IMG/VR virus record: IMGVR_UViG_3300036770_001422
Location: 1-61,044 of that record
Source: a virus
Strand: one strand, 5' to 3'
DNA length: 61,044 nucleotides
Shown: piece after piece, positions 1-61,044 of the stretch
How the letters are laid out: the number at the start of each line of letters is the position of its first letter
Numbering within the stretch: position 1 is the first letter of the stretch
Program-made: the position numbers and the translations under genes
The notes under the pieces: generated by a model
Database searches by the model: none
The model's input: the letters and a program-made list of their open reading frames with translations, nothing else
Told to the model about the DNA's origin: nothing

Positions 1-419
1 CCGCCGGCTCCTACCACTATAGAATAGGTTCCAGCAGTTATAGATGCACTTGCGCTATATAACACGGCGGCGCCTGCTCCACCTCCTCCATGACCAAAAC
101 CTCCTGCTCCACCTCCTCCTACTATAAGAACTTCTGCTGTTGCTAATGAACTAGCAGAGGTAACTATAAATGTACCTGAAGTAGTAAATGTATGAATTTT
201 ATATGAACCTAAAGTAGTAACCGTGCCTCCACTAGCCACAATAATTCCTACAAACATACTGTTAATCCAACTGCCATTGTAATAAATTTCAACATATCCA
301 GTATCACTATTGATTCTTGAATACCCAGTAGCAGGTGAAGAAGGTCTTTGTGCTGTAGTTCCTACTGGAAAACTTAAAAATCCGGTGTCGTCAACTGCGG
401 TATTCTTTAAGGTTGCCAT
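1..419 (-). CDS. Glycine-rich tail fiber/adhesin, 3' part missing
   Basis: The gene starts at 419 (ATG on the minus strand) and runs off the left edge, so only about the first 139 residues are seen. It opens with MATLKNTAVDDTGFLSFPVG followed by GTTAQRP and a Y-NGSW stretch, the same roughly 55-residue opening module as the next two genes. After it comes a beta-rich segment and then a glycine-rich stretch (VGGGGAG, HGGGGAGA), typical of phage fiber tips whose glycine-rich loops form a compact receptor-binding head. I infer a virion-surface adhesin or fiber tip. It lies 2 bp downstream of the next fiber gene and is probably co-transcribed with it. The receptor cannot be inferred. Confidence 0.75.
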   Translation of the reverse strand, partial: MATLKNTAVDDTGFLSFPVGTTAQRPSSPATGYSRINSDTGYVEIYYNGSWINSMFVGIIVASGGTVTTLGSYKIHTFTTSGTFIVTSASSLATAEVLIVGGGGAGGFGHGGGGAGAAVLYSASASITAGTYSIVVGAG

Positions 420-421
420 AC

Positions 422-1165
422 TTATACTCTATTCAACTGCCAACTATATCCTGCACTACCACCATAGTATGTACCTTGTGCTTGTGTAGGTTGACTGCTA
501 TCTAACATTCTAATTCTGTAAGCAAGATAACCTGTATTATTACTATAACTAAAGGTTATACTACTTCCATCACTTCTTCCACTGCTATATCCGCCCATGT
601 TCTGATTATTTGATCCATTATTACTACCAGTAAATGTTAATGCAGTCCAAGTTCCTGCTGTAGCAAATGAACCAGAATTACCACAATCATTAGAGCCTTC
701 TAATACAAAGTATCCCCAACTATTGCCGTGTACATATACTACAAGTTGATTTGCGGCTTTAGCAGTACCTAGATATACAGCCCAATACATAGGATAACTA
801 TTTGATCCACTATGACCGCCATGTGTACTAAAATATGTTGATGTATATGAAACAGAACCGGGAGTTACACTAGGCGCAGCATTGCCATACGTACTAATAG
901 TACTACTACCTTGACCCTGTAATCCTGTACCACCTACATTGACAATACTATGTGCCATTGCTGTAGTATTCAATTGATTTTGTGCTGCCCAACCTACTGT
1001 TGCTATGGTAGCCCAACTACCACTATAATATACTTCAAATGCGTTAGTAGTACTATTGATTCTAGTATCGCCGTCTACCGGACTGGCTGGTCGTTGAGCA
1101 GTAGTACCTACAGGTAATCTTAAAAACCCTGTGTCATTGATTGTGGTGTTCTTTAGTGTGGCCAT
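422..1165 (-). CDS. Tail fiber tip protein with shared N-terminal module and discoidin-like C-terminus
   Basis: The protein has 247 residues. Residues 1-55 are the shared module (MATLKNT..DTGFL.LP.GTTAQRPASP) that also opens both flanking genes, so it probably docks onto a common fiber or baseplate partner. The rest contains alternating beta strands with patches such as NQLVVYVHGNSW, YFVLEGSND and GYLAYRIRM. These resemble the F5/8 type C (discoidin) carbohydrate-binding fold, but this is a judgement by eye, not a search. There is no signal peptide or membrane segment. It is spaced 1 bp from the upstream gene at 1167, so the genes are tightly packed and probably translated from one mRNA. The likely role is reversible binding to a cell-surface glycan. 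Confidence 0.6.
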   Translation of the reverse strand: MATLKNTTINDTGFLRLPVGTTAQRPASPVDGDTRINSTTNAFEVYYSGSWATIATVGWAAQNQLNTTAMAHSIVNVGGTGLQGQGSSTISTYGNAAPSVTPGSVSYTSTYFSTHGGHSGSNSYPMYWAVYLGTAKAANQLVVYVHGNSWGYFVLEGSNDCGNSGSFATAGTWTALTFTGSNNGSNNQNMGGYSSGRSDGSSITFSYSNNTGYLAYRIRMLDSSQPTQAQGTYYGGSAGYSWQLNRV

Positions 1166-1166
1166 A

Positions 1167-2744
1167 TTAATAAATTATAACGGCATAACCGTCATATCCT
1201 ACTGTATTTTGTGAACTAACACCATAACTAATATTTCCACCTGGATAATTTGCATCTGATGTTGCTTGTGTTGGTGGTGTAAGTCCGCTACCTGCATAGG
1301 TTGAACCGGTCACAGTTGTTATACCAGATGGTACTGATCCGCTTGTTTGACTAGCCACATAGCCAGAGCCGCCGGCACCACCGCCTCCATCATTACTGCC
1401 TGAACCACCACCATACCAACCTCCACCGCCACCTGAACCATCGGCCCCTGTTGCATCTCCGCCTTGCAATTGTATGCCTGCTCCTCCCCCACCACCTGTA
1501 CCGCCGGCGCCACCGGCTGATTGTGTTCCTGGTTGCCCTTGTCTTGCATCGGCAGGACTAGCAGATGCACCAGAACTTCCACCACCTGCACTACCAGACC
1601 AACTAGAATAGGCAGATCCTCCGCCACCACCTGCAATGGCTATAGCAGTAGATGCTGATATTGATGATAAAAATAATGCTGATCTTCCTCCACCTTGGCC
1701 GCCGGCAACGTCTCCGTCATAATATCCTCTACCACCATCTGGATATGCTCTTGCGTATTGATACCCAGTGGGTAACGATTTGCTTCCGCCTCTACCGCCT
1801 TGTCCTACTTGCAATTTGTAAGTTTGACCACTTGTTGATCCAGACACATATACATTAGCATCAGTAAAACCGCCGGCGCCAGTAACGCTACCAGAACTAT
1901 ATTGACCTTGGCCTCCGGCACCTCCCCATAATTTAACTCTAAAGTTGTATACATTTGAAGGGAATGTTACGTTGACATCAGATCCGGTATAACTATAAGT
2001 TGTTACAACAGGTGCTTTAACTTGAATACTAAAACTTCTATCAGTATAGTTTCCTGAAGTATCAGTTGCTCTCAAAGTAAAAGAGAAGGTAGTATCACTA
2101 ACTACTGCGCTGGTGGTACCTGAAATAACACCAGTACTTGAGTTCAAAGTCATACTAGTAGGTAAACTACCTGATACTAAACTATAACTTACAGAAGTTC
2201 CTTCTGGATCAGTTGCAGATACCGTAAAAGATGTATATTGTCTACTTTGATCATATATTAAACCCAAAGAGCCTGATGCTGTATTCCATGATGGTGCGCT
2301 GCCGCAATCTATAGCATCATATATTGTGGCTGTACCTGATGCTTGCGTTACTCTTACATCTAATGGTTCGTCTGCCACAGTGTATGTAACCGATGTTGTT
2401 GCCGTTAGTTGAGTACTGCTAACATAGGTTACCGTAGCCGCAGCAGAAGCATTTCCACTATTATTTATAAAACTTACAGTTGCATCACTGGTAAAATTTG
2501 CACCTGTAATGGTAAAAGAAGTGCCAGACACTCCGCTAAATGTAGTAGGTGTAACTGTTGATATGGTAGGGGCCGGCTGACCTATTATTGCCCAACCTAA
2601 ACTAGTATAGACTTCCGCATATCCTGTAGTTGTATTATATCTCATCATGCCCACAACTGGGCTAGCCGGTCTCTGTGCCGTAGTACCAGAAGGAAGTGTT
2701 AGAAATCCTGTATCGTTAACTGTGGTGTTCTTGAGTGTAGCCAC
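1167..2744 (-). CDS. Modular tail fiber protein: docking module, IPT/TIG domain, Ig-like domain, glycine-rich tip
   Basis: The protein has 525 residues. Residues 1-55 are the shared MATLKNT module. Residues about 58-140 look like an IPT/TIG immunoglobulin-like domain (PTISTVTPTTFSGVSGTSFT, then ITGANF). Residues about 150-245 look like a cadherin-type putative Ig domain (FTVSATDPEGTSVSYSLVSG, then GVISGT). From about 250 to the end the protein is very glycine-rich (runs such as AGGGGGS, TGGGGGAG and GSGGGGGWYGGG) and begins with a VKLWGGAGG signature of phage glycine-rich tip domains. The order rod, Ig-like spacers, glycine-rich head is that of a host-range adhesin. Glycine-rich heads of this kind act as receptor-binding tips in some T4-like phages; the assignment here is by resemblance. 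Confidence 0.7.
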   Translation of the reverse strand: MATLKNTTVNDTGFLTLPSGTTAQRPASPVVGMMRYNTTTGYAEVYTSLGWAIIGQPAPTISTVTPTTFSGVSGTSFTITGANFTSDATVSFINNSGNASAAATVTYVSSTQLTATTSVTYTVADEPLDVRVTQASGTATIYDAIDCGSAPSWNTASGSLGLIYDQSRQYTSFTVSATDPEGTSVSYSLVSGSLPTSMTLNSSTGVISGTTSAVVSDTTFSFTLRATDTSGNYTDRSFSIQVKAPVVTTYSYTGSDVNVTFPSNVYNFRVKLWGGAGGQGQYSSGSVTGAGGFTDANVYVSGSTSGQTYKLQVGQGGRGGSKSLPTGYQYARAYPDGGRGYYDGDVAGGQGGGRSALFLSSISASTAIAIAGGGGGSAYSSWSGSAGGGSSGASASPADARQGQPGTQSAGGAGGTGGGGGAGIQLQGGDATGADGSGGGGGWYGGGSGSNDGGGGAGGSGYVASQTSGSVPSGITTVTGSTYAGSGLTPPTQATSDANYPGGNISYGVSSQNTVGYDGYAVIIY

Positions 2745-2755
2745 TTTACACCACC

Positions 2756-5746
2756 TTATTTCTTAGTTTTGCGTTTTTTGCCCTTAAGACTATCAATCTC
2801 GTCCTTAAGGACTTTAATTGACTCTAGCAAATAGACAGTCAATCTTGAATACTTAACACTGTCTGGATTACCTTTACTGTCTAATCCAACTAAGTTTGGA
2901 AGTATTTGTGCTACTTCTTCAGCAACTAGACCTGCTTCTCCTTTAGTTGTGCCATCTTTTCTGTCATATATGTGACCAACAAGTTGCATAATAACATCTA
3001 ATGGATTTTCGATTGGTCTAAAGTTTTCTTTGATTGTGATACTTGATGTTTCAGTCAATGTAGCAGCCGTTACAGTGCCACTTGAACATGTTAAGTTGCC
3101 TGCAGTAATATTACCTGTAACTGCTAAACTGGTCAATGTACCAACTGATGTAATGTTTGGTTGAGCCGCAGTTGTAACGGTTCCAGCAGTTGCCGCACTA
3201 CCTGTTACGCTGATGCCCCAACTACCACTTGCATTTGTACCTGTTGTACTTGGTGCGCCTATAGTGTTATAACTTACTGTTACTGCACTACCACCATTAA
3301 ATGTTTGACCGCTAGCACCACCTGCGCCACCGTTATTGAATGTGATACTATTGGTTGTGCTTGCTGTTACTGTAGCACTACCACCTAAACTAATTGATGT
3401 GCCGTTAACAGTTATAGAACTATTTGCTAATCTTGCTTGATCAATTGTACCTGAACTGATATTACTACCGTTCAAGTTGGTTAGACTTGCACCATTACCA
3501 GTAAATACACCTGTGTTTGCTGTGATGTTTGCCGCAGTAATTGTACCACTGACACCCAATGAACTTAATGTACCAACACTTGTTACATTGGGTTGTGCTG
3601 CCGTTGTTAATGTACCTGCAACTAAACTACCACCAATTGTGCCTGAGTTGGCATAAACATTACCTGATGTGATGTTACCTGTAACTGCTAATGATCCTAA
3701 TGTACCAACTGTAGTAATATTTGTTTGGCTTGCTGTAGCAATTGTACCTGTAATATTGTTTGCTGTAATATTACCATCACTATTTCTTAGTACTAATGTG
3801 TTTGCAGAAGCACTACTATCCTGTGCATAACCATTCAATAAGTTAGCATTAAGATTTGCCACAACAGTTTGTGAACTTACGACAAATGGTGCTGTACCAA
3901 TTGTTACATTTGATGTAATTTGTTTGGCTATAACATAGTTAGCGTCAACATTACCTGTAAATACACCTGCAGTACCACCTATGTTACCAACATTTGCATT
4001 TGCTAATACAGTTAATGAACCCATTTTAACTGGACTATAACTTGCATTAGCCCAATCAATAGTTGTAGTTGGTTCTGCAACTACACCATAATAGAATTTC
4101 CATGTATTATCTGTATGGTCTCTAGCAATACCGGTGTGTGCATATACACCATCGTTATAATTACCAACAAGACCAATATCGTCTGTGTCACCTACATTAT
4201 TACTTGCCAAATAAATTAATGGATCATTAACAACTAAATCACTAACATTAGCGTAAACTAAGTTACCAGTTACAGTAAAATTACCACCTACTGACAAATT
4301 GTTTGTTATATTTAAACTCTCTAATGTACCAACACTAGTTATGTTTGGCTGTGCATTAGTTGTTAATGTACCGGTTAATAGACTTGCACCTATTGTGCCA
4401 CTATTTGCATAAATGTTTGCAGTAGATGTAGCATTACCACTTAGTGCTAAACCGGTTAATGTACCTACACTTGTAACATGAGGTTGTGCATTTGTCATCA
4501 ATGTACCGGTTACATAATTTGCAACCATTGCATTACCTAAGTTACCGTTACTTGCTGTTAAATTACCAGTAATTGTAAAGTCATCACCTGTTGCACTTAA
4601 TGTTGTATTACCAAGATAGATTGTACTGTTTGACAAATACAAATCTTTGAATCTATGTGTACTATTTCCTAAATCATATGTAACATTTGCAGTTGGTGTA
4701 ATATTTCCACTTACAGTTAAACCTGACAATGTGCCAACACTTGTAATATTTGGCTGACTTGCAGTAGTTAATGAACCACCTAATGTAGTTGCTACAACAC
4801 CTGTAGCACCTAAGTTACCTACATTAGCGTTGCCTGTAATGTTTGCATAACCACTTATATTTGCACCGGTGCTTGTTACTACAACAATATTACTTGAGCC
4901 GGCTGCACTAATTGCTACGTTTCCGTTAGCATATGTCTTTACGTTTGCATTGCCATTCTGTATCGCAGTTGCGTCAATACCTGTTAACTGACTACCATTA
5001 CCAATAAAATATGCGGCTTGAACATTACCCGATACACCTAAGGCTGCTGCATTGGCATTGCCTGATACATTTAATGTACCTGTGATGTTTGCTCCTGTGC
5101 CTGTTACTACCATTACGTTGGAAACACCATTTGAACTTATGAGTACGTTTCCATTAGCAACAGGAATATTTACATTACTTGTACCATTTGATAAATCACT
5201 TGTGCTTGCATCTGTATTACCTGCGATAGTAAAATTACCACCATCGGGGTTAGTCATAACAATAGCATTACCCGTAGTAGTGATAGTAGCATCACCCAGT
5301 ACGATTGTGTTTCCTGACAGATATAAATTATTCCAACGATTTGTATTATTGCCTAAACTGTATGTTAAGTTTGCTGTAGGGATAATATTTGCTGTAGCAA
5401 ACACATTAGATCCTGTAACAGTTACAACATTGGCATTACCTGCTACGCTGATTCCTACGTTTCCACCACTACTTGATACAGCAACATTACTGTTGCCATT
5501 ACTGATACTATCTGTATTGACTGTTAATGTAGTCCAACTTAAGTTACCACTACCATCAGTTTGTAGATATTGTCCGTTTGTACCACCTGTAATGATAACA
5601 GTTGATACTAAACCTAAATTACTATTTCCTGCAACAGATAGATTACCTGTGCTAGTTAAATTATCAACCAACAGGGTATCGTTACTAGGAAGTTCCTGTA
5701 TCGTAAGAGTTGATGCATTCGCTACTAACGGGTATCTATTTGCCAT
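2756..5746 (-). CDS. Long tail fiber protein with C-terminal S74 intramolecular chaperone
   Basis: The protein has 996 residues. The body is a repetitive beta-structured rod rich in short G/N/T/V units (GNITSGNVYANSGTIG, AQPNITSVGTLTSL and variants repeat many times), interrupted by a non-repetitive domain at about residues 500-580. The last 95 residues (from SITIKENFRPIENPLDVIM, with GEAGLVAEEV, then a Lys-rich tail) match the peptidase S74/endosialidase chaperone domain. In that family the domain trimerises and folds the beta-helical fiber, then cuts itself off next to a serine. The start is supported by AAGGACAG just upstream of the ATG, and a late-promoter box (GATAAATAG) lies at 5764-5772. 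It is the only S74 domain in the window, so the other fibers need another trimerisation device or a separate chaperone. Confidence 0.85.
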   Translation of the reverse strand: MANRYPLVANASTLTIQELPSNDTLLVDNLTSTGNLSVAGNSNLGLVSTVIITGGTNGQYLQTDGSGNLSWTTLTVNTDSISNGNSNVAVSSSGGNVGISVAGNANVVTVTGSNVFATANIIPTANLTYSLGNNTNRWNNLYLSGNTIVLGDATITTTGNAIVMTNPDGGNFTIAGNTDASTSDLSNGTSNVNIPVANGNVLISSNGVSNVMVVTGTGANITGTLNVSGNANAAALGVSGNVQAAYFIGNGSQLTGIDATAIQNGNANVKTYANGNVAISAAGSSNIVVVTSTGANISGYANITGNANVGNLGATGVVATTLGGSLTTASQPNITSVGTLSGLTVSGNITPTANVTYDLGNSTHRFKDLYLSNSTIYLGNTTLSATGDDFTITGNLTASNGNLGNAMVANYVTGTLMTNAQPHVTSVGTLTGLALSGNATSTANIYANSGTIGASLLTGTLTTNAQPNITSVGTLESLNITNNLSVGGNFTVTGNLVYANVSDLVVNDPLIYLASNNVGDTDDIGLVGNYNDGVYAHTGIARDHTDNTWKFYYGVVAEPTTTIDWANASYSPVKMGSLTVLANANVGNIGGTAGVFTGNVDANYVIAKQITSNVTIGTAPFVVSSQTVVANLNANLLNGYAQDSSASANTLVLRNSDGNITANNITGTIATASQTNITTVGTLGSLAVTGNITSGNVYANSGTIGGSLVAGTLTTAAQPNVTSVGTLSSLGVSGTITAANITANTGVFTGNGASLTNLNGSNISSGTIDQARLANSSITVNGTSISLGGSATVTASTTNSITFNNGGAGGASGQTFNGGSAVTVSYNTIGAPSTTGTNASGSWGISVTGSAATAGTVTTAAQPNITSVGTLTSLAVTGNITAGNLTCSSGTVTAATLTETSSITIKENFRPIENPLDVIMQLVGHIYDRKDGTTKGEAGLVAEEVAQILPNLVGLDSKGNPDSVKYSRLTVYLLESIKVLKDEIDSLKGKKRKTKK

Positions 5747-5763
5747 TTCTTCTGTCCTTCAAT

Positions 5764-5772
5764 CTATTTATC
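5764..5772 (-). promoter_or_regulatory. Late-promoter box upstream of S74 fiber gene
   Basis: GATAAATAG on the minus strand lies 17 bases upstream of the start at 5746 and touches the end of the preceding fiber gene. It matches the T4-type late box (consensus TATAAATA) recognised by gp55, which is encoded in this window. Confidence 0.6.
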
Positions 5773-7230
5773 TCATTGGGTAACTGTTAAATCTAAGAAA
5801 GTTCCGTTTCTTAAGCGTAATGGGTACACTCTTAATACTGGTACAGGGCTTGAAGTATATGTTGTAGTATCTCTTAATTCTACTGTAATATAATTCGTAG
5901 GCATTGTTTTCCAGCCCAGTGTTTGCGCACCGCCGTCAGCAACAATACCTAAAACCTGTTGTGTTGTACCGGTTGCATTTGGAACAATGAACGATGCATT
6001 GTTTGCTGTGCTAGGTACAAGAAAGTTTATTGCATTACCTGATCCGTTTTGAAATGATAACTGATTACTATTACCAAGTACAGTAACATTACTAACTGTT
6101 AATACATTAGAAACCTTATTCCATAAGAACTTTCCACTACCTGCAAAGTTTCCGCTGTCATTAAACTGCACATATGTATTGAATCCACCTGGGCTTCCTG
6201 CCACGTTTCCCCAAGTTACATTACCATTACCATCTGTTATAAGTGCTTGTCCGTTACTACCACCACTGATAGTTAAGTTGCTCGTTCCACCTAAGTTAAT
6301 CTTGCTACCGGAAATTGTCATTACGTTAGCATTTCCGTTAGCACTAAATGTTATATCTCCACCTGCTGTAGCAATATCAATGTTAGAATTACCATTGCTT
6401 ACATTTGATACGGATGAAATAATAGTACTCCAACTTAAGTTACCATTACCATCTGTTATAAGTGCTTGTCCGTTACTACCACCTGTAATTAATATATTTG
6501 AATTGCTACCTAAATTACTAGTGCCATTAACTATTATTCCAGTACCTGTCACTGTCAATATATTTGCATTGCCATCGACAGTCATATAGATAGGACCATC
6601 TTGCAACGGAATATTTACATTACTTGTACCGTTTGCTAATTCACTTTGTGGTAGAATATTTGCTGTAGAAAATATACTAACTTCAATTTGTGATCCATTT
6701 GCAGGGGCACTATCAAATATAAGATTAGCGCCACTTAATGAATAAGCATCTCTTAATAATGATACACCATTATAATTAACGAAAGTTTGATCAATGCTTG
6801 CAGGGGTAACTGTTAGTTGGAATGTAGTCTCTACGCCATTACCTGTAAAGTCATTTACAGTAATATTGGCGCCACCTCCACCTCCACCGTTACCGCTAGG
6901 TGTTGTCCAACTTAGATTACCTGATCCATCTGTAGTAAGAACTTGTCCTACACTACCGCCTAAGATTGCGATATTACTTATTGTGCCTAAATTACTTGTC
7001 TGTTCAACTTTTAAACTTTTTATTGTTGCAAGAGAATTTGATACAACAATTGTATTAGACCAACTGCGTGTTCCGTTAACGTCAGATGTGAAGAAACTTC
7101 CATTGCTTGTGGGCACACCCAAATCAGGTTCAGCATTTTGTAGATTTAACCAATTATAACGGTTTGGGTCCGCATTTGTTGCTGGGACCTTTTTAACTCT
7201 ACCGCTGATTAATCCTGTATTTGTTCCCAT
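5773..7230 (-). CDS. Tail fiber protein with repeated GGS-GQ-TDG-GNLSW modules
   Basis: The protein has 485 residues and a distinctive N-terminus (MGTNTGLISGRVKKVPATNA) unlike the other fibers. The rest is built from modules common in phage fibers: at least three copies of a unit like NILITGGSNGQALITDGNGN followed by LSW, one NTYVQFNDSGNFAGSGKF unit, and GTSNVNIP strand repeats. A glycine linker (SGNGGGGGGAN) at about residue 113 precedes a compact domain starting ITVNDFTGNGVETTFQL, which looks like a beta-sandwich of the kind found in phage fiber proteins. The start overlaps the stop of the upstream small gene by one base (TAATG), implying translational coupling. Probable structural fiber or fiber-connector protein; its place in the virion is not known. 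Confidence 0.7.
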   Translation of the reverse strand: MGTNTGLISGRVKKVPATNADPNRYNWLNLQNAEPDLGVPTSNGSFFTSDVNGTRSWSNTIVVSNSLATIKSLKVEQTSNLGTISNIAILGGSVGQVLTTDGSGNLSWTTPSGNGGGGGGANITVNDFTGNGVETTFQLTVTPASIDQTFVNYNGVSLLRDAYSLSGANLIFDSAPANGSQIEVSIFSTANILPQSELANGTSNVNIPLQDGPIYMTVDGNANILTVTGTGIIVNGTSNLGSNSNILITGGSNGQALITDGNGNLSWSTIISSVSNVSNGNSNIDIATAGGDITFSANGNANVMTISGSKINLGGTSNLTISGGSNGQALITDGNGNVTWGNVAGSPGGFNTYVQFNDSGNFAGSGKFLWNKVSNVLTVSNVTVLGNSNQLSFQNGSGNAINFLVPSTANNASFIVPNATGTTQQVLGIVADGGAQTLGWKTMPTNYITVELRDTTTYTSSPVPVLRVYPLRLRNGTFLDLTVTQ

Positions 7231-7553
7231 TATGTAGTCTCAAGTATACTTACAGTTAATTTAATAACTGAATTTGCATTAGCAAGAACACTCATAGAGT
7301 TGCCTGCTTGTAAAACTAATTTACCTGTAAGCATGCTTGCGGCATCACCTACAGGTATTGTAAAATCTTTTGTTATTTCTGTATTGCCATTTAATGAGGT
7401 GTAAAACGTTACATTCGCATCACTATTACCAACGTTGGTTGCTTGCGCTAATAACACAATTGTTGTTGTACCTGACGGAGTAGTATAAAATGTATTACCC
7501 ACAGTTGTTGCATCTACTGCATATGATTTAAATGTGTTGATTGTTGATGCCAT
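7230..7553 (-). CDS. Small beta-rich virion-associated protein (unrecognised)
   Basis: The protein has 107 residues, beginning MASTINTFKSYAVDATTVGN. It is rich in V, T and N, with alternating hydrophobic residues (TIVLLAQATNVGNSDANVTF, KLVLQAGNSMSVLAN), which suggests a single beta-sandwich domain. There are no cysteines, signal peptide or membrane segment. An AAGGA ribosome-binding site sits about 8 bases before the ATG. The gene is sandwiched between fiber genes, is co-directional and is coupled to the next gene by a one-base overlap, so a role as a fiber connector or head/tail decoration protein is the simplest reading. Small proteins of this type occur next to fiber genes in marine T4-like phages. 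I do not recognise a named family. Confidence 0.65.
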   Translation of the reverse strand: MASTINTFKSYAVDATTVGNTFYTTPSGTTTIVLLAQATNVGNSDANVTFYTSLNGNTEITKDFTIPVGDAASMLTGKLVLQAGNSMSVLANANSVIKLTVSILETT

Positions 7554-7565
7554 TTATGTTATCCT

Positions 7566-9320
7566 TTAATTCTCCAACGCTAGTATATATGGCGTCATTA
7601 TTGCAAACAAACTTTTTTCAAACGTTGTACCTGTAATAATTCCGGCTTCTTCATTAATTGTTAATCCAGCACCGATTCTAAAATCACCAAATTGGTCTGT
7701 GCTTGTCCAGTTTACAATGCCACCGTTTGCTTGTATGACTTCATTTACTTGAATAGGTATGCCACCTAATCTTGGGGTAGCAGTCAATATATTAGTTCCT
7801 GTTCCTACATATTCAAATGTTTGTCCTGATGCGCTGATAAAACTTGGCTGATAAAAACTTACACCATCTCCTACTGTAGGAGTAGTTCCAGGTGGTTGAT
7901 CAAATGTGATCGTGCTTCCCCCGCTTACTAACGCTGTTGCTGTTTTTACAGTATACCAAGTAGTATCTCCTGCAAACTGAAAACTATCATTAACTGCTGG
8001 TCTTTGTGGTAAATTATCAACAACTACTATTCCATTTGTAAAACTTACAACATTTCCAGCATATAATTGTGAACTTTTACCATCTGCCCAAAGTGCATAA
8101 TCACCAAAACTATTATTACTATTAGATACTGAGCATTGACCACCGCTTTCGCAATGTACGCCAATCGAACAGCAAATAGTAAAGATACTTACTAATTGAG
8201 CATAAGCAGAATTAATAATATGTATTCCTTTACCGCCTTGATTAAATTGAGTATAACTATCAAGCACCATTGACTTTAATCCACTGGCTAAACTACCATC
8301 AATACGCATTCCGCAACCTGTAGTAGTTATAGAACTACAGTTTTGTATATACGGGCTTGTTGATATAAAGCCGGCGCCTGATGTAGGGAATGCTATCGCT
8401 GCTGATGGATTCAAATGATCTCTAAAAGTTATTCCTGTAACGTAACATTTATTTCTAACATGAAACACATCTGATGTGGGTGTTGCTGGTCTTACTGTAA
8501 CTGTTCTTAAGTTATCACCGACAATTGATACACCAGCCGGTACACTTACAGGATTAACTTCTGTATAATCACCTGATTTAACAAATATGGTCGTGCCTGA
8601 TGTTGCAACTGCGCATGCGCCGGCAATTGTTAATTTGGCACTTTCTAATGAATTACCGCTATTACTATCGTTTCCGTCTTTGCTTACATATAATACGTTA
8701 GTTGCATCACCTACTGTTGCCCAACTTAATAGTCCAGCACCATTAGTTTTAAGAAATTGACCATTACTACCCCCAGTAATAGCAACGTTTGATACACTAC
8801 CTAAATCAGTGGTAGATGTGACTGCAAAATTATTTGCTCTTAATGTTGTGGTAGTTTTATTAAATGTTAGGCCTGCATTACCACCAAATGTTCCATTGTC
8901 ATTAAATTGAACTTGTGTGTTACTACCACCCGGTGTTCCTCCACCATTGGCTGCTGCACCACTAACATCAATCAATATACCATCTACTTCAAATTCACCT
9001 TCAATAGTAATTGGTTCAAAGAAAAGACCTTGAAAGTTTTCTTCAACTAGATATGATTCACCGTTTGGAATCAGATATGGCATAACGGCAGCACGATTTG
9101 ATGTACCGGATGCATCTGAGAAACTTAGAACACCATTGCCATCAGTGATAATAACTTGTCCGCTACTACCACCTGTTATGGTTATGTTAGCGATGGGCCC
9201 TAGATTACTAGTACCCGATACAGTTAAATTGGCTGCTGAGAAATTGCCATCTGCATCGATGACAATATTCCCATTATATAAACCAAATCCACCATCGCTG
9301 TTTAAAGACTTCAATGCCAT
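7566..9320 (-). CDS. Tail fiber/tailspike-like protein with right-handed beta-helix domain
   Basis: The protein has 584 residues. The N-terminus (MALKSLNSDGGFGLYNGN) matches those of the 1279- and 493-residue fibers (M-x-x-x-LNS-x-GG), a likely common docking sequence. It then has the GGSSGQVIITDGNG and NTQVQFNDNGTFGG modules. From about residue 206 it contains a domain opening NVLYVSKDGNDSNSGNS, then TIFVKSGDYTEVNPVSVPAG and VSIVGDN. This is the start of the pectate-lyase-like right-handed beta-helix (DUF1565-type) seen in tailspikes, continuing to about residue 450. The domain may bind or cleave polysaccharide. No catalytic pair can be assigned by eye, so enzymatic activity is unproven. Confidence 0.75.
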   Translation of the reverse strand: MALKSLNSDGGFGLYNGNIVIDADGNFSAANLTVSGTSNLGPIANITITGGSSGQVIITDGNGVLSFSDASGTSNRAAVMPYLIPNGESYLVEENFQGLFFEPITIEGEFEVDGILIDVSGAAANGGGTPGGSNTQVQFNDNGTFGGNAGLTFNKTTTTLRANNFAVTSTTDLGSVSNVAITGGSNGQFLKTNGAGLLSWATVGDATNVLYVSKDGNDSNSGNSLESAKLTIAGACAVATSGTTIFVKSGDYTEVNPVSVPAGVSIVGDNLRTVTVRPATPTSDVFHVRNKCYVTGITFRDHLNPSAAIAFPTSGAGFISTSPYIQNCSSITTTGCGMRIDGSLASGLKSMVLDSYTQFNQGGKGIHIINSAYAQLVSIFTICCSIGVHCESGGQCSVSNSNNSFGDYALWADGKSSQLYAGNVVSFTNGIVVVDNLPQRPAVNDSFQFAGDTTWYTVKTATALVSGGSTITFDQPPGTTPTVGDGVSFYQPSFISASGQTFEYVGTGTNILTATPRLGGIPIQVNEVIQANGGIVNWTSTDQFGDFRIGAGLTINEEAGIITGTTFEKSLFAIMTPYILALEN

Positions 9321-9322
9321 AA

Positions 9323-12300
9323 TTAAATTGTTCTAAACTGTGTTGTCCAAACTGTACTATTACTGCTTGATGGTGTAACTTGCAATGCAATGTTACCACC
9401 TACAACGTTGACTGCCAACACACCTGTTGCGCCGCCAATGGCAGCAGTAGCAAATGTTACGTAATCAACTGTTGATCCGTTTGTAACTGCGGTGACTGTT
9501 GCTACAGAATATTTTAATCCTGTTGAATCAACACCCTTAACAATAAATTCATATCCAGTGATGCCACTTGTTGGAACTGTTGCAATTGTTTGATTACCTG
9601 TAATAGCACTAGTTGTTACTGTTCCCCAATATACAGCAGTATTACCTAATATAATTGCATTACTTACGTTAGCATTGTTAGCAAATAATGTGCTTGAAAC
9701 GTTTAAGTTTCCTGTAACATTACCGCCTGTTGCTGTTACAACTAATGAAGTATTACCACCTGCTGTAATGTTAACATTGCCATTCGCTGTTGGTATCTCG
9801 ACATTACTTGTACCATTAATTAATGTACCAGTAAAGAAGTTAGCAGTTGCTAAGTTGCCTAAGTTTGCATTGGCAGCATTAATATTACCGGTAAAGTTTG
9901 CGGTGTTGCCGGCAAGTTCTAAATTAACTGCTAGATTTGGTACTACGACATTACCACTAAAGTTTGCAGTATTACCAGCAAGTTCTAAATTAACTGTTAA
10001 GTTTGGTAATATTACGTTGCCACTGAAGTTTGCTGTATTACCGCTAAACTCTAAGTTTATTGTAGCGTTATTAGCAACAACGTTACCACTGAAGTTTGCA
10101 CTATTACCTGTAATAGCAGTATTAACTGTTAATGCATCAGTGATTGTAGTTCCGGATACATTTGCATTTGAAGCAAATACTGTTGAGTTTGCAGTAATAT
10201 TTGCAGCCAATACATTACCGGTTGCTTCAACATTACCACTTGCATTTAAGTTTAAACCACTTACGTTAGCATTAGAAGTAATTGCAAGATTTGCATCAAT
10301 ACTACCTTGAACTGTTAAGTTACCTGTAATGTTAGCAATATTACTAATACTTAAATTATTAGCAGTAACATTACCATTGCTTAATGTATTCCATGTCAAA
10401 CTACTAAATGTAGCATCACCAATATTTGGTGTTGTCAAATTAGCACTTGATTTAACAACAATGTTGCCACCAACAATATCAGTTGTTACTCCGTCTGTAT
10501 TAGCACTGATTGTTGTACCACTAATATTAATACCATTGCCTGCGGTGTATGAACCGGCAGCACTAAATTGAGTGAATGTTACACTATCAGTACCAATAAT
10601 GATTTCACCATCAGGAGCAGTTAATACATATGATTCACCTGCACCAGTAGTACCTTGGGATATGAATACATAGTCTCCCTTGCCCATACCATTTGGACTT
10701 GCAGGGATATACTTATCCATATCACTTGAACGTGTCATTATCCACGCTGCTGTAGCATTACCTATATCGCTAACAACATAGATACCGTTATGTGCAGAAT
10801 TTGCTTGAGTATAAACTAAAACACGATCTGTGTTCGCTAGTGCAATGCCATCAATACTAATTGCGGCATTTACACCTGCATTAGTAAGCGTTGCACCAAC
10901 ACCTGGATTTGCACGTGATGCTTCTGTTAAACCTGTACCATTTGTAAGTGTTGTAACTTCAGCACCAAAGTAACCATCTCTAATTGTGATTTGATTTAGT
11001 GCCGGAACTGTTTGAACCCAATATGCTTCACCACCAACGATACCGTTAAATGAGTTAGTCCAAACGATACCGTCGTTGACGCTCAATCCGTGATTTGCAC
11101 TGAATGTAATTGTTTTTCCACCAGTGATATCTGTAGTAGTCTGTGTTGTGCCACCTACTACATAAGTTGCATTCAATGCTGTTGGTGATTCAACACGAAC
11201 TGGGCTATGAATTGTTAAACCTGTGCCACCAATTGCGTCAACATATTCTTTAGTTGCCGCATCATTTGGATTTACTGGATCAGCCAATTGACTGATACGT
11301 GCTAATCCTAAATCAACTGTACCTGTACCACTTGGTACAAGATAAATGTTTTCGTTTGTTCCACTAGCACTAATTGTTAAATTACCAGATGTTGCAGTAA
11401 TGTTTGAAGTCATCAAACTACCAACATTAGCACGACCTGATATCTCTGCATTTGCAGCAACTACATTACCATTAGCAGTTACATTACCATTGGCTGTTAT
11501 ATTGCCTAATGTTGAATTAATATTACCAACAACATGCAATCCATCGCTAGCAAAAGTTGCAACGTTTGCTACGCCACCAATAGTGATTTCTACGTTCGCA
11601 TTACTGTAAACTTTTACGTTACTATTACCATTTGCTAATGGTCCAATTAAATTGGCTGCGGTAGCATTACCTGTAACATGTAGATCATTGGCTACGTTGA
11701 TATAGTTAGCGGTTGCTAAGTTACCTAAGTTTGCATTTAATGAAGTTAAGTTACCACTAAAGTTTGCAACGTTACCATTAAGGTCATTTGCTACGTTTAC
11801 ATAATTAGCGGTTGCTAAGTTACCTAAGTTTGCATTTAATGAAGTTAAGTTACCACTGAAGTTTGCTGTGTTACCTGCAAGTTCTAAGTTAACAGTTAAG
11901 TTAGGTAATACAACATTACCACTGAAATTTGCTGTGTTACCTGCAAGTTCTAAATTAACAGTTAAATTACTTGTGGTTATATTACTTGATACATTCACAA
12001 AATTTGCTGTAGCAAGATTACCTAAGTTGGCGTTGGCGGCAGTTAAATTACCACTAAAGTTACCTACGTTACCTATCAATGTGTTTGTTATATTTGCATT
12101 GCCTGTTACAGTAAAGACCTGCGTAGAATCATCATATGTAAAGTTTGCACTGGCTGCAAAATTATTACCCATATTATATTGAATTTGGGTATTGGCGCCG
12201 GCTGCTTCTTGGAAGTCCCAAGGTTGACCGTTTGCATATAATAAGTTGTCTGTTCTTAAATTGCCAACATTTGCTGTATCGGTAACATTTACGTTACTAG

Positions 12301-13162
12301 ATACATTGATAAAGTTTGCTGTTGCCAAATTACCTAAATCAGCATTAACTGCGGTTAAGTTACCACTGAAGTTAGCAACGTTACCTACTAATGTAGAGTT
12401 TACAGTTAAGTTTGGTAATATTACGTTACCACTAAAGTTTGCTGTGTTGCCTGCAAGTTCTAAATTAACAGTTAAATTACTTGTTATAACATTACTTGCA
12501 ACGTTTACATAATTGGCTCTTACTAGATTACCTAAATTTGCATTTAGTGTATTAACATTACCACTGAAGTTTGCTGTGTTACCTGCAAGTTCTAAGTTAA
12601 CAGTTAAGTTAGGTAATACAACATTACCTATAAAGTTTGCAGTGTTACCGCTTAATTCTAAATTGACTGTTAAATTATTTCCAATAACATTACTTGCAAC
12701 GTTTACAAAGTTTGCTGTAGCAAGATTACCTAAATCTGCATTGGCTGCTGTCAAATTACCACTGAAATTTGCAACGTTACCATTGACTTGATTTGCCACG
12801 TTAACATAATTTGCTATGGCAAGATTGCCAAGATTAGCATTAGTGCTAATAATATTGCCAACTACTTCTAGGACATTAGTTGAGGGATTGAAAGTAAAGT
12901 TAGCACTTGCGGCAAAATTGTTATTTAAATTATATTGAATTTCATAGTTGGCACCGGCTGCTTCCTGCATGTCCCAAGGTACGCCGTTACTATAATATAG
13001 GTTATCTGTTAATATGCCCCATGTTGCATTGGCATTTGATATTAACAAATTACCTGAAAATGTTGCGCCATTACCCGTAAAATAACCATTAGGGTAAATA
13101 ACGTTTGCGGGAGTTTCACCTACTGAGAAACCGCCGACTGAATTTAGTGGTTTAAGTGCCAT
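9323..13162 (-). CDS. Giant repeat-rich long tail fiber protein
   Basis: The protein has 1279 residues. The N-terminus MALKPLNSVGGFSVGETPAN is the docking sequence shared with two neighbours. Most of the chain is a rod made of near-identical units such as LTVNLELAGNTANFSGNV, NANLGNLATANYVNVAN and GNVTANGNV. In the middle (about residues 620-865) is a non-repetitive domain starting with DAATKEYVD and containing NTDRVLVYTQANSAHNGIY and WIMTRSSDMD, a module widespread in phage fibers. A short C-terminal domain (from about TAVYWGTVTTSAITGNQTI) may form the knob. Repeats are conserved at DNA level. A late box (13185-13193) and an AGGACAGGGG ribosome-binding site precede the start. Probably a trimeric beta-structured fiber. 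Confidence 0.8.
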   Translation of the reverse strand: MALKPLNSVGGFSVGETPANVIYPNGYFTGNGATFSGNLLISNANATWGILTDNLYYSNGVPWDMQEAAGANYEIQYNLNNNFAASANFTFNPSTNVLEVVGNIISTNANLGNLAIANYVNVANQVNGNVANFSGNLTAANADLGNLATANFVNVASNVIGNNLTVNLELSGNTANFIGNVVLPNLTVNLELAGNTANFSGNVNTLNANLGNLVRANYVNVASNVITSNLTVNLELAGNTANFSGNVILPNLTVNSTLVGNVANFSGNLTAVNADLGNLATANFINVSSNVNVTDTANVGNLRTDNLLYANGQPWDFQEAAGANTQIQYNMGNNFAASANFTYDDSTQVFTVTGNANITNTLIGNVGNFSGNLTAANANLGNLATANFVNVSSNITTSNLTVNLELAGNTANFSGNVVLPNLTVNLELAGNTANFSGNLTSLNANLGNLATANYVNVANDLNGNVANFSGNLTSLNANLGNLATANYINVANDLHVTGNATAANLIGPLANGNSNVKVYSNANVEITIGGVANVATFASDGLHVVGNINSTLGNITANGNVTANGNVVAANAEISGRANVGSLMTSNITATSGNLTISASGTNENIYLVPSGTGTVDLGLARISQLADPVNPNDAATKEYVDAIGGTGLTIHSPVRVESPTALNATYVVGGTTQTTTDITGGKTITFSANHGLSVNDGIVWTNSFNGIVGGEAYWVQTVPALNQITIRDGYFGAEVTTLTNGTGLTEASRANPGVGATLTNAGVNAAISIDGIALANTDRVLVYTQANSAHNGIYVVSDIGNATAAWIMTRSSDMDKYIPASPNGMGKGDYVFISQGTTGAGESYVLTAPDGEIIIGTDSVTFTQFSAAGSYTAGNGINISGTTISANTDGVTTDIVGGNIVVKSSANLTTPNIGDATFSSLTWNTLSNGNVTANNLSISNIANITGNLTVQGSIDANLAITSNANVSGLNLNASGNVEATGNVLAANITANSTVFASNANVSGTTITDALTVNTAITGNSANFSGNVVANNATINLEFSGNTANFSGNVILPNLTVNLELAGNTANFSGNVVVPNLAVNLELAGNTANFTGNINAANANLGNLATANFFTGTLINGTSNVEIPTANGNVNITAGGNTSLVVTATGGNVTGNLNVSSTLFANNANVSNAIILGNTAVYWGTVTTSAITGNQTIATVPTSGITGYEFIVKGVDSTGLKYSVATVTAVTNGSTVDYVTFATAAIGGATGVLAVNVVGGNIALQVTPSSSNSTVWTTQFRTI
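11706..11857 (-). repeat. Tandem direct repeat inside fiber gene (period 99 bp)
   Basis: The 53 bases at 11706-11758 are identical to those at 11805-11857, an offset of 99 bp or 33 codons. Each copy encodes LTSLNANLGNLATANY. The reading frame is kept, so slippage or unequal crossing-over would lengthen or shorten the fiber by 33 residues. Confidence 0.9.
11851..12628 (-). repeat. 70-bp perfect direct repeat pair inside fiber gene
   Basis: Bases 11851-11920 and 12559-12628 are identical over 70 positions, 708 bp apart (236 codons, in frame). Both encode the LTVNLELAGNTANFSGN unit. Further near-identical copies of the same unit lie around 9950-10080 and 12420-12480. Confidence 0.9.
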
Positions 13163-13184
13163 TTAAAAATCCCCTGTCCTATCT

Positions 13185-13193
13185 ATATTTATC
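13185..13193 (-). promoter_or_regulatory. Late-promoter box upstream of 1279-residue fiber gene
   Basis: GATAAATAT on the minus strand lies in the 37-bp gap between two fiber genes, 22 bases before the ATG at 13162. It matches the gp55-type late box. Confidence 0.65.
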
Positions 13194-13199
13194 AAAAAA

Positions 13200-14681
13200 T
13201 TACTCTTCATACACTGTCATTTGTATCTTATATGATGACAAATTAGTGGTTAATGGTTCAACGTAAAGCGTTACTGATGCTGGAGAAATGATGTTTCCAG
13301 GATCATAACCTACTGTTAAATTACCAACCAATCCATTAACATGTAACGAACTGTATTCGTTATAATTACATGTTGCTTGAAACATAACCGCAGATAATTT
13401 ACTTACCTGTCTATTACCTGATGTATTATCCGTTGCAATAACTGTATAATCTACACTAGAAACTGTGTTAGCATTCAATGATACTAATGCAGTATTAGAC
13501 ATTGTAGCGGTCGTTGCAAAATACACATTGGATCTAGAAAACTTATAAACACCTGATCCAATTTCAATACTATTTGCAATCAAGTTACCTGCAATGTTAA
13601 ATGTATTGGTTACTTCATTGAAAGTTAGATATGGGCTACCTCCAAAGTCACCTGAATCGTTATATTGAATTTGTGTATTGGCGCCACCAGGAGTACCATT
13701 ACCTCCACCGCCGCCACCTGCACTCCATGTTAAGTTACCAGTGCCGTCGGTTGTAAGTACATATCCATTAACACCACCTGATATGTGTATGTTTGCTAAT
13801 GTACCTAAATTAATATTTGGTGATCCTGAGAAGTTGACGTTTGCTAAACTTCTTAAACTTCCAGGATAATTTATTCTTAAGTTGCCGTTTACTGTTACAT
13901 TACTTGCGAATGTAGCGTTACCTGCTGATACGTTACGTGAAAGATTAATATTACCTGCAATAATATTACCTGAGAATGCTGCATTACCTGCGCTAGTTAT
14001 GTCTCCTGTAATATCCAAATATAATAAGTTACCTAAACTTGTAATATTAGACTGATCAGGTTCTGTTACGTAGTTTGCTAAATCTGATGTAATACCTGTA
14101 AGATAATAACCATTACCTACAAAATATCCATTTGCTTGTATATTGGCATTAGATGTTATATTACCTACGGCTGTGATATGACTTACTGCATTAACTGTAG
14201 GTACTGTAAGTGTGTTTGTTGTCTTGTCGAATACAAAATCTACGTCACCACCAAACACACCATTATCATTATACTGAACTTGTGTATTACTGCCACCTGG
14301 TACTGCTGCACCACCGTTTCCGCCGGCTGCCCAAGTTAGTCCGCCGGCGCCGTCAGTTTGTAAGAAGTAACCGTTATCACCGCCTAAAATGCTTAAACTA
14401 GACACATCGCCTAGTGTTAATACGTTACCACTCCAAGTTACATTAGGTATTCCACCAAAAGACCCGGCATTATTGAATTGTAATTGAGTATCGTTGCCAC
14501 CGGGTTGTCCTGTAAATGCTTGTCCGTTAGCAAATTTATAATATGTTGCATAAAAAACGTTAGCAGTAACATTACCAGTGGTGTTAACATTAGTTATAAC
14601 GTTGCCATTGGCGTCAATGACTGCAACCGCTGGTATACCTGATGTATAACCGCCTATACTGTTAAATGGTTCTGCTGACAT
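13200..14681 (-). CDS. Tail fiber protein with NTQ-QYND and TDG-GNL modules
   Basis: The protein has 493 residues. The N-terminus MSAEPFNSIGGYTSGIPAVA is a third version of the x-NS-x-GG docking sequence. Three copies of the module PGG.(N/D)TQ(I/V/L)Q(Y/F)N..G.FGG (for example PGGSNTQVQYNDNGVFGG) alternate with glycine-rich linkers (SAGGGGGGN) and TDG.G.L.W units. The C-terminal 120 residues are non-repetitive (starting about SGVYKFSRSNVYFATTATMS) and read as a beta-sandwich domain. It is the promoter-proximal gene of the fiber block; a late box lies at 14702-14710. In gene order it lies nearest to the head module, which does not reveal its place in the virion. Confidence 0.75.
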   Translation of the reverse strand: MSAEPFNSIGGYTSGIPAVAVIDANGNVITNVNTTGNVTANVFYATYYKFANGQAFTGQPGGNDTQLQFNNAGSFGGIPNVTWSGNVLTLGDVSSLSILGGDNGYFLQTDGAGGLTWAAGGNGGAAVPGGSNTQVQYNDNGVFGGDVDFVFDKTTNTLTVPTVNAVSHITAVGNITSNANIQANGYFVGNGYYLTGITSDLANYVTEPDQSNITSLGNLLYLDITGDITSAGNAAFSGNIIAGNINLSRNVSAGNATFASNVTVNGNLRINYPGSLRSLANVNFSGSPNINLGTLANIHISGGVNGYVLTTDGTGNLTWSAGGGGGGNGTPGGANTQIQYNDSGDFGGSPYLTFNEVTNTFNIAGNLIANSIEIGSGVYKFSRSNVYFATTATMSNTALVSLNANTVSSVDYTVIATDNTSGNRQVSKLSAVMFQATCNYNEYSSLHVNGLVGNLTVGYDPGNIISPASVTLYVEPLTTNLSSYKIQMTVYEE

Positions 14682-14701
14682 TATTCTATTTCCCTTATTA
14701 C

Positions 14702-14710
14702 ATATTTATC
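14702..14710 (-). promoter_or_regulatory. Late-promoter box at head of fiber block
   Basis: GATAAATAT on the minus strand lies 20 bases before the ATG at 14681. It may drive the whole fiber block, with extra boxes inside the block at 13185 and 5764. Confidence 0.65.
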
Positions 14711-14733
14711 ATAAAGACGTATATTGGGTACTC

Positions 14734-14759
14734 AAAAAAGAACCATTGGTATCTTTTTT
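14734..14759. other. A/T palindrome in divergent intergenic region
   Basis: The sequence AAAAAAGA, ACC, ATT, GGT, A, TCTTTTTT folds into an 11-bp hairpin with a 3-base loop and one bulged A. It lies between the fiber block (leftward) and the zinc-protein gene (rightward). It could be a terminator-like barrier or a protein-binding palindrome; no gene ends into it, so a terminator role is less obvious. Confidence 0.5.
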
Positions 14760-14767
14760 CTAAATAC
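14760..14767 (+). promoter_or_regulatory. Late-type box 4 bases before a start codon
   Basis: CTAAATAC is separated from the ATG at 14772 by four bases (AATT). There is no Shine-Dalgarno sequence. If used as a late promoter, the transcript would begin at or next to the ATG. Confidence 0.4.
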
Positions 14768-14771
14768 AATT

Positions 14772-15140
14772 ATGCTTACACAACAATTACCAAGACCCAT
14801 TTGTATCAATTGCAGAAATGCATTAGCAAAACCAAATGGAAAAAGCAAGAACGGGTTTACTAAATGGCACAAATATTGTGCTGATTGTGCTAAGGGGATT
14901 TATAGCCCTAAATATAAGCACTTACTAGAAAAGAAAAGTAAGTGTGATAAGTGCGGATTCGTTGCAGAAGATAGATGTCAGTTAGATTTGATTTATAAAG
15001 ATAACAACAAGAAAAATACTGTTAAGAAAAATTTAATAACATTATGTGCAAACTGTAGTAGATTGCACAAGAAAAAATCTAAGGCTAATAAAAAATCAAT
15101 ATTAAATTTAACAGTAGATGCGGACGTAAGAATAAGTTAA
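14772..15140 (+). CDS. Small four-CxxC zinc protein, degenerate HNH-like
   Basis: The chosen start is the ATG at 14772 (MLTQQLPRPI, 122 residues). An upstream in-frame start at 14724 would put 16 extra residues through the A/T palindrome and late-type box. Four CxxC pairs are visible at C11/C14, C36/C39, C58/C61 and C92/C95. The second half (CDKCGF....CQLDLIYKDNN..N....NLITLCANC..LH) follows the layout of phage HNH endonucleases, CxxCG-QLDVDHIDGN-NL-LCANCH. However, the D-H-I-D core is replaced by L-I-Y-K-D, so the catalytic histidine looks lost. It may be a DNA- or RNA-binding zinc protein or a dead homing endonuclease. It is the only plus-strand gene among minus-strand neighbours and overlaps the next gene tail-to-tail by 4 bp, which suggests an inserted accessory gene. 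Confidence 0.75.
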   Translation: MLTQQLPRPICINCRNALAKPNGKSKNGFTKWHKYCADCAKGIYSPKYKHLLEKKSKCDKCGFVAEDRCQLDLIYKDNNKKNTVKKNLITLCANCSRLHKKKSKANKKSILNLTVDADVRIS

Positions 15141-15850
15141 CTTAATTCGTTCACTTTCTGAATCCATAAATTATAGTATTCAGCAATATATGCTTTATTA
15201 AAATTAGGCAACTGTAATACATTATAAACTCGTTCTACCTCTTCTATCATAGTTTCTTCCTTGTCATATGCTCTTGTATCAAAATGACATATAACCTGCT
15301 TATATTGCGCTAATTCTTCAAAATCTTTTCTAAAATTTGGTAACATGTCATAAAATTTTCTAACCCTAGGATTAAATTCGCAACGTTTCTTAATGAATGA
15401 TTCTACATGGTCAAACAATATAACTTTGGGTTTGTGCCATATTTTTAATACTGCTTCTAATTCAGGTCTAAAGTGAGTAGCCATGTAAAATTTATAGTTA
15501 CTTTCACTTGCTTCTTTTACCACTCTATGAAAACGTATACCCCTAAAAGGATTAATATATTCTTTCTTTTTTAATCCAAAGAAGTTATCACAAGATAAAT
15601 TTAAGTCATTCCAAAAATCACCCTTTTTTAATTTAGATAATTCTGTTCTAATATAATTCATCTTATCATCAACTGTAAACTCTCCTCGCATTTGCATTTC
15701 AGCAAAGGTCTTATCTGGAAAAAGTGCCCCATCATTTAATGCTAAACAGTTTAATAATGTTTTTCCACCTGCATAATTGTAATACCAAATGATTACAAAG
15801 TTATCAGTGTCTAGGTTAACTTCATTAGGTGATACACGTAGATTTGTCAT
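15137..15850 (-). CDS. Sulfotransferase-like protein
   Basis: The protein has 237 residues. The N-terminal strand-loop-helix FVIIWYYNYAGGKTLLNCLA (with G28, G29, K30, T31) resembles the 5'-phosphosulfate-binding loop of sulfotransferases, and KVILFDHVESFIKKRCEF resembles the second (3'-phosphate) strand-helix. The length fits small sulfotransferase-family proteins of marine phages. The family moves sulfate from PAPS onto sugars, proteins or other acceptors; the acceptor here is unknown, and a P-loop kinase-like function cannot be excluded. The gene lies between gp23 and the fiber block, so modification of a virion or cell-surface glycan is a possibility, not a conclusion. The start has no Shine-Dalgarno sequence but has TAAATAT four bases upstream of the ATG. 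Confidence 0.55.
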   Translation of the reverse strand: MTNLRVSPNEVNLDTDNFVIIWYYNYAGGKTLLNCLALNDGALFPDKTFAEMQMRGEFTVDDKMNYIRTELSKLKKGDFWNDLNLSCDNFFGLKKKEYINPFRGIRFHRVVKEASESNYKFYMATHFRPELEAVLKIWHKPKVILFDHVESFIKKRCEFNPRVRKFYDMLPNFRKDFEELAQYKQVICHFDTRAYDKEETMIEEVERVYNVLQLPNFNKAYIAEYYNLWIQKVNELS

Positions 15851-15880
15851 GTCTATATTTAAATCTTATTACTACAGCCA

Positions 15881-15906
15881 AAAGAAAAGGCTCCGAAGAG
15901 CCTTTT
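15881..15906 (-). terminator. Rho-independent terminator of gp23, UUCG loop
   Basis: On the minus strand a 9-bp stem (AAAAGGCTC with its complement) is closed by a TTCG loop and followed by CTTTT. It lies 27 bases after the gp23 stop. The C(UUCG)G tetraloop is the hyperstable type that T4 uses in its terminators. Confidence 0.9.
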
Positions 15907-15932
15907 CTACTTCCCATCCCGATTGGAAAGAT

Positions 15933-17129
15933 TTATTGGAACGTTAAGTTCTGAACTGCAATCTCACCAACGTAATCAGCAGCATTACCAAAAGATGATG
16001 CTGTGTTAGTTAATTCGATGTAACCATAACGTGTCATGAATGATACGACTGGTTCGAATGTTGATGGATCAAGAACAACACCACTGCTCATCAATGGAAT
16101 GTATGGGCAATAGAATGCTGCGGCGTCAGTCTCACTTGAACCCTTATAACCAACCAATACTGGCTGAGTATCTGGAGCATATGAGTTAACGAATACACGC
16201 ATTGCACCGTTCAATGTACCAACGAACTTGGTGTTAGTTGGTGCTTCGAATGTACCTTCTGTGGTACGTGCGAATGCTGATGTTGTTGCTGACTGAAGAA
16301 CAGTCAATGATGCTGGGCTGACAACGCACCAGTTACCTGCGCCACGACGGGTACGCTGTGCGATCAAGTTAGCAACACGGTTGATCAATACTGCAAGAGC
16401 AGCATGCTCGTCACCAACGTAAGTAGCAGTACCAGAAACTGTTGCCTGGTTGTATGTAAACTCAGTTGATGCTAATGTTGCCAATGACAAGAGAATTTCT
16501 TGGTCAATTTCAGCAGTGATTTCTTGTGCAAGAGCAGCCATAATTTCTGCTTCAACGTCGATGCCATGCTGTGACTGTGCGTCCTGAGCGGCTTCGAATG
16601 TCCATCTTGCTTGCAACTTACGTGATTTGGCTTCAACAGCCTGACGTAAGATTTGTACGCTGATCTGTTTACCACCGTTACCTTCAAGAGTAGCAGTGTC
16701 ATTACCAGTGTAGTAATTTGTGCTTGCTGCACCTGATGGTACACGTGAATATGCCTGAGCAATCTTGAATGGACTCAATGCTTCTTCACCTGCTGTTACA
16801 GATGTTGCAGCTGCTGAGTTGTCAGTCAATGATTGTGCATAACGTACACGTAATGTGTGAATCTGACCAACTGGGCCGGTCATTGGCTGAACACCAACCA
16901 ACTCGTTAGCAATAACGGTTGGCATCACACGACGGATAACTGGGAGAATAACGCGGTTTAATGTTGCGATATTACCTGCAGTTGTTGTACCTGCTGTAGA
17001 TTCAGCAAGTAACTGTTTCTTTGTGTTCTCAAGGAGAACACCCATTGTTGAGCGGCGAGTGCCCTTTAAGCCTTCTAACAGGGCATCTTTGGTCTCGTCC
17101 CAACGGCTTTCTAATAGAACTTTTGACAT
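15933..17129 (-). CDS. gp23: Major capsid protein gp23
   Basis: The protein has 398 residues. The conserved N-terminal third of T4-like gp23 is plain (NRVILPVIRRVMPTVIANEL, VGVQPMTGPVGQIHTLRVRY), followed by the capsid core (EISAEI-type Q-E-I-T-A-E-I-D-Q-E-I-L segment, RRGAGNW). It is shorter than T4 gp23 (521 residues), as in other exo-T-evens lacking the T4 insertion domain. Leu-Ala-Glu-43 before Ser-44 fits the (L/I)xE cleavage site of the gp21 protease, so the first 43 residues are probably removed during head maturation. A good ribosome-binding site (AGGAGA at 17139-17144) precedes the start. It is followed by a strong UUCG terminator. It forms the hexameric shell of the head. Confidence 0.97.
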   Translation of the reverse strand: MSKVLLESRWDETKDALLEGLKGTRRSTMGVLLENTKKQLLAESTAGTTTAGNIATLNRVILPVIRRVMPTVIANELVGVQPMTGPVGQIHTLRVRYAQSLTDNSAAATSVTAGEEALSPFKIAQAYSRVPSGAASTNYYTGNDTATLEGNGGKQISVQILRQAVEAKSRKLQARWTFEAAQDAQSQHGIDVEAEIMAALAQEITAEIDQEILLSLATLASTEFTYNQATVSGTATYVGDEHAALAVLINRVANLIAQRTRRGAGNWCVVSPASLTVLQSATTSAFARTTEGTFEAPTNTKFVGTLNGAMRVFVNSYAPDTQPVLVGYKGSSETDAAAFYCPYIPLMSSGVVLDPSTFEPVVSFMTRYGYIELTNTASSFGNAADYVGEIAVQNLTFQ

Positions 17130-17138
17130 TTGTAATTA

Positions 17139-17144
17139 TCTCCT
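17139..17144 (-). promoter_or_regulatory. Strong ribosome-binding site of gp23
   Basis: AGGAGA on the minus strand, nine bases before the ATG at 17129. It is among the best Shine-Dalgarno sequences in the window, in keeping with the high expression of a capsid protein. Confidence 0.8.
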
Positions 17145-17159
17145 AATATGTCTTAAAAA

Positions 17160-18269
17160 TTAAAGCCCTGCCAGACGCTTGATTTCGATGACGTTATCAC
17201 GTCCTTCGAATTCTTCTTTAACTTCTTTCTTGGCAGATTTATCACCAGTAGCCTCAGTAATAACTGATTCAGTTAAAGTTGGCTTTTCAGCCTTCTTAAT
17301 TTCTGATCCAGTATTTAAAACTGCTGGTAGATACTTATCGAAAGCATTCTTCAATTTTGGTGTCTGAACGCTTTCTAAAAGGCTCTTCATTACCTTAGAT
17401 TTCTCTTCGTTTAATGGTGCTAGAAGTTCATCTAGTACTCTTTCACGTTGAGTTGATTCTTTAATAATGCGAACTTCCTTTTCTTTACTCTCCACTAATT
17501 TTTGTGCTTGCGCAACTTTATTAGTGGCTTCGGCTAATTGCTTTTCCTTTTGATGTAGTGTTGCGACTAACTTGCGAGTTTCAGCCTTCTCATTTAAATG
17601 AGTTACGCTAAATTCACCTGCAAATGCTTCGAACAACTTACGACCAAAATTGTTTTCTTTAGCCTGTTGAATGTCTTCCTTAAGTTGTGACATTTCACCT
17701 TTGAGATGATTGGTAACAATCTTATTGATTCTTGCCGCACTTTCAGCAACAAACTTCTGCTTAAGTGCTTCAAGTTTCTGACGACCTTCAGCAACCAATT
17801 TAACTTTTGCTTCAACAACTGCTTTCTTGTCTTGTGAGAATTCTTTAATCTCACGTGCCAATGCATGTACGATGAACTTTTCAAGTTTTTGTTGATTTTC
17901 CATCATTGCTTTACGGTCTGAACGTAGTTCTTTGATTTCTTCTGCTAACTTAGTTACCATAAAATCATTAAACTTAGTCGCATTTTCTTGCAATTTTAAC
18001 TTTGCTTTAACACGATCTTCGTTCATTGCTTGTCTCTCAGTGTGAAATTCAGAAATTTCAGTTGAAAGACTATCTGTTACCATCTTGTCAAGGGCTTCAA
18101 CCATCACACTTCTATCATGCTCATAACGTTGTGCAAACTCTTCTCGTAGTTCAGCACGTACTTGTTCACGGGCTTCATTGAGTTTGGTCTCCCATGCCTC
18201 ATTAAGAGACTGGGCAACATCCTCTTTGATTAGTCCGCTTTCAAGTAATGGTTTGATAGCATCTAGCAT
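17160..18269 (-). CDS. gp22: Prohead core scaffold gp22
   Basis: The protein has 369 residues, almost entirely charged alpha-helix and coiled coil (runs such as KLNEAREQVRAELREEF and KQLAEATNKVAQAQKLVESK). It contains the gp22-type segment FGRKLFEAFAGEF at about residues 208-220. It sits between gp21 and gp23, exactly as in T4. It should form the internal core of the prohead around which gp23 assembles and then be cut to small peptides by gp21; candidate (L/I)xE sites are frequent. The ribosome-binding site is AAGGGGAA before the ATG at 18269. It is longer than T4 gp22 (269 residues), mostly by extra coiled-coil repeats near the N-terminus. Confidence 0.92.
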   Translation of the reverse strand: MLDAIKPLLESGLIKEDVAQSLNEAWETKLNEAREQVRAELREEFAQRYEHDRSVMVEALDKMVTDSLSTEISEFHTERQAMNEDRVKAKLKLQENATKFNDFMVTKLAEEIKELRSDRKAMMENQQKLEKFIVHALAREIKEFSQDKKAVVEAKVKLVAEGRQKLEALKQKFVAESAARINKIVTNHLKGEMSQLKEDIQQAKENNFGRKLFEAFAGEFSVTHLNEKAETRKLVATLHQKEKQLAEATNKVAQAQKLVESKEKEVRIIKESTQRERVLDELLAPLNEEKSKVMKSLLESVQTPKLKNAFDKYLPAVLNTGSEIKKAEKPTLTESVITEATGDKSAKKEVKEEFEGRDNVIEIKRLAGL

Positions 18270-18281
18270 GCTGTGTTCCCC

Positions 18282-18917
18282 TTAATTGATTTTGAGATCC
18301 TTGATGAGGCGCATTACTTCCTCTTTTAGGTATCTCTCTACTTTTTTGTCACCTTTAGCGTCTTTTGCAATATCCAACAACTTATGACCATGACGCATAT
18401 TCATCATCCCTTCATAAATTGCTTTTGGATACGCATTAGGTGCGCTAGGTTGAGCGACAATATCCACTGTGATTATTTCGAAATCACTGACGCGGCCGTC
18501 CATGTCGTTTACATTACCTGATCCACGACTGGATACGCCGAGTTTGACCCCACTAGTGAGCATAGTTTTCACTAACTCTCCCATTGGTGTGGGTAAAATC
18601 TTTAATTTACCAAATCCGTTTGCACCGTCCATCCACATCTGAGTAATCATATGGGATACACGATCCAAGTTAATCTTTAGATCGTCTGGGTGATCTACTT
18701 CCCCTAACACTGAGTAGCCGGTTTGAATTTGTTCGTTCAAAGTATTGACTGCGTTCTCAATTTCAGAAACGGGGTAAACACGCTCATTTGCGTTTTTTAC
18801 CCCACCCTGAATGAAAATCCCCTTCATATATAGGGATTTTCCATTACTATCATCCGCAGATTCAACCACCATTCCTGCGCGGTCAAATGTTAGATGTTCT
18901 TTGAGATACAAAGCCAT
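18282..18917 (-). CDS. gp21: Prohead core protease gp21
   Basis: The protein has 211 residues, the usual size of the T4-type prohead protease (herpesvirus-assemblin-like serine protease fold). The catalytic histidine is H76 in LGEVDHPDD, and the serine is S129/S130 in GVKLGVSSRGSGNV. D152 in FEIITVDIVAQPSAPNAYP lies in the conserved C-terminal motif of the family. The enzyme is built into the prohead, cleaves gp22, gp23 and other core proteins at (L/I)xE sites and then digests itself. The start is supported by AAGGAA upstream. The genes on either side (core protein and gp22) are its substrates. Confidence 0.95.
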   Translation of the reverse strand: MALYLKEHLTFDRAGMVVESADDSNGKSLYMKGIFIQGGVKNANERVYPVSEIENAVNTLNEQIQTGYSVLGEVDHPDDLKINLDRVSHMITQMWMDGANGFGKLKILPTPMGELVKTMLTSGVKLGVSSRGSGNVNDMDGRVSDFEIITVDIVAQPSAPNAYPKAIYEGMMNMRHGHKLLDIAKDAKGDKKVERYLKEEVMRLIKDLKIN

Positions 18918-18931
18918 TTGTTCTCAGTTCC

Positions 18932-19765
18932 TTACTTTGCAACGATGCTCTTAGTATTTGCTCCGTTGTCGCCCTTCTTAGGAGCGGGAGCCTTACTTAA
19001 GTCTGCACCTTTGTGTCCTGGAGCATTTTTAAACTTACCTGCTCCTGGTACTTGTGTTTCACCCTTTGAATATGGGTTGCTTGGACCCTTAGGACTTGTT
19101 GGAACTGTTTCTGCTTGACCACTGAATTTCACTGGCTTGCTGTCCATTCCTGCTTGTCCGCTATTCTGTAACCCTGGGCTCTTTGTCTGAACGCCATTGT
19201 CACCGTGTGTAACACTTACTTTCTGAAGTTGTACTGCTTCCATCATTGCTTCTTCTTCGCCTTCAGCGTCAACAGCAACTTCTTCCTCTTCTTCACCGCC
19301 CATGTCTGCTTCGTCACCCATGTCATCGGCTTCACCGCCCATGATTTCTTCGAATTCAGCCATCAACTGATCTAATTTGTCCTCGATGCGAATGACAGCA
19401 TCTTCCATGCCTTCACCTTCTGCATCACCTTCATCGCCTAAATCTTCTTCACCGTCGGCTTCAAGGTCAAATACTTCTTCCTCTTCACCTTCTTCTTCGG
19501 TTACTCCTGATTCTTCAGCATTGATTTCGTCAAGTAGGTCACCAACTTGGCCAACCATCTCGCCTTCTTCCATTCCGTCTTCCATGCCTTCTTCGATAGC
19601 ATCTGCCTCATCTTCTTCGGCTTCTTCCATCATTTCTTCGTCCATGATAGACTCATAGATTTCACGTGACTTTTCAACCACGATTTCGTGAAATAATTCA
19701 CGTGCTTGCTCTTCGTTCTCATTGATAATAAGGTCAATGAGTGTTTCAAATTTTTTGTTATCCAT
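18932..19765 (-). CDS. Acidic prohead core protein (gp67/gp68 position)
   Basis: The protein has 277 residues. An N-terminal helical domain (FETLIDLIINENEEQARELF, then EIVVEKSREIYESIMDEEM) is followed by an extremely acidic middle (residues about 55-175, dominated by E, D, G and A) and a basic, Gly/Pro/Lys-rich tail (SKAPAPKKGDNG). In T4 two small prohead core proteins, gp67 (highly acidic) and gp68, lie between gp20 and gp21; this gene has that place and character, although it is much larger. The likely role is in the prohead core, with proteolysis by gp21 at maturation. AGGAGA precedes the start, and a weak late-type box lies at 19801-19810. Confidence 0.75.
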   Translation of the reverse strand: MDNKKFETLIDLIINENEEQARELFHEIVVEKSREIYESIMDEEMMEEAEEDEADAIEEGMEDGMEEGEMVGQVGDLLDEINAEESGVTEEEGEEEEVFDLEADGEEDLGDEGDAEGEGMEDAVIRIEDKLDQLMAEFEEIMGGEADDMGDEADMGGEEEEEVAVDAEGEEEAMMEAVQLQKVSVTHGDNGVQTKSPGLQNSGQAGMDSKPVKFSGQAETVPTSPKGPSNPYSKGETQVPGAGKFKNAPGHKGADLSKAPAPKKGDNGANTKSIVAK

Positions 19766-19800
19766 TATAAGTTTCTCCTGATAAGAATGGCTTTGTAGAG

Positions 19801-19810
19801 TTATTTAGTG
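19801..19810 (-). promoter_or_regulatory. Weak late-promoter-like box before acidic core protein
   Basis: CACTAAATAA on the minus strand lies 35 bases before the ATG at 19765 and just after the terminator hairpin at 19818-19848. This order, terminator then promoter, would reset transcription for the gp68/21/22/23 group. Confidence 0.45.
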
Positions 19811-19817
19811 GCTAGTC

Positions 19818-19848
19818 AAAAAAATAGCACATTAAGTGCTAATTTTTT
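19818..19848. terminator. Bidirectional terminator-like hairpin
   Basis: A six-base stem TAGCAC/GTGCTA with a five-base loop is flanked by seven A on one side and six T on the other, so on the minus strand the stem is followed by TTTTTTT. It would end transcripts of the gp20 and small core protein genes, which read leftwards. The A/T flanks can extend the stem around one bulge. Confidence 0.75.
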
Positions 19849-19873
19849 ACGTTTTTGAGGTTAAAGTGCGATT

Positions 19874-20107
19874 TTATACGCTAGGGGCGCCTTCTTCGTC
19901 TTGAGCCTTTGCCCCATATTGCTCTCTAACTTTCTTTAAATATTGTTTTTTCTCGTAATTTCTAACATCCATCATCTTACGTAACTTACGTATTTGCTTT
20001 AATGTTAGTTTAGTTTTACGTGAAGTTCTCCAGGTAGGCTTACTGTTATCTTGATTTACATCCTGATAACCTAGTATAGGAGCGTCAAACATTTCAAAAA
20101 GTTTCAT
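19874..20107 (-). CDS. Small basic protein between gp20 and the core genes
   Basis: The protein has 77 residues. It begins MKLFEMFDAPILGYQD and has a basic helical centre (KTKLTLKQIRKLRKMMDVRN, then YEKKQYLKKVREQYG). It lies directly downstream of the portal gene and upstream of the acidic core protein, the location of T4 gp67 and gp68, so a prohead core or portal-associated role is likely. Its charge is opposite to that of the acidic protein, which would allow the two to pair. There is no Shine-Dalgarno sequence; instead CATAAATAC lies exactly four bases before the ATG. The family looks conserved in marine T4-like phages, but I cannot name a function. Confidence 0.7.
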   Translation of the reverse strand: MKLFEMFDAPILGYQDVNQDNSKPTWRTSRKTKLTLKQIRKLRKMMDVRNYEKKQYLKKVREQYGAKAQDEEGAPSV

Positions 20108-20111
20108 AATA

Positions 20112-20120
20112 GTATTTATG
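20112..20120 (-). promoter_or_regulatory. Late-type box 4 bases before a start codon
   Basis: CATAAATAC on the minus strand is separated by TATT from the ATG at 20107. The TAA inside it is also the stop codon of gp20. See the finding on possible leaderless transcripts. Confidence 0.45.
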
Positions 20121-21909
20121 CTGGAGGTGCTGCTCCGCCGGGAGCAACTGGTGCTGCTGGTGCACCTAATTCAGGACCGCCTACTGGACCTGCAACATTT
20201 TCAGGACCCAATGCTGCCTCTTCTTCACCTGTTTCCAAATCGTCAGCAGTTTGTTCATCAGTTTCAATATCACTTGTAGATACACCAACGCTACGTAAAT
20301 CACTACCTTTTGGCTCTTCAGTAATATCTTTCTGATTTTCTTCACGCCATAGTTTTTCGTTTTTAGTAATTTCTTCTTCAGTTAATCCTAAAAATCTTTC
20401 TAGTGCAAATCGTTTACTGATATAGGGAAATGCTTCCATGCTAGCAAATGTGCTTACACGTGCTGTATCAAGTTCACTTTGACGATAGGCTGCAAAGTTT
20501 TGCGGTGGATTAAATGTAAGTTGGAACAACCCACTATCAATGTTGAATCCTCTCCAGCGCAAGAACAATTTAAATTCTTCATCCAATTTCATTGCCATGT
20601 AACTTTGTAAACGTTCGCAATATTGATTGAATCTAAATTCTTGAATCATAGCAGTACCAACACGACCGTCGCTTAATGGTGTTGTGTTATCGTCAGGACC
20701 AGTTGGTAGATATGAACTTGGAACACGCAAACCACGTGCTAGTCTGTTATTGAAATAACGTAAGTCATCAATCTCACCAAGATTCTGTCCACCAGGTAGA
20801 ACCTCTACAGAAGATCCTCGCCCATCCGCTGTAACAGGGAAGAAGTAATCTTCATTCATTGACAATGGATTATATGTGGCGTCTACAACAGACTGCCCAC
20901 CGTATACAGATGGGATTCTACGCTGATGGATTTCGTTCTTAATGCGTTCTACAAACGCCATAGCCATATGACTTGGCATGTTACCAACGTCAATCTTGAA
21001 CATTCTACGTTCAGGAGCACGTTGTACACGATAGATTAGAACCGCATCTTCAAGTAATTCTTTTTGTTTGTATACTTTAAATATATTTTCTAATACGCTT
21101 TGACCAAAAGGCCAAAATCTGTCTAGACCTTCCGTAAGACTTAGATGTAAAATATGTTTAGCGTCAATAGCACTTTCGCTTTGACCTAATGTAAATCTAC
21201 TACCACTTGTATTATATGGCATAGCAGGAACAGTATATGGTGTGTTGGTACCACCGCCCGTACCGCCAAGTCCTGTCGCAGGATTTGCGGCAAAGTCAGT
21301 ATTTGTCTTTTGTGCAACACTTAAGTTCTGTAAGTTAATGTTAATATCTTTTAATACATATTGCTCAGGCTTCTTACCTTCACTTTCGTTAACAATAACT
21401 TTGATAACTTTGACCATATCAACCCAGTATAACTTAAAGTTTTCTGGGTCACGAACAAATACCTGATCCCCATATTTGACAACATTTCTAAAGATTTTAA
21501 AAATGCGATTGTCAAATTCGTTTAACTTACACCATTGCTGTAATTGCTTTTGTAGTAATTCTACTTCATGTGGAGTAGGATCTTCTTTGAATTCAAAGTT
21601 AAACGGAGTTTTGTTATGTTCGTTCTTTTGTGTGCTAAACTCTGAAATGATATCTAAACATGCATTAATTTCAGCATCAACGTCCATCATTTCATATTGA
21701 TTATATCGTTCGATACGATTTGGGTGACCTGTATAGACTTCAGGAAGTCTACTCATGTAATTCTTATAACCAAATTCAGTATTATTCCAACCACCTGTTG
21801 GTTGTCCATTTTGTCCTGGACTGCCGTTCCATGCTCCGGCATTACTATTGCCACCGCTTATAGGGCTTGAAACACCACTTCTATTAAGAAACTTTCTTTT
21901 ATAAGTCAT
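20116..21909 (-). CDS. gp20: Portal vertex protein gp20
   Basis: The protein has 597 residues, close to T4 gp20 (524) with an added acidic and Pro/Ala-rich tail (the last about 80 residues, ending APVAPGGAAPPA). The portal core is plain: SRLPEVYTGHPNRIERYNQY, YEMMDVDAEINACLDIISEF, the RVQRAPERRMFKIDVGNMPS segment, and the crown region RGLRVPSSYLPTGPDD. The protein forms the dodecameric ring at one vertex that starts prohead assembly and conducts DNA in and out. CTAAATAC at 21932-21939 may be its late promoter. In T4 the gene before gp20 is the tube gene 19; here it is the tape measure, so gp18 and gp19 must lie elsewhere. Confidence 0.96.
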   Translation of the reverse strand: MTYKRKFLNRSGVSSPISGGNSNAGAWNGSPGQNGQPTGGWNNTEFGYKNYMSRLPEVYTGHPNRIERYNQYEMMDVDAEINACLDIISEFSTQKNEHNKTPFNFEFKEDPTPHEVELLQKQLQQWCKLNEFDNRIFKIFRNVVKYGDQVFVRDPENFKLYWVDMVKVIKVIVNESEGKKPEQYVLKDININLQNLSVAQKTNTDFAANPATGLGGTGGGTNTPYTVPAMPYNTSGSRFTLGQSESAIDAKHILHLSLTEGLDRFWPFGQSVLENIFKVYKQKELLEDAVLIYRVQRAPERRMFKIDVGNMPSHMAMAFVERIKNEIHQRRIPSVYGGQSVVDATYNPLSMNEDYFFPVTADGRGSSVEVLPGGQNLGEIDDLRYFNNRLARGLRVPSSYLPTGPDDNTTPLSDGRVGTAMIQEFRFNQYCERLQSYMAMKLDEEFKLFLRWRGFNIDSGLFQLTFNPPQNFAAYRQSELDTARVSTFASMEAFPYISKRFALERFLGLTEEEITKNEKLWREENQKDITEEPKGSDLRSVGVSTSDIETDEQTADDLETGEEEAALGPENVAGPVGGPELGAPAAPVAPGGAAPPA

Positions 21910-21931
21910 TGATTTTGGTTCAAATTATATA

Positions 21932-21939
21932 GTATTTAG
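21932..21939 (-). promoter_or_regulatory. Late-promoter box upstream of gp20
   Basis: CTAAATAC on the minus strand lies 22 bases before the ATG at 21909, in the 32-bp gap after the tape measure gene. Confidence 0.6.
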
Positions 21940-21941
21940 TG

Positions 21942-24900
21942 TTAGATTAATGAATGCTTCAATAACTTGCTAGATGTGTCATTACCATCACTTAATTGTG
22001 CAATAACTTGATCCAACTTACCAGCCATCATTGAATACATTTCCATATTGGCTGCTAGCATTTCCTTAGTAACATCACTACCTGTTTCCATTTTAGACCC
22101 AGTTGCTTCTGCTAAAACATCTTTACTTTCTGGGCTACCGGCTTGTGTCTTAGCCAATTTCATTAGGATACTTTCAGTATCTAATGGCGCTGTAATTTCT
22201 AACCCATGATGCTGTACTGGATATCCTGTTTCAGGTCCGTCAGCAATTAAACCACCTGAAGCCTGCATAACACGTTCGCCACCTGCCTGTTGTCCACCTG
22301 GCATTTTTGACGAATACATTGCTACTTTTTGCAATACTTCACCACCTAAGTATCCTTGTCCCGGTTTAATTGCTGTTCCTGCAATCTGACTTGTTGCTAA
22401 TAACTGTGCTTGTTCAGCACTCATGCCACCTTTAGAATCTATACCCAATTTGCCAGCCATGCTTGACTGACCTTTTTGCATATACCAAGCAACAACTTCA
22501 CTTGCAACATTGGGATCATTTACTAAATCAGGATTCTCAACTAACCGATCATCACCAAATATTGCTTTACTTGCGGCTGCATAATTATTCTTACCAGTTA
22601 ACTGTATGTAACCTCTACCTCTGAACTTCCAGCCATCACCTGGTTCAGAGTTGCCCATACCTTTACCTAACTTAGTACCTGACCCATAAACAGCCTCAGC
22701 CATTTTTTCAGGGCTAGACTTCATTTCATTGATTTCTTCGTCAGTCTTACCTGCGGTTGCTGATTTGAATATACTTCTTATACGTTCATTACTTGTCTTA
22801 CTATAGTTAAGATTTTCATTCGTTACTTTACCACCAGACTCTTTCATTACATTTCCTAAAACAGCATTAATGTAATTTTGATCTGTCATGCCTCTCTTTT
22901 TAAGAGCCTCTGCAATACCACCAAGATTTTCTTTAACATCTTGTTTCATTGGTGGAGGTGCTGATGGCATGCTAGGTGGCATACCACTCATAATTGGTTT
23001 GCCGTCGCTAGATGTTATAGGTTTGCCATCACCTGATACTACTCCACCTGACACAGGGGCTTGAGCAACTGCGCCGGCTGCGCTTGCATCTTTTAGTTGA
23101 CTCTTAATTTTACCAATATCTAATAATGCGCTACCTAATACCCCTTTTATTTGATCCTTAACTTCTTTGGTTGCATCTTCAGGGCTAACTTCATCTAATG
23201 TACCTTTGATAACACTATCAAATTTAGTAAAGTTAATTGTTAGATTGGCTAGTGATTTATTAGATATATCCAACATTTGTTGGAACTGTCTTAGACTATC
23301 ATTAACAGTTTTACCTGTTTCTTGTTGTGACTTACCTAAATCTTCTACAGATGTGCTTGCCTTAAATATATTCTTTTGCATTTCATCAAATATATCTTGG
23401 CTAGTTTTAACCTTTTCGTCACCTGTAACAGGTTTCTTCATTTGATCCTGAATACTCTTGCTAGAAATGCCAAATTGTTTCATCATCTCAGACATATTCT
23501 TGTCTGGAGTCATTATCTTAGCGATTCTCTCTTCTGCACCCTTTTGCACTTCTGCTAATCTTGCTTCAGGACTTGCAGCAGTTGCGGCAATCATGCCTGG
23601 AATCATAGAAGGTTGTTCTTTAGGTCCTGTAGACTTAACATCTTTTTCTTGTCCAAATGCCATTGCATTTGAACGTAGTCCTTGAGGATTTGCTTTTTCT
23701 GCTTGTTCCGCAGGAGTAAGTTTAGGTTCTACCTTAACTGCTTCCTTTACCTCAGGGGATTTAGGTTCTATAGTAGGTGTCTTTGCTTGTGCTGACGGTA
23801 TAATTACGCCAGTAACCTTATCTAATAATCCTTTAGCACCTCGTCCTAATGACGCTAATATGCCGGCTGATTCTACAACTGGATCAGGTTTTTTCTCTGC
23901 GACAGGTATTGGTTTTGCTTCGGCTGATTCGGGTTTCTTAACTTCTGCTGGTTTTTGATCTGCCTTTGCTTCTACTTTCTTTGCTGCCTCTGCTGTTTTT
24001 GCATCAGCCTTTTCTGACATTTGATTAATGCCACTGGCTGCAGCCTTACCAACTGTTTCACCGCCCTTACTACCTAACCATCCACCAACTGCGGCGCCTA
24101 TTACGCCACCTATTATAGTTCCTACAACAGGTACAGCAGAACCTAATGCGGCTCCAGCGGCTGCGCCTGCCCATGCTCCTCCGGCTGCGCCTGCGGCTGA
24201 GCCTACACCTCCGCCTACTGCTTCAGTTTTCTTTTCTTTGGCTTCTTTTTCTGTTATCTCGCCTGACTTACGTTGTGCTTCAATGTCTTGATATTCATCA
24301 TAAGCACCTTTTGCAGCCATGCCTACGCCAACAACTGCACCAATTGCAGGTGCAGCCTTAGCAACACTTGCCAATGGGGTTGCTAACTTAGCAAGAGTTC
24401 CTGCACTCTTAGCAGCCTCAGCACCTCCCTTGACAAATCTTCCTGTCTTAGGATCTCTTGCTCTTGGCGTTCCTTTACCTTTACCCTTGCCTTTACCGTC
24501 TCCACCGCCAACTTTATCTAATAGTCCGCCCATACCAGCGGCTGTAGCAAGTTTAGATAACGCCATTGTAGCCGCAACAACTGCGGCTGTCATACCTACT
24601 ACTGCTGCGCCGGCTGCTAATATATTTCCTCTGAATGGATTAATTGCACCAATAAATGCATCACTTAATCTACGTGCTTGTCTTTCTAAATCTTCCTTAG
24701 TAGCAGTAGCATCTACGACACCTTGACCTTCTTGACCCTCTTCTTTTTTGGCCTTTAATTCTTCTTCTTTAGCAGCCTTAGACTTGATCCAAGCGTCTTG
24801 TTCTTCTTTAGTTTTTAATTGTGCGAATTGTGCCGCACTTTGACGCATCTTATTATCAACACCAAATACGCCTTGAATGTCTTTACTTGACTGACCCAAT

Positions 24901-26204
24901 GCATAACCTGCTTCACCAAATGTTTTAGTGAATCTTTCTGCGGCTTGAGCCTGTGATCCCAATAATTGTGCAGTTTGATTTTGACCTTTATTCAACTTTT
25001 CATTCATGGCAGCAACGTCAATACCTGCTCTAGCAAGTTTAGCGTTGTTTTCAGTGTATACTGTTGCGCCTTCTGTTGAAATAGATTCCATTACTGCGGC
25101 TGCATTTGCGGCACTCATAGTGCTTACAGCCATTTTAGCAAATTCATCTTTGGCTGCTACTGTTTGTCTAATCTGTGCAGCCTGTGCTTCTAATTCTTTC
25201 TTACGTGCGGCATCAGTTTCGTTACGTGCTTGTTCTTCAAGACCCAAAGCCTTTTGATCCATTGCAAATTTATATGCATTAAAATTCTCGTTTGCATTTG
25301 CAATGTCTAGTGCTTCTTGTTGTTTCTTAACACTAACACCGGTTAATTCTGATAATACATTTAATTGATCAATATAAGCAAGTGATGCTTTTTGTAATTG
25401 TTCAGGACTCTTTCTTAATGATTGACCTGCTTCAGTCTGTTGTCTAATATACGTTGCTTGGGCTTCCATCAACTGTTCTTGTGACATACCCAATCTACGA
25501 TATTGTTTTAACGTTTCATCACCGACGGCCGTAAATTTACTAAATGTTTTAATACCTTCACTAGCAGAACCACCTAACCCAATTAAACTAGTACCTGCTT
25601 CTTTAGCATGTTTAGTAAAGATACCAATATTATGTGAGGTAAAGCCTGCTTGCTTACCTAACTCCATAATCTGTTCTGCATTCATTGATGCAGCACCGCC
25701 GATTTCCGCTAGGTCGTCATAGGCTTTTACCATAGCGTCAGTCTGTTTTAAAACTGCACCTGATAGTTTTCCTAATGCCTCAACAGTAAATCCTAATGCT
25801 TTACCTAAGGGTCCAAAATTACTTAATACGCCACCAATAGCAGAAGTTGTTGACTTGATTGCACCTTCATACTTCTGAAAACCACTGGTTGTATCTAATA
25901 ATGCCGATGCAAAACCTTTAACTGCTCCCTGAGCAGACTTCAATGCTTGACTATAGTTCTCCATAGCCTCAGCATTCTTTTGTCTTGCTTGCTTTTCTAT
26001 CTCAGAAAGTTTAGTATTACCTTCAATTGCGGCGCTATTTTTATTGACAGCGGCTGTGTTTTGATTAGCGGATTGGTTGGTCTTGCCCATAGCACCGGCA
26101 AGAATACCCATTTGTTCGGCTACGAACTTCATGTTTTGACTGATTTCGTTTGTAGCCTGACGTATAGAATCTACTGATTCGTTTAAATTATTTTCATCCG
26201 CCAT
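21942..26204 (-). CDS. Probable tail tape measure protein with C-terminal GH19 muralytic domain
   Basis: The protein has 1420 residues. The N-terminal 500 residues are long Ala/Gln-rich helices, followed by hydrophobic Ala/Gly segments at about 540-565 (AAGAAVVGMTAAVVAATMAL) and about 655-730 (glycine-zipper type, VPVVGTIIGGVIGAAVGGWL), then a charged linker. This is the layout of a tape measure protein, which sets tail length and is injected into the envelope. At about residues 1085-1300 there is a GH19 chitinase/lysozyme domain: NAVLGNVMKESGG (catalytic Glu in ESGG), NENLNYS, GDGWKFRGRGYIQLTGKNNY. Such domains cut peptidoglycan or chitin-like glycan. At about 0.15 nm per residue the chain could span roughly 200 nm at most. 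It is divergent from gp26. T4 gp29 has no such domain and is much shorter. Confidence 0.8.
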   Translation of the reverse strand: MADENNLNESVDSIRQATNEISQNMKFVAEQMGILAGAMGKTNQSANQNTAAVNKNSAAIEGNTKLSEIEKQARQKNAEAMENYSQALKSAQGAVKGFASALLDTTSGFQKYEGAIKSTTSAIGGVLSNFGPLGKALGFTVEALGKLSGAVLKQTDAMVKAYDDLAEIGGAASMNAEQIMELGKQAGFTSHNIGIFTKHAKEAGTSLIGLGGSASEGIKTFSKFTAVGDETLKQYRRLGMSQEQLMEAQATYIRQQTEAGQSLRKSPEQLQKASLAYIDQLNVLSELTGVSVKKQQEALDIANANENFNAYKFAMDQKALGLEEQARNETDAARKKELEAQAAQIRQTVAAKDEFAKMAVSTMSAANAAAVMESISTEGATVYTENNAKLARAGIDVAAMNEKLNKGQNQTAQLLGSQAQAAERFTKTFGEAGYALGQSSKDIQGVFGVDNKMRQSAAQFAQLKTKEEQDAWIKSKAAKEEELKAKKEEGQEGQGVVDATATKEDLERQARRLSDAFIGAINPFRGNILAAGAAVVGMTAAVVAATMALSKLATAAGMGGLLDKVGGGDGKGKGKGKGTPRARDPKTGRFVKGGAEAAKSAGTLAKLATPLASVAKAAPAIGAVVGVGMAAKGAYDEYQDIEAQRKSGEITEKEAKEKKTEAVGGGVGSAAGAAGGAWAGAAAGAALGSAVPVVGTIIGGVIGAAVGGWLGSKGGETVGKAAASGINQMSEKADAKTAEAAKKVEAKADQKPAEVKKPESAEAKPIPVAEKKPDPVVESAGILASLGRGAKGLLDKVTGVIIPSAQAKTPTIEPKSPEVKEAVKVEPKLTPAEQAEKANPQGLRSNAMAFGQEKDVKSTGPKEQPSMIPGMIAATAASPEARLAEVQKGAEERIAKIMTPDKNMSEMMKQFGISSKSIQDQMKKPVTGDEKVKTSQDIFDEMQKNIFKASTSVEDLGKSQQETGKTVNDSLRQFQQMLDISNKSLANLTINFTKFDSVIKGTLDEVSPEDATKEVKDQIKGVLGSALLDIGKIKSQLKDASAAGAVAQAPVSGGVVSGDGKPITSSDGKPIMSGMPPSMPSAPPPMKQDVKENLGGIAEALKKRGMTDQNYINAVLGNVMKESGGKVTNENLNYSKTSNERIRSIFKSATAGKTDEEINEMKSSPEKMAEAVYGSGTKLGKGMGNSEPGDGWKFRGRGYIQLTGKNNYAAASKAIFGDDRLVENPDLVNDPNVASEVVAWYMQKGQSSMAGKLGIDSKGGMSAEQAQLLATSQIAGTAIKPGQGYLGGEVLQKVAMYSSKMPGGQQAGGERVMQASGGLIADGPETGYPVQHHGLEITAPLDTESILMKLAKTQAGSPESKDVLAEATGSKMETGSDVTKEMLAANMEMYSMMAGKLDQVIAQLSDGNDTSSKLLKHSLI

Positions 26205-26213
26205 TTTTTATCC

Positions 26214-26222
26214 AATAAATAC
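26214..26222 (+). promoter_or_regulatory. Late-promoter box for gp26 operon
   Basis: AATAAATAC on the plus strand lies 52 bases before the ATG at 26275. It faces an identical box on the other strand (26228-26236) across five bases. Confidence 0.65.
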
Positions 26223-26227
26223 TTCTA

Positions 26228-26236
26228 GTATTTATT
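26228..26236 (-). promoter_or_regulatory. Late-promoter box for tape measure gene
   Basis: AATAAATAC on the minus strand lies 23 bases before the tape measure ATG at 26204. With the plus-strand box it makes a palindrome, ATAAATAC-TTCTA-GTATTTAT, so polymerases starting from the two boxes would collide. Confidence 0.65.
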
Positions 26237-26274
26237 ATTGGGAAAAACCCAATTTTTTAACCAGAGGACTATTT

Positions 26275-27105
26275 ATGGATTCAATGACAAACCCACTCAG
26301 ACAGTATTTCCGCAGACCCGCAGTATACTTAAAATTACCCAGCGGAGGAAAAGGATATACACCTGAGGTGCTAACAATGCCTGAAAACGGGGAAATTCCA
26401 GTATATCCAATGACCGCAATCGATGAGATTACTGTTAGAACACCTGACGCATTGTTCAACGGGGTAGCAATCGCTGAACTTATTAAGAGTTGCGTACCTG
26501 CAATTCATGATCCATGGAAAGTCAATAGTATAGACTTTGATGCGATCCTTATTGCAATCAAAGCAGCGGGCGGATCTGGGGAACTAGAAATAGAAAGTTT
26601 ATGCCCAAACTGCAATGAAGAAGCAAAATATGCATTGAATCTAATGAGAGTATTGGCTACATTAGAAGCAGGAGATTATACATCACCACTGGTTATCAAT
26701 GAACTTCAATTTAAGTTTAGACCATTGACTTATAAAGAAATGAATGAGGCTGCTATCGGTCAATTTGAAGTGCAACGTATTTTTAATGCTGCCGCACAAA
26801 AAGAAACTGATGAAGAAAGAAATAAAGTAACACAAGAAGCATTTAAGCAAGTTACTGAATTGACAATGAAGTTGCTTACTCAGGGTATTGAATTTATCAA
26901 AACTCCAAACGCAATGGTAACAGAAAAAGAATTCATATTAGATTTCTTAAGAAACTGTGACAAGACTGTATACTTAAAAGTTCGTGACCATAGTGCAGAA
27001 CTTAGAATGAAAACAGAAATGAAACCATTAGATGTTAAGTGCGTTAATTGCAATCACGAATACAAACAACCATTCACATTAAACCCATCTGATTTTTTCG
27101 AATGA
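26275..27105 (+). CDS. gp26: Baseplate hub assembly protein gp26-type
   Basis: The protein has 276 residues. The sequence fits the T4 baseplate protein family typified by gp26 (LRQYFRRPAVYLKLPSGGKG, PVYPMTAIDEI, RTPDALFNG), which acts in assembly of the central baseplate hub. Two CxxC pairs, C110/C113 (CPNCNEEAKY) and a second near residue 258 (CVNCNHEY), could bind one zinc. The start has AGAGGA at 26263-26268. The stop overlaps the next gene by four bases (ATGA). It is transcribed away from the tape measure gene, consistent with a late tail-assembly module. Confidence 0.85.
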   Translation: MDSMTNPLRQYFRRPAVYLKLPSGGKGYTPEVLTMPENGEIPVYPMTAIDEITVRTPDALFNGVAIAELIKSCVPAIHDPWKVNSIDFDAILIAIKAAGGSGELEIESLCPNCNEEAKYALNLMRVLATLEAGDYTSPLVINELQFKFRPLTYKEMNEAAIGQFEVQRIFNAAAQKETDEERNKVTQEAFKQVTELTMKLLTQGIEFIKTPNAMVTEKEFILDFLRNCDKTVYLKVRDHSAELRMKTEMKPLDVKCVNCNHEYKQPFTLNPSDFFE

Positions 27106-27329
27106 GGCTTCTAAATCTCGCCCCAGAGGGAATTCAGAAGCTTATTGAAAACTATGAGAAGGAAGTGGGGAACATCAAAAAGTCTGCCATTTCCTATGCT
27201 TGGTACCTTAGAGGTGGTATTTCATATGAAGATATATTAAACATGTCATATGAAGAACGGAATTATCTAAGTGACCTAGTAGAAAGTAATTTGGAAATCA
27301 CTAAGAAATCTAATTTGCCTTTCTTCTAA
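27102..27329 (+). CDS. Small protein coupled to gp26 (gp51-like position)
   Basis: The protein has 75 residues, beginning MRLLNLAPEGIQKLIENYEK and ending ITKKSNLPFF. It is helical and includes ISYEDILNMSYEERNYLSDL. It overlaps gp26 by ATGA, so it is translated by reinitiation. In T4 gene 26 is followed by gene 51 (hub assembly catalyst), and in marine T4-like phages a short gene of this kind follows gp26. The synteny suggests a baseplate hub assembly chaperone, but it is far shorter than T4 gp51 (249 residues), so homology is unproven. A small C-terminal frame product or tail assembly chaperone is an alternative. Confidence 0.65.
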   Translation: MRLLNLAPEGIQKLIENYEKEVGNIKKSAISYAWYLRGGISYEDILNMSYEERNYLSDLVESNLEITKKSNLPFF

Positions 27330-27347
27330 GTTGTCCTGCGGACAACT
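27329..27347. terminator. Hairpin directly after the gp26 operon
   Basis: AGTTGTCC and GGACAACT form an 8-bp stem with a TGC loop that starts in the stop codon of the 75-residue gene. There is no U tract on the plus side, so it is either a weak terminator, an mRNA 3' end stabiliser, or the first hairpin of the structured region that follows. Confidence 0.5.
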
Positions 27348-27763
27348 AATACCTTCACTTGTACTCGCTATCGCTCGTACTACGTTCGGTATTATATTTT
27401 TATATGGATTTATATTGCCGCCTTTGAAGCCATGGTAGTGCTATTCAGCACTACCAATGGTAAAGGACATTGCCACGCCCTATCGCCATGTGCCATCTAT
27501 TCCCCGTCAAACTAGCCCGTTTGCTGTTTAACGCTACCGGTTGCCCTGTAAAGTTTATGGGACTGTAGTGAGATACTGTTACATATCTCGGCAACGCATG
27601 TTACATATCCGCAAGACAGAATTAGATATGTACTCATTGAGGGTTCGCAAACCTGTCGATTGCCCTCTCGGTTTTCCGTAGATGTTACTCTACGCTTACT
27701 CCAGATCCGTCGGCGATATTTCACGCTTCCTCAAGGAGGGTCGGCACCCGACCAGCAAATTGT
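27330..27763. ncRNA. Gene-free structured region, candidate noncoding RNA
   Basis: There is no credible gene in 434 bp between two convergent operons. By my count 27421-27720 is about 47% G+C, clearly above the neighbours. Serial hairpins are visible: 27421-27466 (CCTTT, CCAT and GGTAGTGCT arms, ATTC loop), 27508-27523 (CAAAC/GTTTG), 27570-27589 (GAGATA/TATCTC), 27600-27633 (GTTACATATC with GATATGTAC), 27639-27667 (GAGGG/CCCTC), 27677-27694 (CGTAGA/TCTACG), and GGTCGG/CCGACC near 27739-27753. The decamer GTTACATATC occurs twice (27579 and 27600), so alternative pairings are possible. This fits a structured RNA better than spacer DNA. The transcribed strand cannot be decided; a replication origin or intron remnant is an alternative. 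I match it to no known RNA family. Confidence 0.5.
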
Positions 27764-28333
27764 TTATAATTGATGTAAAGTTGATAAAACGTCAGTTGTG
27801 ATTGTGTTTAATGGCATTGTGCCTGTTGAGCCTGAATAAGATTTAAGTACGTCTTTGTTGTGTTTAAAGAAATGATCAAATTCAATAATGAGCCAATCTT
27901 TATGTTTACTTGATGTATAATATAAAAATTGATCGGTTACCCAAGTCATTGTAGTTTGTACTACAACAAATTTACCCTTGCGGTTAAATTTCATAAACAA
28001 TATGTTCATGTCGTTGGGTTCTGCTACTGACATAAGTTGGTCTAACCATCCATCTAACACTTTACAGTCACCTGTTAGTACTAAATGAAATGGGAAATCT
28101 GCATAAGATTTACATTCTGCATTGAATTTAGGGAAACTTTGTCCTGGAACAATATCTCCCTTAAAACTACGCACTTGATCCTCATGCAAATATTGTTTAC
28201 GTTGTTGATTTTTACCACCAACGTATGCGCCTGATCCTGGAGCACGTATAAAACTTTCTCCATAAAGGTCACTGAGAAATTTTGCAACTTCTCTTTCAAA
28301 ACTTGATCCCTTTGCTTTCTGTGGACTAGGCAT
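27764..28333 (-). CDS. PD-(D/E)XK nuclease, Holliday-junction-resolvase-like
   Basis: The protein has 189 residues. The N-terminal half has the order of archaeal-type resolvases and related restriction-like nucleases: KGSSFEREVAKFLSDLYGE (E13), then SFKGDIVPG (D60), then FNAECKSY (E73-C-K75), the D...ExK metal site. The RAPGSGAYVGG segment between them also fits. The C-terminal half (from about residue 90) is less clear. It would cut branched recombination or replication intermediates. It is downstream of gp47/gp46 and the radical SAM gene in the same orientation, fitting DNA metabolism. T4 uses an unrelated endonuclease (gp49) for this task, and no gp49 is seen here. The start is SD-less, with a box-like TAAATTA four bases before the ATG. 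Confidence 0.75.
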   Translation of the reverse strand: MPSPQKAKGSSFEREVAKFLSDLYGESFIRAPGSGAYVGGKNQQRKQYLHEDQVRSFKGDIVPGQSFPKFNAECKSYADFPFHLVLTGDCKVLDGWLDQLMSVAEPNDMNILFMKFNRKGKFVVVQTTMTWVTDQFLYYTSSKHKDWLIIEFDHFFKHNKDVLKSYSGSTGTMPLNTITTDVLSTLHQL

Positions 28334-28347
28334 ATATTAATTTATTC

Positions 28348-29361
28348 TCACCATTCGGTAGCGTAATTTTTTGTGACAACATTACTTGCACATTTGGTCT
28401 TGCATTCGAAATTCTCTAACATAAATTCACTAGACCAAAAAGGATCATTGATAACTTCTGACAATATATTGTCATGTAAGTTATATTTTTTACCCAAATC
28501 AAACCAAGAATTATTATGAGAATAGCGATTTGCCACCCAACAGCAGGGATAGAACTCGCCCCTACTATTTATATAAAGCCCCTTATTACCGATATAACAA
28601 AGGGGTTTTATACTATTATCCACTTCTTTAACATTATTATAGAAATGAATATTAGTCTTTAACCACGATTCTTTTGGCAATCTACCAGATAAATTCGTGA
28701 TTTCCCGTTCATAGCGATGTGTAGAACTTATCCATTTATCACTAGGTTGTAGTATGTCAGATACTCCATAATTACTGTAAACTTTAGCAAATTTAGTACT
28801 TTTTGTAAGTTGGAAACTATCAAAACCCATACGTTTTGCTATAGATTTCATGTGTTCTAACTTATCTTCATTGAACTTAAATGCTATAGCATCCCAACTT
28901 TTATAACATTTACTGTGTTTAATTACAGTACGTGCGCCAATCATGATGCTATCCCAATTAGAATTTACACGATATTGCTCGTTACTTGCTTGATCCCATC
29001 CATCTAGACTAAAATGTATCTGATCATTTTCGTCTAATTCAATGGCTAAATCAGTCCACCAACCTTGATTCTTATATGATCCGTTAGTTACTATTACTAT
29101 GGAAATAGGTTTAATAGACTTAAGATATCTAATAATTTCTACGAATTCATGCGCATAGATAGGATCTCCGTCATCTCCGCAGAAAGTTATTTTTTCTACA
29201 TTTGATTTAACGAATTCACTAGTAAAGTTCTTTTTGAAAAAGTTTAAATCTAATTCAGTATTGATCAATGAGTCAGGAACTTCAGACCTAGCACACCGTG
29301 GGCATTTCAATGTACATTTACTAGAAACTTCAATGTGCCAATGCCAAAGTGCAAAACTCAT
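28348..29361 (-). CDS. Radical SAM protein with SPASM-like C-terminal cysteine cluster
   Basis: The protein has 337 residues. The radical SAM [4Fe-4S] motif CxxxCxxC is C16-C20-C23 (SSKCTLKCPRCAR). It is followed by the expected barrel elements, including ITFCGDDGDPIYAHEF (the GGE-like SAM-binding strand), ISIVIVTNGS and IHFSLDG. The C-terminal part has a cysteine-rich SPASM-like region (CYIG..G.Y.NSRGEFYPCCW, then FECKTKC) that would bind extra clusters. SPASM enzymes modify peptides or proteins (anaerobic sulfatase maturases, RiPP enzymes). No peptide substrate gene is obvious nearby. Its start overlaps the gp46 stop by four bases, so it is co-translated with the recombination genes. The function here is unknown; all fold-defining cysteines appear intact. 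Confidence 0.85.
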   Translation of the reverse strand: MSFALWHWHIEVSSKCTLKCPRCARSEVPDSLINTELDLNFFKKNFTSEFVKSNVEKITFCGDDGDPIYAHEFVEIIRYLKSIKPISIVIVTNGSYKNQGWWTDLAIELDENDQIHFSLDGWDQASNEQYRVNSNWDSIMIGARTVIKHSKCYKSWDAIAFKFNEDKLEHMKSIAKRMGFDSFQLTKSTKFAKVYSNYGVSDILQPSDKWISSTHRYEREITNLSGRLPKESWLKTNIHFYNNVKEVDNSIKPLCYIGNKGLYINSRGEFYPCCWVANRYSHNNSWFDLGKKYNLHDNILSEVINDPFWSSEFMLENFECKTKCASNVVTKNYATEW

Positions 29362-31112
29362 TCTATATCATGTGCTGTATTATAAGTTGTAAAGCCATTT
29401 TCTTTAATGACTTTCAACACGCTAGGTACACGACCTGCTAACTCTTCTCTATGTGAAACAAGCCAAACACTCTTGCTACGTCTGCGTGACATATCTTTGA
29501 GAATAGCCATACTATTTTCAACACCGATTGTATCAAGACCACTATCAATCAATTCGTCAATAAACAATGTATTGATTGGATGATATAAGTTTTCCCATAC
29601 GTCACGGAATGCAAAACTTAAACCAAGTATCAATCTATTGCGTTCTCCTCGACTTAAATTGTCAAAGTCAAGTTCACGACCTAATTCTGTAATTTCAACT
29701 TGTAAATCATTTTTGAATATTACTTGATGTGGTAAACCAATCTTATCTAAGTAATGTGTTAATCTAGCATTTAGATAACTTAAGTTTTGGTCAATAATTT
29801 TCTTACGAACAAAACTATCCTTACTTGTTAACAAGTCAAGTAGGAACTTTTGATGTTCACCAAGTTTAGTTAACTCATTAATCTTATTAAAATCTATTTC
29901 TTGTAATGCTTGACTTTCCATTTCAGTGATTTGTTCACCATATGGATCAGACTCTAATGTTTTTTCTTCTATTTGTTTGACTAAGTTATCAACTTCGCTA
30001 CTATGTTTAACTGCTTCTGCTTCAGTTTTATAATGTGTTACAGGCTGTTCCATAACAGTTATTGGGTTTGCAACCAATTCATCTAACTGAAATTTATAAT
30101 CTGCTAGTAAATTTTTACTTTCGGTTAATAGATTAAATTTGTTTTCTAATACAGTTTGATGTTGCTGATCGTGGAACTCTTGTCCACAAGCATAACACTT
30201 GTGATCTTTTAATGTATCAACTTCAATTACAAGTTTTTGATAGTTTTTATCTTCTTTTGTAATATCTTTACGTAGACTTGCAATCTTTTCATCATATGCA
30301 GTTTTCAATCTATATTGCTCATTGTAGACCTGCAGGTCTTTATGTAGTTGCAATTCTTTAGCAATATCTATTTGACTTAAACGTGTGTATTTGATTGCAA
30401 GATTTTCTAAATCTTCATCATGTTTGGTTTGCCAAAGTTTCTGCCTACGCTTTAAACTTTCTATTTGTTCTTTAACACGTTTATTGGCTTCTTCAATTGC
30501 CTTAACTTTAAACTCTTCCATTTGAATCTGTTCTTTGTTTTCTTTTAACAGATTCTTAATGATATCGGCTTTCTCACTTAACAATGTAATACCAAGCAAC
30601 TGTTCAATGATGTTGCGTTGGTCATTTGTTTTCATGGCTAAGAATGGTTCACTATATGTATTCAATGCAATGATTTGCTTGAACATATCAGGAGTCATGC
30701 CAATAGCACGTTCAATTTGAATTTGGGTTTCTTTGTTTTCACCCTGTGCATCGTCTTGTGTTTCTTGCAAGTTACTATTAACATAGAACTTTAACACATT
30801 TGGTTTACGACCACGTTCAATTTTGTAATCAATACCATTCGCAGAGAACTCTAGTGTAACCATCATACCTTTACCATTGGTACGATTGATTAGATTATCT
30901 TTGCGAATATTATTAATTGGAGTACCAAATAATACGTAACACAATCCCTGTATCAATGTGGTTTTACCAGTGCCATTTCTAGCACCATCACCACCTAAGT
31001 CTAAGTTTTCACCTAGAATCAATGTTAGTTCTTTGCTGTCAAAGTTAACGGCTTGCGTTACTTGACCTATACTCAAAAAGTTACGTAGGGTAATATTTTT
31101 TAATACAATCAT
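29358..31112 (-). CDS. gp46: Recombination nuclease ATPase subunit gp46 (Rad50/SbcC-like)
   Basis: The protein has 584 residues. The Walker A motif is in the extended phage form GENLDLGGDGARNGTGKTTL (lysine K50). A coiled-coil middle is broken by a CxxC zinc hook (HKCYACGQEF, about residue 305). The ABC signature is LSRGERNRLIL, Walker B is TLFIDELIDSGLD, and the final conserved histidine is in WLVSHREEL. With gp47 it forms the exonuclease complex that resects DNA ends for recombination-dependent replication and degrades host DNA in T4. It overlaps gp47 and the radical SAM gene by four bases each, so the three genes form a tightly coupled operon. Confidence 0.96.
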   Translation of the reverse strand: MIVLKNITLRNFLSIGQVTQAVNFDSKELTLILGENLDLGGDGARNGTGKTTLIQGLCYVLFGTPINNIRKDNLINRTNGKGMMVTLEFSANGIDYKIERGRKPNVLKFYVNSNLQETQDDAQGENKETQIQIERAIGMTPDMFKQIIALNTYSEPFLAMKTNDQRNIIEQLLGITLLSEKADIIKNLLKENKEQIQMEEFKVKAIEEANKRVKEQIESLKRRQKLWQTKHDEDLENLAIKYTRLSQIDIAKELQLHKDLQVYNEQYRLKTAYDEKIASLRKDITKEDKNYQKLVIEVDTLKDHKCYACGQEFHDQQHQTVLENKFNLLTESKNLLADYKFQLDELVANPITVMEQPVTHYKTEAEAVKHSSEVDNLVKQIEEKTLESDPYGEQITEMESQALQEIDFNKINELTKLGEHQKFLLDLLTSKDSFVRKKIIDQNLSYLNARLTHYLDKIGLPHQVIFKNDLQVEITELGRELDFDNLSRGERNRLILGLSFAFRDVWENLYHPINTLFIDELIDSGLDTIGVENSMAILKDMSRRRSKSVWLVSHREELAGRVPSVLKVIKENGFTTYNTAHDIE

Positions 31113-32125
31113 AAGTTCCTGTAGATATCTAACAGCAACTTAGGATCATAAAACTGACTCTCAATATTGCTGATTTGATCTATAATTATCTGATCAACTG
31201 ATTCAAATTTCAACTCTCCTGGAGCAAGATCCAATGCCACTTGATCCAGTTTTATGGGTATCAATGCCATTTCACGTAAATTATGCTCAGGAATAAATTT
31301 TTCACGTAAGAAATTGGCTTCTTCATAACTAATATCAATATCCAAATGTACACGAACATGACTACGTGGTAGTAATAGTCCCATTGGATTATCTAAAATT
31401 TCGCTGAGTTTGTAAACTCTAAACAATGGTTGATTTGGCCAACTATGGAACTCAGGGTCTTTGCCCCACTCTAGTACCATCATACCACGTGCATCATCAC
31501 TAGCATCAGCATAGTTGTGTGGGAAGGCATTACCAATGTACCAAATGTTTTTACGTGCCTGTCGCTTATGAAAATGACCACTGAATACTTGTTCGAAATT
31601 AGAAACATGATTGTCATTAATTTCGCCGTGATCGGGCATCTCTACCATTGCGTTCATATAGAAATGAGGTAATTCTAAATGTGCAAAAAGGTATTTGCCA
31701 CTCATCTTCATCAATTTTTTGTAATCGTCTTGGACTAACCAGGGCGCAATGACTACATCACCCTCATTAAACCATTCGTTAACAATTGTTACATTTGGTA
31801 AATGCCTTGCCCACTCAACACTGTGAACATCTCGTTTATCACGATAATATAAATCATGATTGCCGGGAATGAAATATACATGGTCAAACGATTCATTCAA
31901 TCGTTCTAACGCACGTAAGCCAAATTGAAGGGTGTGAATGTTGATGCTCGCTCTATGATGATTGTAATCACCCAAAAACAAACATGTCTCACATCCTTCT
32001 TCTTTTGCCTTTTGAATGAACCACTCAACGAATTCCGTACAATCTAAATTATGTTGTAGACTGTTGCTCTTAAGACCAAAGTGTATATCGGTAAATACTG
32101 CTGCTTTCTTAAATAATTTTGCCAT
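31109..32125 (-). CDS. gp47: Recombination nuclease subunit gp47 (Mre11/SbcD-like)
   Basis: The protein has 338 residues. All metallophosphoesterase motifs are present: D13-x-H15 (FTDIHFG), GDYNHHR (D53), PGNHD (N89, H90, D91), H149 in FAHLELPH, and GHFHKRQ (H184, H186), which together hold two metal ions. The enzyme is the nuclease partner of gp46 in the end-resection complex. The length is that of T4 gp47 (339). The start lies 49 bp after gp55, and its stop overlaps the gp46 start (ATGA). Confidence 0.96.
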   Translation of the reverse strand: MAKLFKKAAVFTDIHFGLKSNSLQHNLDCTEFVEWFIQKAKEEGCETCLFLGDYNHHRASINIHTLQFGLRALERLNESFDHVYFIPGNHDLYYRDKRDVHSVEWARHLPNVTIVNEWFNEGDVVIAPWLVQDDYKKLMKMSGKYLFAHLELPHFYMNAMVEMPDHGEINDNHVSNFEQVFSGHFHKRQARKNIWYIGNAFPHNYADASDDARGMMVLEWGKDPEFHSWPNQPLFRVYKLSEILDNPMGLLLPRSHVRVHLDIDISYEEANFLREKFIPEHNLREMALIPIKLDQVALDLAPGELKFESVDQIIIDQISNIESQFYDPKLLLDIYRNL

Positions 32126-32174
32126 ATGGACAGTCTAAACTATTTTGTTATGTAAATCAATAGTTTAGGTTACC

Positions 32175-33065
32175 TTACTCTTCGTATGCCACTTTCGTGC
32201 CTTGCATCTGTCTTGAGTAACTTGGGTTCAAGCCATTCATTTCTAAGATATCATCACGAATATTTTGATTACGCTTTTCGGTGTTCAATACACGGCAGAA
32301 ACTATTTGTGATAGCCGCAGTATAATATGCGAATGGATTTGCCGATTTCGCTTCATTGAAACGCAATCCAACATAAGTTAGTTGAAGAATGGCACTATTA
32401 CGCATCTCATCATTGTAAGTATAACCACGCCAGTTGAACTTCATTGCGTATTTTTCGCAAAGCATAATGTACATACGGGCTAGTTTGTCTGTAATCTGAC
32501 CATGGTCTTTGCTAAACTCGCCGGTCTTAACTCCGCCCTTCCAATGACTTTTACCTACACAAACTGCGCTACCGGTATTATCTATTTTATAATGTTGGAA
32601 TGGGGGAAAGTTAACCTTGACATGAACCATATCATCTACTTCATCTTTGGTTGATGGATCTTCCAAATCTTCAAAGACGCTATCCTCATCATCCAAAAAC
32701 TCTATAATGTCTTTGGCTGTTTTCTTTTGTACAACCTTGCGGGGTTGTTTTGGGCTAACAGGAATATGATCCCAAGTCATAACACGAAATACTAAATCAC
32801 TAGTTTCGATCTCTTTGGGTTCTATCTTCTTTCCTGTTTCCATCGATAGTCTTGCGGCACGATTTTCTTTTGCTTGCTTAATATTAGCAGTTTTAGTAAT
32901 TTGTGCTAGACTTTTTTCTAAAGAATCTGTAGGAGTATCAATGATCAAATCATATCTATTATATTCTCCTCTAGTAAACGAACAATAACTCGTTTTACTT
33001 TCATGAATTTCTTTTAGAATATCTTTATTATTTAAATAATTTACTGGTTTTTTTGCGGTAGACAT
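32175..33065 (-). CDS. gp55: Late transcription sigma factor gp55
   Basis: The protein has 296 residues. The C-terminal half matches the sigma-70 region 2-like core of T4 gp55: NWRGYTYNDEMRNSAILQ, LTYVGLRFNEAKSANPFAYY and TAAITNSFCRVLNTEKRNQN. gp55 binds host RNA polymerase and recognises the late box TATAAATA, working with the sliding clamp. The N-terminal half (about 150 residues, with the acidic stretch EFLDDEDSVFEDLEDPSTKD) has no counterpart in the 185-residue T4 protein. The start has AAGGAA upstream. A probable host-type promoter (extended -10, TGCTATGAT) lies just upstream, as expected for a gene needed before late transcription. Confidence 0.92.
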   Translation of the reverse strand: MSTAKKPVNYLNNKDILKEIHESKTSYCSFTRGEYNRYDLIIDTPTDSLEKSLAQITKTANIKQAKENRAARLSMETGKKIEPKEIETSDLVFRVMTWDHIPVSPKQPRKVVQKKTAKDIIEFLDDEDSVFEDLEDPSTKDEVDDMVHVKVNFPPFQHYKIDNTGSAVCVGKSHWKGGVKTGEFSKDHGQITDKLARMYIMLCEKYAMKFNWRGYTYNDEMRNSAILQLTYVGLRFNEAKSANPFAYYTAAITNSFCRVLNTEKRNQNIRDDILEMNGLNPSYSRQMQGTKVAYEE

Positions 33066-33091
33066 AAGTTCCTTATAGGTTATTTTTCACT

Positions 33092-33121
33092 ATCATAGCA
33101 AATTTACCCGCAACTATACAA
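33092..33121 (-). promoter_or_regulatory. Host-type (sigma70 extended -10) promoter for gp55
   Basis: On the minus strand TTGTAT (33121-33116) and TATGAT (33097-33092) are 18 bases apart, and TGC directly before TATGAT makes an extended -10. The -35 is poor. The predicted start near 33085 leaves a 20-base leader containing the AAGGAA ribosome-binding site. Confidence 0.45.
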
Positions 33122-33139
33122 GTTAAACGGGTAAAATTT
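33100..33139. other. Inverted repeat overlapping the gp55 promoter
   Basis: AAATTTACCCG at 33100-33110 is mirrored by CGGGTAAAATTT at 33128-33139, with one extra base in the second arm and 17 bases between. The arms flank the -35 of the proposed gp55 promoter. It could be an operator or an RNA hairpin in the rightward transcript. Confidence 0.6.
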
Positions 33140-33154
33140 GGGGGTTTTGTGAGC

Positions 33155-33163
33155 GATAAATAC
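33155..33163 (+). promoter_or_regulatory. Late-promoter box for the baseplate block
   Basis: GATAAATAC on the plus strand lies 43 bases before the ATG at 33207. It is the only clear late box before the first four baseplate genes. Confidence 0.65.
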
Positions 33164-33171
33164 AGACAGAT

Positions 33172-33180
33172 ATATTTATC
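33172..33180 (-). promoter_or_regulatory. Opposing late-promoter box toward gp55
   Basis: GATAAATAT on the minus strand faces the plus-strand box at 33155-33163, eight bases away. It would give a late, longer transcript of gp55 and gp47/46. Confidence 0.5.
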
Positions 33181-33206
33181 ATACTAGTGTAAGGGTCTAA
33201 AAAGTA

Positions 33207-34742
33207 ATGGCAACAGTAACCTATAGTGTTGGTAGAGCGCAATTAGTCGCTGAAACTACTGCCTCTGGACAAATTATTATCAAATTAATATTGCCTAGCG
33301 GTCGAGTAATCGCTAACATTGATGGTTGGACCCGTGAAATGTTTAATCAACTTATCACAAGTCCTACTACCGCAGATGATGATGCAAGTGCGTTACAAAG
33401 CGTTTCCTCAAGTTATGCTGAAGTTGTGCCATATTTAAAAGCAGAATTAGCAAAGTTACAGACACAAACTGATAATAATGCAGCCGGAAATCCAATAGAT
33501 CCAAATGCCGCTGACGGGGATAATGAAGATCCGTTTGGGGGTCAATCGACACCTGCGACAGTTACAGATGATGAAGGTAACCCATTAGCAGAGTTTGCTG
33601 ATGATGACGCTATTGAAAATGAAGATCCAGAACCCATAGACGCAGATGAAGATCCAGGCGTTAATACAGCAGACGATGATAATGAAGAAAGTGTTGAAAA
33701 TAGAGACCCATCTAGTGTAGGTGAAGAAGAAGCAAGCCCGTATGGTACAGATTATCAAGCGAAGGGCGAACCTGTATTAAGCGAAGATGGAACTCCCAGT
33801 GGATTCTTAAGAAATCCTGAAACAGGGGATTTATATACCGATGACGGTACACAAGTAGGTGGAACTGAAGAACCAGTATCAAGTTCCGATCCAAGTTCTA
33901 GAGGACTGTTTGGTGCTCAAACTGATGCTAGAACTGAAGCGTCAGTGCAGGATCAATCCAACTTTGCTATGAAGGAAGATTGGCGTGTAAGATTAAGTCT
34001 TGCACCCGGAGCAAACTATCTATATAAGGCTCCAAATGTTCAAGGTATATTAGCACCATTGGCAGCAACAGATGGGGTAATATTCCCATATACGCCAAAC
34101 ATTCAAGTTGGATATAGTGCGGCATATGATGCTACATCACCTACACACAGCAACTATAAAATTTATCAATATACCAATAGCAGTGTTGATAATGTAAGTA
34201 TCACATGTGATTTTACTGCACAAGATACGTTTGAGGCTAACTATCTATTAGCAGTTATTCATTTCTTTAGAACATTAACAAAAATGTTCTATGGGCAAGA
34301 TCAAAATCCAAAGCCAGGCACACCTCCACCGTTAGTGTTCTTATATGGTTTAGGAGCATTTCAATTTAATGCTCATCCACTAGTGGTTACTAATTTTAAT
34401 TATAATTTACCTAATGATGTTGACTATATACGTGCTGCCGTAACAACTACATATGCAGGTGTTAATAAAGCAGTAGAGAATCCAAGCGGTACTAACACAA
34501 ACACTAGTGGAAATAGATTAGGAAGCGGCATATTGCCAGGTGGAATTGTTCCAAAAACAACATTCGATAGTGTGCCTGGCGGCACAGTAGAACCAACTTA
34601 TGTACCAACAAGAATGCAAATACAAATATCAGCACTACCAATCATAACACGTAATCAAATAAGCAATGCTTTTAGTCTTAAGGATTATGCTACTGGTAAA
34701 TTATTACAAGGCACTAAACGTGCCGGCGGAGGAATTTGGTAA
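33207..34742 (+). CDS. Baseplate/tail-tube junction protein, gp48/gp54-like (tentative)
   Basis: The protein has 511 residues in two parts. Residues 1-90 form a small N-terminal domain. Residues about 90-245 are a low-complexity acidic linker (DDDNEES, DADEDPG, DPSSVGEEE). The structured part starts about DWRVRLSLAPGANYLYKAPN and includes FPYTPNIQVGYSAAYDATSP, THSNYKIYQYTNS and HFFRTLTKMFYG. This resembles virion proteins that in marine T4-like phages lie at the baseplate-tube junction. T4 gp48 and gp54 have that job and a tube-like fold. The place at the head of the gp53, hub, spike, gp25, gp6 block supports this, but I cannot choose between gp48 and gp54. AAGGG lies 12 bases before the start. 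Confidence 0.5.
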   Translation: MATVTYSVGRAQLVAETTASGQIIIKLILPSGRVIANIDGWTREMFNQLITSPTTADDDASALQSVSSSYAEVVPYLKAELAKLQTQTDNNAAGNPIDPNAADGDNEDPFGGQSTPATVTDDEGNPLAEFADDDAIENEDPEPIDADEDPGVNTADDDNEESVENRDPSSVGEEEASPYGTDYQAKGEPVLSEDGTPSGFLRNPETGDLYTDDGTQVGGTEEPVSSSDPSSRGLFGAQTDARTEASVQDQSNFAMKEDWRVRLSLAPGANYLYKAPNVQGILAPLAATDGVIFPYTPNIQVGYSAAYDATSPTHSNYKIYQYTNSSVDNVSITCDFTAQDTFEANYLLAVIHFFRTLTKMFYGQDQNPKPGTPPPLVFLYGLGAFQFNAHPLVVTNFNYNLPNDVDYIRAAVTTTYAGVNKAVENPSGTNTNTSGNRLGSGILPGGIVPKTTFDSVPGGTVEPTYVPTRMQIQISALPIITRNQISNAFSLKDYATGKLLQGTKRAGGGIW

Positions 34743-35056
34743 TGTCTACTAACAGTATATATCCTGCAACAAGTCCATACAATACTACAGATATTGTAGA
34801 TACAAAATATTTGGACGTAATGAATTATCGTCCTATCCCTAGAAAACCTAGTGATGTATATTACACTATTCCTGCTGTATATGAATATAGACCTGATTTA
34901 CTTGCATATGACTTATATGGTGATCCAAAGTTGTGGTGGGTATTCGCAGAAAGAAATCCAAATAGATTAGGTAAAGATCCATACTTTGACTTTGTGGCTG
35001 GGTTAGGAATCTATATACCTACTCAAGACACACTAAAACAAGTATTGGGCATCTAA
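34742..35056 (+). CDS. gp53: Baseplate wedge protein gp53
   Basis: The protein has 104 residues with the start at 34742 (MSTNSIYPATSPYN), whose ATG overlaps the stop of the preceding gene by one base (TAATG). Starting at the upstream TTG would add only two residues. The C-terminal half YRPDLLAYDLYGDPKLWWVF, then AERNPN is the LysM-like hallmark of gp53 and related wedge proteins. In T4 gp53 joins baseplate wedges around the hub and is 196 residues long, so this is a short version. The next gene starts immediately after the stop (TAA ATG). Confidence 0.85.
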   Translation: MSTNSIYPATSPYNTTDIVDTKYLDVMNYRPIPRKPSDVYYTIPAVYEYRPDLLAYDLYGDPKLWWVFAERNPNRLGKDPYFDFVAGLGIYIPTQDTLKQVLGI

Positions 35057-37729
35057 ATGGCAACAACAGCCGCAGAAATATTACAGTATGTAAGTCAAGC
35101 CGAAGAACTGATAAATTCTGTATCAGGTCAAATCAATGGCTTTGAGAGCGATTTTCAAGGATTGTTAGCCAATCCTAATCAACCCAATGCACTCAACACA
35201 TTTAATAATTTAGTAACTCAAAGAACAACTGTTGCAGATACATGGAACAATAACACCGTGTATTCGCAAATGATTCAATTATACAATAGTGCCCCACAAA
35301 GTGTAAAAAATGAAGTAGAATCAAGAGTACAGTCTACTAAGTCTGCGGCAGAATCATTAGTTAAAGTAGGTAGAACGCAAAAGTTTGAAACAATACCTAA
35401 GACAAAAGAAGCAATTGAAAACGCTATAAAAAATAACGGGGAACAGGACGACGAAAACGAAGATCCAGGATCAAATGAACCCGGTACAAGTTCAGAAAAC
35501 TTAACCGGAGAAGCAGATGGTGATAATAATGATGGTGCAACTGCTAGCGAAAATAATAGTTCAACAGGACAAACTACTGGATCAGGCGCCGGCGGCAATG
35601 TAGCCAGAGTAAATGGCGCCGCTGCAGCGGATCCTGCATCAAGTCCTGGACGTCGATTAAAAAATCCTTTAGGTTATTTCTCAAGTAGCACATATCAAAT
35701 TACACTTTATATGGTTACACCTGATGCATATGATGCTTTTATTCTGTCTGGAAGAAAAAATATACAAGCATTACAACAAGCAGGTGGTGGCAATCAAGGA
35801 GCAGGAGCATATATTATTGCTCAAAGTGGTGGCATAAACAATACTACAACAACTAGAGCACCTGGATTTAATTTTGATTATTATATTGATAACTTAAAAA
35901 TAGTTACAAGTACAGGTGGAAAAGAAACTGGAACTGCTACCAATGTAACAGATATGAGTTTTACGATTGTAGAACCATATGGATTCTCATTTATTACTAA
36001 GTTGAAGAATGCTAGTAACGCTATACAACAATATAGTAAAAAGTTAGCAGGAGTACAGAATCCTAGCAAGCAATTTTTTATATTGGGTATAAGGTTTTTA
36101 GGTTATGACCAAAATGGTAATCTAATGACCGGTAAAGAACAATTTGATGGTTTGGCACTTGATGAAACTGCAAGTCCTAATGGATTATTTGAAAACTTTT
36201 ACGATATATTATTAACTAGCATTAAGTTTAAGATTGACGGAAGAGCAACCACATATAACATTAAAGCGGCAGCAATTGCCCCAACAGTATCATTTGGTAT
36301 TAAAAGAGGTTTCTTAACATCTAATGCAAAGATTCAAGGTGCAACAGTTGAAGATGCATTAGAAGGTCCCGATGGCTTTATAACTAAATTAAATGCTGAC
36401 CAACAAAACTTAAAAGATGCCGGTAAAATCAAAGAAACAAACAATTATAAAATTACTTGGATTGGTGGAGGAGAAGAAATACGTGAATCATCTATTGTAT
36501 TACCTGAAGATTTAGATAAGTCAAAATGGGCTACAAGTAATGCAAAGAATTCTACTGAATCAACTGATAAAGAAAGTGCAACAGCCACACCAAATAATAC
36601 AGTAAGAAATATTCAATTTAACAGAGATAGTCCCGCATTACAAGTTATATCTCAAATTATAGCGCAAAGTTCATATTTACGTGATGCTATGCAAGTAGTA
36701 TATACATCACAAGTTGAGCCAAATGCTGAAAAGAAAACAGATAATCAAAACGATCCAAACACTAAGAAAAGTGTATCTTGGTATAATTTAAGTGCTGAAG
36801 TTACAAATGCACGTTGGGATACAGTAACAGGTGATTTTGCATATGATATTAATTATTTGATACAACCATACGAAACTCCTGTTATTGATAGTGCATATGC
36901 TAATCCTGGAGTCAAATATTATGGCCCGCATAAACGATATGATTATTGGTATACAGGTAAAAACAGTGAAATCATAAGTTATGAACAAAACTTAGATAAC
37001 ACTTATTTTAATTCTATATTAGATCCTAGTGTAGGTAGCAGTACAGGTGTTGGTAATGCAGGCCCAGTAGATGTAGCCGGAGTACCAAACAGACCTACTA
37101 ATCAAAATAGACAGGGAACATTGGATAAGGGTCGTGAGGCACAAAACAATTATCTAACAAGTTTGTTTGATCCTGGTGCATATGCTATGGCAAAGATTTC
37201 TATATTAGGAGATCCTGATTTTTTAGTACAAGAAAGTGCAAGTAGTATCAATGCAGTTTATAGTAAGTTCTATGGAACAAATGGATTTACAATTAATCCT
37301 AATGGCGGGCAAGTTTTTATTGAAATAGATTTCAAAGAAGCGGTCGATTATGATACCCAAAAAGGTGTGTTAAGTATTAACGATAGTATTTTATTTTGGA
37401 AATACCCTGAAGATATTAGTAAACTGGTTAAAGGTGTAAGTTATATGGTATATAAAGTTACTAGTAGTTTTGCTTCAGGAAAGTTTACGCAGACATTAGA
37501 ATGCACCATAAATACATTTGGTGATCCTGGTAGTAAAACACAAGAATCTGCAAATCGTCAAACAACAGGACAAACTGCAGGATCAGATTCAACTACTAAT
37601 AACACTGGACTTACAAAGGATAATCCACCTGCTGATACTAAGACTACCACAAGCGACCCGCCAACAACTAATGATAATGCACCGGGCACCAATGGTACAG
37701 CGCCAAGTTCTGATGATGACGGGGGTTAA
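35057..37729 (+). CDS. Baseplate hub protein, gp27/gpD-like (tentative)
   Basis: The protein has 890 residues. An N-terminal helical part is followed by an acidic low-complexity linker (about residues 130-195), a hub-type beta-barrel region (LKNPLGYFSSSTYQITLYMV, GFNFDYYIDNLKIV), and a C-terminal domain with AKISILGDPDFLVQ, ISKLVKGVSYMVYKVTSSFA and GKFTQTLECTINTFGD. The last segment is the pattern seen in gp27/gpD/VgrG-type hub proteins (LTILGDPD..., Y.V..V.H.F..G.F.T.L). It ends in a Thr/Asp/Pro-rich tail. Being directly before the gp5-like spike gene fits the gp27-gp5 hub complex. T4 gp27 is 391 residues; the extra length is linkers and an additional domain. Confidence 0.55.
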   Translation: MATTAAEILQYVSQAEELINSVSGQINGFESDFQGLLANPNQPNALNTFNNLVTQRTTVADTWNNNTVYSQMIQLYNSAPQSVKNEVESRVQSTKSAAESLVKVGRTQKFETIPKTKEAIENAIKNNGEQDDENEDPGSNEPGTSSENLTGEADGDNNDGATASENNSSTGQTTGSGAGGNVARVNGAAAADPASSPGRRLKNPLGYFSSSTYQITLYMVTPDAYDAFILSGRKNIQALQQAGGGNQGAGAYIIAQSGGINNTTTTRAPGFNFDYYIDNLKIVTSTGGKETGTATNVTDMSFTIVEPYGFSFITKLKNASNAIQQYSKKLAGVQNPSKQFFILGIRFLGYDQNGNLMTGKEQFDGLALDETASPNGLFENFYDILLTSIKFKIDGRATTYNIKAAAIAPTVSFGIKRGFLTSNAKIQGATVEDALEGPDGFITKLNADQQNLKDAGKIKETNNYKITWIGGGEEIRESSIVLPEDLDKSKWATSNAKNSTESTDKESATATPNNTVRNIQFNRDSPALQVISQIIAQSSYLRDAMQVVYTSQVEPNAEKKTDNQNDPNTKKSVSWYNLSAEVTNARWDTVTGDFAYDINYLIQPYETPVIDSAYANPGVKYYGPHKRYDYWYTGKNSEIISYEQNLDNTYFNSILDPSVGSSTGVGNAGPVDVAGVPNRPTNQNRQGTLDKGREAQNNYLTSLFDPGAYAMAKISILGDPDFLVQESASSINAVYSKFYGTNGFTINPNGGQVFIEIDFKEAVDYDTQKGVLSINDSILFWKYPEDISKLVKGVSYMVYKVTSSFASGKFTQTLECTINTFGDPGSKTQESANRQTTGQTAGSDSTTNNTGLTKDNPPADTKTTTSDPPTTNDNAPGTNGTAPSSDDDGG

Positions 37730-37735
37730 TGAATA

Positions 37736-40700
37736 ATGGCACAGGACGTATTTAAACCTAAAGGGCCTACTAAGGCAAGTCAACCAGACGCTGGTGGCGC
37801 CAACGCACGTACCGTTCCTGTATTTGGTGTTGTTAAAGATAATATTGATCCTACACGATCAGGTAGATTACAAGTTTATATTAGTGACTTTGGTGGTGAT
37901 GATCCAGACAATAGAGACAATTGGATATCAGTAAGTTACATGACTCCCTTCTATGGGTATACTCAACCTGATGCAAACGAATCAGGATATGGAACATATA
38001 AAGATAACCCTAGCAGTTATGGTATGTGGTTCGCACAACCAGATATAGGTACACAAGTTATCTGTATATTCATAAACGGTGATGTTAATTATGGATTTTG
38101 GATAGGATGCGTACCTAAACCCGATGCATTAACAATGGTGCCTGCTATAGGTGCTACGGATAATATTGTACCAAACGAAGGTGAAGCGCAAAGTTATGGT
38201 GGTGCAGTAAGACTTCCAGTAACAAACATTAATACTAACAATGAAGAAATGGCAGATAGCAATGATTATATCAATGCTGCCAAACCAGTTCATAGTTATG
38301 TAGCAGGTATTATGAGTCAACAGGGTATCATTCGTGATCCAGTACGAGGTCCTATATCAAGTTCTGCTCAACGTGAAACACCTAGTAGAGTTGGTTGGGG
38401 AGTATCAACTCCTGGTCGCCCAATCTATGAAGGTGGATTCGATGATGAATCACTAGCACAAAACTTAGAGGGTGGGACACCGCAATCATTAAGAGTGGTT
38501 GCACGTAGAGGTGGACATAGTATTGTAATGGATGACGGCGATATTATTGGTCGTGATCAATTAATAAGAATTAGAACAGCATTAGGACATCAGATATTAA
38601 TGAGTGACGACGGTCAAACATTAATGGTATTACATAGTAATGGACAAAGTTATATTGAATTAGGCAAAGAAGGTACTGTTGATATCTATAGCACTAACAG
38701 TATTAATTTAAGAACACAGGGTGATCTAAACTTACATGCGGATAATAATGTTAATATTCATGCTACAAAAGATTTAAACATACAGGGCGAGAACATTAAC
38801 ATTAATACAGAGAAGGACATGAACGTTCGCAATGGTGTCAATTATAAACATTATACGTTAAGTGATTATACTGTAAAAGTTGACGCAGCCATGAGCATGG
38901 AATCAGGCGGCGATAGTTCATTTGTAAGCAAGAACATAACTTATATCAATGGTGAAAAGATTAATCTTAACACAGGTGCAACGTCAACTATACCAAAAGA
39001 AGTTGATCCAATACCAATTATTGCTCATACAGATACATTGTTTGATGATGTTAAGGGCTTTGCCGCATGTCCAGGTAAACTGTTAAGTATTGTGACACGT
39101 GCTCCTGCTCATACACCATGGGCTAACGCAGGACAAGGTGTAGATGTTAAAACTGATGTTAGTGCAAAAGGTAATTTACCAGCAAGTCCAACCCCTGCAC
39201 AAGCCGCAGTTAATACAGCATCAGCGGCAGTAGCAGGCACCCCCGTTTCAGTAGCAACTACTGTTTCTATGCCTGCTACAACAGCAGTAAGCGGCGCATT
39301 AGATAAAAATACTACCAGTGCAGTTTTAGGTACAATGGCTAAAAATGCGGCAACAGGCCCATTACAAGCAGCAGCCGCACAAGGTGCAGCCATTGTTCAA
39401 CAAGGTACACAAAAAGTTGCGGCTATTGGTGCATTTGCTCAAAGCCCAACACAGATGATGACTGCGGGAGTATTGAAACCTGGATCAGATAAACTAGTAC
39501 AAAGTTTAGTAAGTAGTGGTGCAAATATTACTCAATCTATGCCAGCATCATTGTTTACTGGACAAAAAGGTGCAGAAACACTAAGCAACTACATTAACAA
39601 TACAACCGCGCAAGCAACTGCACAAGTGGTTAACTTACAAAAAGCACAAAGTGCATTAACAGCCGCAGGTGCCATATCTGGAAAAGAGTCAGCGGGTCAA
39701 CTTGCAGGTATTGTAATGGCAGGCGCCACTTCAGGGGTATCGTCAACTCTAAATGCTCTTACTTCCGCAGCCAGCAACCCTGGAGCAGCATTAGCAAGTT
39801 CTACCGAAGCATTGAAATCAATTGGAGCGGGTAATTTAGCAGCCAGCGTAGCACAAAACGTAACCGGAGGTTTAGGTGGCATATCTAAGGCTCTTGGTGC
39901 AATGAGTGCATCACCGGGCTTATCAGGGTTATTAGATAGTGCTAAGGGTGTTGCAGGTTCAGCATTTAGCGCAATAACTGGATCATTTAAACCAATGACA
40001 GCCGGCATACCACAAAACTTAACTGCATTGGCTAAAACCGCAGCACAGGCTACGGCTTCAGCATCAGGACAGACGGGTGTTCTCAGTGCATCAAGCCTAG
40101 TTTCTTCTGCAACAGGGGCAGTAACAGGAGCAGTAAGTTCCTTAACTGGTGCCGCATCAGCATTAACTTCTGTTGGTGGAGCCGGCGCACTAGCCAGTGC
40201 AGCCAGCGCAGTAGCCTCAGGAGGTGTAGCAAGCGCAGCCTCTTCATTAGCAAGTGGATTAAGCAATTTACCAGGTGGACAAAAGACCGTACAAGCAGTA
40301 GTCAACAATGCTCAAGGTGCAATTAACTCATTGCCGGGTACGGCAGCAATAACTGGTTTAGTACAACAAGCATCAACCGCCGCATTGAATAAACTACCTC
40401 TACCATCATTACCAAGTGGATTAAACTCATTGACTAATCTAGCCACATCAGGATTAGCAGCCGGCGCAGCCGCTCAATTAACTTCAGCGATTTCCGCTTT
40501 AAGTTCGGGCGGTTCTGTATCAATTAAATTGCCTACTATAGGTCTTAATACAGTTGACCGTTCAGGAATTACTGCACAAATCGCTAGTGTGTTTGGAGAT
40601 CCTAAGATTCCTAAACCAAACTTAGTGGGTGAGGTAAGTGAGGGTGCAAAATCTGCGGCTGAACAGCAAGCGGAAAAGATTAGAGAAGAAGTCAAGTATG

Positions 40701-40876
40701 CTCAAGAATTGCAGGTATTCAATGAGAAAATTAGAGATGCTAGACTTGCATACTATACAGCCAAACGTGATTTACCTCAGGGAGATCCTGGTATAATAGC
40801 CGCACGTGATAAGTGGTTTGCATTGACAGAAGATGCAGAATATATAGACCTTAGGAAGAAACTTGGGATTGCATAA
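37736..40876 (+). CDS. gp5: Baseplate central spike protein, gp5-like, lacking a lysozyme domain
   Basis: The protein has 1046 residues. The N-terminal OB-fold is recognisable (VFGVVKDNIDPTRSGRLQVY, WISVSYMTPFYGY, PDIGTQVICIFINGD, GFWIGCVPKPD). Residues about 300-365 form a spike-type beta-helix with short repeats (GTVDIYSTNSINLRTQGDL, NLHADNNVNIHATKDLNI). Between them T4 gp5 carries a lysozyme domain; I see no catalytic E-x8-D-x5-T pattern here. Residues about 460-960 are a very Ala/Ser/Gly-rich, low-complexity region of unknown role, and the last about 80 residues are a charged helical tail. Upstream GGGGG may serve as a ribosome-binding site. Likely role: trimeric membrane-piercing spike at the centre of the baseplate. 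Confidence 0.8.
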   Translation: MAQDVFKPKGPTKASQPDAGGANARTVPVFGVVKDNIDPTRSGRLQVYISDFGGDDPDNRDNWISVSYMTPFYGYTQPDANESGYGTYKDNPSSYGMWFAQPDIGTQVICIFINGDVNYGFWIGCVPKPDALTMVPAIGATDNIVPNEGEAQSYGGAVRLPVTNINTNNEEMADSNDYINAAKPVHSYVAGIMSQQGIIRDPVRGPISSSAQRETPSRVGWGVSTPGRPIYEGGFDDESLAQNLEGGTPQSLRVVARRGGHSIVMDDGDIIGRDQLIRIRTALGHQILMSDDGQTLMVLHSNGQSYIELGKEGTVDIYSTNSINLRTQGDLNLHADNNVNIHATKDLNIQGENININTEKDMNVRNGVNYKHYTLSDYTVKVDAAMSMESGGDSSFVSKNITYINGEKINLNTGATSTIPKEVDPIPIIAHTDTLFDDVKGFAACPGKLLSIVTRAPAHTPWANAGQGVDVKTDVSAKGNLPASPTPAQAAVNTASAAVAGTPVSVATTVSMPATTAVSGALDKNTTSAVLGTMAKNAATGPLQAAAAQGAAIVQQGTQKVAAIGAFAQSPTQMMTAGVLKPGSDKLVQSLVSSGANITQSMPASLFTGQKGAETLSNYINNTTAQATAQVVNLQKAQSALTAAGAISGKESAGQLAGIVMAGATSGVSSTLNALTSAASNPGAALASSTEALKSIGAGNLAASVAQNVTGGLGGISKALGAMSASPGLSGLLDSAKGVAGSAFSAITGSFKPMTAGIPQNLTALAKTAAQATASASGQTGVLSASSLVSSATGAVTGAVSSLTGAASALTSVGGAGALASAASAVASGGVASAASSLASGLSNLPGGQKTVQAVVNNAQGAINSLPGTAAITGLVQQASTAALNKLPLPSLPSGLNSLTNLATSGLAAGAAAQLTSAISALSSGGSVSIKLPTIGLNTVDRSGITAQIASVFGDPKIPKPNLVGEVSEGAKSAAEQQAEKIREEVKYAQELQVFNEKIRDARLAYYTAKRDLPQGDPGIIAARDKWFALTEDAEYIDLRKKLGIA

Positions 40877-40880
40877 ATAA
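40872..40880 (+). promoter_or_regulatory. Late-type box 4 bases before gp25
   Basis: CATAAATAA is separated by TATC from the ATG at 40885 and contains the stop codon of the spike gene. No Shine-Dalgarno sequence lies at a normal distance. Confidence 0.4.
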
Positions 40881-40884
40881 TATC

Positions 40885-41340
40885 ATGGCAAACTATATTG
40901 GATTTAGTACAATTAATGCGGACAAGCCTAAAATCACTAACCCAGTTAATTTAGGTAGAGATTATGGTGCTTCCGGCATTACAAGACCCTATGTATTTGG
41001 AAAAAAGTACCGTTTGACGGATTCTCAATTAGTAATACAAGATTTTGTTAATGCATTAAATATCCCTCAAGGACAAAAAGTCGGTCAACCTGCATATGGT
41101 ACAACACTTTGGTCGTTTGTATTTGAACCAAATACAGCAGATGTACAGTTTCAATTAGAAAATGAAATACGTAGAGTTGCTAGTCTAGATCCTAGAATAG
41201 AATTAAACTACGTAAAAGCGTTCCCGCAAGAAAATGGCATACTTTTAGAAGTAGAATTAGCAGTAAATCCATTCAATAGTGCTACTACTTTAAGTTTGTT
41301 TTTCGACAGCAAAACCAATCAAGCCTCGTTACAACAATAA
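40885..41340 (+). CDS. gp25: Baseplate wedge protein gp25
   Basis: The protein has 151 residues (T4 gp25 has 132). It fits the GpW/gp25 family: LVIQDFVNALNIPQGQKVGQ, PAYGTTLWSFVFEPN, QLENEIRRVASLDPRIELNY and the beta-rich end ILLEVELAVNPFN. gp25 is the wedge component at the junction with the sheath that starts sheath assembly, conserved in contractile tails and type VI secretion (TssE). The start has no Shine-Dalgarno sequence and instead CATAAATAA four bases before it. Confidence 0.95.
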   Translation: MANYIGFSTINADKPKITNPVNLGRDYGASGITRPYVFGKKYRLTDSQLVIQDFVNALNIPQGQKVGQPAYGTTLWSFVFEPNTADVQFQLENEIRRVASLDPRIELNYVKAFPQENGILLEVELAVNPFNSATTLSLFFDSKTNQASLQQ

Positions 41341-41360
41341 CAAAACCGCTTTTTTAGGTA

Positions 41361-41370
41361 TGATAAATAC
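41361..41370 (+). promoter_or_regulatory. Late-promoter box upstream of gp6
   Basis: TGATAAATAC lies 16 bases before the gp6 ATG at 41387, with AAAGAGA between as a ribosome-binding site. Probably drives gp6 and the giant gene. Confidence 0.7.
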
Positions 41371-41386
41371 TTAAAAGAGATCAACT

Positions 41387-44300
41387 ATGGCTACAAGTTC
41401 AAGACAATCAGGATTGTTTGGCGTTAACGATTGGAAGGCCATCTACCAAACCTTTCGTGAAGCCGATTTTAGAAGTTATGATTATGAAACATTACGTAAA
41501 AGTTTCATAGATTATCTACGTCTTTACTATCCTGAGACCTTTAACGACTACATAGAGAGTTCAGAATTTATTGCTCTATTAGACGTTATGGCGTTTATGG
41601 GACAGGGTTTAGCCTTTAGAAACGACTTAAATGCACGTGAAAACTTTATTGATACTGCGGAACGCCGTGACAGCGTTATTAAACTTGCAGATTTAGTAAG
41701 TTATACTCCAAAACGCAATCTTGCTGGTCAGGGTTACTTAAAAGTTACCAGTATACAAACAACGCAGAACATCACTGACATTAATGGTATTAATTTAAGT
41801 AATATTCCTATTCTTTGGAATGATCCTGCTAATGCTAATTGGTTAGAACAGTTCAATACAATTATCAACGCTACTCTTATTAACACACAACGTGTAGGTA
41901 AACCAGGAAACGTTGCTGACTTATTGGGTATCACAACTAGTGAATATACTATGCAGATCCCTCAAGGAACACTCCCAATTGTTCCCTTTAACAGCACAGT
42001 TGACGGGCAAAATATGAACTTTGAATTGGTCAGTGTAACTAGCGTAGACGAAGATTATGTCTATGAAATTCCACCTGCACCAAGCCAGAGATTCAATATT
42101 TTATATCGTAATGATAAATTAGGTTATGGTAGCCCTGAAACAGGATGGTTCTTTTATTTCAAACAAGGATCACTACAGGCGGCAGACTTCAAATTAGAAC
42201 AGCAGATTGCCAACCAAACTGTAGACATTGACATTCAAGGTATCAACAATACTGATACATGGTTATATCAATTAAATGACAATAACGGTGATAGAGTAGT
42301 ATGGCGTAAAGTTGATAATGTTTATGCTGATGCATATTTGCAAACAGAAACATCATATAAAAAGATTTTTAGCGTAAATTCACGCTTTAACGATCAAGTT
42401 ACATATGTGTTTGGTGATGGAGTATTCAGTGAAATACCAGTTGGACAATTTAGAGCATATGTTCGTGCAGGTAATGCATTAACTTACACAATTGATCCTA
42501 GCGAAATGCAGGGTATCAGTGTAACATTTACTTACATTAATAGAAATGGTAAAACTGAAAACTTAACAGTTGGTTTAGAATTACCATTAGCCGTATCAAA
42601 CGCACAACAAAGAGAATCAGTACAAGAAATTAAACAACGTGCTCCAACACGTTACTATACACAGAATCGTATGGTTAATGGAGAAGATTACAACAACTTC
42701 CCATATACATTATACAGTTCAATTATTAAATCAAAAGCAATCAATCGTAGTAGTATTGGCGTAAGCAAAAACTTAGATTTATTAGATCCTACTGGAAAAT
42801 ATAGCAGTACTAACGTATTTGGTAGTGATGGTGCATTATATCAAAATAATGTAGATAGTTATCTAACATTGTTTATTACAAACGTTAATGACATTCGTGC
42901 ATTCTTGACATCTTCATTGGCAAATGCATTAGATAGCAACAAGGCTACACAATACTATATTCAAAATTATCCAAGATATAATGTGAACGCCGCATCTGGT
43001 GATGGTACAGTATATTGGCAAACAAGCACAGTAGATGCTAATAGCGAATCAGGATATTTCTACAATATAAGTGGATCACAAAATGTTCCTATACCTTTAG
43101 GTATCTATTCAAATAAGAATGCAAAGTATGTTACAACCGGTGCATTATGTAAATTTACTGCGCCAGTTGGATATTACTTTGATGTAAACAATAGATTGGT
43201 TCCCGGGATACCCGGTCCTACTAGTCAAACATACATTTGGACAACTGTATTAAATGTTGTTGGTGATGGATATAATAATGGTGACGGAGCGTTCCCTAAT
43301 GGAACAGGCCCTGTTACATTAAATGGTTATGTTCCATCAGGAGCAATATTATCACAAATTATACCTGTGTTTGATAATTCATTATCACAAACAGTTATTG
43401 ATGAATGTGTAGTTAGAATGGAGTTAGCACAAGACTTTACATTAGTCTTTAATAATTCACTTCCTATTAACCAAGAACGTTGGACAATTAATCCATATAC
43501 AGACACAAATTACTTTGTTAAATTTACAAGCACTGGCGCAAATAGATATACAGTAAGTTATCGCTCATTAACATACTATTTTGGTAGCGTTTCTGACACA
43601 AGATTCACACTAAGCCCTAATGAATTAGTTTATGATCCATTCTCAGGAAAAATATTACAAGATTTCGTTAGTGTTTTATCAACTAATAATCAACCAAATT
43701 CAAGTTATCCTTTTGGAAGAGATATTAAAGTTAATATTTTAGGACAAACAGTAGAAAGCGATGGTTATATTAACGACTTCCAAGTTGAAGTTGCTGCCAC
43801 TGATGTTAATAACGGAACATTGATATTAAATCCAGACTTTTTTAATGAGGTAACTGGATATGTAAACGGTGGCGCAAACATTGGCGTATATGTATTCTTT
43901 GAAATAATTGAAGATGCTATCAATTTAACAAGAGAACAGATTGTTCCATCAACTGATATCGTATACATCTATGCAAACAAGACACAAATTGAAGTTGTAA
44001 AGTATGATTATCCTGAGGGTCAATTGTTCTATGCATATAGTGATAATGTATTTTATAAATCATTACAAGATAATACTATAAACACTCCATACTATGTGTT
44101 GACCCCTCAGCCACAATATAGTGTAAAACCTGGTCGTCAGGGAGTAAGTTTTCAATATAGACATAATAGCAATAACACAACACGTATAGATCCAACAACT
44201 ACAAACATTATTGATTTGTATGTTGTAACACAGAGTTATTATACTGCATATCAAAATTGGATTCAAGATACAACTAACACAGTAGTTGAGCCAGATAAAC

Positions 44301-44758
44301 CTACAATTAATGAATTGAACCAAGAATACGGTCAAGTTAATGATTTCAAAATGTTGAGTGATTCAGTTATATTAAATAGTGTAGTGTTCAAGCCTTTGTT
44401 TGGTGCTAAAGCAAGTCCTGCATTAAGAGGAACTGTTAAAGTAATTAAGGCAAGTAACACGAATGCTAGTGATAGCGAAGTTAGAAGTGCTGTATTAACT
44501 GCGATGAACAAATATTTCAACATTAATAATTGGAACTTTGGGGACACATTCTTCTTCTCAGAATTAAGTGCGTATTTGCACACTGAGTGTGGAGAATTGA
44601 TTAGTTCAGCAGTATTAGTTCCAAATGATCCAACAAAACCATTTGGAGATTTATATGAAATTAAATGCATGCCTTACGAAATATTTGTGAATGCTGCAAC
44701 AGCAGAAGATGTATTGGTTGTCCCGGCATTAACACCGGCTGAATTACAAATAAGATAA
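41387..44758 (+). CDS. gp6: Baseplate wedge protein gp6
   Basis: The protein has 1123 residues. The N-terminus FRSYDYETLRKSFIDYLRLY, YPETFNDYIESSEFIALLDV, MAFMGQGLAFRNDLNARENF is the hallmark of gp6/J-family wedge proteins, and the C-terminal domain (VYGEVND-type VNDFKMLSDSVILNSVVFKP, VKVIKASNTNASDSEVRSAV, NNWNFGDTFFFSEL) is also conserved. gp6 dimers form the continuous inner ring of the baseplate. T4 gp6 has 660 residues; the extra length lies in a large central region (about residues 400-900). It is directly followed by the giant gene in the gp7 position, six bases downstream. Confidence 0.93.
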   Translation: MATSSRQSGLFGVNDWKAIYQTFREADFRSYDYETLRKSFIDYLRLYYPETFNDYIESSEFIALLDVMAFMGQGLAFRNDLNARENFIDTAERRDSVIKLADLVSYTPKRNLAGQGYLKVTSIQTTQNITDINGINLSNIPILWNDPANANWLEQFNTIINATLINTQRVGKPGNVADLLGITTSEYTMQIPQGTLPIVPFNSTVDGQNMNFELVSVTSVDEDYVYEIPPAPSQRFNILYRNDKLGYGSPETGWFFYFKQGSLQAADFKLEQQIANQTVDIDIQGINNTDTWLYQLNDNNGDRVVWRKVDNVYADAYLQTETSYKKIFSVNSRFNDQVTYVFGDGVFSEIPVGQFRAYVRAGNALTYTIDPSEMQGISVTFTYINRNGKTENLTVGLELPLAVSNAQQRESVQEIKQRAPTRYYTQNRMVNGEDYNNFPYTLYSSIIKSKAINRSSIGVSKNLDLLDPTGKYSSTNVFGSDGALYQNNVDSYLTLFITNVNDIRAFLTSSLANALDSNKATQYYIQNYPRYNVNAASGDGTVYWQTSTVDANSESGYFYNISGSQNVPIPLGIYSNKNAKYVTTGALCKFTAPVGYYFDVNNRLVPGIPGPTSQTYIWTTVLNVVGDGYNNGDGAFPNGTGPVTLNGYVPSGAILSQIIPVFDNSLSQTVIDECVVRMELAQDFTLVFNNSLPINQERWTINPYTDTNYFVKFTSTGANRYTVSYRSLTYYFGSVSDTRFTLSPNELVYDPFSGKILQDFVSVLSTNNQPNSSYPFGRDIKVNILGQTVESDGYINDFQVEVAATDVNNGTLILNPDFFNEVTGYVNGGANIGVYVFFEIIEDAINLTREQIVPSTDIVYIYANKTQIEVVKYDYPEGQLFYAYSDNVFYKSLQDNTINTPYYVLTPQPQYSVKPGRQGVSFQYRHNSNNTTRIDPTTTNIIDLYVVTQSYYTAYQNWIQDTTNTVVEPDKPTINELNQEYGQVNDFKMLSDSVILNSVVFKPLFGAKASPALRGTVKVIKASNTNASDSEVRSAVLTAMNKYFNINNWNFGDTFFFSELSAYLHTECGELISSAVLVPNDPTKPFGDLYEIKCMPYEIFVNAATAEDVLVVPALTPAELQIR

Positions 44759-44764
44759 AAAGAA

Positions 44765-47700
44765 ATGGCTACAACAAGAATTAGAACATTAAATTTCTTA
44801 CCAGAAATATTTCAGACTCCTACCAACACTCAGTTTTTAGGAGCAACATTAGATCAATTAGTAAATCCTCCAATCACAAAAAGGATTGAAGGTTATATTG
44901 GTAGTAAGTTGGGTTATGGCGTTAACGCTAAAGATTATTATGTAACCGAACCCACAAAGGTAAGAACGGATTATCAATTAGATCCGGGTGTAGTCTTTAC
45001 TAAAAAGAACGAATCAACTGCACAAGATTTTATAACATATCCAGGTATCATTGATTCATTAAGATTGGAAGGCGGTGTTACTAACAATAATGACCGCATG
45101 TTTGAAAGCCAATTCTATTCATGGGACAGTTTTACAGACCTTGACAAGATTATTAACTTTAATCAATACTATTGGTTACCAGACGGACCTCCCGCAGTTC
45201 AAGTAGCGGCAGCAACAGTATTTGCTACGAACGATTACATTATCACTGACTTAGCAAATGGCTACAATATTAGAACATTAGGCTCAGGCGCAGGATCAAT
45301 TAATCCTACTTTGATCTTATTAAGAGGTGGTACTTATAATTTTTATGTAAATCAAAGTTCACAGTTTTGGATTCAAACTGCACCCGGTACTAGTGGATAT
45401 GATCCAACACAACCTAACATATATACCAGAGATGTATTTGGTGTATCTAATAATGGAGCAGAGCAAGGCATTGTAACATTTACTGTGCCTGCAAAAGACG
45501 CACAGGATCAATATAATTACCCTGGTAATAATTTAGTAGACGTTGTTTCTACAACACCTTTCGATCAAATCAATGGACAATTACTATCAACAGTTGGTAG
45601 CATTGACGGAGTAACATCACTTAACGGGTTAACCGTTATGTTCTATGATACTGGTGTACCAAACGAAACAGGATACACATCACAATACTTTGGTGAAGGT
45701 GAGTACGATACAAACATTGATTTAGTTGCACCATTAACAATTTCAATTTCAGCAACAGACGTATTAGGTGCAATCACATGTAGTTCTACTGCAAACTTAG
45801 TATCAGGTCAAACAATTACATTTGATGGAACACCATTTGGCGGACTAGATTCATATGCTGTCTCTGGTACAATTTATTATGTTGACAGTATTTTAAGTTC
45901 GACTCAATTTACTGTTACCTCTTATCAAGCAGGATCATCAACTCCACAACCAGTTACATTATCAACTGCTTTTGGATTTATGACTGGTAATATTAATCAG
46001 GGTTTATTAGAAGAAGGATATACTTCAACAGTAAGCCAAAACTTTTATCAAATAACTTATGTTGGCGATCCTAGTGACCCTGTGTTAAGACTTACTCCTG
46101 TTAGCGTAATACCTACAGAGCAGAGAATAACACCTGTTTATGGTTCATCTTGGATTGGCAGAGGATTCTATAGAAATACATTAGGCGTTATCGCATTGAT
46201 TCCTGCTATCACAGCACCATTAGATACATTATATTATCAAGATGGTACTAGTCCTAACAAAGTTGGTATTATTAAAATTATTGAAAGTAATATTACTAAT
46301 ACCCTTAATGTAGAAACAGACATATTAGGTAAAAAGAATTTTACTTCTACCAATGGAATAACATTTACAAATGGATTAAAAGTTGAATTTGACGGTGACG
46401 TTATACCGTCAAGTTATCTACAAGGTCAATACTATGTAGAAGGTGTAGGTACTGCTATTGAATTAATACCTGTAACTACTTTAGTGTGTCCTGAAGATTT
46501 CACTGAAGGTGATTACATACCGTATGATACTGCACCTTATGATATAGGTAACTATGATAGTAACTTGTTTGTACCTGTATTGCAAGATTATATTACAATT
46601 TCAAGAGCAGGTATTAATAAAAATGCGTGGTCACGTAGCAATCGTTGGTTTCATATTGATGTAATTAATGCAACAGCAGAATACAACAATGATCCAAATA
46701 TTGTTAACTTATATGCAACTGCGGATGCTAAAGCAAAGCGCCCTATCATAGAATTTTATCCTAACTTAAAACTATTTGATGCAGGAACAGTTGGTAAAAA
46801 CGCTATTGACTTTATTGATTTTAAATCAACTGACGCACTATCACAGGTTGCAGGTCAAACTGGATTTTATCCTGACGTAGAAACTTATACTGCGTATACA
46901 GGAACATTAAATGGCGTAGTAAGTGGTACATCAACTACAGCAATTATTGATACCACTGATATTGTTGGAGCATTCCAAATTGGTCAATATGTAACAGACT
47001 TACGTTTTAGTACATCAACTATGACCTATCCAAGTGTATTACCTAGTGATGCACAGATTACCGATATCGTTGAAGCAAGTGGTACTACAACATTGACGAT
47101 TGGTTGGGTAGATTCAATCTCTTTTGCTACAATTAATAATGTTCAATTCGTTGCAGATGATCAACAAAATGACAATTACAAAGTGTTTGATGGTGCAAGA
47201 ATTGTATTTGCATCAGATACCAATATTAATGTAAAGAATAAAATTTATGTTGTTAATTTTTCATCAGTTACATCAAGTTTACTTCCAGTAATTACATTGA
47301 CTGAAGCACCTGATGGTGAAGTATTACCAAAAGATCAAACAGTAGTATTAAGAGGATTTAACTATCAAGGTGATACTTACTTCTATGATGGTATTGATTG
47401 GTTAAAAGGTCAGCAAAAAACTGATGTTAATCAACCACCGTTGTTTGATGTTGTTGACAGCAACAATATAAGTTTTGGTGATACAGAAGTATATCGTGGT
47501 ACTACATTCATAGGCTCTAAATTGTTTGCCTATGGTATTGGATCAGGACTAGATGATACTATATTAGGATTCCCAATACGTTATAGTGCTATTGATAACG
47601 TTGGTGATATCAGTTTTGACGTATCATTGAATATTGATAAGTTTGATTATGTTAGCGGTACTGATCCTATAACACAAGACGTTAACACAGGTTATGTTTT

Positions 47701-50700
47701 AAATTATATTAGCAGAGATGTTTATGAACGTGAATTAGGTTGGCAAACAGCAGTAGGACCAAGCGTACAATATCAAGTCTTTAATTTTGACTATTTTATT
47801 GCTAATCCACCTGCAAATTATGTATGTGATATTGCCAAACTTGATACTGATCAAAGCGAATGGCCTACAATACAGGTGTATATCAATAATGTTTTACAAA
47901 CGTCAGATGCATACACTGTAAGTGTTGGTACAGATACTACAACTGTAACACTTAACGATATTATCAATGAAGATACAGTAATTCAAATATTGTTATTGAG
48001 TAATCAAGTTAGCGAAAAGTCTTACTATACAATACCAATTAATTTAAATAATAATCCGTTAAACGAAGATTTAACTACTGCAAATATTGGTGATATCCGC
48101 GCACATTATCAGACCATATATGCTAACAATCCTAACTTCCAAGGACCAATGTTTGGTTCTAACAACTATAGAGACTTAGGAAACTTAGTACCATACGGCA
48201 CTAAGATCATTCAAAACAGTGCGGCATTGGTATTACCGGGCGCATTCTTACGTAAACAAAATCATAATATATTTGATGCATTATTGTTTAATAGTCGTGA
48301 GTATATCAAGTTTAAGACATTGTTAGTAGATACAATTAATAGTACTGATTATCCACAAAGATTTACTCCATCTTATATTTTAGATGATGCATTGGATCAA
48401 CTTTCTGCTGCCAAGAGCGAAAGTCAAGCATTCTTTTGGTCAGACATGTTACCAAGCAAGGCACCTTATCTGACTAACACATATACATTTAATAACGATT
48501 TAGATACCAGCGTGTATCCATTGAGTAGAATTTATGACTTTTCAACTGCCAACTATTATGGTTTATTAGTATATCTATCAAGAGTTATCGAAGGTACTGT
48601 AGTTGAAAGACAATTAATAACTGGTCAAGAATATACAGTAAGCACAGATAGTAAATCATTAACAGTTACTATCCCATTACAACCTCAAGATCAGATTATC
48701 ATTAAAGAATACAATCAAACATATGGTTCATATATTCCAAACACTCCTACTAAGTTAGGATTATATCCAGCATTTATTCCAAGCGTTGTGCTAGATAGTG
48801 ACTACACACAACCTACATATTTCATTAAAGGACATGACGGTTCATATACTAAACTATATGGAGACTATGATCCTACTTTAGGTATTCTTATTGATTACAG
48901 AGATCAAGCGTTATTAGAATTTGAAACTAGAGTTTATAATAACTTGAAATTAAGTAATCCTATACCAATTCAAGCGTATGAAGTTACACCTGGATTCTTT
49001 AGAGAAAGTGATTATAGTTACGATGAATACTTAGAAATTTATGAAAAGAATTTCTTAAATTGGATTGGTCAAAATAGATTGAATTATAAGAAACAATTCT
49101 ATGATAAGAATAATCCATTTACATTTAACTATAGAAATTCAGGTAACAAACTTGATAGACAACCAATTGGACAAGGGTACTGGAGAGGTATCTATGAATA
49201 CTACTTTGGTACAAGCACACCAAATGAAACTCCATGGGAGTTATTAGGTTTTGTAAATCAACCTGCTTGGTGGACAGATCGTTATGGTCCTGCTCCATAT
49301 ACTAGCGACAACTTAATATTGTGGGGAGACTTAGAAGCAGGTATCAACTGGAACAACGGTGATCCATATGTGATACCTCAAGAAGTAAGACCCAATCTAT
49401 TAAAAGTTCTCCCAGTAGATAGCGCAGGTAATTTGTTATCACCGTTAGATGCTATCGTTGGAAATTACAATGACCAAACATTCCAAAATCAATGGGATAT
49501 AGGTGATGATGCACCTGTTGAGTTAAGTTATCGTAGAAGTTCAACATGGCCATTCGATTTAATGCGAATAATGGCATTGACTAAACCTGCTAAATTCTTT
49601 AATTTGGGTGTAGACTTAGACAATTACAAATATAGCACAGAATTTAACCAATACCTTGTTAATGATAGAAGCCATTTAATTATAAGTAACATAGATATCT
49701 ATGGTACTGGCACACCTAAGACTTCATATATCAACTGGATAGTTGATTATGAAAAACAATTAGGTATTGATGCAACACAAAACATTAAAGATTTGTTATT
49801 CAATATTGATGTAAGATTGATATACAGATTAGCAGGCTTCAGTGACAAGACATTGTTAAAATTCTATGTTGAGAAAGGAACGCCTAACAGCAGAAACTCA
49901 TCATTGTTGATACCTGACGAAAGTTATCAAGTATTATTATATGATAATCAACCATTTGATAAAGGTGTCTATAGTTCTGTAATTATACAGATAGATAATG
50001 GTGCATTTAACGTTTATGGTAATTCACAGTCAATGGCTTATTTTAGAACATTGACACCATTAAACAATGGTAATTACGACAATATTAAAGTTGATGCGGC
50101 CAGCGTAAAAATTACAAGAGACTATAGTACAGAAGAAATATTAGTTCCATATGGAACATCATTCTATAACATACAAGACCTATCAACATTTTTGGCTAGT
50201 TATGGTGCATGGTTAAATCAAAAAGGATTTATATTTGACCAAGTAGAATATGGATTAGAAATCAATTGGGGTCAAATGATTGCTGAATTCCTATACTGGG
50301 CGCAGACTGGTTGGGGAGAAGGTAGTGTACTAACACTAAATCCAAGTGCTAATTTATTAAAGATTGATCAACCTAATAGTATTGTTCAACCATTAACTAT
50401 ACAACAAACTAACTTTGTATTGAATCAAAACTTATATCCAATACAAGCAGTAGATATGTCTGTCTTTAGAGATGGTACATTATTCACAGTTAAACCATTA
50501 AGTCAGGGTGATGCAATTGCATACGGTCAATTTAACCTAAGCAACTTTGAACATGGTATTGTTTTCGATAACGTAACATTGTTCAATGATATAATTTATA
50601 ATCTTGTAACCGGACTAAGACAAACACGTATTACTGTAAGAGGTACTAAAACAGCAGAGTGGAACGGCACAGTTACGGCTTCAGGTTTTATATTGAATCA

Positions 50701-53700
50701 GGACAACGTACAAGAATGGTCGAGAGAAATCAAATATACTAAAGGCTCAATCGTACTTTACAAAAACAAATATTGGACAGCGTTAAAGATTATTCAGCCA
50801 AGTAATGTTTTCAATGAAACCGACTGGAAAGAAACTGAATACAATGAAATTCAAAAAGGTTTATTACCAAACAGTAGTACAAGAAGTTATGAAAGTGCAT
50901 TGTACTATGATGTAAATAAGGCAAACCTTGAACAAGATGCTGATCTATTAAGTTTTAGTTTGATTGGATATCGTCCAAGAGATTATCTAGCGTTAGCAGA
51001 CCTTACAGATATTACACAGATTAATGTTTATAAAAACTTAATCAAAAACAAAGGTACACGTAATGCAGTTGAAGCGTTCCGCGGCGCAAACTTGCCACAG
51101 GGCGGTATCGACTACGAAGTTTATGAAAATTGGGCAATCAAGTCAGGACAGTTTGGTAGCATAACAAATAATAACTTTATTGAATTTAAAGTTAACCAAG
51201 AGTATATGACTGCTAACCCATCGTTAGTTAGTTTAATTAATGGTCCCTCAGTAGCATCAGTACAGCAAGAAGTTCCAGTATACAATTTGTTTAACTACAG
51301 TGTTCCTGTACAAAATCCAAATATCTTAGCAACAATTCCTAAGAATGCACCTGCAAAATTATATCCAGATGCAGGATATGTGAACTTCAACGATGTGAAA
51401 ATGAGTTCATATTTCTACTCAGGATTATCTAGTGCAGTTAATAAGAATGGTCAAGTCGTACCTATACAAGATTTCTATGTAAGAAATTATGTTTGGTTAG
51501 CAGACTATCTAGCAAAATGGCAAGTGTTCACTCCTGTACAAAATGGTAGAGTAGTAGGAGCAAGAACTAATCCTAATGGTACGACAACAATTACATTTGC
51601 AGAACCTCATAACTTAACTAAGTTAGATCCTTTTGCAATCATTAATTTCAATTCTAATGTTGATGGTTATTACTTTGTTGTTGAAGTTGTAAACTTATTT
51701 GAAGTTTTAATTAATTTAACTTTCTTAACTAATGAAGGTCAACTTAACGGCGAAGGTATAGCAGTTAGATTCCAATCACAAAGAGTTGATAGTCCTTCTG
51801 ACATTGCTAATCTACCACTGTTGGATAGCGAATTTATTAAAAACACTGTTTGGGTCGATGAGAATAGTGATGGTAACTGGGCAGTTTATCGCAAGTCTAT
51901 CAACTATCAATATGATAGAGAAGTTACCAAAGCCGGTTCAAGCACATATGGTAGCGCAGTTGCATATACCCCTAGAATAGGGTATCTGTTCAGTGACGCT
52001 GGTTTAGGTGAAGTTTATCGTTACGTACTTAATGGTTTAACTCAAGAGTATGATGTCATACAAACACTATCGGGTAATACAAGTTTTGGTTCACAAGTAT
52101 TGATTGTTGACAATACAATTTTTGTATCAGAACCAACTAGTGGCACTCCTAAAGTTTATGTTTATTATGTAAACGATAGCATATTGTCTGACGATATTAT
52201 TACATATCAATCTCCTATCAGTGCTCCAATTGGAGTAACAAATTGGGGAAGTGCATTATCAGCGTCAGCCGATGGTAATTGGTTATATGTATCAGATGTT
52301 GATAACAACAAAGTATATGTTTACAGACGCCAAAGTTTTGAAGTAGATGCAGGTTATTTAACTGTAGGCAAAACTTATGCAATCACTGAAGTAGGTGATA
52401 CTGATTTTGCCGCAATAAGCACAACTCCTACAACAACACTAAATCAAATTGGTGAAGTGTTTGTCGCAAGTGGCACAGGCACAGCAGGTGAAACAGGTCG
52501 TGCAAGACAAATTAACTATGAATTAGTTAACATCATTGACGGATCAACATTAGGTTTAACCGCCGGCGATAACTTTGGTCATTCTATATCTACTGATTAT
52601 AACGGTGATACTTTAGTAATTGGTGCTCCTTATATTGACTATAGTGGTTCAATATTGAATTGGGGTAAAGCATACGTATATCAAAGAACCGCGCAAACGT
52701 TTGAAGCACAATTAAACACAACTGGATTACAAACATTTGGCCTAGCATGGACCGCTTCAACATTAAACTCAGCAACCACACAAATATATGCATCAAATCA
52801 GATTGGTGTAAACGTAGACTTTACTGGTTATGAAAATAAGCCAATAGTATTCAGTGGTTCTAATTTTGGTAGCACAGGTTTACAGGCAAATAAGACTTAC
52901 TATATTGATACAGTTGTAAGTGCAACTAGAATAACAGTTAAAGAATCACGTTCAAGTTCTACCGCAGTTACATTAACACCAGAAGCAAGTTTAACTATTA
53001 ATGGATATCTACAGTTAGAACCATTATATGTAACAGTTAACGGAACCTTAATTAGCGATGACAATTACAGTGTAATTGGTTCTATATTCAACTATACAGC
53101 ACCATTAAAAGCAGGTGACATTATTAATATAAGTGGCGACCAGTTTACATTAATGCAAACACTAACCACTAATAATACTCCTAGAGTTGGTGTTCAATAT
53201 GGTTATAGTGTGGCAGTTAATAATAAAGGTACAGATGTATTAGTTGGTGCGCCATTTGACCTGTCTGACGTAAATGAAGAAGGCGGTGTTTACAGATACA
53301 CTAATGGTGGAAGTAAATATGGTATCGTAATAGGTACTGAAGATGTCAATGTTACTACAAATAGAGTTTTATTAATTAATGGTTATAGCGTAACTATTCC
53401 ACCTGGCAATGCTACTGTTGCAGCCAATGCAATTATACAAGAAAAAATTACTAACATAACTGCTGCGGCACAGAATGACAAACTTATCATTCAAGTTATA
53501 AACAGCGACTTAGCACAGCCCAATGAAAAATTATTAATTTCGGCAGTAGATACTAACACACTCACTGAGTTAGGAATTCAAGTTTATACAGAGACTCAAG
53601 TTATCAGATGCCCACATTCAGAAGGTCCAACACAGTTTGGCAACAACATTAAATTTAATGAGTTAAACTCTGTTGTGATTAGTGCTCCAGTTGGCACAAG

Positions 53701-56700
53701 ATTTGCAGGTACACGTTTTGATTTCAGCGATGACGAAACATTAGAAAACGATACGATATTTGACAATAATGCAACACAGTTTGTAGACACAAGTCCAAAC
53801 TGCGGTGCAGTTTATATGTTTGACTATTTGGCAAACTATAATGAAAGTTTAAGTGATCCTGGTCAATATGTATATGCTCAAAGCACTAATAACTTAAATA
53901 TTAACTATGGATATAGTCCGTTATATGGTCAAGCATTAGCATTCTCTAACAACAGAGTATTAGTTGGTTCACCTAACTTCTTACCAGGAGCATATAATGG
54001 TCAAGTTGTTGTATATATTAATGCTACCGGCGAAGCAGATTGGTCAGTTTATAGAGAGTCTAGCCCAATAGTAGACATTAATAAAGTTAAGAACATACAA
54101 TTGTTTAGTGCAGAAACTAACAATACATTAATTAATCTTGATTATATTGATCCGTTACAGGGCAAAATTTTAGGTGCATGTAGAGAAAACATTAATGTAG
54201 TTTCAAACAATGACCCTGCAAGATATAACAGTACTGAAGCAGATCAACCTGGAATGACATGGGGATCAAAACAAGTTGGACAATTATGGTTTGATACTAC
54301 GAACGTTCGCTTTGTAAACTATCATCAAAATGATGATGCTAATTATAATGCAAAATATTGGGGAACAGTATTCCCAGGCAGTGACGTTGCAGTTTACAGT
54401 TGGGTATCAAGTAATGTTCCACCAAACTTGTATATAGGTCCAGGCACTCCATATGATATTACGTTGTTTTCAACACAAGATATTTTAAGTGCATCTGATG
54501 TAGTTACTCCTGTTTACTTCTTTTGGGTAAGAAATACTAATGTAATCTTTAGAAAAGAAGGTAAAACATTATCAGATAGCATTATCGAAACATACATTGC
54601 TAACCCAAAGAATTCAGGTATTAGTTTCTTTGCACCATTATTACAAAATGTATACGCAATATATAATTGCGGTCAATACTATAATGCAAACGATTCAGTA
54701 TTGCATATTGGATATTCAAATGGTAGAGGAGATGATTTAGGTCATAATGAATTTACTCTTATTAGAGCAAACTATGCTGACGACTTCTTACCAGGATTAC
54801 CAAACGAATTATTAACACATGGTTTTGATGCAAACATTCATGGCAATACACCTGCAGGTAATAACAGACCTGAATCATTATATGATAGAATGCTAGACAG
54901 TTTAGCAGGTGTAGATGAAACAGGAGAAGTTGTTCCTAATCCTTGGTTACCAAAGGCTGTGCAATCAGGTGTATTAGCAAGACCAAGACAAAGTTTCTTC
55001 TTTGATAGATTTGAAGCATTAAAGAATTATCTAACATATGCTAATGAAGTATTAGCACAGTTCCCAATCTCTGAGACAAGAAGAAACGCAAGTTTCTTAT
55101 TTGCAGAAGGTGAATTCTTTAATACTACCGACTATTGGGAATATGTAAACTGGTGGGCAACTGGATATGACAATAACACTAAATCAGCGTTACAAGTTCC
55201 TATCTATGCAGACTTAGCAACATTAAATGTACCAGTTAATACAATTGTAACAGTTAATACAAACGGTGATGGTAAATTTGAAGTTTATCGTTATGATGGT
55301 GAAGGTGTTTGGACTAGAATAGGTCTACAACAAGGTACAATTCAGTTTAAATTATACCTATGGGATTACGCTGCCGGCAAGACTGGTTTCGGAGATAACT
55401 TCTTTGATACAAGTGCATACGATGAATTCCCAAGTGAAGAAACACGTTACATTATTCGTGCATTGAACGAACAGATTTATACGGATGAGTTATTGATATT
55501 CAGAAACAAGTCATTAATACTATTGTTTGAATACATTCAAAGTGAAACTGACGAATCACAAAATTATTTACCATGGTTAAACAAAACTTCATTGGTTGAT
55601 GTGGCACACAAGATTCGTGAACTACGCCCTATCGAAGTATTCCAAAGTGATAATCAAGATTTCTTAGCAGGCTATATTAATGAAGTAAAACCTTATCACG
55701 TTGTTGTTAAAGAATTTGTATTCAAATATACAGGTGAAGAAATATTTGAAGGTAATATCACTGACTTTGATTTACCTGCAACATATAACACATCATTAGA
55801 AAAATATATTACTCCTGAATTGGTACAAACTAATGTATCATCAGATAGCCAATATTTACCAACCAATCCAATTTGGCAAACACAACCATATAATCAATGG
55901 TTCCAAAATAGAGGTGTAACAATTGGTGGACAAACTGAGTTTGAAATCACAATATTAACTTCATATCTAACGTTAGGTACAAGATTTTTAATTGTAGATA
56001 ATGCACAAGGTTTCCCAATCAATGGCGTATTACAAATTGGTGAAGAGTTAATAAGTTATTCATATGTTGACAGAGCAACTAATACAATCAGTGGATTGGT
56101 TAGAGGTTACAACAATACACCTATAACAGATCATATTCCTGGTGAGAAAATCTTTATTGACTTACCACCAGTAATTGTATTAAATGGCGGTAGAGGTTAT
56201 ATTGACCCACCAAGAGTAATTGCTTATGTTGATGAAGCATTATACGGGGCACCATTAAGACCGGCTGTGCTTGAAGCAGTAATGACATTGGACTCAGTAT
56301 TACAGATTAATGTTATTGATCCGGGTCAAGGATATCCTGTATTACCTGAGATTAGAATTGATCCAGCACTACAGATTATTTTTACAAGTGCAGACGTTAA
56401 CACATTAACTAATACAATTAGATTGTATGCGCCTAACTTACGTACAGGGGATTTAATTCAGTACAGAAAAGGTGAAATAGGTGGTGCTGTTGGTGGATTA
56501 GTTGATAGACAGTGGTACTATGTAAATCTATTAGAAAGTGATCCAACTGCGGTTATAGCGTTGTATTCAAGTTACGGCGATGCATTAAATGATAGAGATA
56601 GAATTCAAATTTATACTGATGGCACTGGTAGTGATCATACATTGAATTTGGGTGCTAAAGCAAGTGCCATAACAAGTGCAAGCCCTGTACGTGAAAACAA

Positions 56701-59700
56701 TATCAAATTACGTTTTGATAGAACAACATATACTTCACAAGTACAAGATTGGGAAGCAGGTCAATATTATGGTGCTTTCTTTGCAGGAAGTTATTCTAAT
56801 AGCGAGAAAGTTGCAAGTAGTAATGTTCTATTATATTCAACTCAACCGCCTATTGGAGATATCCTAGCATCAGCTCAAGGTGTAGCATTTGAAATTGCTA
56901 GTGTTGTAAATGATAGAAATCTTACTTGGTCAAGTTTTGTTCGTACAGTTGATAGCACTGTAGCAACAGGAAGTTTAATTAGATTAACACCGTACGATGA
57001 TGGAGCAGGTGATCCAAACAGTTCAGGATCAACCATAGGTTTCTATGTAGGAATGCCTATTAAGTTTAGTGGTCAAATTCCTAGCCCATTAACAATAGAT
57101 ACAATTTATTATGTACATAGCGTAGTTAATATTACTGATTTCACCGTATCTGCAACTGAAGGTGGACCTCAGTTAACAGGATTCAGTAATGTTTCAATTG
57201 CCACTATACCTGGCGCATTTGCATATGCAGGTCAAGTTGTAGATACCGCAGTATTGACTGTAAATTATCCGGGTATCTTAACTGCTACTGCAACACAAGC
57301 AGGATCAAATACTATTACAGTACCATTAACCGATATAGGTACTGGTGGTACTATTGGTTTCTATGTTGGATTACCGTTGTTCTTTACTGGAACAGTATAC
57401 GGTGGTGTAACACAAAATCAAGTATACTACGTTACAACTATTGTTGACAATGAAACATTTACAATGTCAGAATCATCTGACCCATTGATGTTAAGCGTTA
57501 CTGCTACAACTACTGGAACAGATATTATTACCATTGAATCAAATGATGATTTAACTATAAATGAACCTGTTATCTTTAATGAAATGCAAGTTGCAGGCGC
57601 AGACGTTACATCATTTGGTGGATTGGTATCTGGAACAACATACTATGTTGCAGAAATAGTAAGTGCTACACAGATCAAAGTATCTGCTACAATTAATGGC
57701 ACTATATTCTCATTGTCTACAGTATCCTCAGCGTCAGATACAGGATGTACATTAACTAGTCAAATAAACACACTACCATTAATTACTGCAACTGGAGCAA
57801 TGACAGTCAATGTTTCATTACCAGTAAGCCCAGGTCAAGTAAATGGTCAACAGTTTATATTGTACGAAACATCAGGTCAGTATGCAAACATTAGCGTACC
57901 TGGTAGCGATATTAGTAACTTAATTGAAAGAACATTAACAGCAACGTTAGATAATGATAAAGTTGGTATTAAACTTTCAACCGGCGGCGTAGATAATTTC
58001 TACTACAACATGCCTATACAAGTTGAAACTCCACCTGCAGGTTCAAATTTAACTGCAGGAACAACATATTATGTTGTAGAGTATACTGGTATGGAAGATC
58101 CATTGAATCCAGGAGAGTACTTTACTAAATTAGAAACAGAAGTTTATAGTACAGATGGTTCTTATAATATATTGAACTGTGATAGCACTGATAATTTATA
58201 TATTGGTATGCCAATTATATTCACTGGTCAATCCTTAGGTGGAATTGTTATTAGTGATGAATACTATGTAAGATATTTTGTAACTGACGCGGGTAGTTTT
58301 GTAGTAGGCAAATCATATACAATTGAAGTACCGGGTACAACAGACTTTACATTAATTGGCGCGGCAGATAACAATCCAGGAACAACATTTACTGCTACTG
58401 GAGTAGGTACTGGAACTGGTACAGCATACGGTGAGTATCCAAGCGTAGGTGGAACTAAATTTAAGATATCTGCTATTAAGGGTGGATCTGTTAAAACACT
58501 TACAACTGCTAATGGATTAATGACAGGCACCGGCGATCCATATGTTAAATTATCATTGTCATCAAGCGGTTCTCCTGAAGATTTAGATTATACTAATACA
58601 GAATTTAACTTAGTTCAATTCCCAAGTTCAAGTGAAGCGATACCTGTTTTACCCGTGTTCGATGTAAGTTATATTTTGGGTGGGTATAGAGTATTAATTA
58701 CTAATGGTGGATATGGTTTTGCAATTGACAATCAATTAGTAATACCGGGTAATGAATTGGGTGGAGTAACACCGGGCAATGATTTAACTATGATTGTTAA
58801 TACTATCGATGCTACTGGTGCTATTACTGACGTTATCTGTTCAGGTACAGTACCCGGATTGAGTGAGAGATATTACTTAAAAGTTATATCTCCAAACCAA
58901 TTCGAAGTATACTCTGATCCATTGATGCAAGTTCCAGTGAGTGGTATTGATTTCCCATTTGTTGGTTTCACAACAACTACAGCAACAGATGTTACAGCAT
59001 CTAATGATAGAGTTACTGTAACAAGTTCAACAGATTTTGATATTAATGATGCAGTAGTGTTTACAGGAACAATGTTCTCGTCTGAGATTACATTGGGTCA
59101 AACATATTACATATATGACAAGCCAACATCAACAACTGTTCGCTTAACAACCAATCCAGGTGGTTCAATAATTAATTTTGCAAGCAATGCTAGTGGTTCT
59201 ATGCTAATGACCAAAGCAGGAAGTTTTGCATTGTTACCAGAACCATTCTATTTCAATCAAAGCGTTGTCAAGTTCAATAACAGAGTTTATATCTGCGTAG
59301 TAAGTAACAATGACGACGAATTTATATTTGGTAAGTGGGAATTACTAGATCCTGCTGACCGTAGATTGAATGCGTTAGATAGAACAATTGGTTACTATCA
59401 ACCAACAGACAATATGCCTGGTGTTGATCTAACTCAACTATACACTGGTATTACATATCCAAATTCAACATATTTAGGTAATCCGTTTGCGCCAGCAGAA
59501 CAATACACATTAGACACCGTATTACAAGGTCAAGAATTCTATCCAACTGAAGTTGATGTAACTTCTGTTATATGGAATGGTACAAACTATCTAGCAGCCG
59601 CTAATATACCTACATACTCAGCAGTATTAGGAAGTTCTACTGGAGACAGTTGGGCAATTGCTAAGTTAACAAATGTTGGAATAGGTGCAACCGATATAAT

Positions 59701-61044
59701 TTATGCAGGTGGTTATTATGTTATCACTTCTACAAATAGTGCAACACCTATCTATAGAAGTAATGATGGTATAACATGGACTACTAATGGATACTTTACT
59801 CCATATGGTTCTGTACCATACGATAGTATTCCATATGATATGACTTCAATCAATATTGCGGCATTGTCATTATATTCAGTAGCATATAAAAATGGTTACT
59901 ACATGGCAGTCGGTGACAATATTGTGCGCAGTGACGATACATATATTTGGAGAGAAAGTTTTAACTTCAATACTGTTCTCAATAACACATTATATGGTAT
60001 AAGCCCAATAACATTATTGTCTGGTCCTGTTACAATATTTGATGGTTTTATTGCAGTTGGTAAAGGTCAACGTTATGATTACTCAACCGGTCTAACTGAA
60101 ATTGTTGATACTAATATTATCGTACAAACTACTGATGGTATATCATGGACTCAACTCCCTTCAGCAACTACTAAGGGAATGTATGGTGTTACTAGCAACA
60201 GTTCGATAGCATTAATTGTAGGTGAAGATGGTATAATCTATTATTCACAGAACGGTACTGATTGGATAGGAGTTACTGAAACTCAAGTTACAGGTATCAA
60301 TGGTGCTACAGATGTATTAGGTATTAACGCAATTAGCGGCTTAACAGTAAATGATCCTATCAGATTTACAGAGTCATTTGACGTATTAACTAGTGGTACA
60401 ACATATTATGTTCACACAGTAATATCTTCTACTCAAATTCAAGTAACTGATACTATAGGTAATCCTCCTATAGACTTATCAGGTGCAGGTTCTATTCCAG
60501 CACAAACAATCATGTACAAGTATCCAAGAACAGATACGTTACGTGATGTTCTTTGGGCTAACTCACAATTTATGGCAGTTGGTGATAATGGTAGAATTAC
60601 AACTAGCCCTGACGGTGTAACATGGACTGAAAGAGTATCAGGTACAATTCAAAATCTAAATGGATTAAATTATGTATCTGGCACAACATGGATTGTAGTT
60701 GGTGATAACAATACTATATTGAAGAGTACTGATGACGGGATTACATGGGAAAGTTCATCATTGTTCGTAGTTGCACCGACAGTATATGATGTTGTGGGCG
60801 ATCCTTTCCAATCAGGTTATGGTCCAGAAGAATTGGTTCCTGGAGTAATTACTGACGAATTAACTATGACAGTAGTAACTCGTCCAGGTACAAATTGGCC
60901 TGTGACAACATATGGGCATAGTGGTTATAACGTAGTATCATACGAATTTACACCAACATCATCAACTCAAACAGTTTATGATTGGACAGGTGATGTATTA
61001 GTTCCAGCACAATTAGCATGTTTTGTAATTAATGGTGTTACTGG
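44765..61044 (+). CDS. Giant baseplate/virion protein in the gp7 position, 3' end beyond window
   Basis: The frame is open from the ATG at 44765 to the last base (5426 codons), so the protein exceeds 5400 residues; T4 gp7 has 1032. The N-terminus TTRIRTLNFLPEIFQTPTNT with FTDLDKIINFNQYYWLPDGP resembles large baseplate/virion proteins of marine T4-like phages. Internal modules: FG-GAP-like beta-propeller repeats at about residues 2400-3085 (FGHSIS...LVIGAPY...KAYVYQR and variants), a long unique region (about 3090-3700), many ITF.G....G...YYV units (about 4090-4800), two GK(T/S)Y.I...G.TDF modules (about 2535 and 4515), and Asp-box/BNR-like repeats SNDGITWT, TTDGISWT, SPDGVTWT, STDDGITW (about 4995-5325). 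Likely role: peripheral wedge or host-contact scaffold. The start has only a weak A-rich leader. Confidence 0.85.
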   Translation, partial: MATTRIRTLNFLPEIFQTPTNTQFLGATLDQLVNPPITKRIEGYIGSKLGYGVNAKDYYVTEPTKVRTDYQLDPGVVFTKKNESTAQDFITYPGIIDSLRLEGGVTNNNDRMFESQFYSWDSFTDLDKIINFNQYYWLPDGPPAVQVAAATVFATNDYIITDLANGYNIRTLGSGAGSINPTLILLRGGTYNFYVNQSSQFWIQTAPGTSGYDPTQPNIYTRDVFGVSNNGAEQGIVTFTVPAKDAQDQYNYPGNNLVDVVSTTPFDQINGQLLSTVGSIDGVTSLNGLTVMFYDTGVPNETGYTSQYFGEGEYDTNIDLVAPLTISISATDVLGAITCSSTANLVSGQTITFDGTPFGGLDSYAVSGTIYYVDSILSSTQFTVTSYQAGSSTPQPVTLSTAFGFMTGNINQGLLEEGYTSTVSQNFYQITYVGDPSDPVLRLTPVSVIPTEQRITPVYGSSWIGRGFYRNTLGVIALIPAITAPLDTLYYQDGTSPNKVGIIKIIESNITNTLNVETDILGKKNFTSTNGITFTNGLKVEFDGDVIPSSYLQGQYYVEGVGTAIELIPVTTLVCPEDFTEGDYIPYDTAPYDIGNYDSNLFVPVLQDYITISRAGINKNAWSRSNRWFHIDVINATAEYNNDPNIVNLYATADAKAKRPIIEFYPNLKLFDAGTVGKNAIDFIDFKSTDALSQVAGQTGFYPDVETYTAYTGTLNGVVSGTSTTAIIDTTDIVGAFQIGQYVTDLRFSTSTMTYPSVLPSDAQITDIVEASGTTTLTIGWVDSISFATINNVQFVADDQQNDNYKVFDGARIVFASDTNINVKNKIYVVNFSSVTSSLLPVITLTEAPDGEVLPKDQTVVLRGFNYQGDTYFYDGIDWLKGQQKTDVNQPPLFDVVDSNNISFGDTEVYRGTTFIGSKLFAYGIGSGLDDTILGFPIRYSAIDNVGDISFDVSLNIDKFDYVSGTDPITQDVNTGYVLNYISRDVYERELGWQTAVGPSVQYQVFNFDYFIANPPANYVCDIAKLDTDQSEWPTIQVYINNVLQTSDAYTVSVGTDTTTVTLNDIINEDTVIQILLLSNQVSEKSYYTIPINLNNNPLNEDLTTANIGDIRAHYQTIYANNPNFQGPMFGSNNYRDLGNLVPYGTKIIQNSAALVLPGAFLRKQNHNIFDALLFNSREYIKFKTLLVDTINSTDYPQRFTPSYILDDALDQLSAAKSESQAFFWSDMLPSKAPYLTNTYTFNNDLDTSVYPLSRIYDFSTANYYGLLVYLSRVIEGTVVERQLITGQEYTVSTDSKSLTVTIPLQPQDQIIIKEYNQTYGSYIPNTPTKLGLYPAFIPSVVLDSDYTQPTYFIKGHDGSYTKLYGDYDPTLGILIDYRDQALLEFETRVYNNLKLSNPIPIQAYEVTPGFFRESDYSYDEYLEIYEKNFLNWIGQNRLNYKKQFYDKNNPFTFNYRNSGNKLDRQPIGQGYWRGIYEYYFGTSTPNETPWELLGFVNQPAWWTDRYGPAPYTSDNLILWGDLEAGINWNNGDPYVIPQEVRPNLLKVLPVDSAGNLLSPLDAIVGNYNDQTFQNQWDIGDDAPVELSYRRSSTWPFDLMRIMALTKPAKFFNLGVDLDNYKYSTEFNQYLVNDRSHLIISNIDIYGTGTPKTSYINWIVDYEKQLGIDATQNIKDLLFNIDVRLIYRLAGFSDKTLLKFYVEKGTPNSRNSSLLIPDESYQVLLYDNQPFDKGVYSSVIIQIDNGAFNVYGNSQSMAYFRTLTPLNNGNYDNIKVDAASVKITRDYSTEEILVPYGTSFYNIQDLSTFLASYGAWLNQKGFIFDQVEYGLEINWGQMIAEFLYWAQTGWGEGSVLTLNPSANLLKIDQPNSIVQPLTIQQTNFVLNQNLYPIQAVDMSVFRDGTLFTVKPLSQGDAIAYGQFNLSNFEHGIVFDNVTLFNDIIYNLVTGLRQTRITVRGTKTAEWNGTVTASGFILNQDNVQEWSREIKYTKGSIVLYKNKYWTALKIIQPSNVFNETDWKETEYNEIQKGLLPNSSTRSYESALYYDVNKANLEQDADLLSFSLIGYRPRDYLALADLTDITQINVYKNLIKNKGTRNAVEAFRGANLPQGGIDYEVYENWAIKSGQFGSITNNNFIEFKVNQEYMTANPSLVSLINGPSVASVQQEVPVYNLFNYSVPVQNPNILATIPKNAPAKLYPDAGYVNFNDVKMSSYFYSGLSSAVNKNGQVVPIQDFYVRNYVWLADYLAKWQVFTPVQNGRVVGARTNPNGTTTITFAEPHNLTKLDPFAIINFNSNVDGYYFVVEVVNLFEVLINLTFLTNEGQLNGEGIAVRFQSQRVDSPSDIANLPLLDSEFIKNTVWVDENSDGNWAVYRKSINYQYDREVTKAGSSTYGSAVAYTPRIGYLFSDAGLGEVYRYVLNGLTQEYDVIQTLSGNTSFGSQVLIVDNTIFVSEPTSGTPKVYVYYVNDSILSDDIITYQSPISAPIGVTNWGSALSASADGNWLYVSDVDNNKVYVYRRQSFEVDAGYLTVGKTYAITEVGDTDFAAISTTPTTTLNQIGEVFVASGTGTAGETGRARQINYELVNIIDGSTLGLTAGDNFGHSISTDYNGDTLVIGAPYIDYSGSILNWGKAYVYQRTAQTFEAQLNTTGLQTFGLAWTASTLNSATTQIYASNQIGVNVDFTGYENKPIVFSGSNFGSTGLQANKTYYIDTVVSATRITVKESRSSSTAVTLTPEASLTINGYLQLEPLYVTVNGTLISDDNYSVIGSIFNYTAPLKAGDIINISGDQFTLMQTLTTNNTPRVGVQYGYSVAVNNKGTDVLVGAPFDLSDVNEEGGVYRYTNGGSKYGIVIGTEDVNVTTNRVLLINGYSVTIPPGNATVAANAIIQEKITNITAAAQNDKLIIQVINSDLAQPNEKLLISAVDTNTLTELGIQVYTETQVIRCPHSEGPTQFGNNIKFNELNSVVISAPVGTRFAGTRFDFSDDETLENDTIFDNNATQFVDTSPNCGAVYMFDYLANYNESLSDPGQYVYAQSTNNLNINYGYSPLYGQALAFSNNRVLVGSPNFLPGAYNGQVVVYINATGEADWSVYRESSPIVDINKVKNIQLFSAETNNTLINLDYIDPLQGKILGACRENINVVSNNDPARYNSTEADQPGMTWGSKQVGQLWFDTTNVRFVNYHQNDDANYNAKYWGTVFPGSDVAVYSWVSSNVPPNLYIGPGTPYDITLFSTQDILSASDVVTPVYFFWVRNTNVIFRKEGKTLSDSIIETYIANPKNSGISFFAPLLQNVYAIYNCGQYYNANDSVLHIGYSNGRGDDLGHNEFTLIRANYADDFLPGLPNELLTHGFDANIHGNTPAGNNRPESLYDRMLDSLAGVDETGEVVPNPWLPKAVQSGVLARPRQSFFFDRFEALKNYLTYANEVLAQFPISETRRNASFLFAEGEFFNTTDYWEYVNWWATGYDNNTKSALQVPIYADLATLNVPVNTIVTVNTNGDGKFEVYRYDGEGVWTRIGLQQGTIQFKLYLWDYAAGKTGFGDNFFDTSAYDEFPSEETRYIIRALNEQIYTDELLIFRNKSLILLFEYIQSETDESQNYLPWLNKTSLVDVAHKIRELRPIEVFQSDNQDFLAGYINEVKPYHVVVKEFVFKYTGEEIFEGNITDFDLPATYNTSLEKYITPELVQTNVSSDSQYLPTNPIWQTQPYNQWFQNRGVTIGGQTEFEITILTSYLTLGTRFLIVDNAQGFPINGVLQIGEELISYSYVDRATNTISGLVRGYNNTPITDHIPGEKIFIDLPPVIVLNGGRGYIDPPRVIAYVDEALYGAPLRPAVLEAVMTLDSVLQINVIDPGQGYPVLPEIRIDPALQIIFTSADVNTLTNTIRLYAPNLRTGDLIQYRKGEIGGAVGGLVDRQWYYVNLLESDPTAVIALYSSYGDALNDRDRIQIYTDGTGSDHTLNLGAKASAITSASPVRENNIKLRFDRTTYTSQVQDWEAGQYYGAFFAGSYSNSEKVASSNVLLYSTQPPIGDILASAQGVAFEIASVVNDRNLTWSSFVRTVDSTVATGSLIRLTPYDDGAGDPNSSGSTIGFYVGMPIKFSGQIPSPLTIDTIYYVHSVVNITDFTVSATEGGPQLTGFSNVSIATIPGAFAYAGQVVDTAVLTVNYPGILTATATQAGSNTITVPLTDIGTGGTIGFYVGLPLFFTGTVYGGVTQNQVYYVTTIVDNETFTMSESSDPLMLSVTATTTGTDIITIESNDDLTINEPVIFNEMQVAGADVTSFGGLVSGTTYYVAEIVSATQIKVSATINGTIFSLSTVSSASDTGCTLTSQINTLPLITATGAMTVNVSLPVSPGQVNGQQFILYETSGQYANISVPGSDISNLIERTLTATLDNDKVGIKLSTGGVDNFYYNMPIQVETPPAGSNLTAGTTYYVVEYTGMEDPLNPGEYFTKLETEVYSTDGSYNILNCDSTDNLYIGMPIIFTGQSLGGIVISDEYYVRYFVTDAGSFVVGKSYTIEVPGTTDFTLIGAADNNPGTTFTATGVGTGTGTAYGEYPSVGGTKFKISAIKGGSVKTLTTANGLMTGTGDPYVKLSLSSSGSPEDLDYTNTEFNLVQFPSSSEAIPVLPVFDVSYILGGYRVLITNGGYGFAIDNQLVIPGNELGGVTPGNDLTMIVNTIDATGAITDVICSGTVPGLSERYYLKVISPNQFEVYSDPLMQVPVSGIDFPFVGFTTTTATDVTASNDRVTVTSSTDFDINDAVVFTGTMFSSEITLGQTYYIYDKPTSTTVRLTTNPGGSIINFASNASGSMLMTKAGSFALLPEPFYFNQSVVKFNNRVYICVVSNNDDEFIFGKWELLDPADRRLNALDRTIGYYQPTDNMPGVDLTQLYTGITYPNSTYLGNPFAPAEQYTLDTVLQGQEFYPTEVDVTSVIWNGTNYLAAANIPTYSAVLGSSTGDSWAIAKLTNVGIGATDIIYAGGYYVITSTNSATPIYRSNDGITWTTNGYFTPYGSVPYDSIPYDMTSINIAALSLYSVAYKNGYYMAVGDNIVRSDDTYIWRESFNFNTVLNNTLYGISPITLLSGPVTIFDGFIAVGKGQRYDYSTGLTEIVDTNIIVQTTDGISWTQLPSATTKGMYGVTSNSSIALIVGEDGIIYYSQNGTDWIGVTETQVTGINGATDVLGINAISGLTVNDPIRFTESFDVLTSGTTYYVHTVISSTQIQVTDTIGNPPIDLSGAGSIPAQTIMYKYPRTDTLRDVLWANSQFMAVGDNGRITTSPDGVTWTERVSGTIQNLNGLNYVSGTTWIVVGDNNTILKSTDDGITWESSSLFVVAPTVYDVVGDPFQSGYGPEELVPGVITDELTMTVVTRPGTNWPVTTYGHSGYNVVSYEFTPTSSTQTVYDWTGDVLVPAQLACFVINGVT

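Follow-up and report, generated by a model that had tools for sequence, protein, structure and literature searches.

An unusually long member of a jumbo-phage virion protein family directly follows the gp6-like baseplate wedge gene in a metagenomic phage contig

What kind of protein is encoded by a reading frame that begins directly behind a baseplate wedge gene and stays open until the contig ends? The question is raised by IMG/VR record IMGVR_UViG_3300036770_001422, of which positions 1 to 61,044 (hereafter the window, 61,044 bases) were analysed. The frame occupies 44765..61042 on the plus strand, starts with ATG and runs for 5,426 codons without a stop. It begins 6 nt past the end of the gp6-like wedge gene (41387..44758, plus strand, 1,123 aa) and just 3' of an A/G-rich stretch, AAAAAGAAATG; a gp25-like wedge gene (40885..41340, 151 aa) and a gp5-like baseplate hub gene (37736..40876, 1,046 aa) precede these on the same strand. 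For random base order at the same composition, the chance of such an open frame is log10 P ~ -161, and the other five frames contain 307-680 stops over the same region. A preliminary description of this DNA had reported a single 16.3-kb frame reaching the window edge, taking up more than a quarter of the window and exceeding T4 gp7 fivefold in length, and all of this was borne out. The share of the window is 26.7%, a figure that simply reflects the fragmentary, 61-kb extent of the record (contigs of relatives span 250-333 kb), and the length is 5.3 times that of T4 gp7 (1,032 aa), or ~6.4 times when the gene is completed as in its relatives.

Since the frame leaves the record, we sought its stop in related contigs, of which IMG/VR holds at least 575 related stretches. 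The extension succeeded: three contigs (G001, G002 and G003), with proteins 89-91% identical to that of the window, carry the full gene of 6,596 aa, and the window accordingly ends inside the gene, at residue 5426 of an estimated ~6,600. The preliminary description had named a fusion of two genes by error, or a split of the region in close relatives, as findings that would count against it. The region forms one unbroken frame in 19 of 20 related contigs (5,940-6,718 aa over these 19), and the exception, metagenome contig G022 (L122), has a lone frameshift at about codon 2,900 that sits inside conserved sequence, with both flanks aligning to other members. Synonymous change far exceeded non-synonymous change, with dN/dS of 0.03-0.08 in each full 600-codon tile (maximum 0.084) and slightly higher values in residues 2401-3000 and 4201-4800. 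The unbroken frames and the purifying selection along the whole length show that the giant gene is real and intact, and not a fusion artefact.

Family profile and block HMM searches placed the giant protein in a known family, phrog_10938 ('virion structural protein'; PHROGs category 'head and packaging'), by sequence match over several blocks, with three overlapping slices matching at E ~1e-134 to 3e-134, 2e-123 and 3e-52. Isolate relatives range from 3,326 to 4,555 aa and include RaK2 ORF070 (3,326 aa), CBB_236 (3,340 aa), SCTP-2 gp140 (3,807 aa), PA5oct gp355 (3,857 aa), Atu_ph07 gp180 (4,449 aa) and a Phosso protein (4,555 aa), together with members in Vibrio 2.275.O, Sharanji and BF. The major capsid protein of the window shares ~62-68% identity with its counterparts in these jumbo phages, and the window derives from a clade of T4-related jumbo myophages. 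As in the window, the giant gene lies directly 3' of a gp6-like gene in RaK2, PA5oct, Atu_ph07, Phosso, Vibrio 2.275.O, Sharanji, BF and CBB, so that the place is shared wherever it could be checked; the preceding gene matches the window gp6-like gene in all isolate relatives except SCTP-2. In this Salicola phage the gp6 slot before the giant gene holds gp141 (L125:2609-11899; 3,096 aa), for which BLAST detected no similarity to the window gp6-like protein (E 0.53). Homologous blocks are found at residues 1-200, 500-760, 800-2232 and 3050-3715. In contrast to this shared layout, identity is ~23-30% over the main blocks and 26-40% in the short N-terminal ones, and proteins of the window clade are longer by 1,400-3,400 aa, mainly owing to an array of internal YYV and BNR-like modules that were not found in the isolates. 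The giant protein is therefore an unusually long member of phrog_10938, and its novelty is its length.

The architecture, read on the plus strand, alternates conserved and clade-specific parts. A conserved N-terminal block (44765..45364, residues 1-200; LPEIFQT...F..ATLDQL...YYWLP) is common to all isolate relatives; residues 1-137 folded alone gave a model of very low confidence. It is followed by a block common to isolate relatives (46262..47044, residues 500-760) and by the main conserved block (47162..51460, residues 800-2232), which gives the strongest family match. The latter includes a CBM5/12-like (chitin-binding type 3) segment (50714..50782, residues 1984-2006), below the Pfam cutoff here as well as in PA5oct and Atu_ph07, and a family-wide helix-KGT-type motif (50942..51064, residues 2060-2100; QxxxYKxxIKNKGT). 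An FG-GAP beta-propeller region (51947..54004, residues 2395-3080; E 3e-10) is common to Atu_ph07, Phosso and partly SCTP-2, and as a whole was not detected in PA5oct and RaK2. The second conserved block (53915..55909, residues 3051-3715) is again common to all isolate relatives.

After residue 3715 comes a long stretch particular to the window clade. Its expansion region (57008..60487, residues 4082-5241) holds most of the YYV modules, each of ~70 aa, which number 10 in the window frame and 15 in complete close relatives; none were found in isolate relatives, and searches of phage records returned no match. A BNR/DUF6242-like propeller segment (59372..60799, approximately residues 4870-5345) matched below cutoff. 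Complete relatives end in a C-terminal cap with an RG-GT module, which for the window protein lies beyond the window edge; the cap aligns weakly with the ends of the Atu_ph07, Phosso and PA5oct proteins, so the ~2,600 residues added in the clade, small beta modules flanked by two conserved parts, appear to be internal. The preliminary description had viewed the interior as a chain of putative binding modules. This view is supported in part, by the FG-GAP propeller, the ~70-aa repeats and the sub-cutoff CBM5/12-like and BNR-like segments. AlphaFold models of residues 1-1180 and 3085-3790 had a mean pLDDT of 61, and Foldseek comparison of these low-confidence models with the PDB gave no fold match at E<1e-3; a search of BFVD returned Atu_ph07 together with proteins of uncultured phages, some of them carrying YHYH or chitin-binding names.

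Some of these modules and neighbouring gene types were also seen in other settings. The protein encoded at window positions 9323-13162 has one YYV module copy (E 4.7e-7) and head-decoration-like matches, and its gene carries 66-bp and 198-bp tandem repeats. Limnohabitans phage DC31, a much smaller freshwater phage, encodes a stand-alone 596-aa protein (L128:8443-10233) that matches the BNR-like segment of the giant protein (residues ~4890-5321) at E 2e-6. Elsewhere in the window, a 1,420-aa protein (21942-26204) combines tape-measure-like and endolysin/chitinase-like matches in one chain. Radical SAM genes are present near the structural genes (28348-29361) and, in a close relative, downstream of the giant gene (L085:11227-13886).

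Two isolate relatives tie the family to the virion. Mass spectrometry of CBB virions yielded 21 unique peptides of CBB_236 (PMC5259590), whose homology to the window protein is seen by sequence comparison, and PA5oct gp355 is marked as ESI-MS/MS-detected in its record. These detections indicate that phrog_10938 is a virion-borne family and, by analogy, that the giant protein of the window is probably a virion protein as well.

Gene 7 of T4 is flanked by genes 6 and 8, and the giant gene likewise follows a gene 6 counterpart. We detected no sequence similarity between the two products, in contrast to this shared place: none of the hhalign comparisons of nine blocks with seven gp7 proteins reached 1% probability, single modules and the KGT segment gave nothing significant against T4 gp7, and PDB sequence and profile searches with the giant protein found nothing. 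The hhalign set-up likewise performed weakly for gp6 with one T4 sequence as the target, so that a missing match here is not proof of unrelatedness. By eye, the KGT motif resembles the FYSTKG segment of T4 gp7, a likeness that is not significant. For the N-terminus, which the preliminary description called baseplate-like, a likeness to gp7 is thus unsupported. Its assignment to the gp7 position is borne out in that a very long, intact protein is encoded right behind the gp6-like gene and has isolate relatives in virions. It has been reported that gp7 is absent from cyano- and pelagimyophages, where it is apparently replaced by VrlC (PMC7029224). VrlC is thus, like the giant protein, a proposed gp7 stand-in; BLAST with S-SRM01 VrlC and ACG-2014e gp085 as queries returned no relative, either from the listed window ORFs or from the sequences analysed for the relatives.

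Unrelated proteins of similar size are known from this slot in cultured cyanophages. S-RIM8 encodes a 6,395-aa protein labelled 'gp7' in GenBank and ACG-2014b one of 6,422 aa, both right after gp6, and in ACG-2014e (3,495 aa) and S-SRM01 (3,895 aa) the order is gp25, gp6, the giant gene, and then gp8 or a baseplate wedge gene. These Kyanoviridae giants (phrog_701 and phrog_4406) share with the window protein the slot after gp25-gp6 and the size class, but they are not homologous to it beyond short modules, the best of which matched at E 5e-5 over 133 aa, and homology along the whole protein was not found. T4 gp7 weakly matches PHROG profiles that are also matched by a cyanophage giant, and no such shared link was found for the window's family. 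Giant proteins as such are therefore no novelty here, but they are found in more than one family. It is possible, if rather doubtful, that in the gp7 slot of T4-like phages two unrelated families independently reached ~6,000-6,700 aa, in the present case via a beta-module chain inserted in a conserved wedge scaffold and forming a baseplate apron that would contact the host surface and help gate contraction.

Taken together, we consider it most likely (probability of roughly 0.6) that the frame is the front 82% of one ~6,600-aa (~720 kDa) structural virion protein, a baseplate component that replaces gp7 beside the gp6-like wedge subunit and combines scaffold blocks with outer modules. The place after a gp6-like gene in eight isolates, the T4 order of gene 7 after gene 6 and the cyanophage order all support a baseplate location, which we infer from gene order. 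Against it stand the absence of detectable gp7 similarity, the poor AlphaFold models, the PHROGs category and the fact that gp8 was identified neither in the window nor in its relatives, one close relative having been examined 3' of the giant gene. Residues 1-2250 and 3050-3720 and the C-terminal cap seen in relatives would form a load-bearing scaffold attached to gp6 and adjoining proteins, presumably with six-fold copy number. The propellers, and with them the small beta modules strung between the conserved blocks, may face outward as the voluminous outer portion of the baseplate, making it larger and offering a hold for fibres or for the cell surface.

The preliminary description had instead favoured a baseplate-anchored sensing apparatus. 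In such a sensing or receptor-binding role, the propellers and modules would attach to glycans on the host surface and pass a signal to the wedge that sets off contraction. The FG-GAP propeller, the CBM5/12-like and BNR-like segments, the position of variable modules between conserved scaffold blocks, the slightly raised dN/dS in the two tiles named above and the stand-alone counterpart of the BNR-like segment in Limnohabitans phage DC31 are consistent with such a role. Several of these domain matches fall under curated cutoffs, however, and the evolutionary pattern points the other way: across the clade the giant protein is single-copy and collinear, aligning end to end at ~60% identity, and its modules are conserved with dN/dS never above 0.084. 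Among the eight relatives compared, identity is 93-96% for the capsid protein in contigs that include it and 71-77% for gp6, whereas the fibre proteins are in many shuffled pieces or were not found in the contig. This contrast fits a scaffold better than a variable receptor sensor and favours the structural baseplate reading, so that the sensing proposal is weakened and now seems improbable.

Somewhat less probable still is a virion protein located elsewhere, in tail whiskers, a collar or head-associated fibres, that merely adjoins gp6 in the genome. The 'head and packaging' category and the hair-like tail appendages on CBB (PMC5259590) would agree with this placement, but linkage directly after gp6 extends to distant jumbo phages and is paralleled by the gp25-gp6-giant-gp8 order of cyanophages. 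We regard as quite unlikely that the frame is translated whole and then cleaved into several mature virion proteins; extreme length and conserved blocks set apart by variable ones could be so explained, and the published CBB_236 peptides give no decision either way. An assembly or sequencing error joining separate genes, for which one could cite the metagenomic contig edge and the G022 frameshift, is refuted for practical purposes by the dN/dS values, by the unbroken frame recurring in 19 related metagenome contigs and by isolate relatives that are one annotated CDS without stop codons.

No relative of the giant protein was found in a host search of 84,980 genomes, and the literature on giant phage proteins held no direct report of phrog_10938 function. 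Sources disagree on which protein does the work of gp7 beyond the classical T4 group: VrlC in one paper (PMC7029224), a 6,395-aa 'gp7' in a GenBank record. With at least 575 related IMG/VR stretches, very large proteins of the baseplate region are evidently common among environmental phages, and a conserved, virion-linked giant in the gp7 slot is a clear target for cryo-EM.
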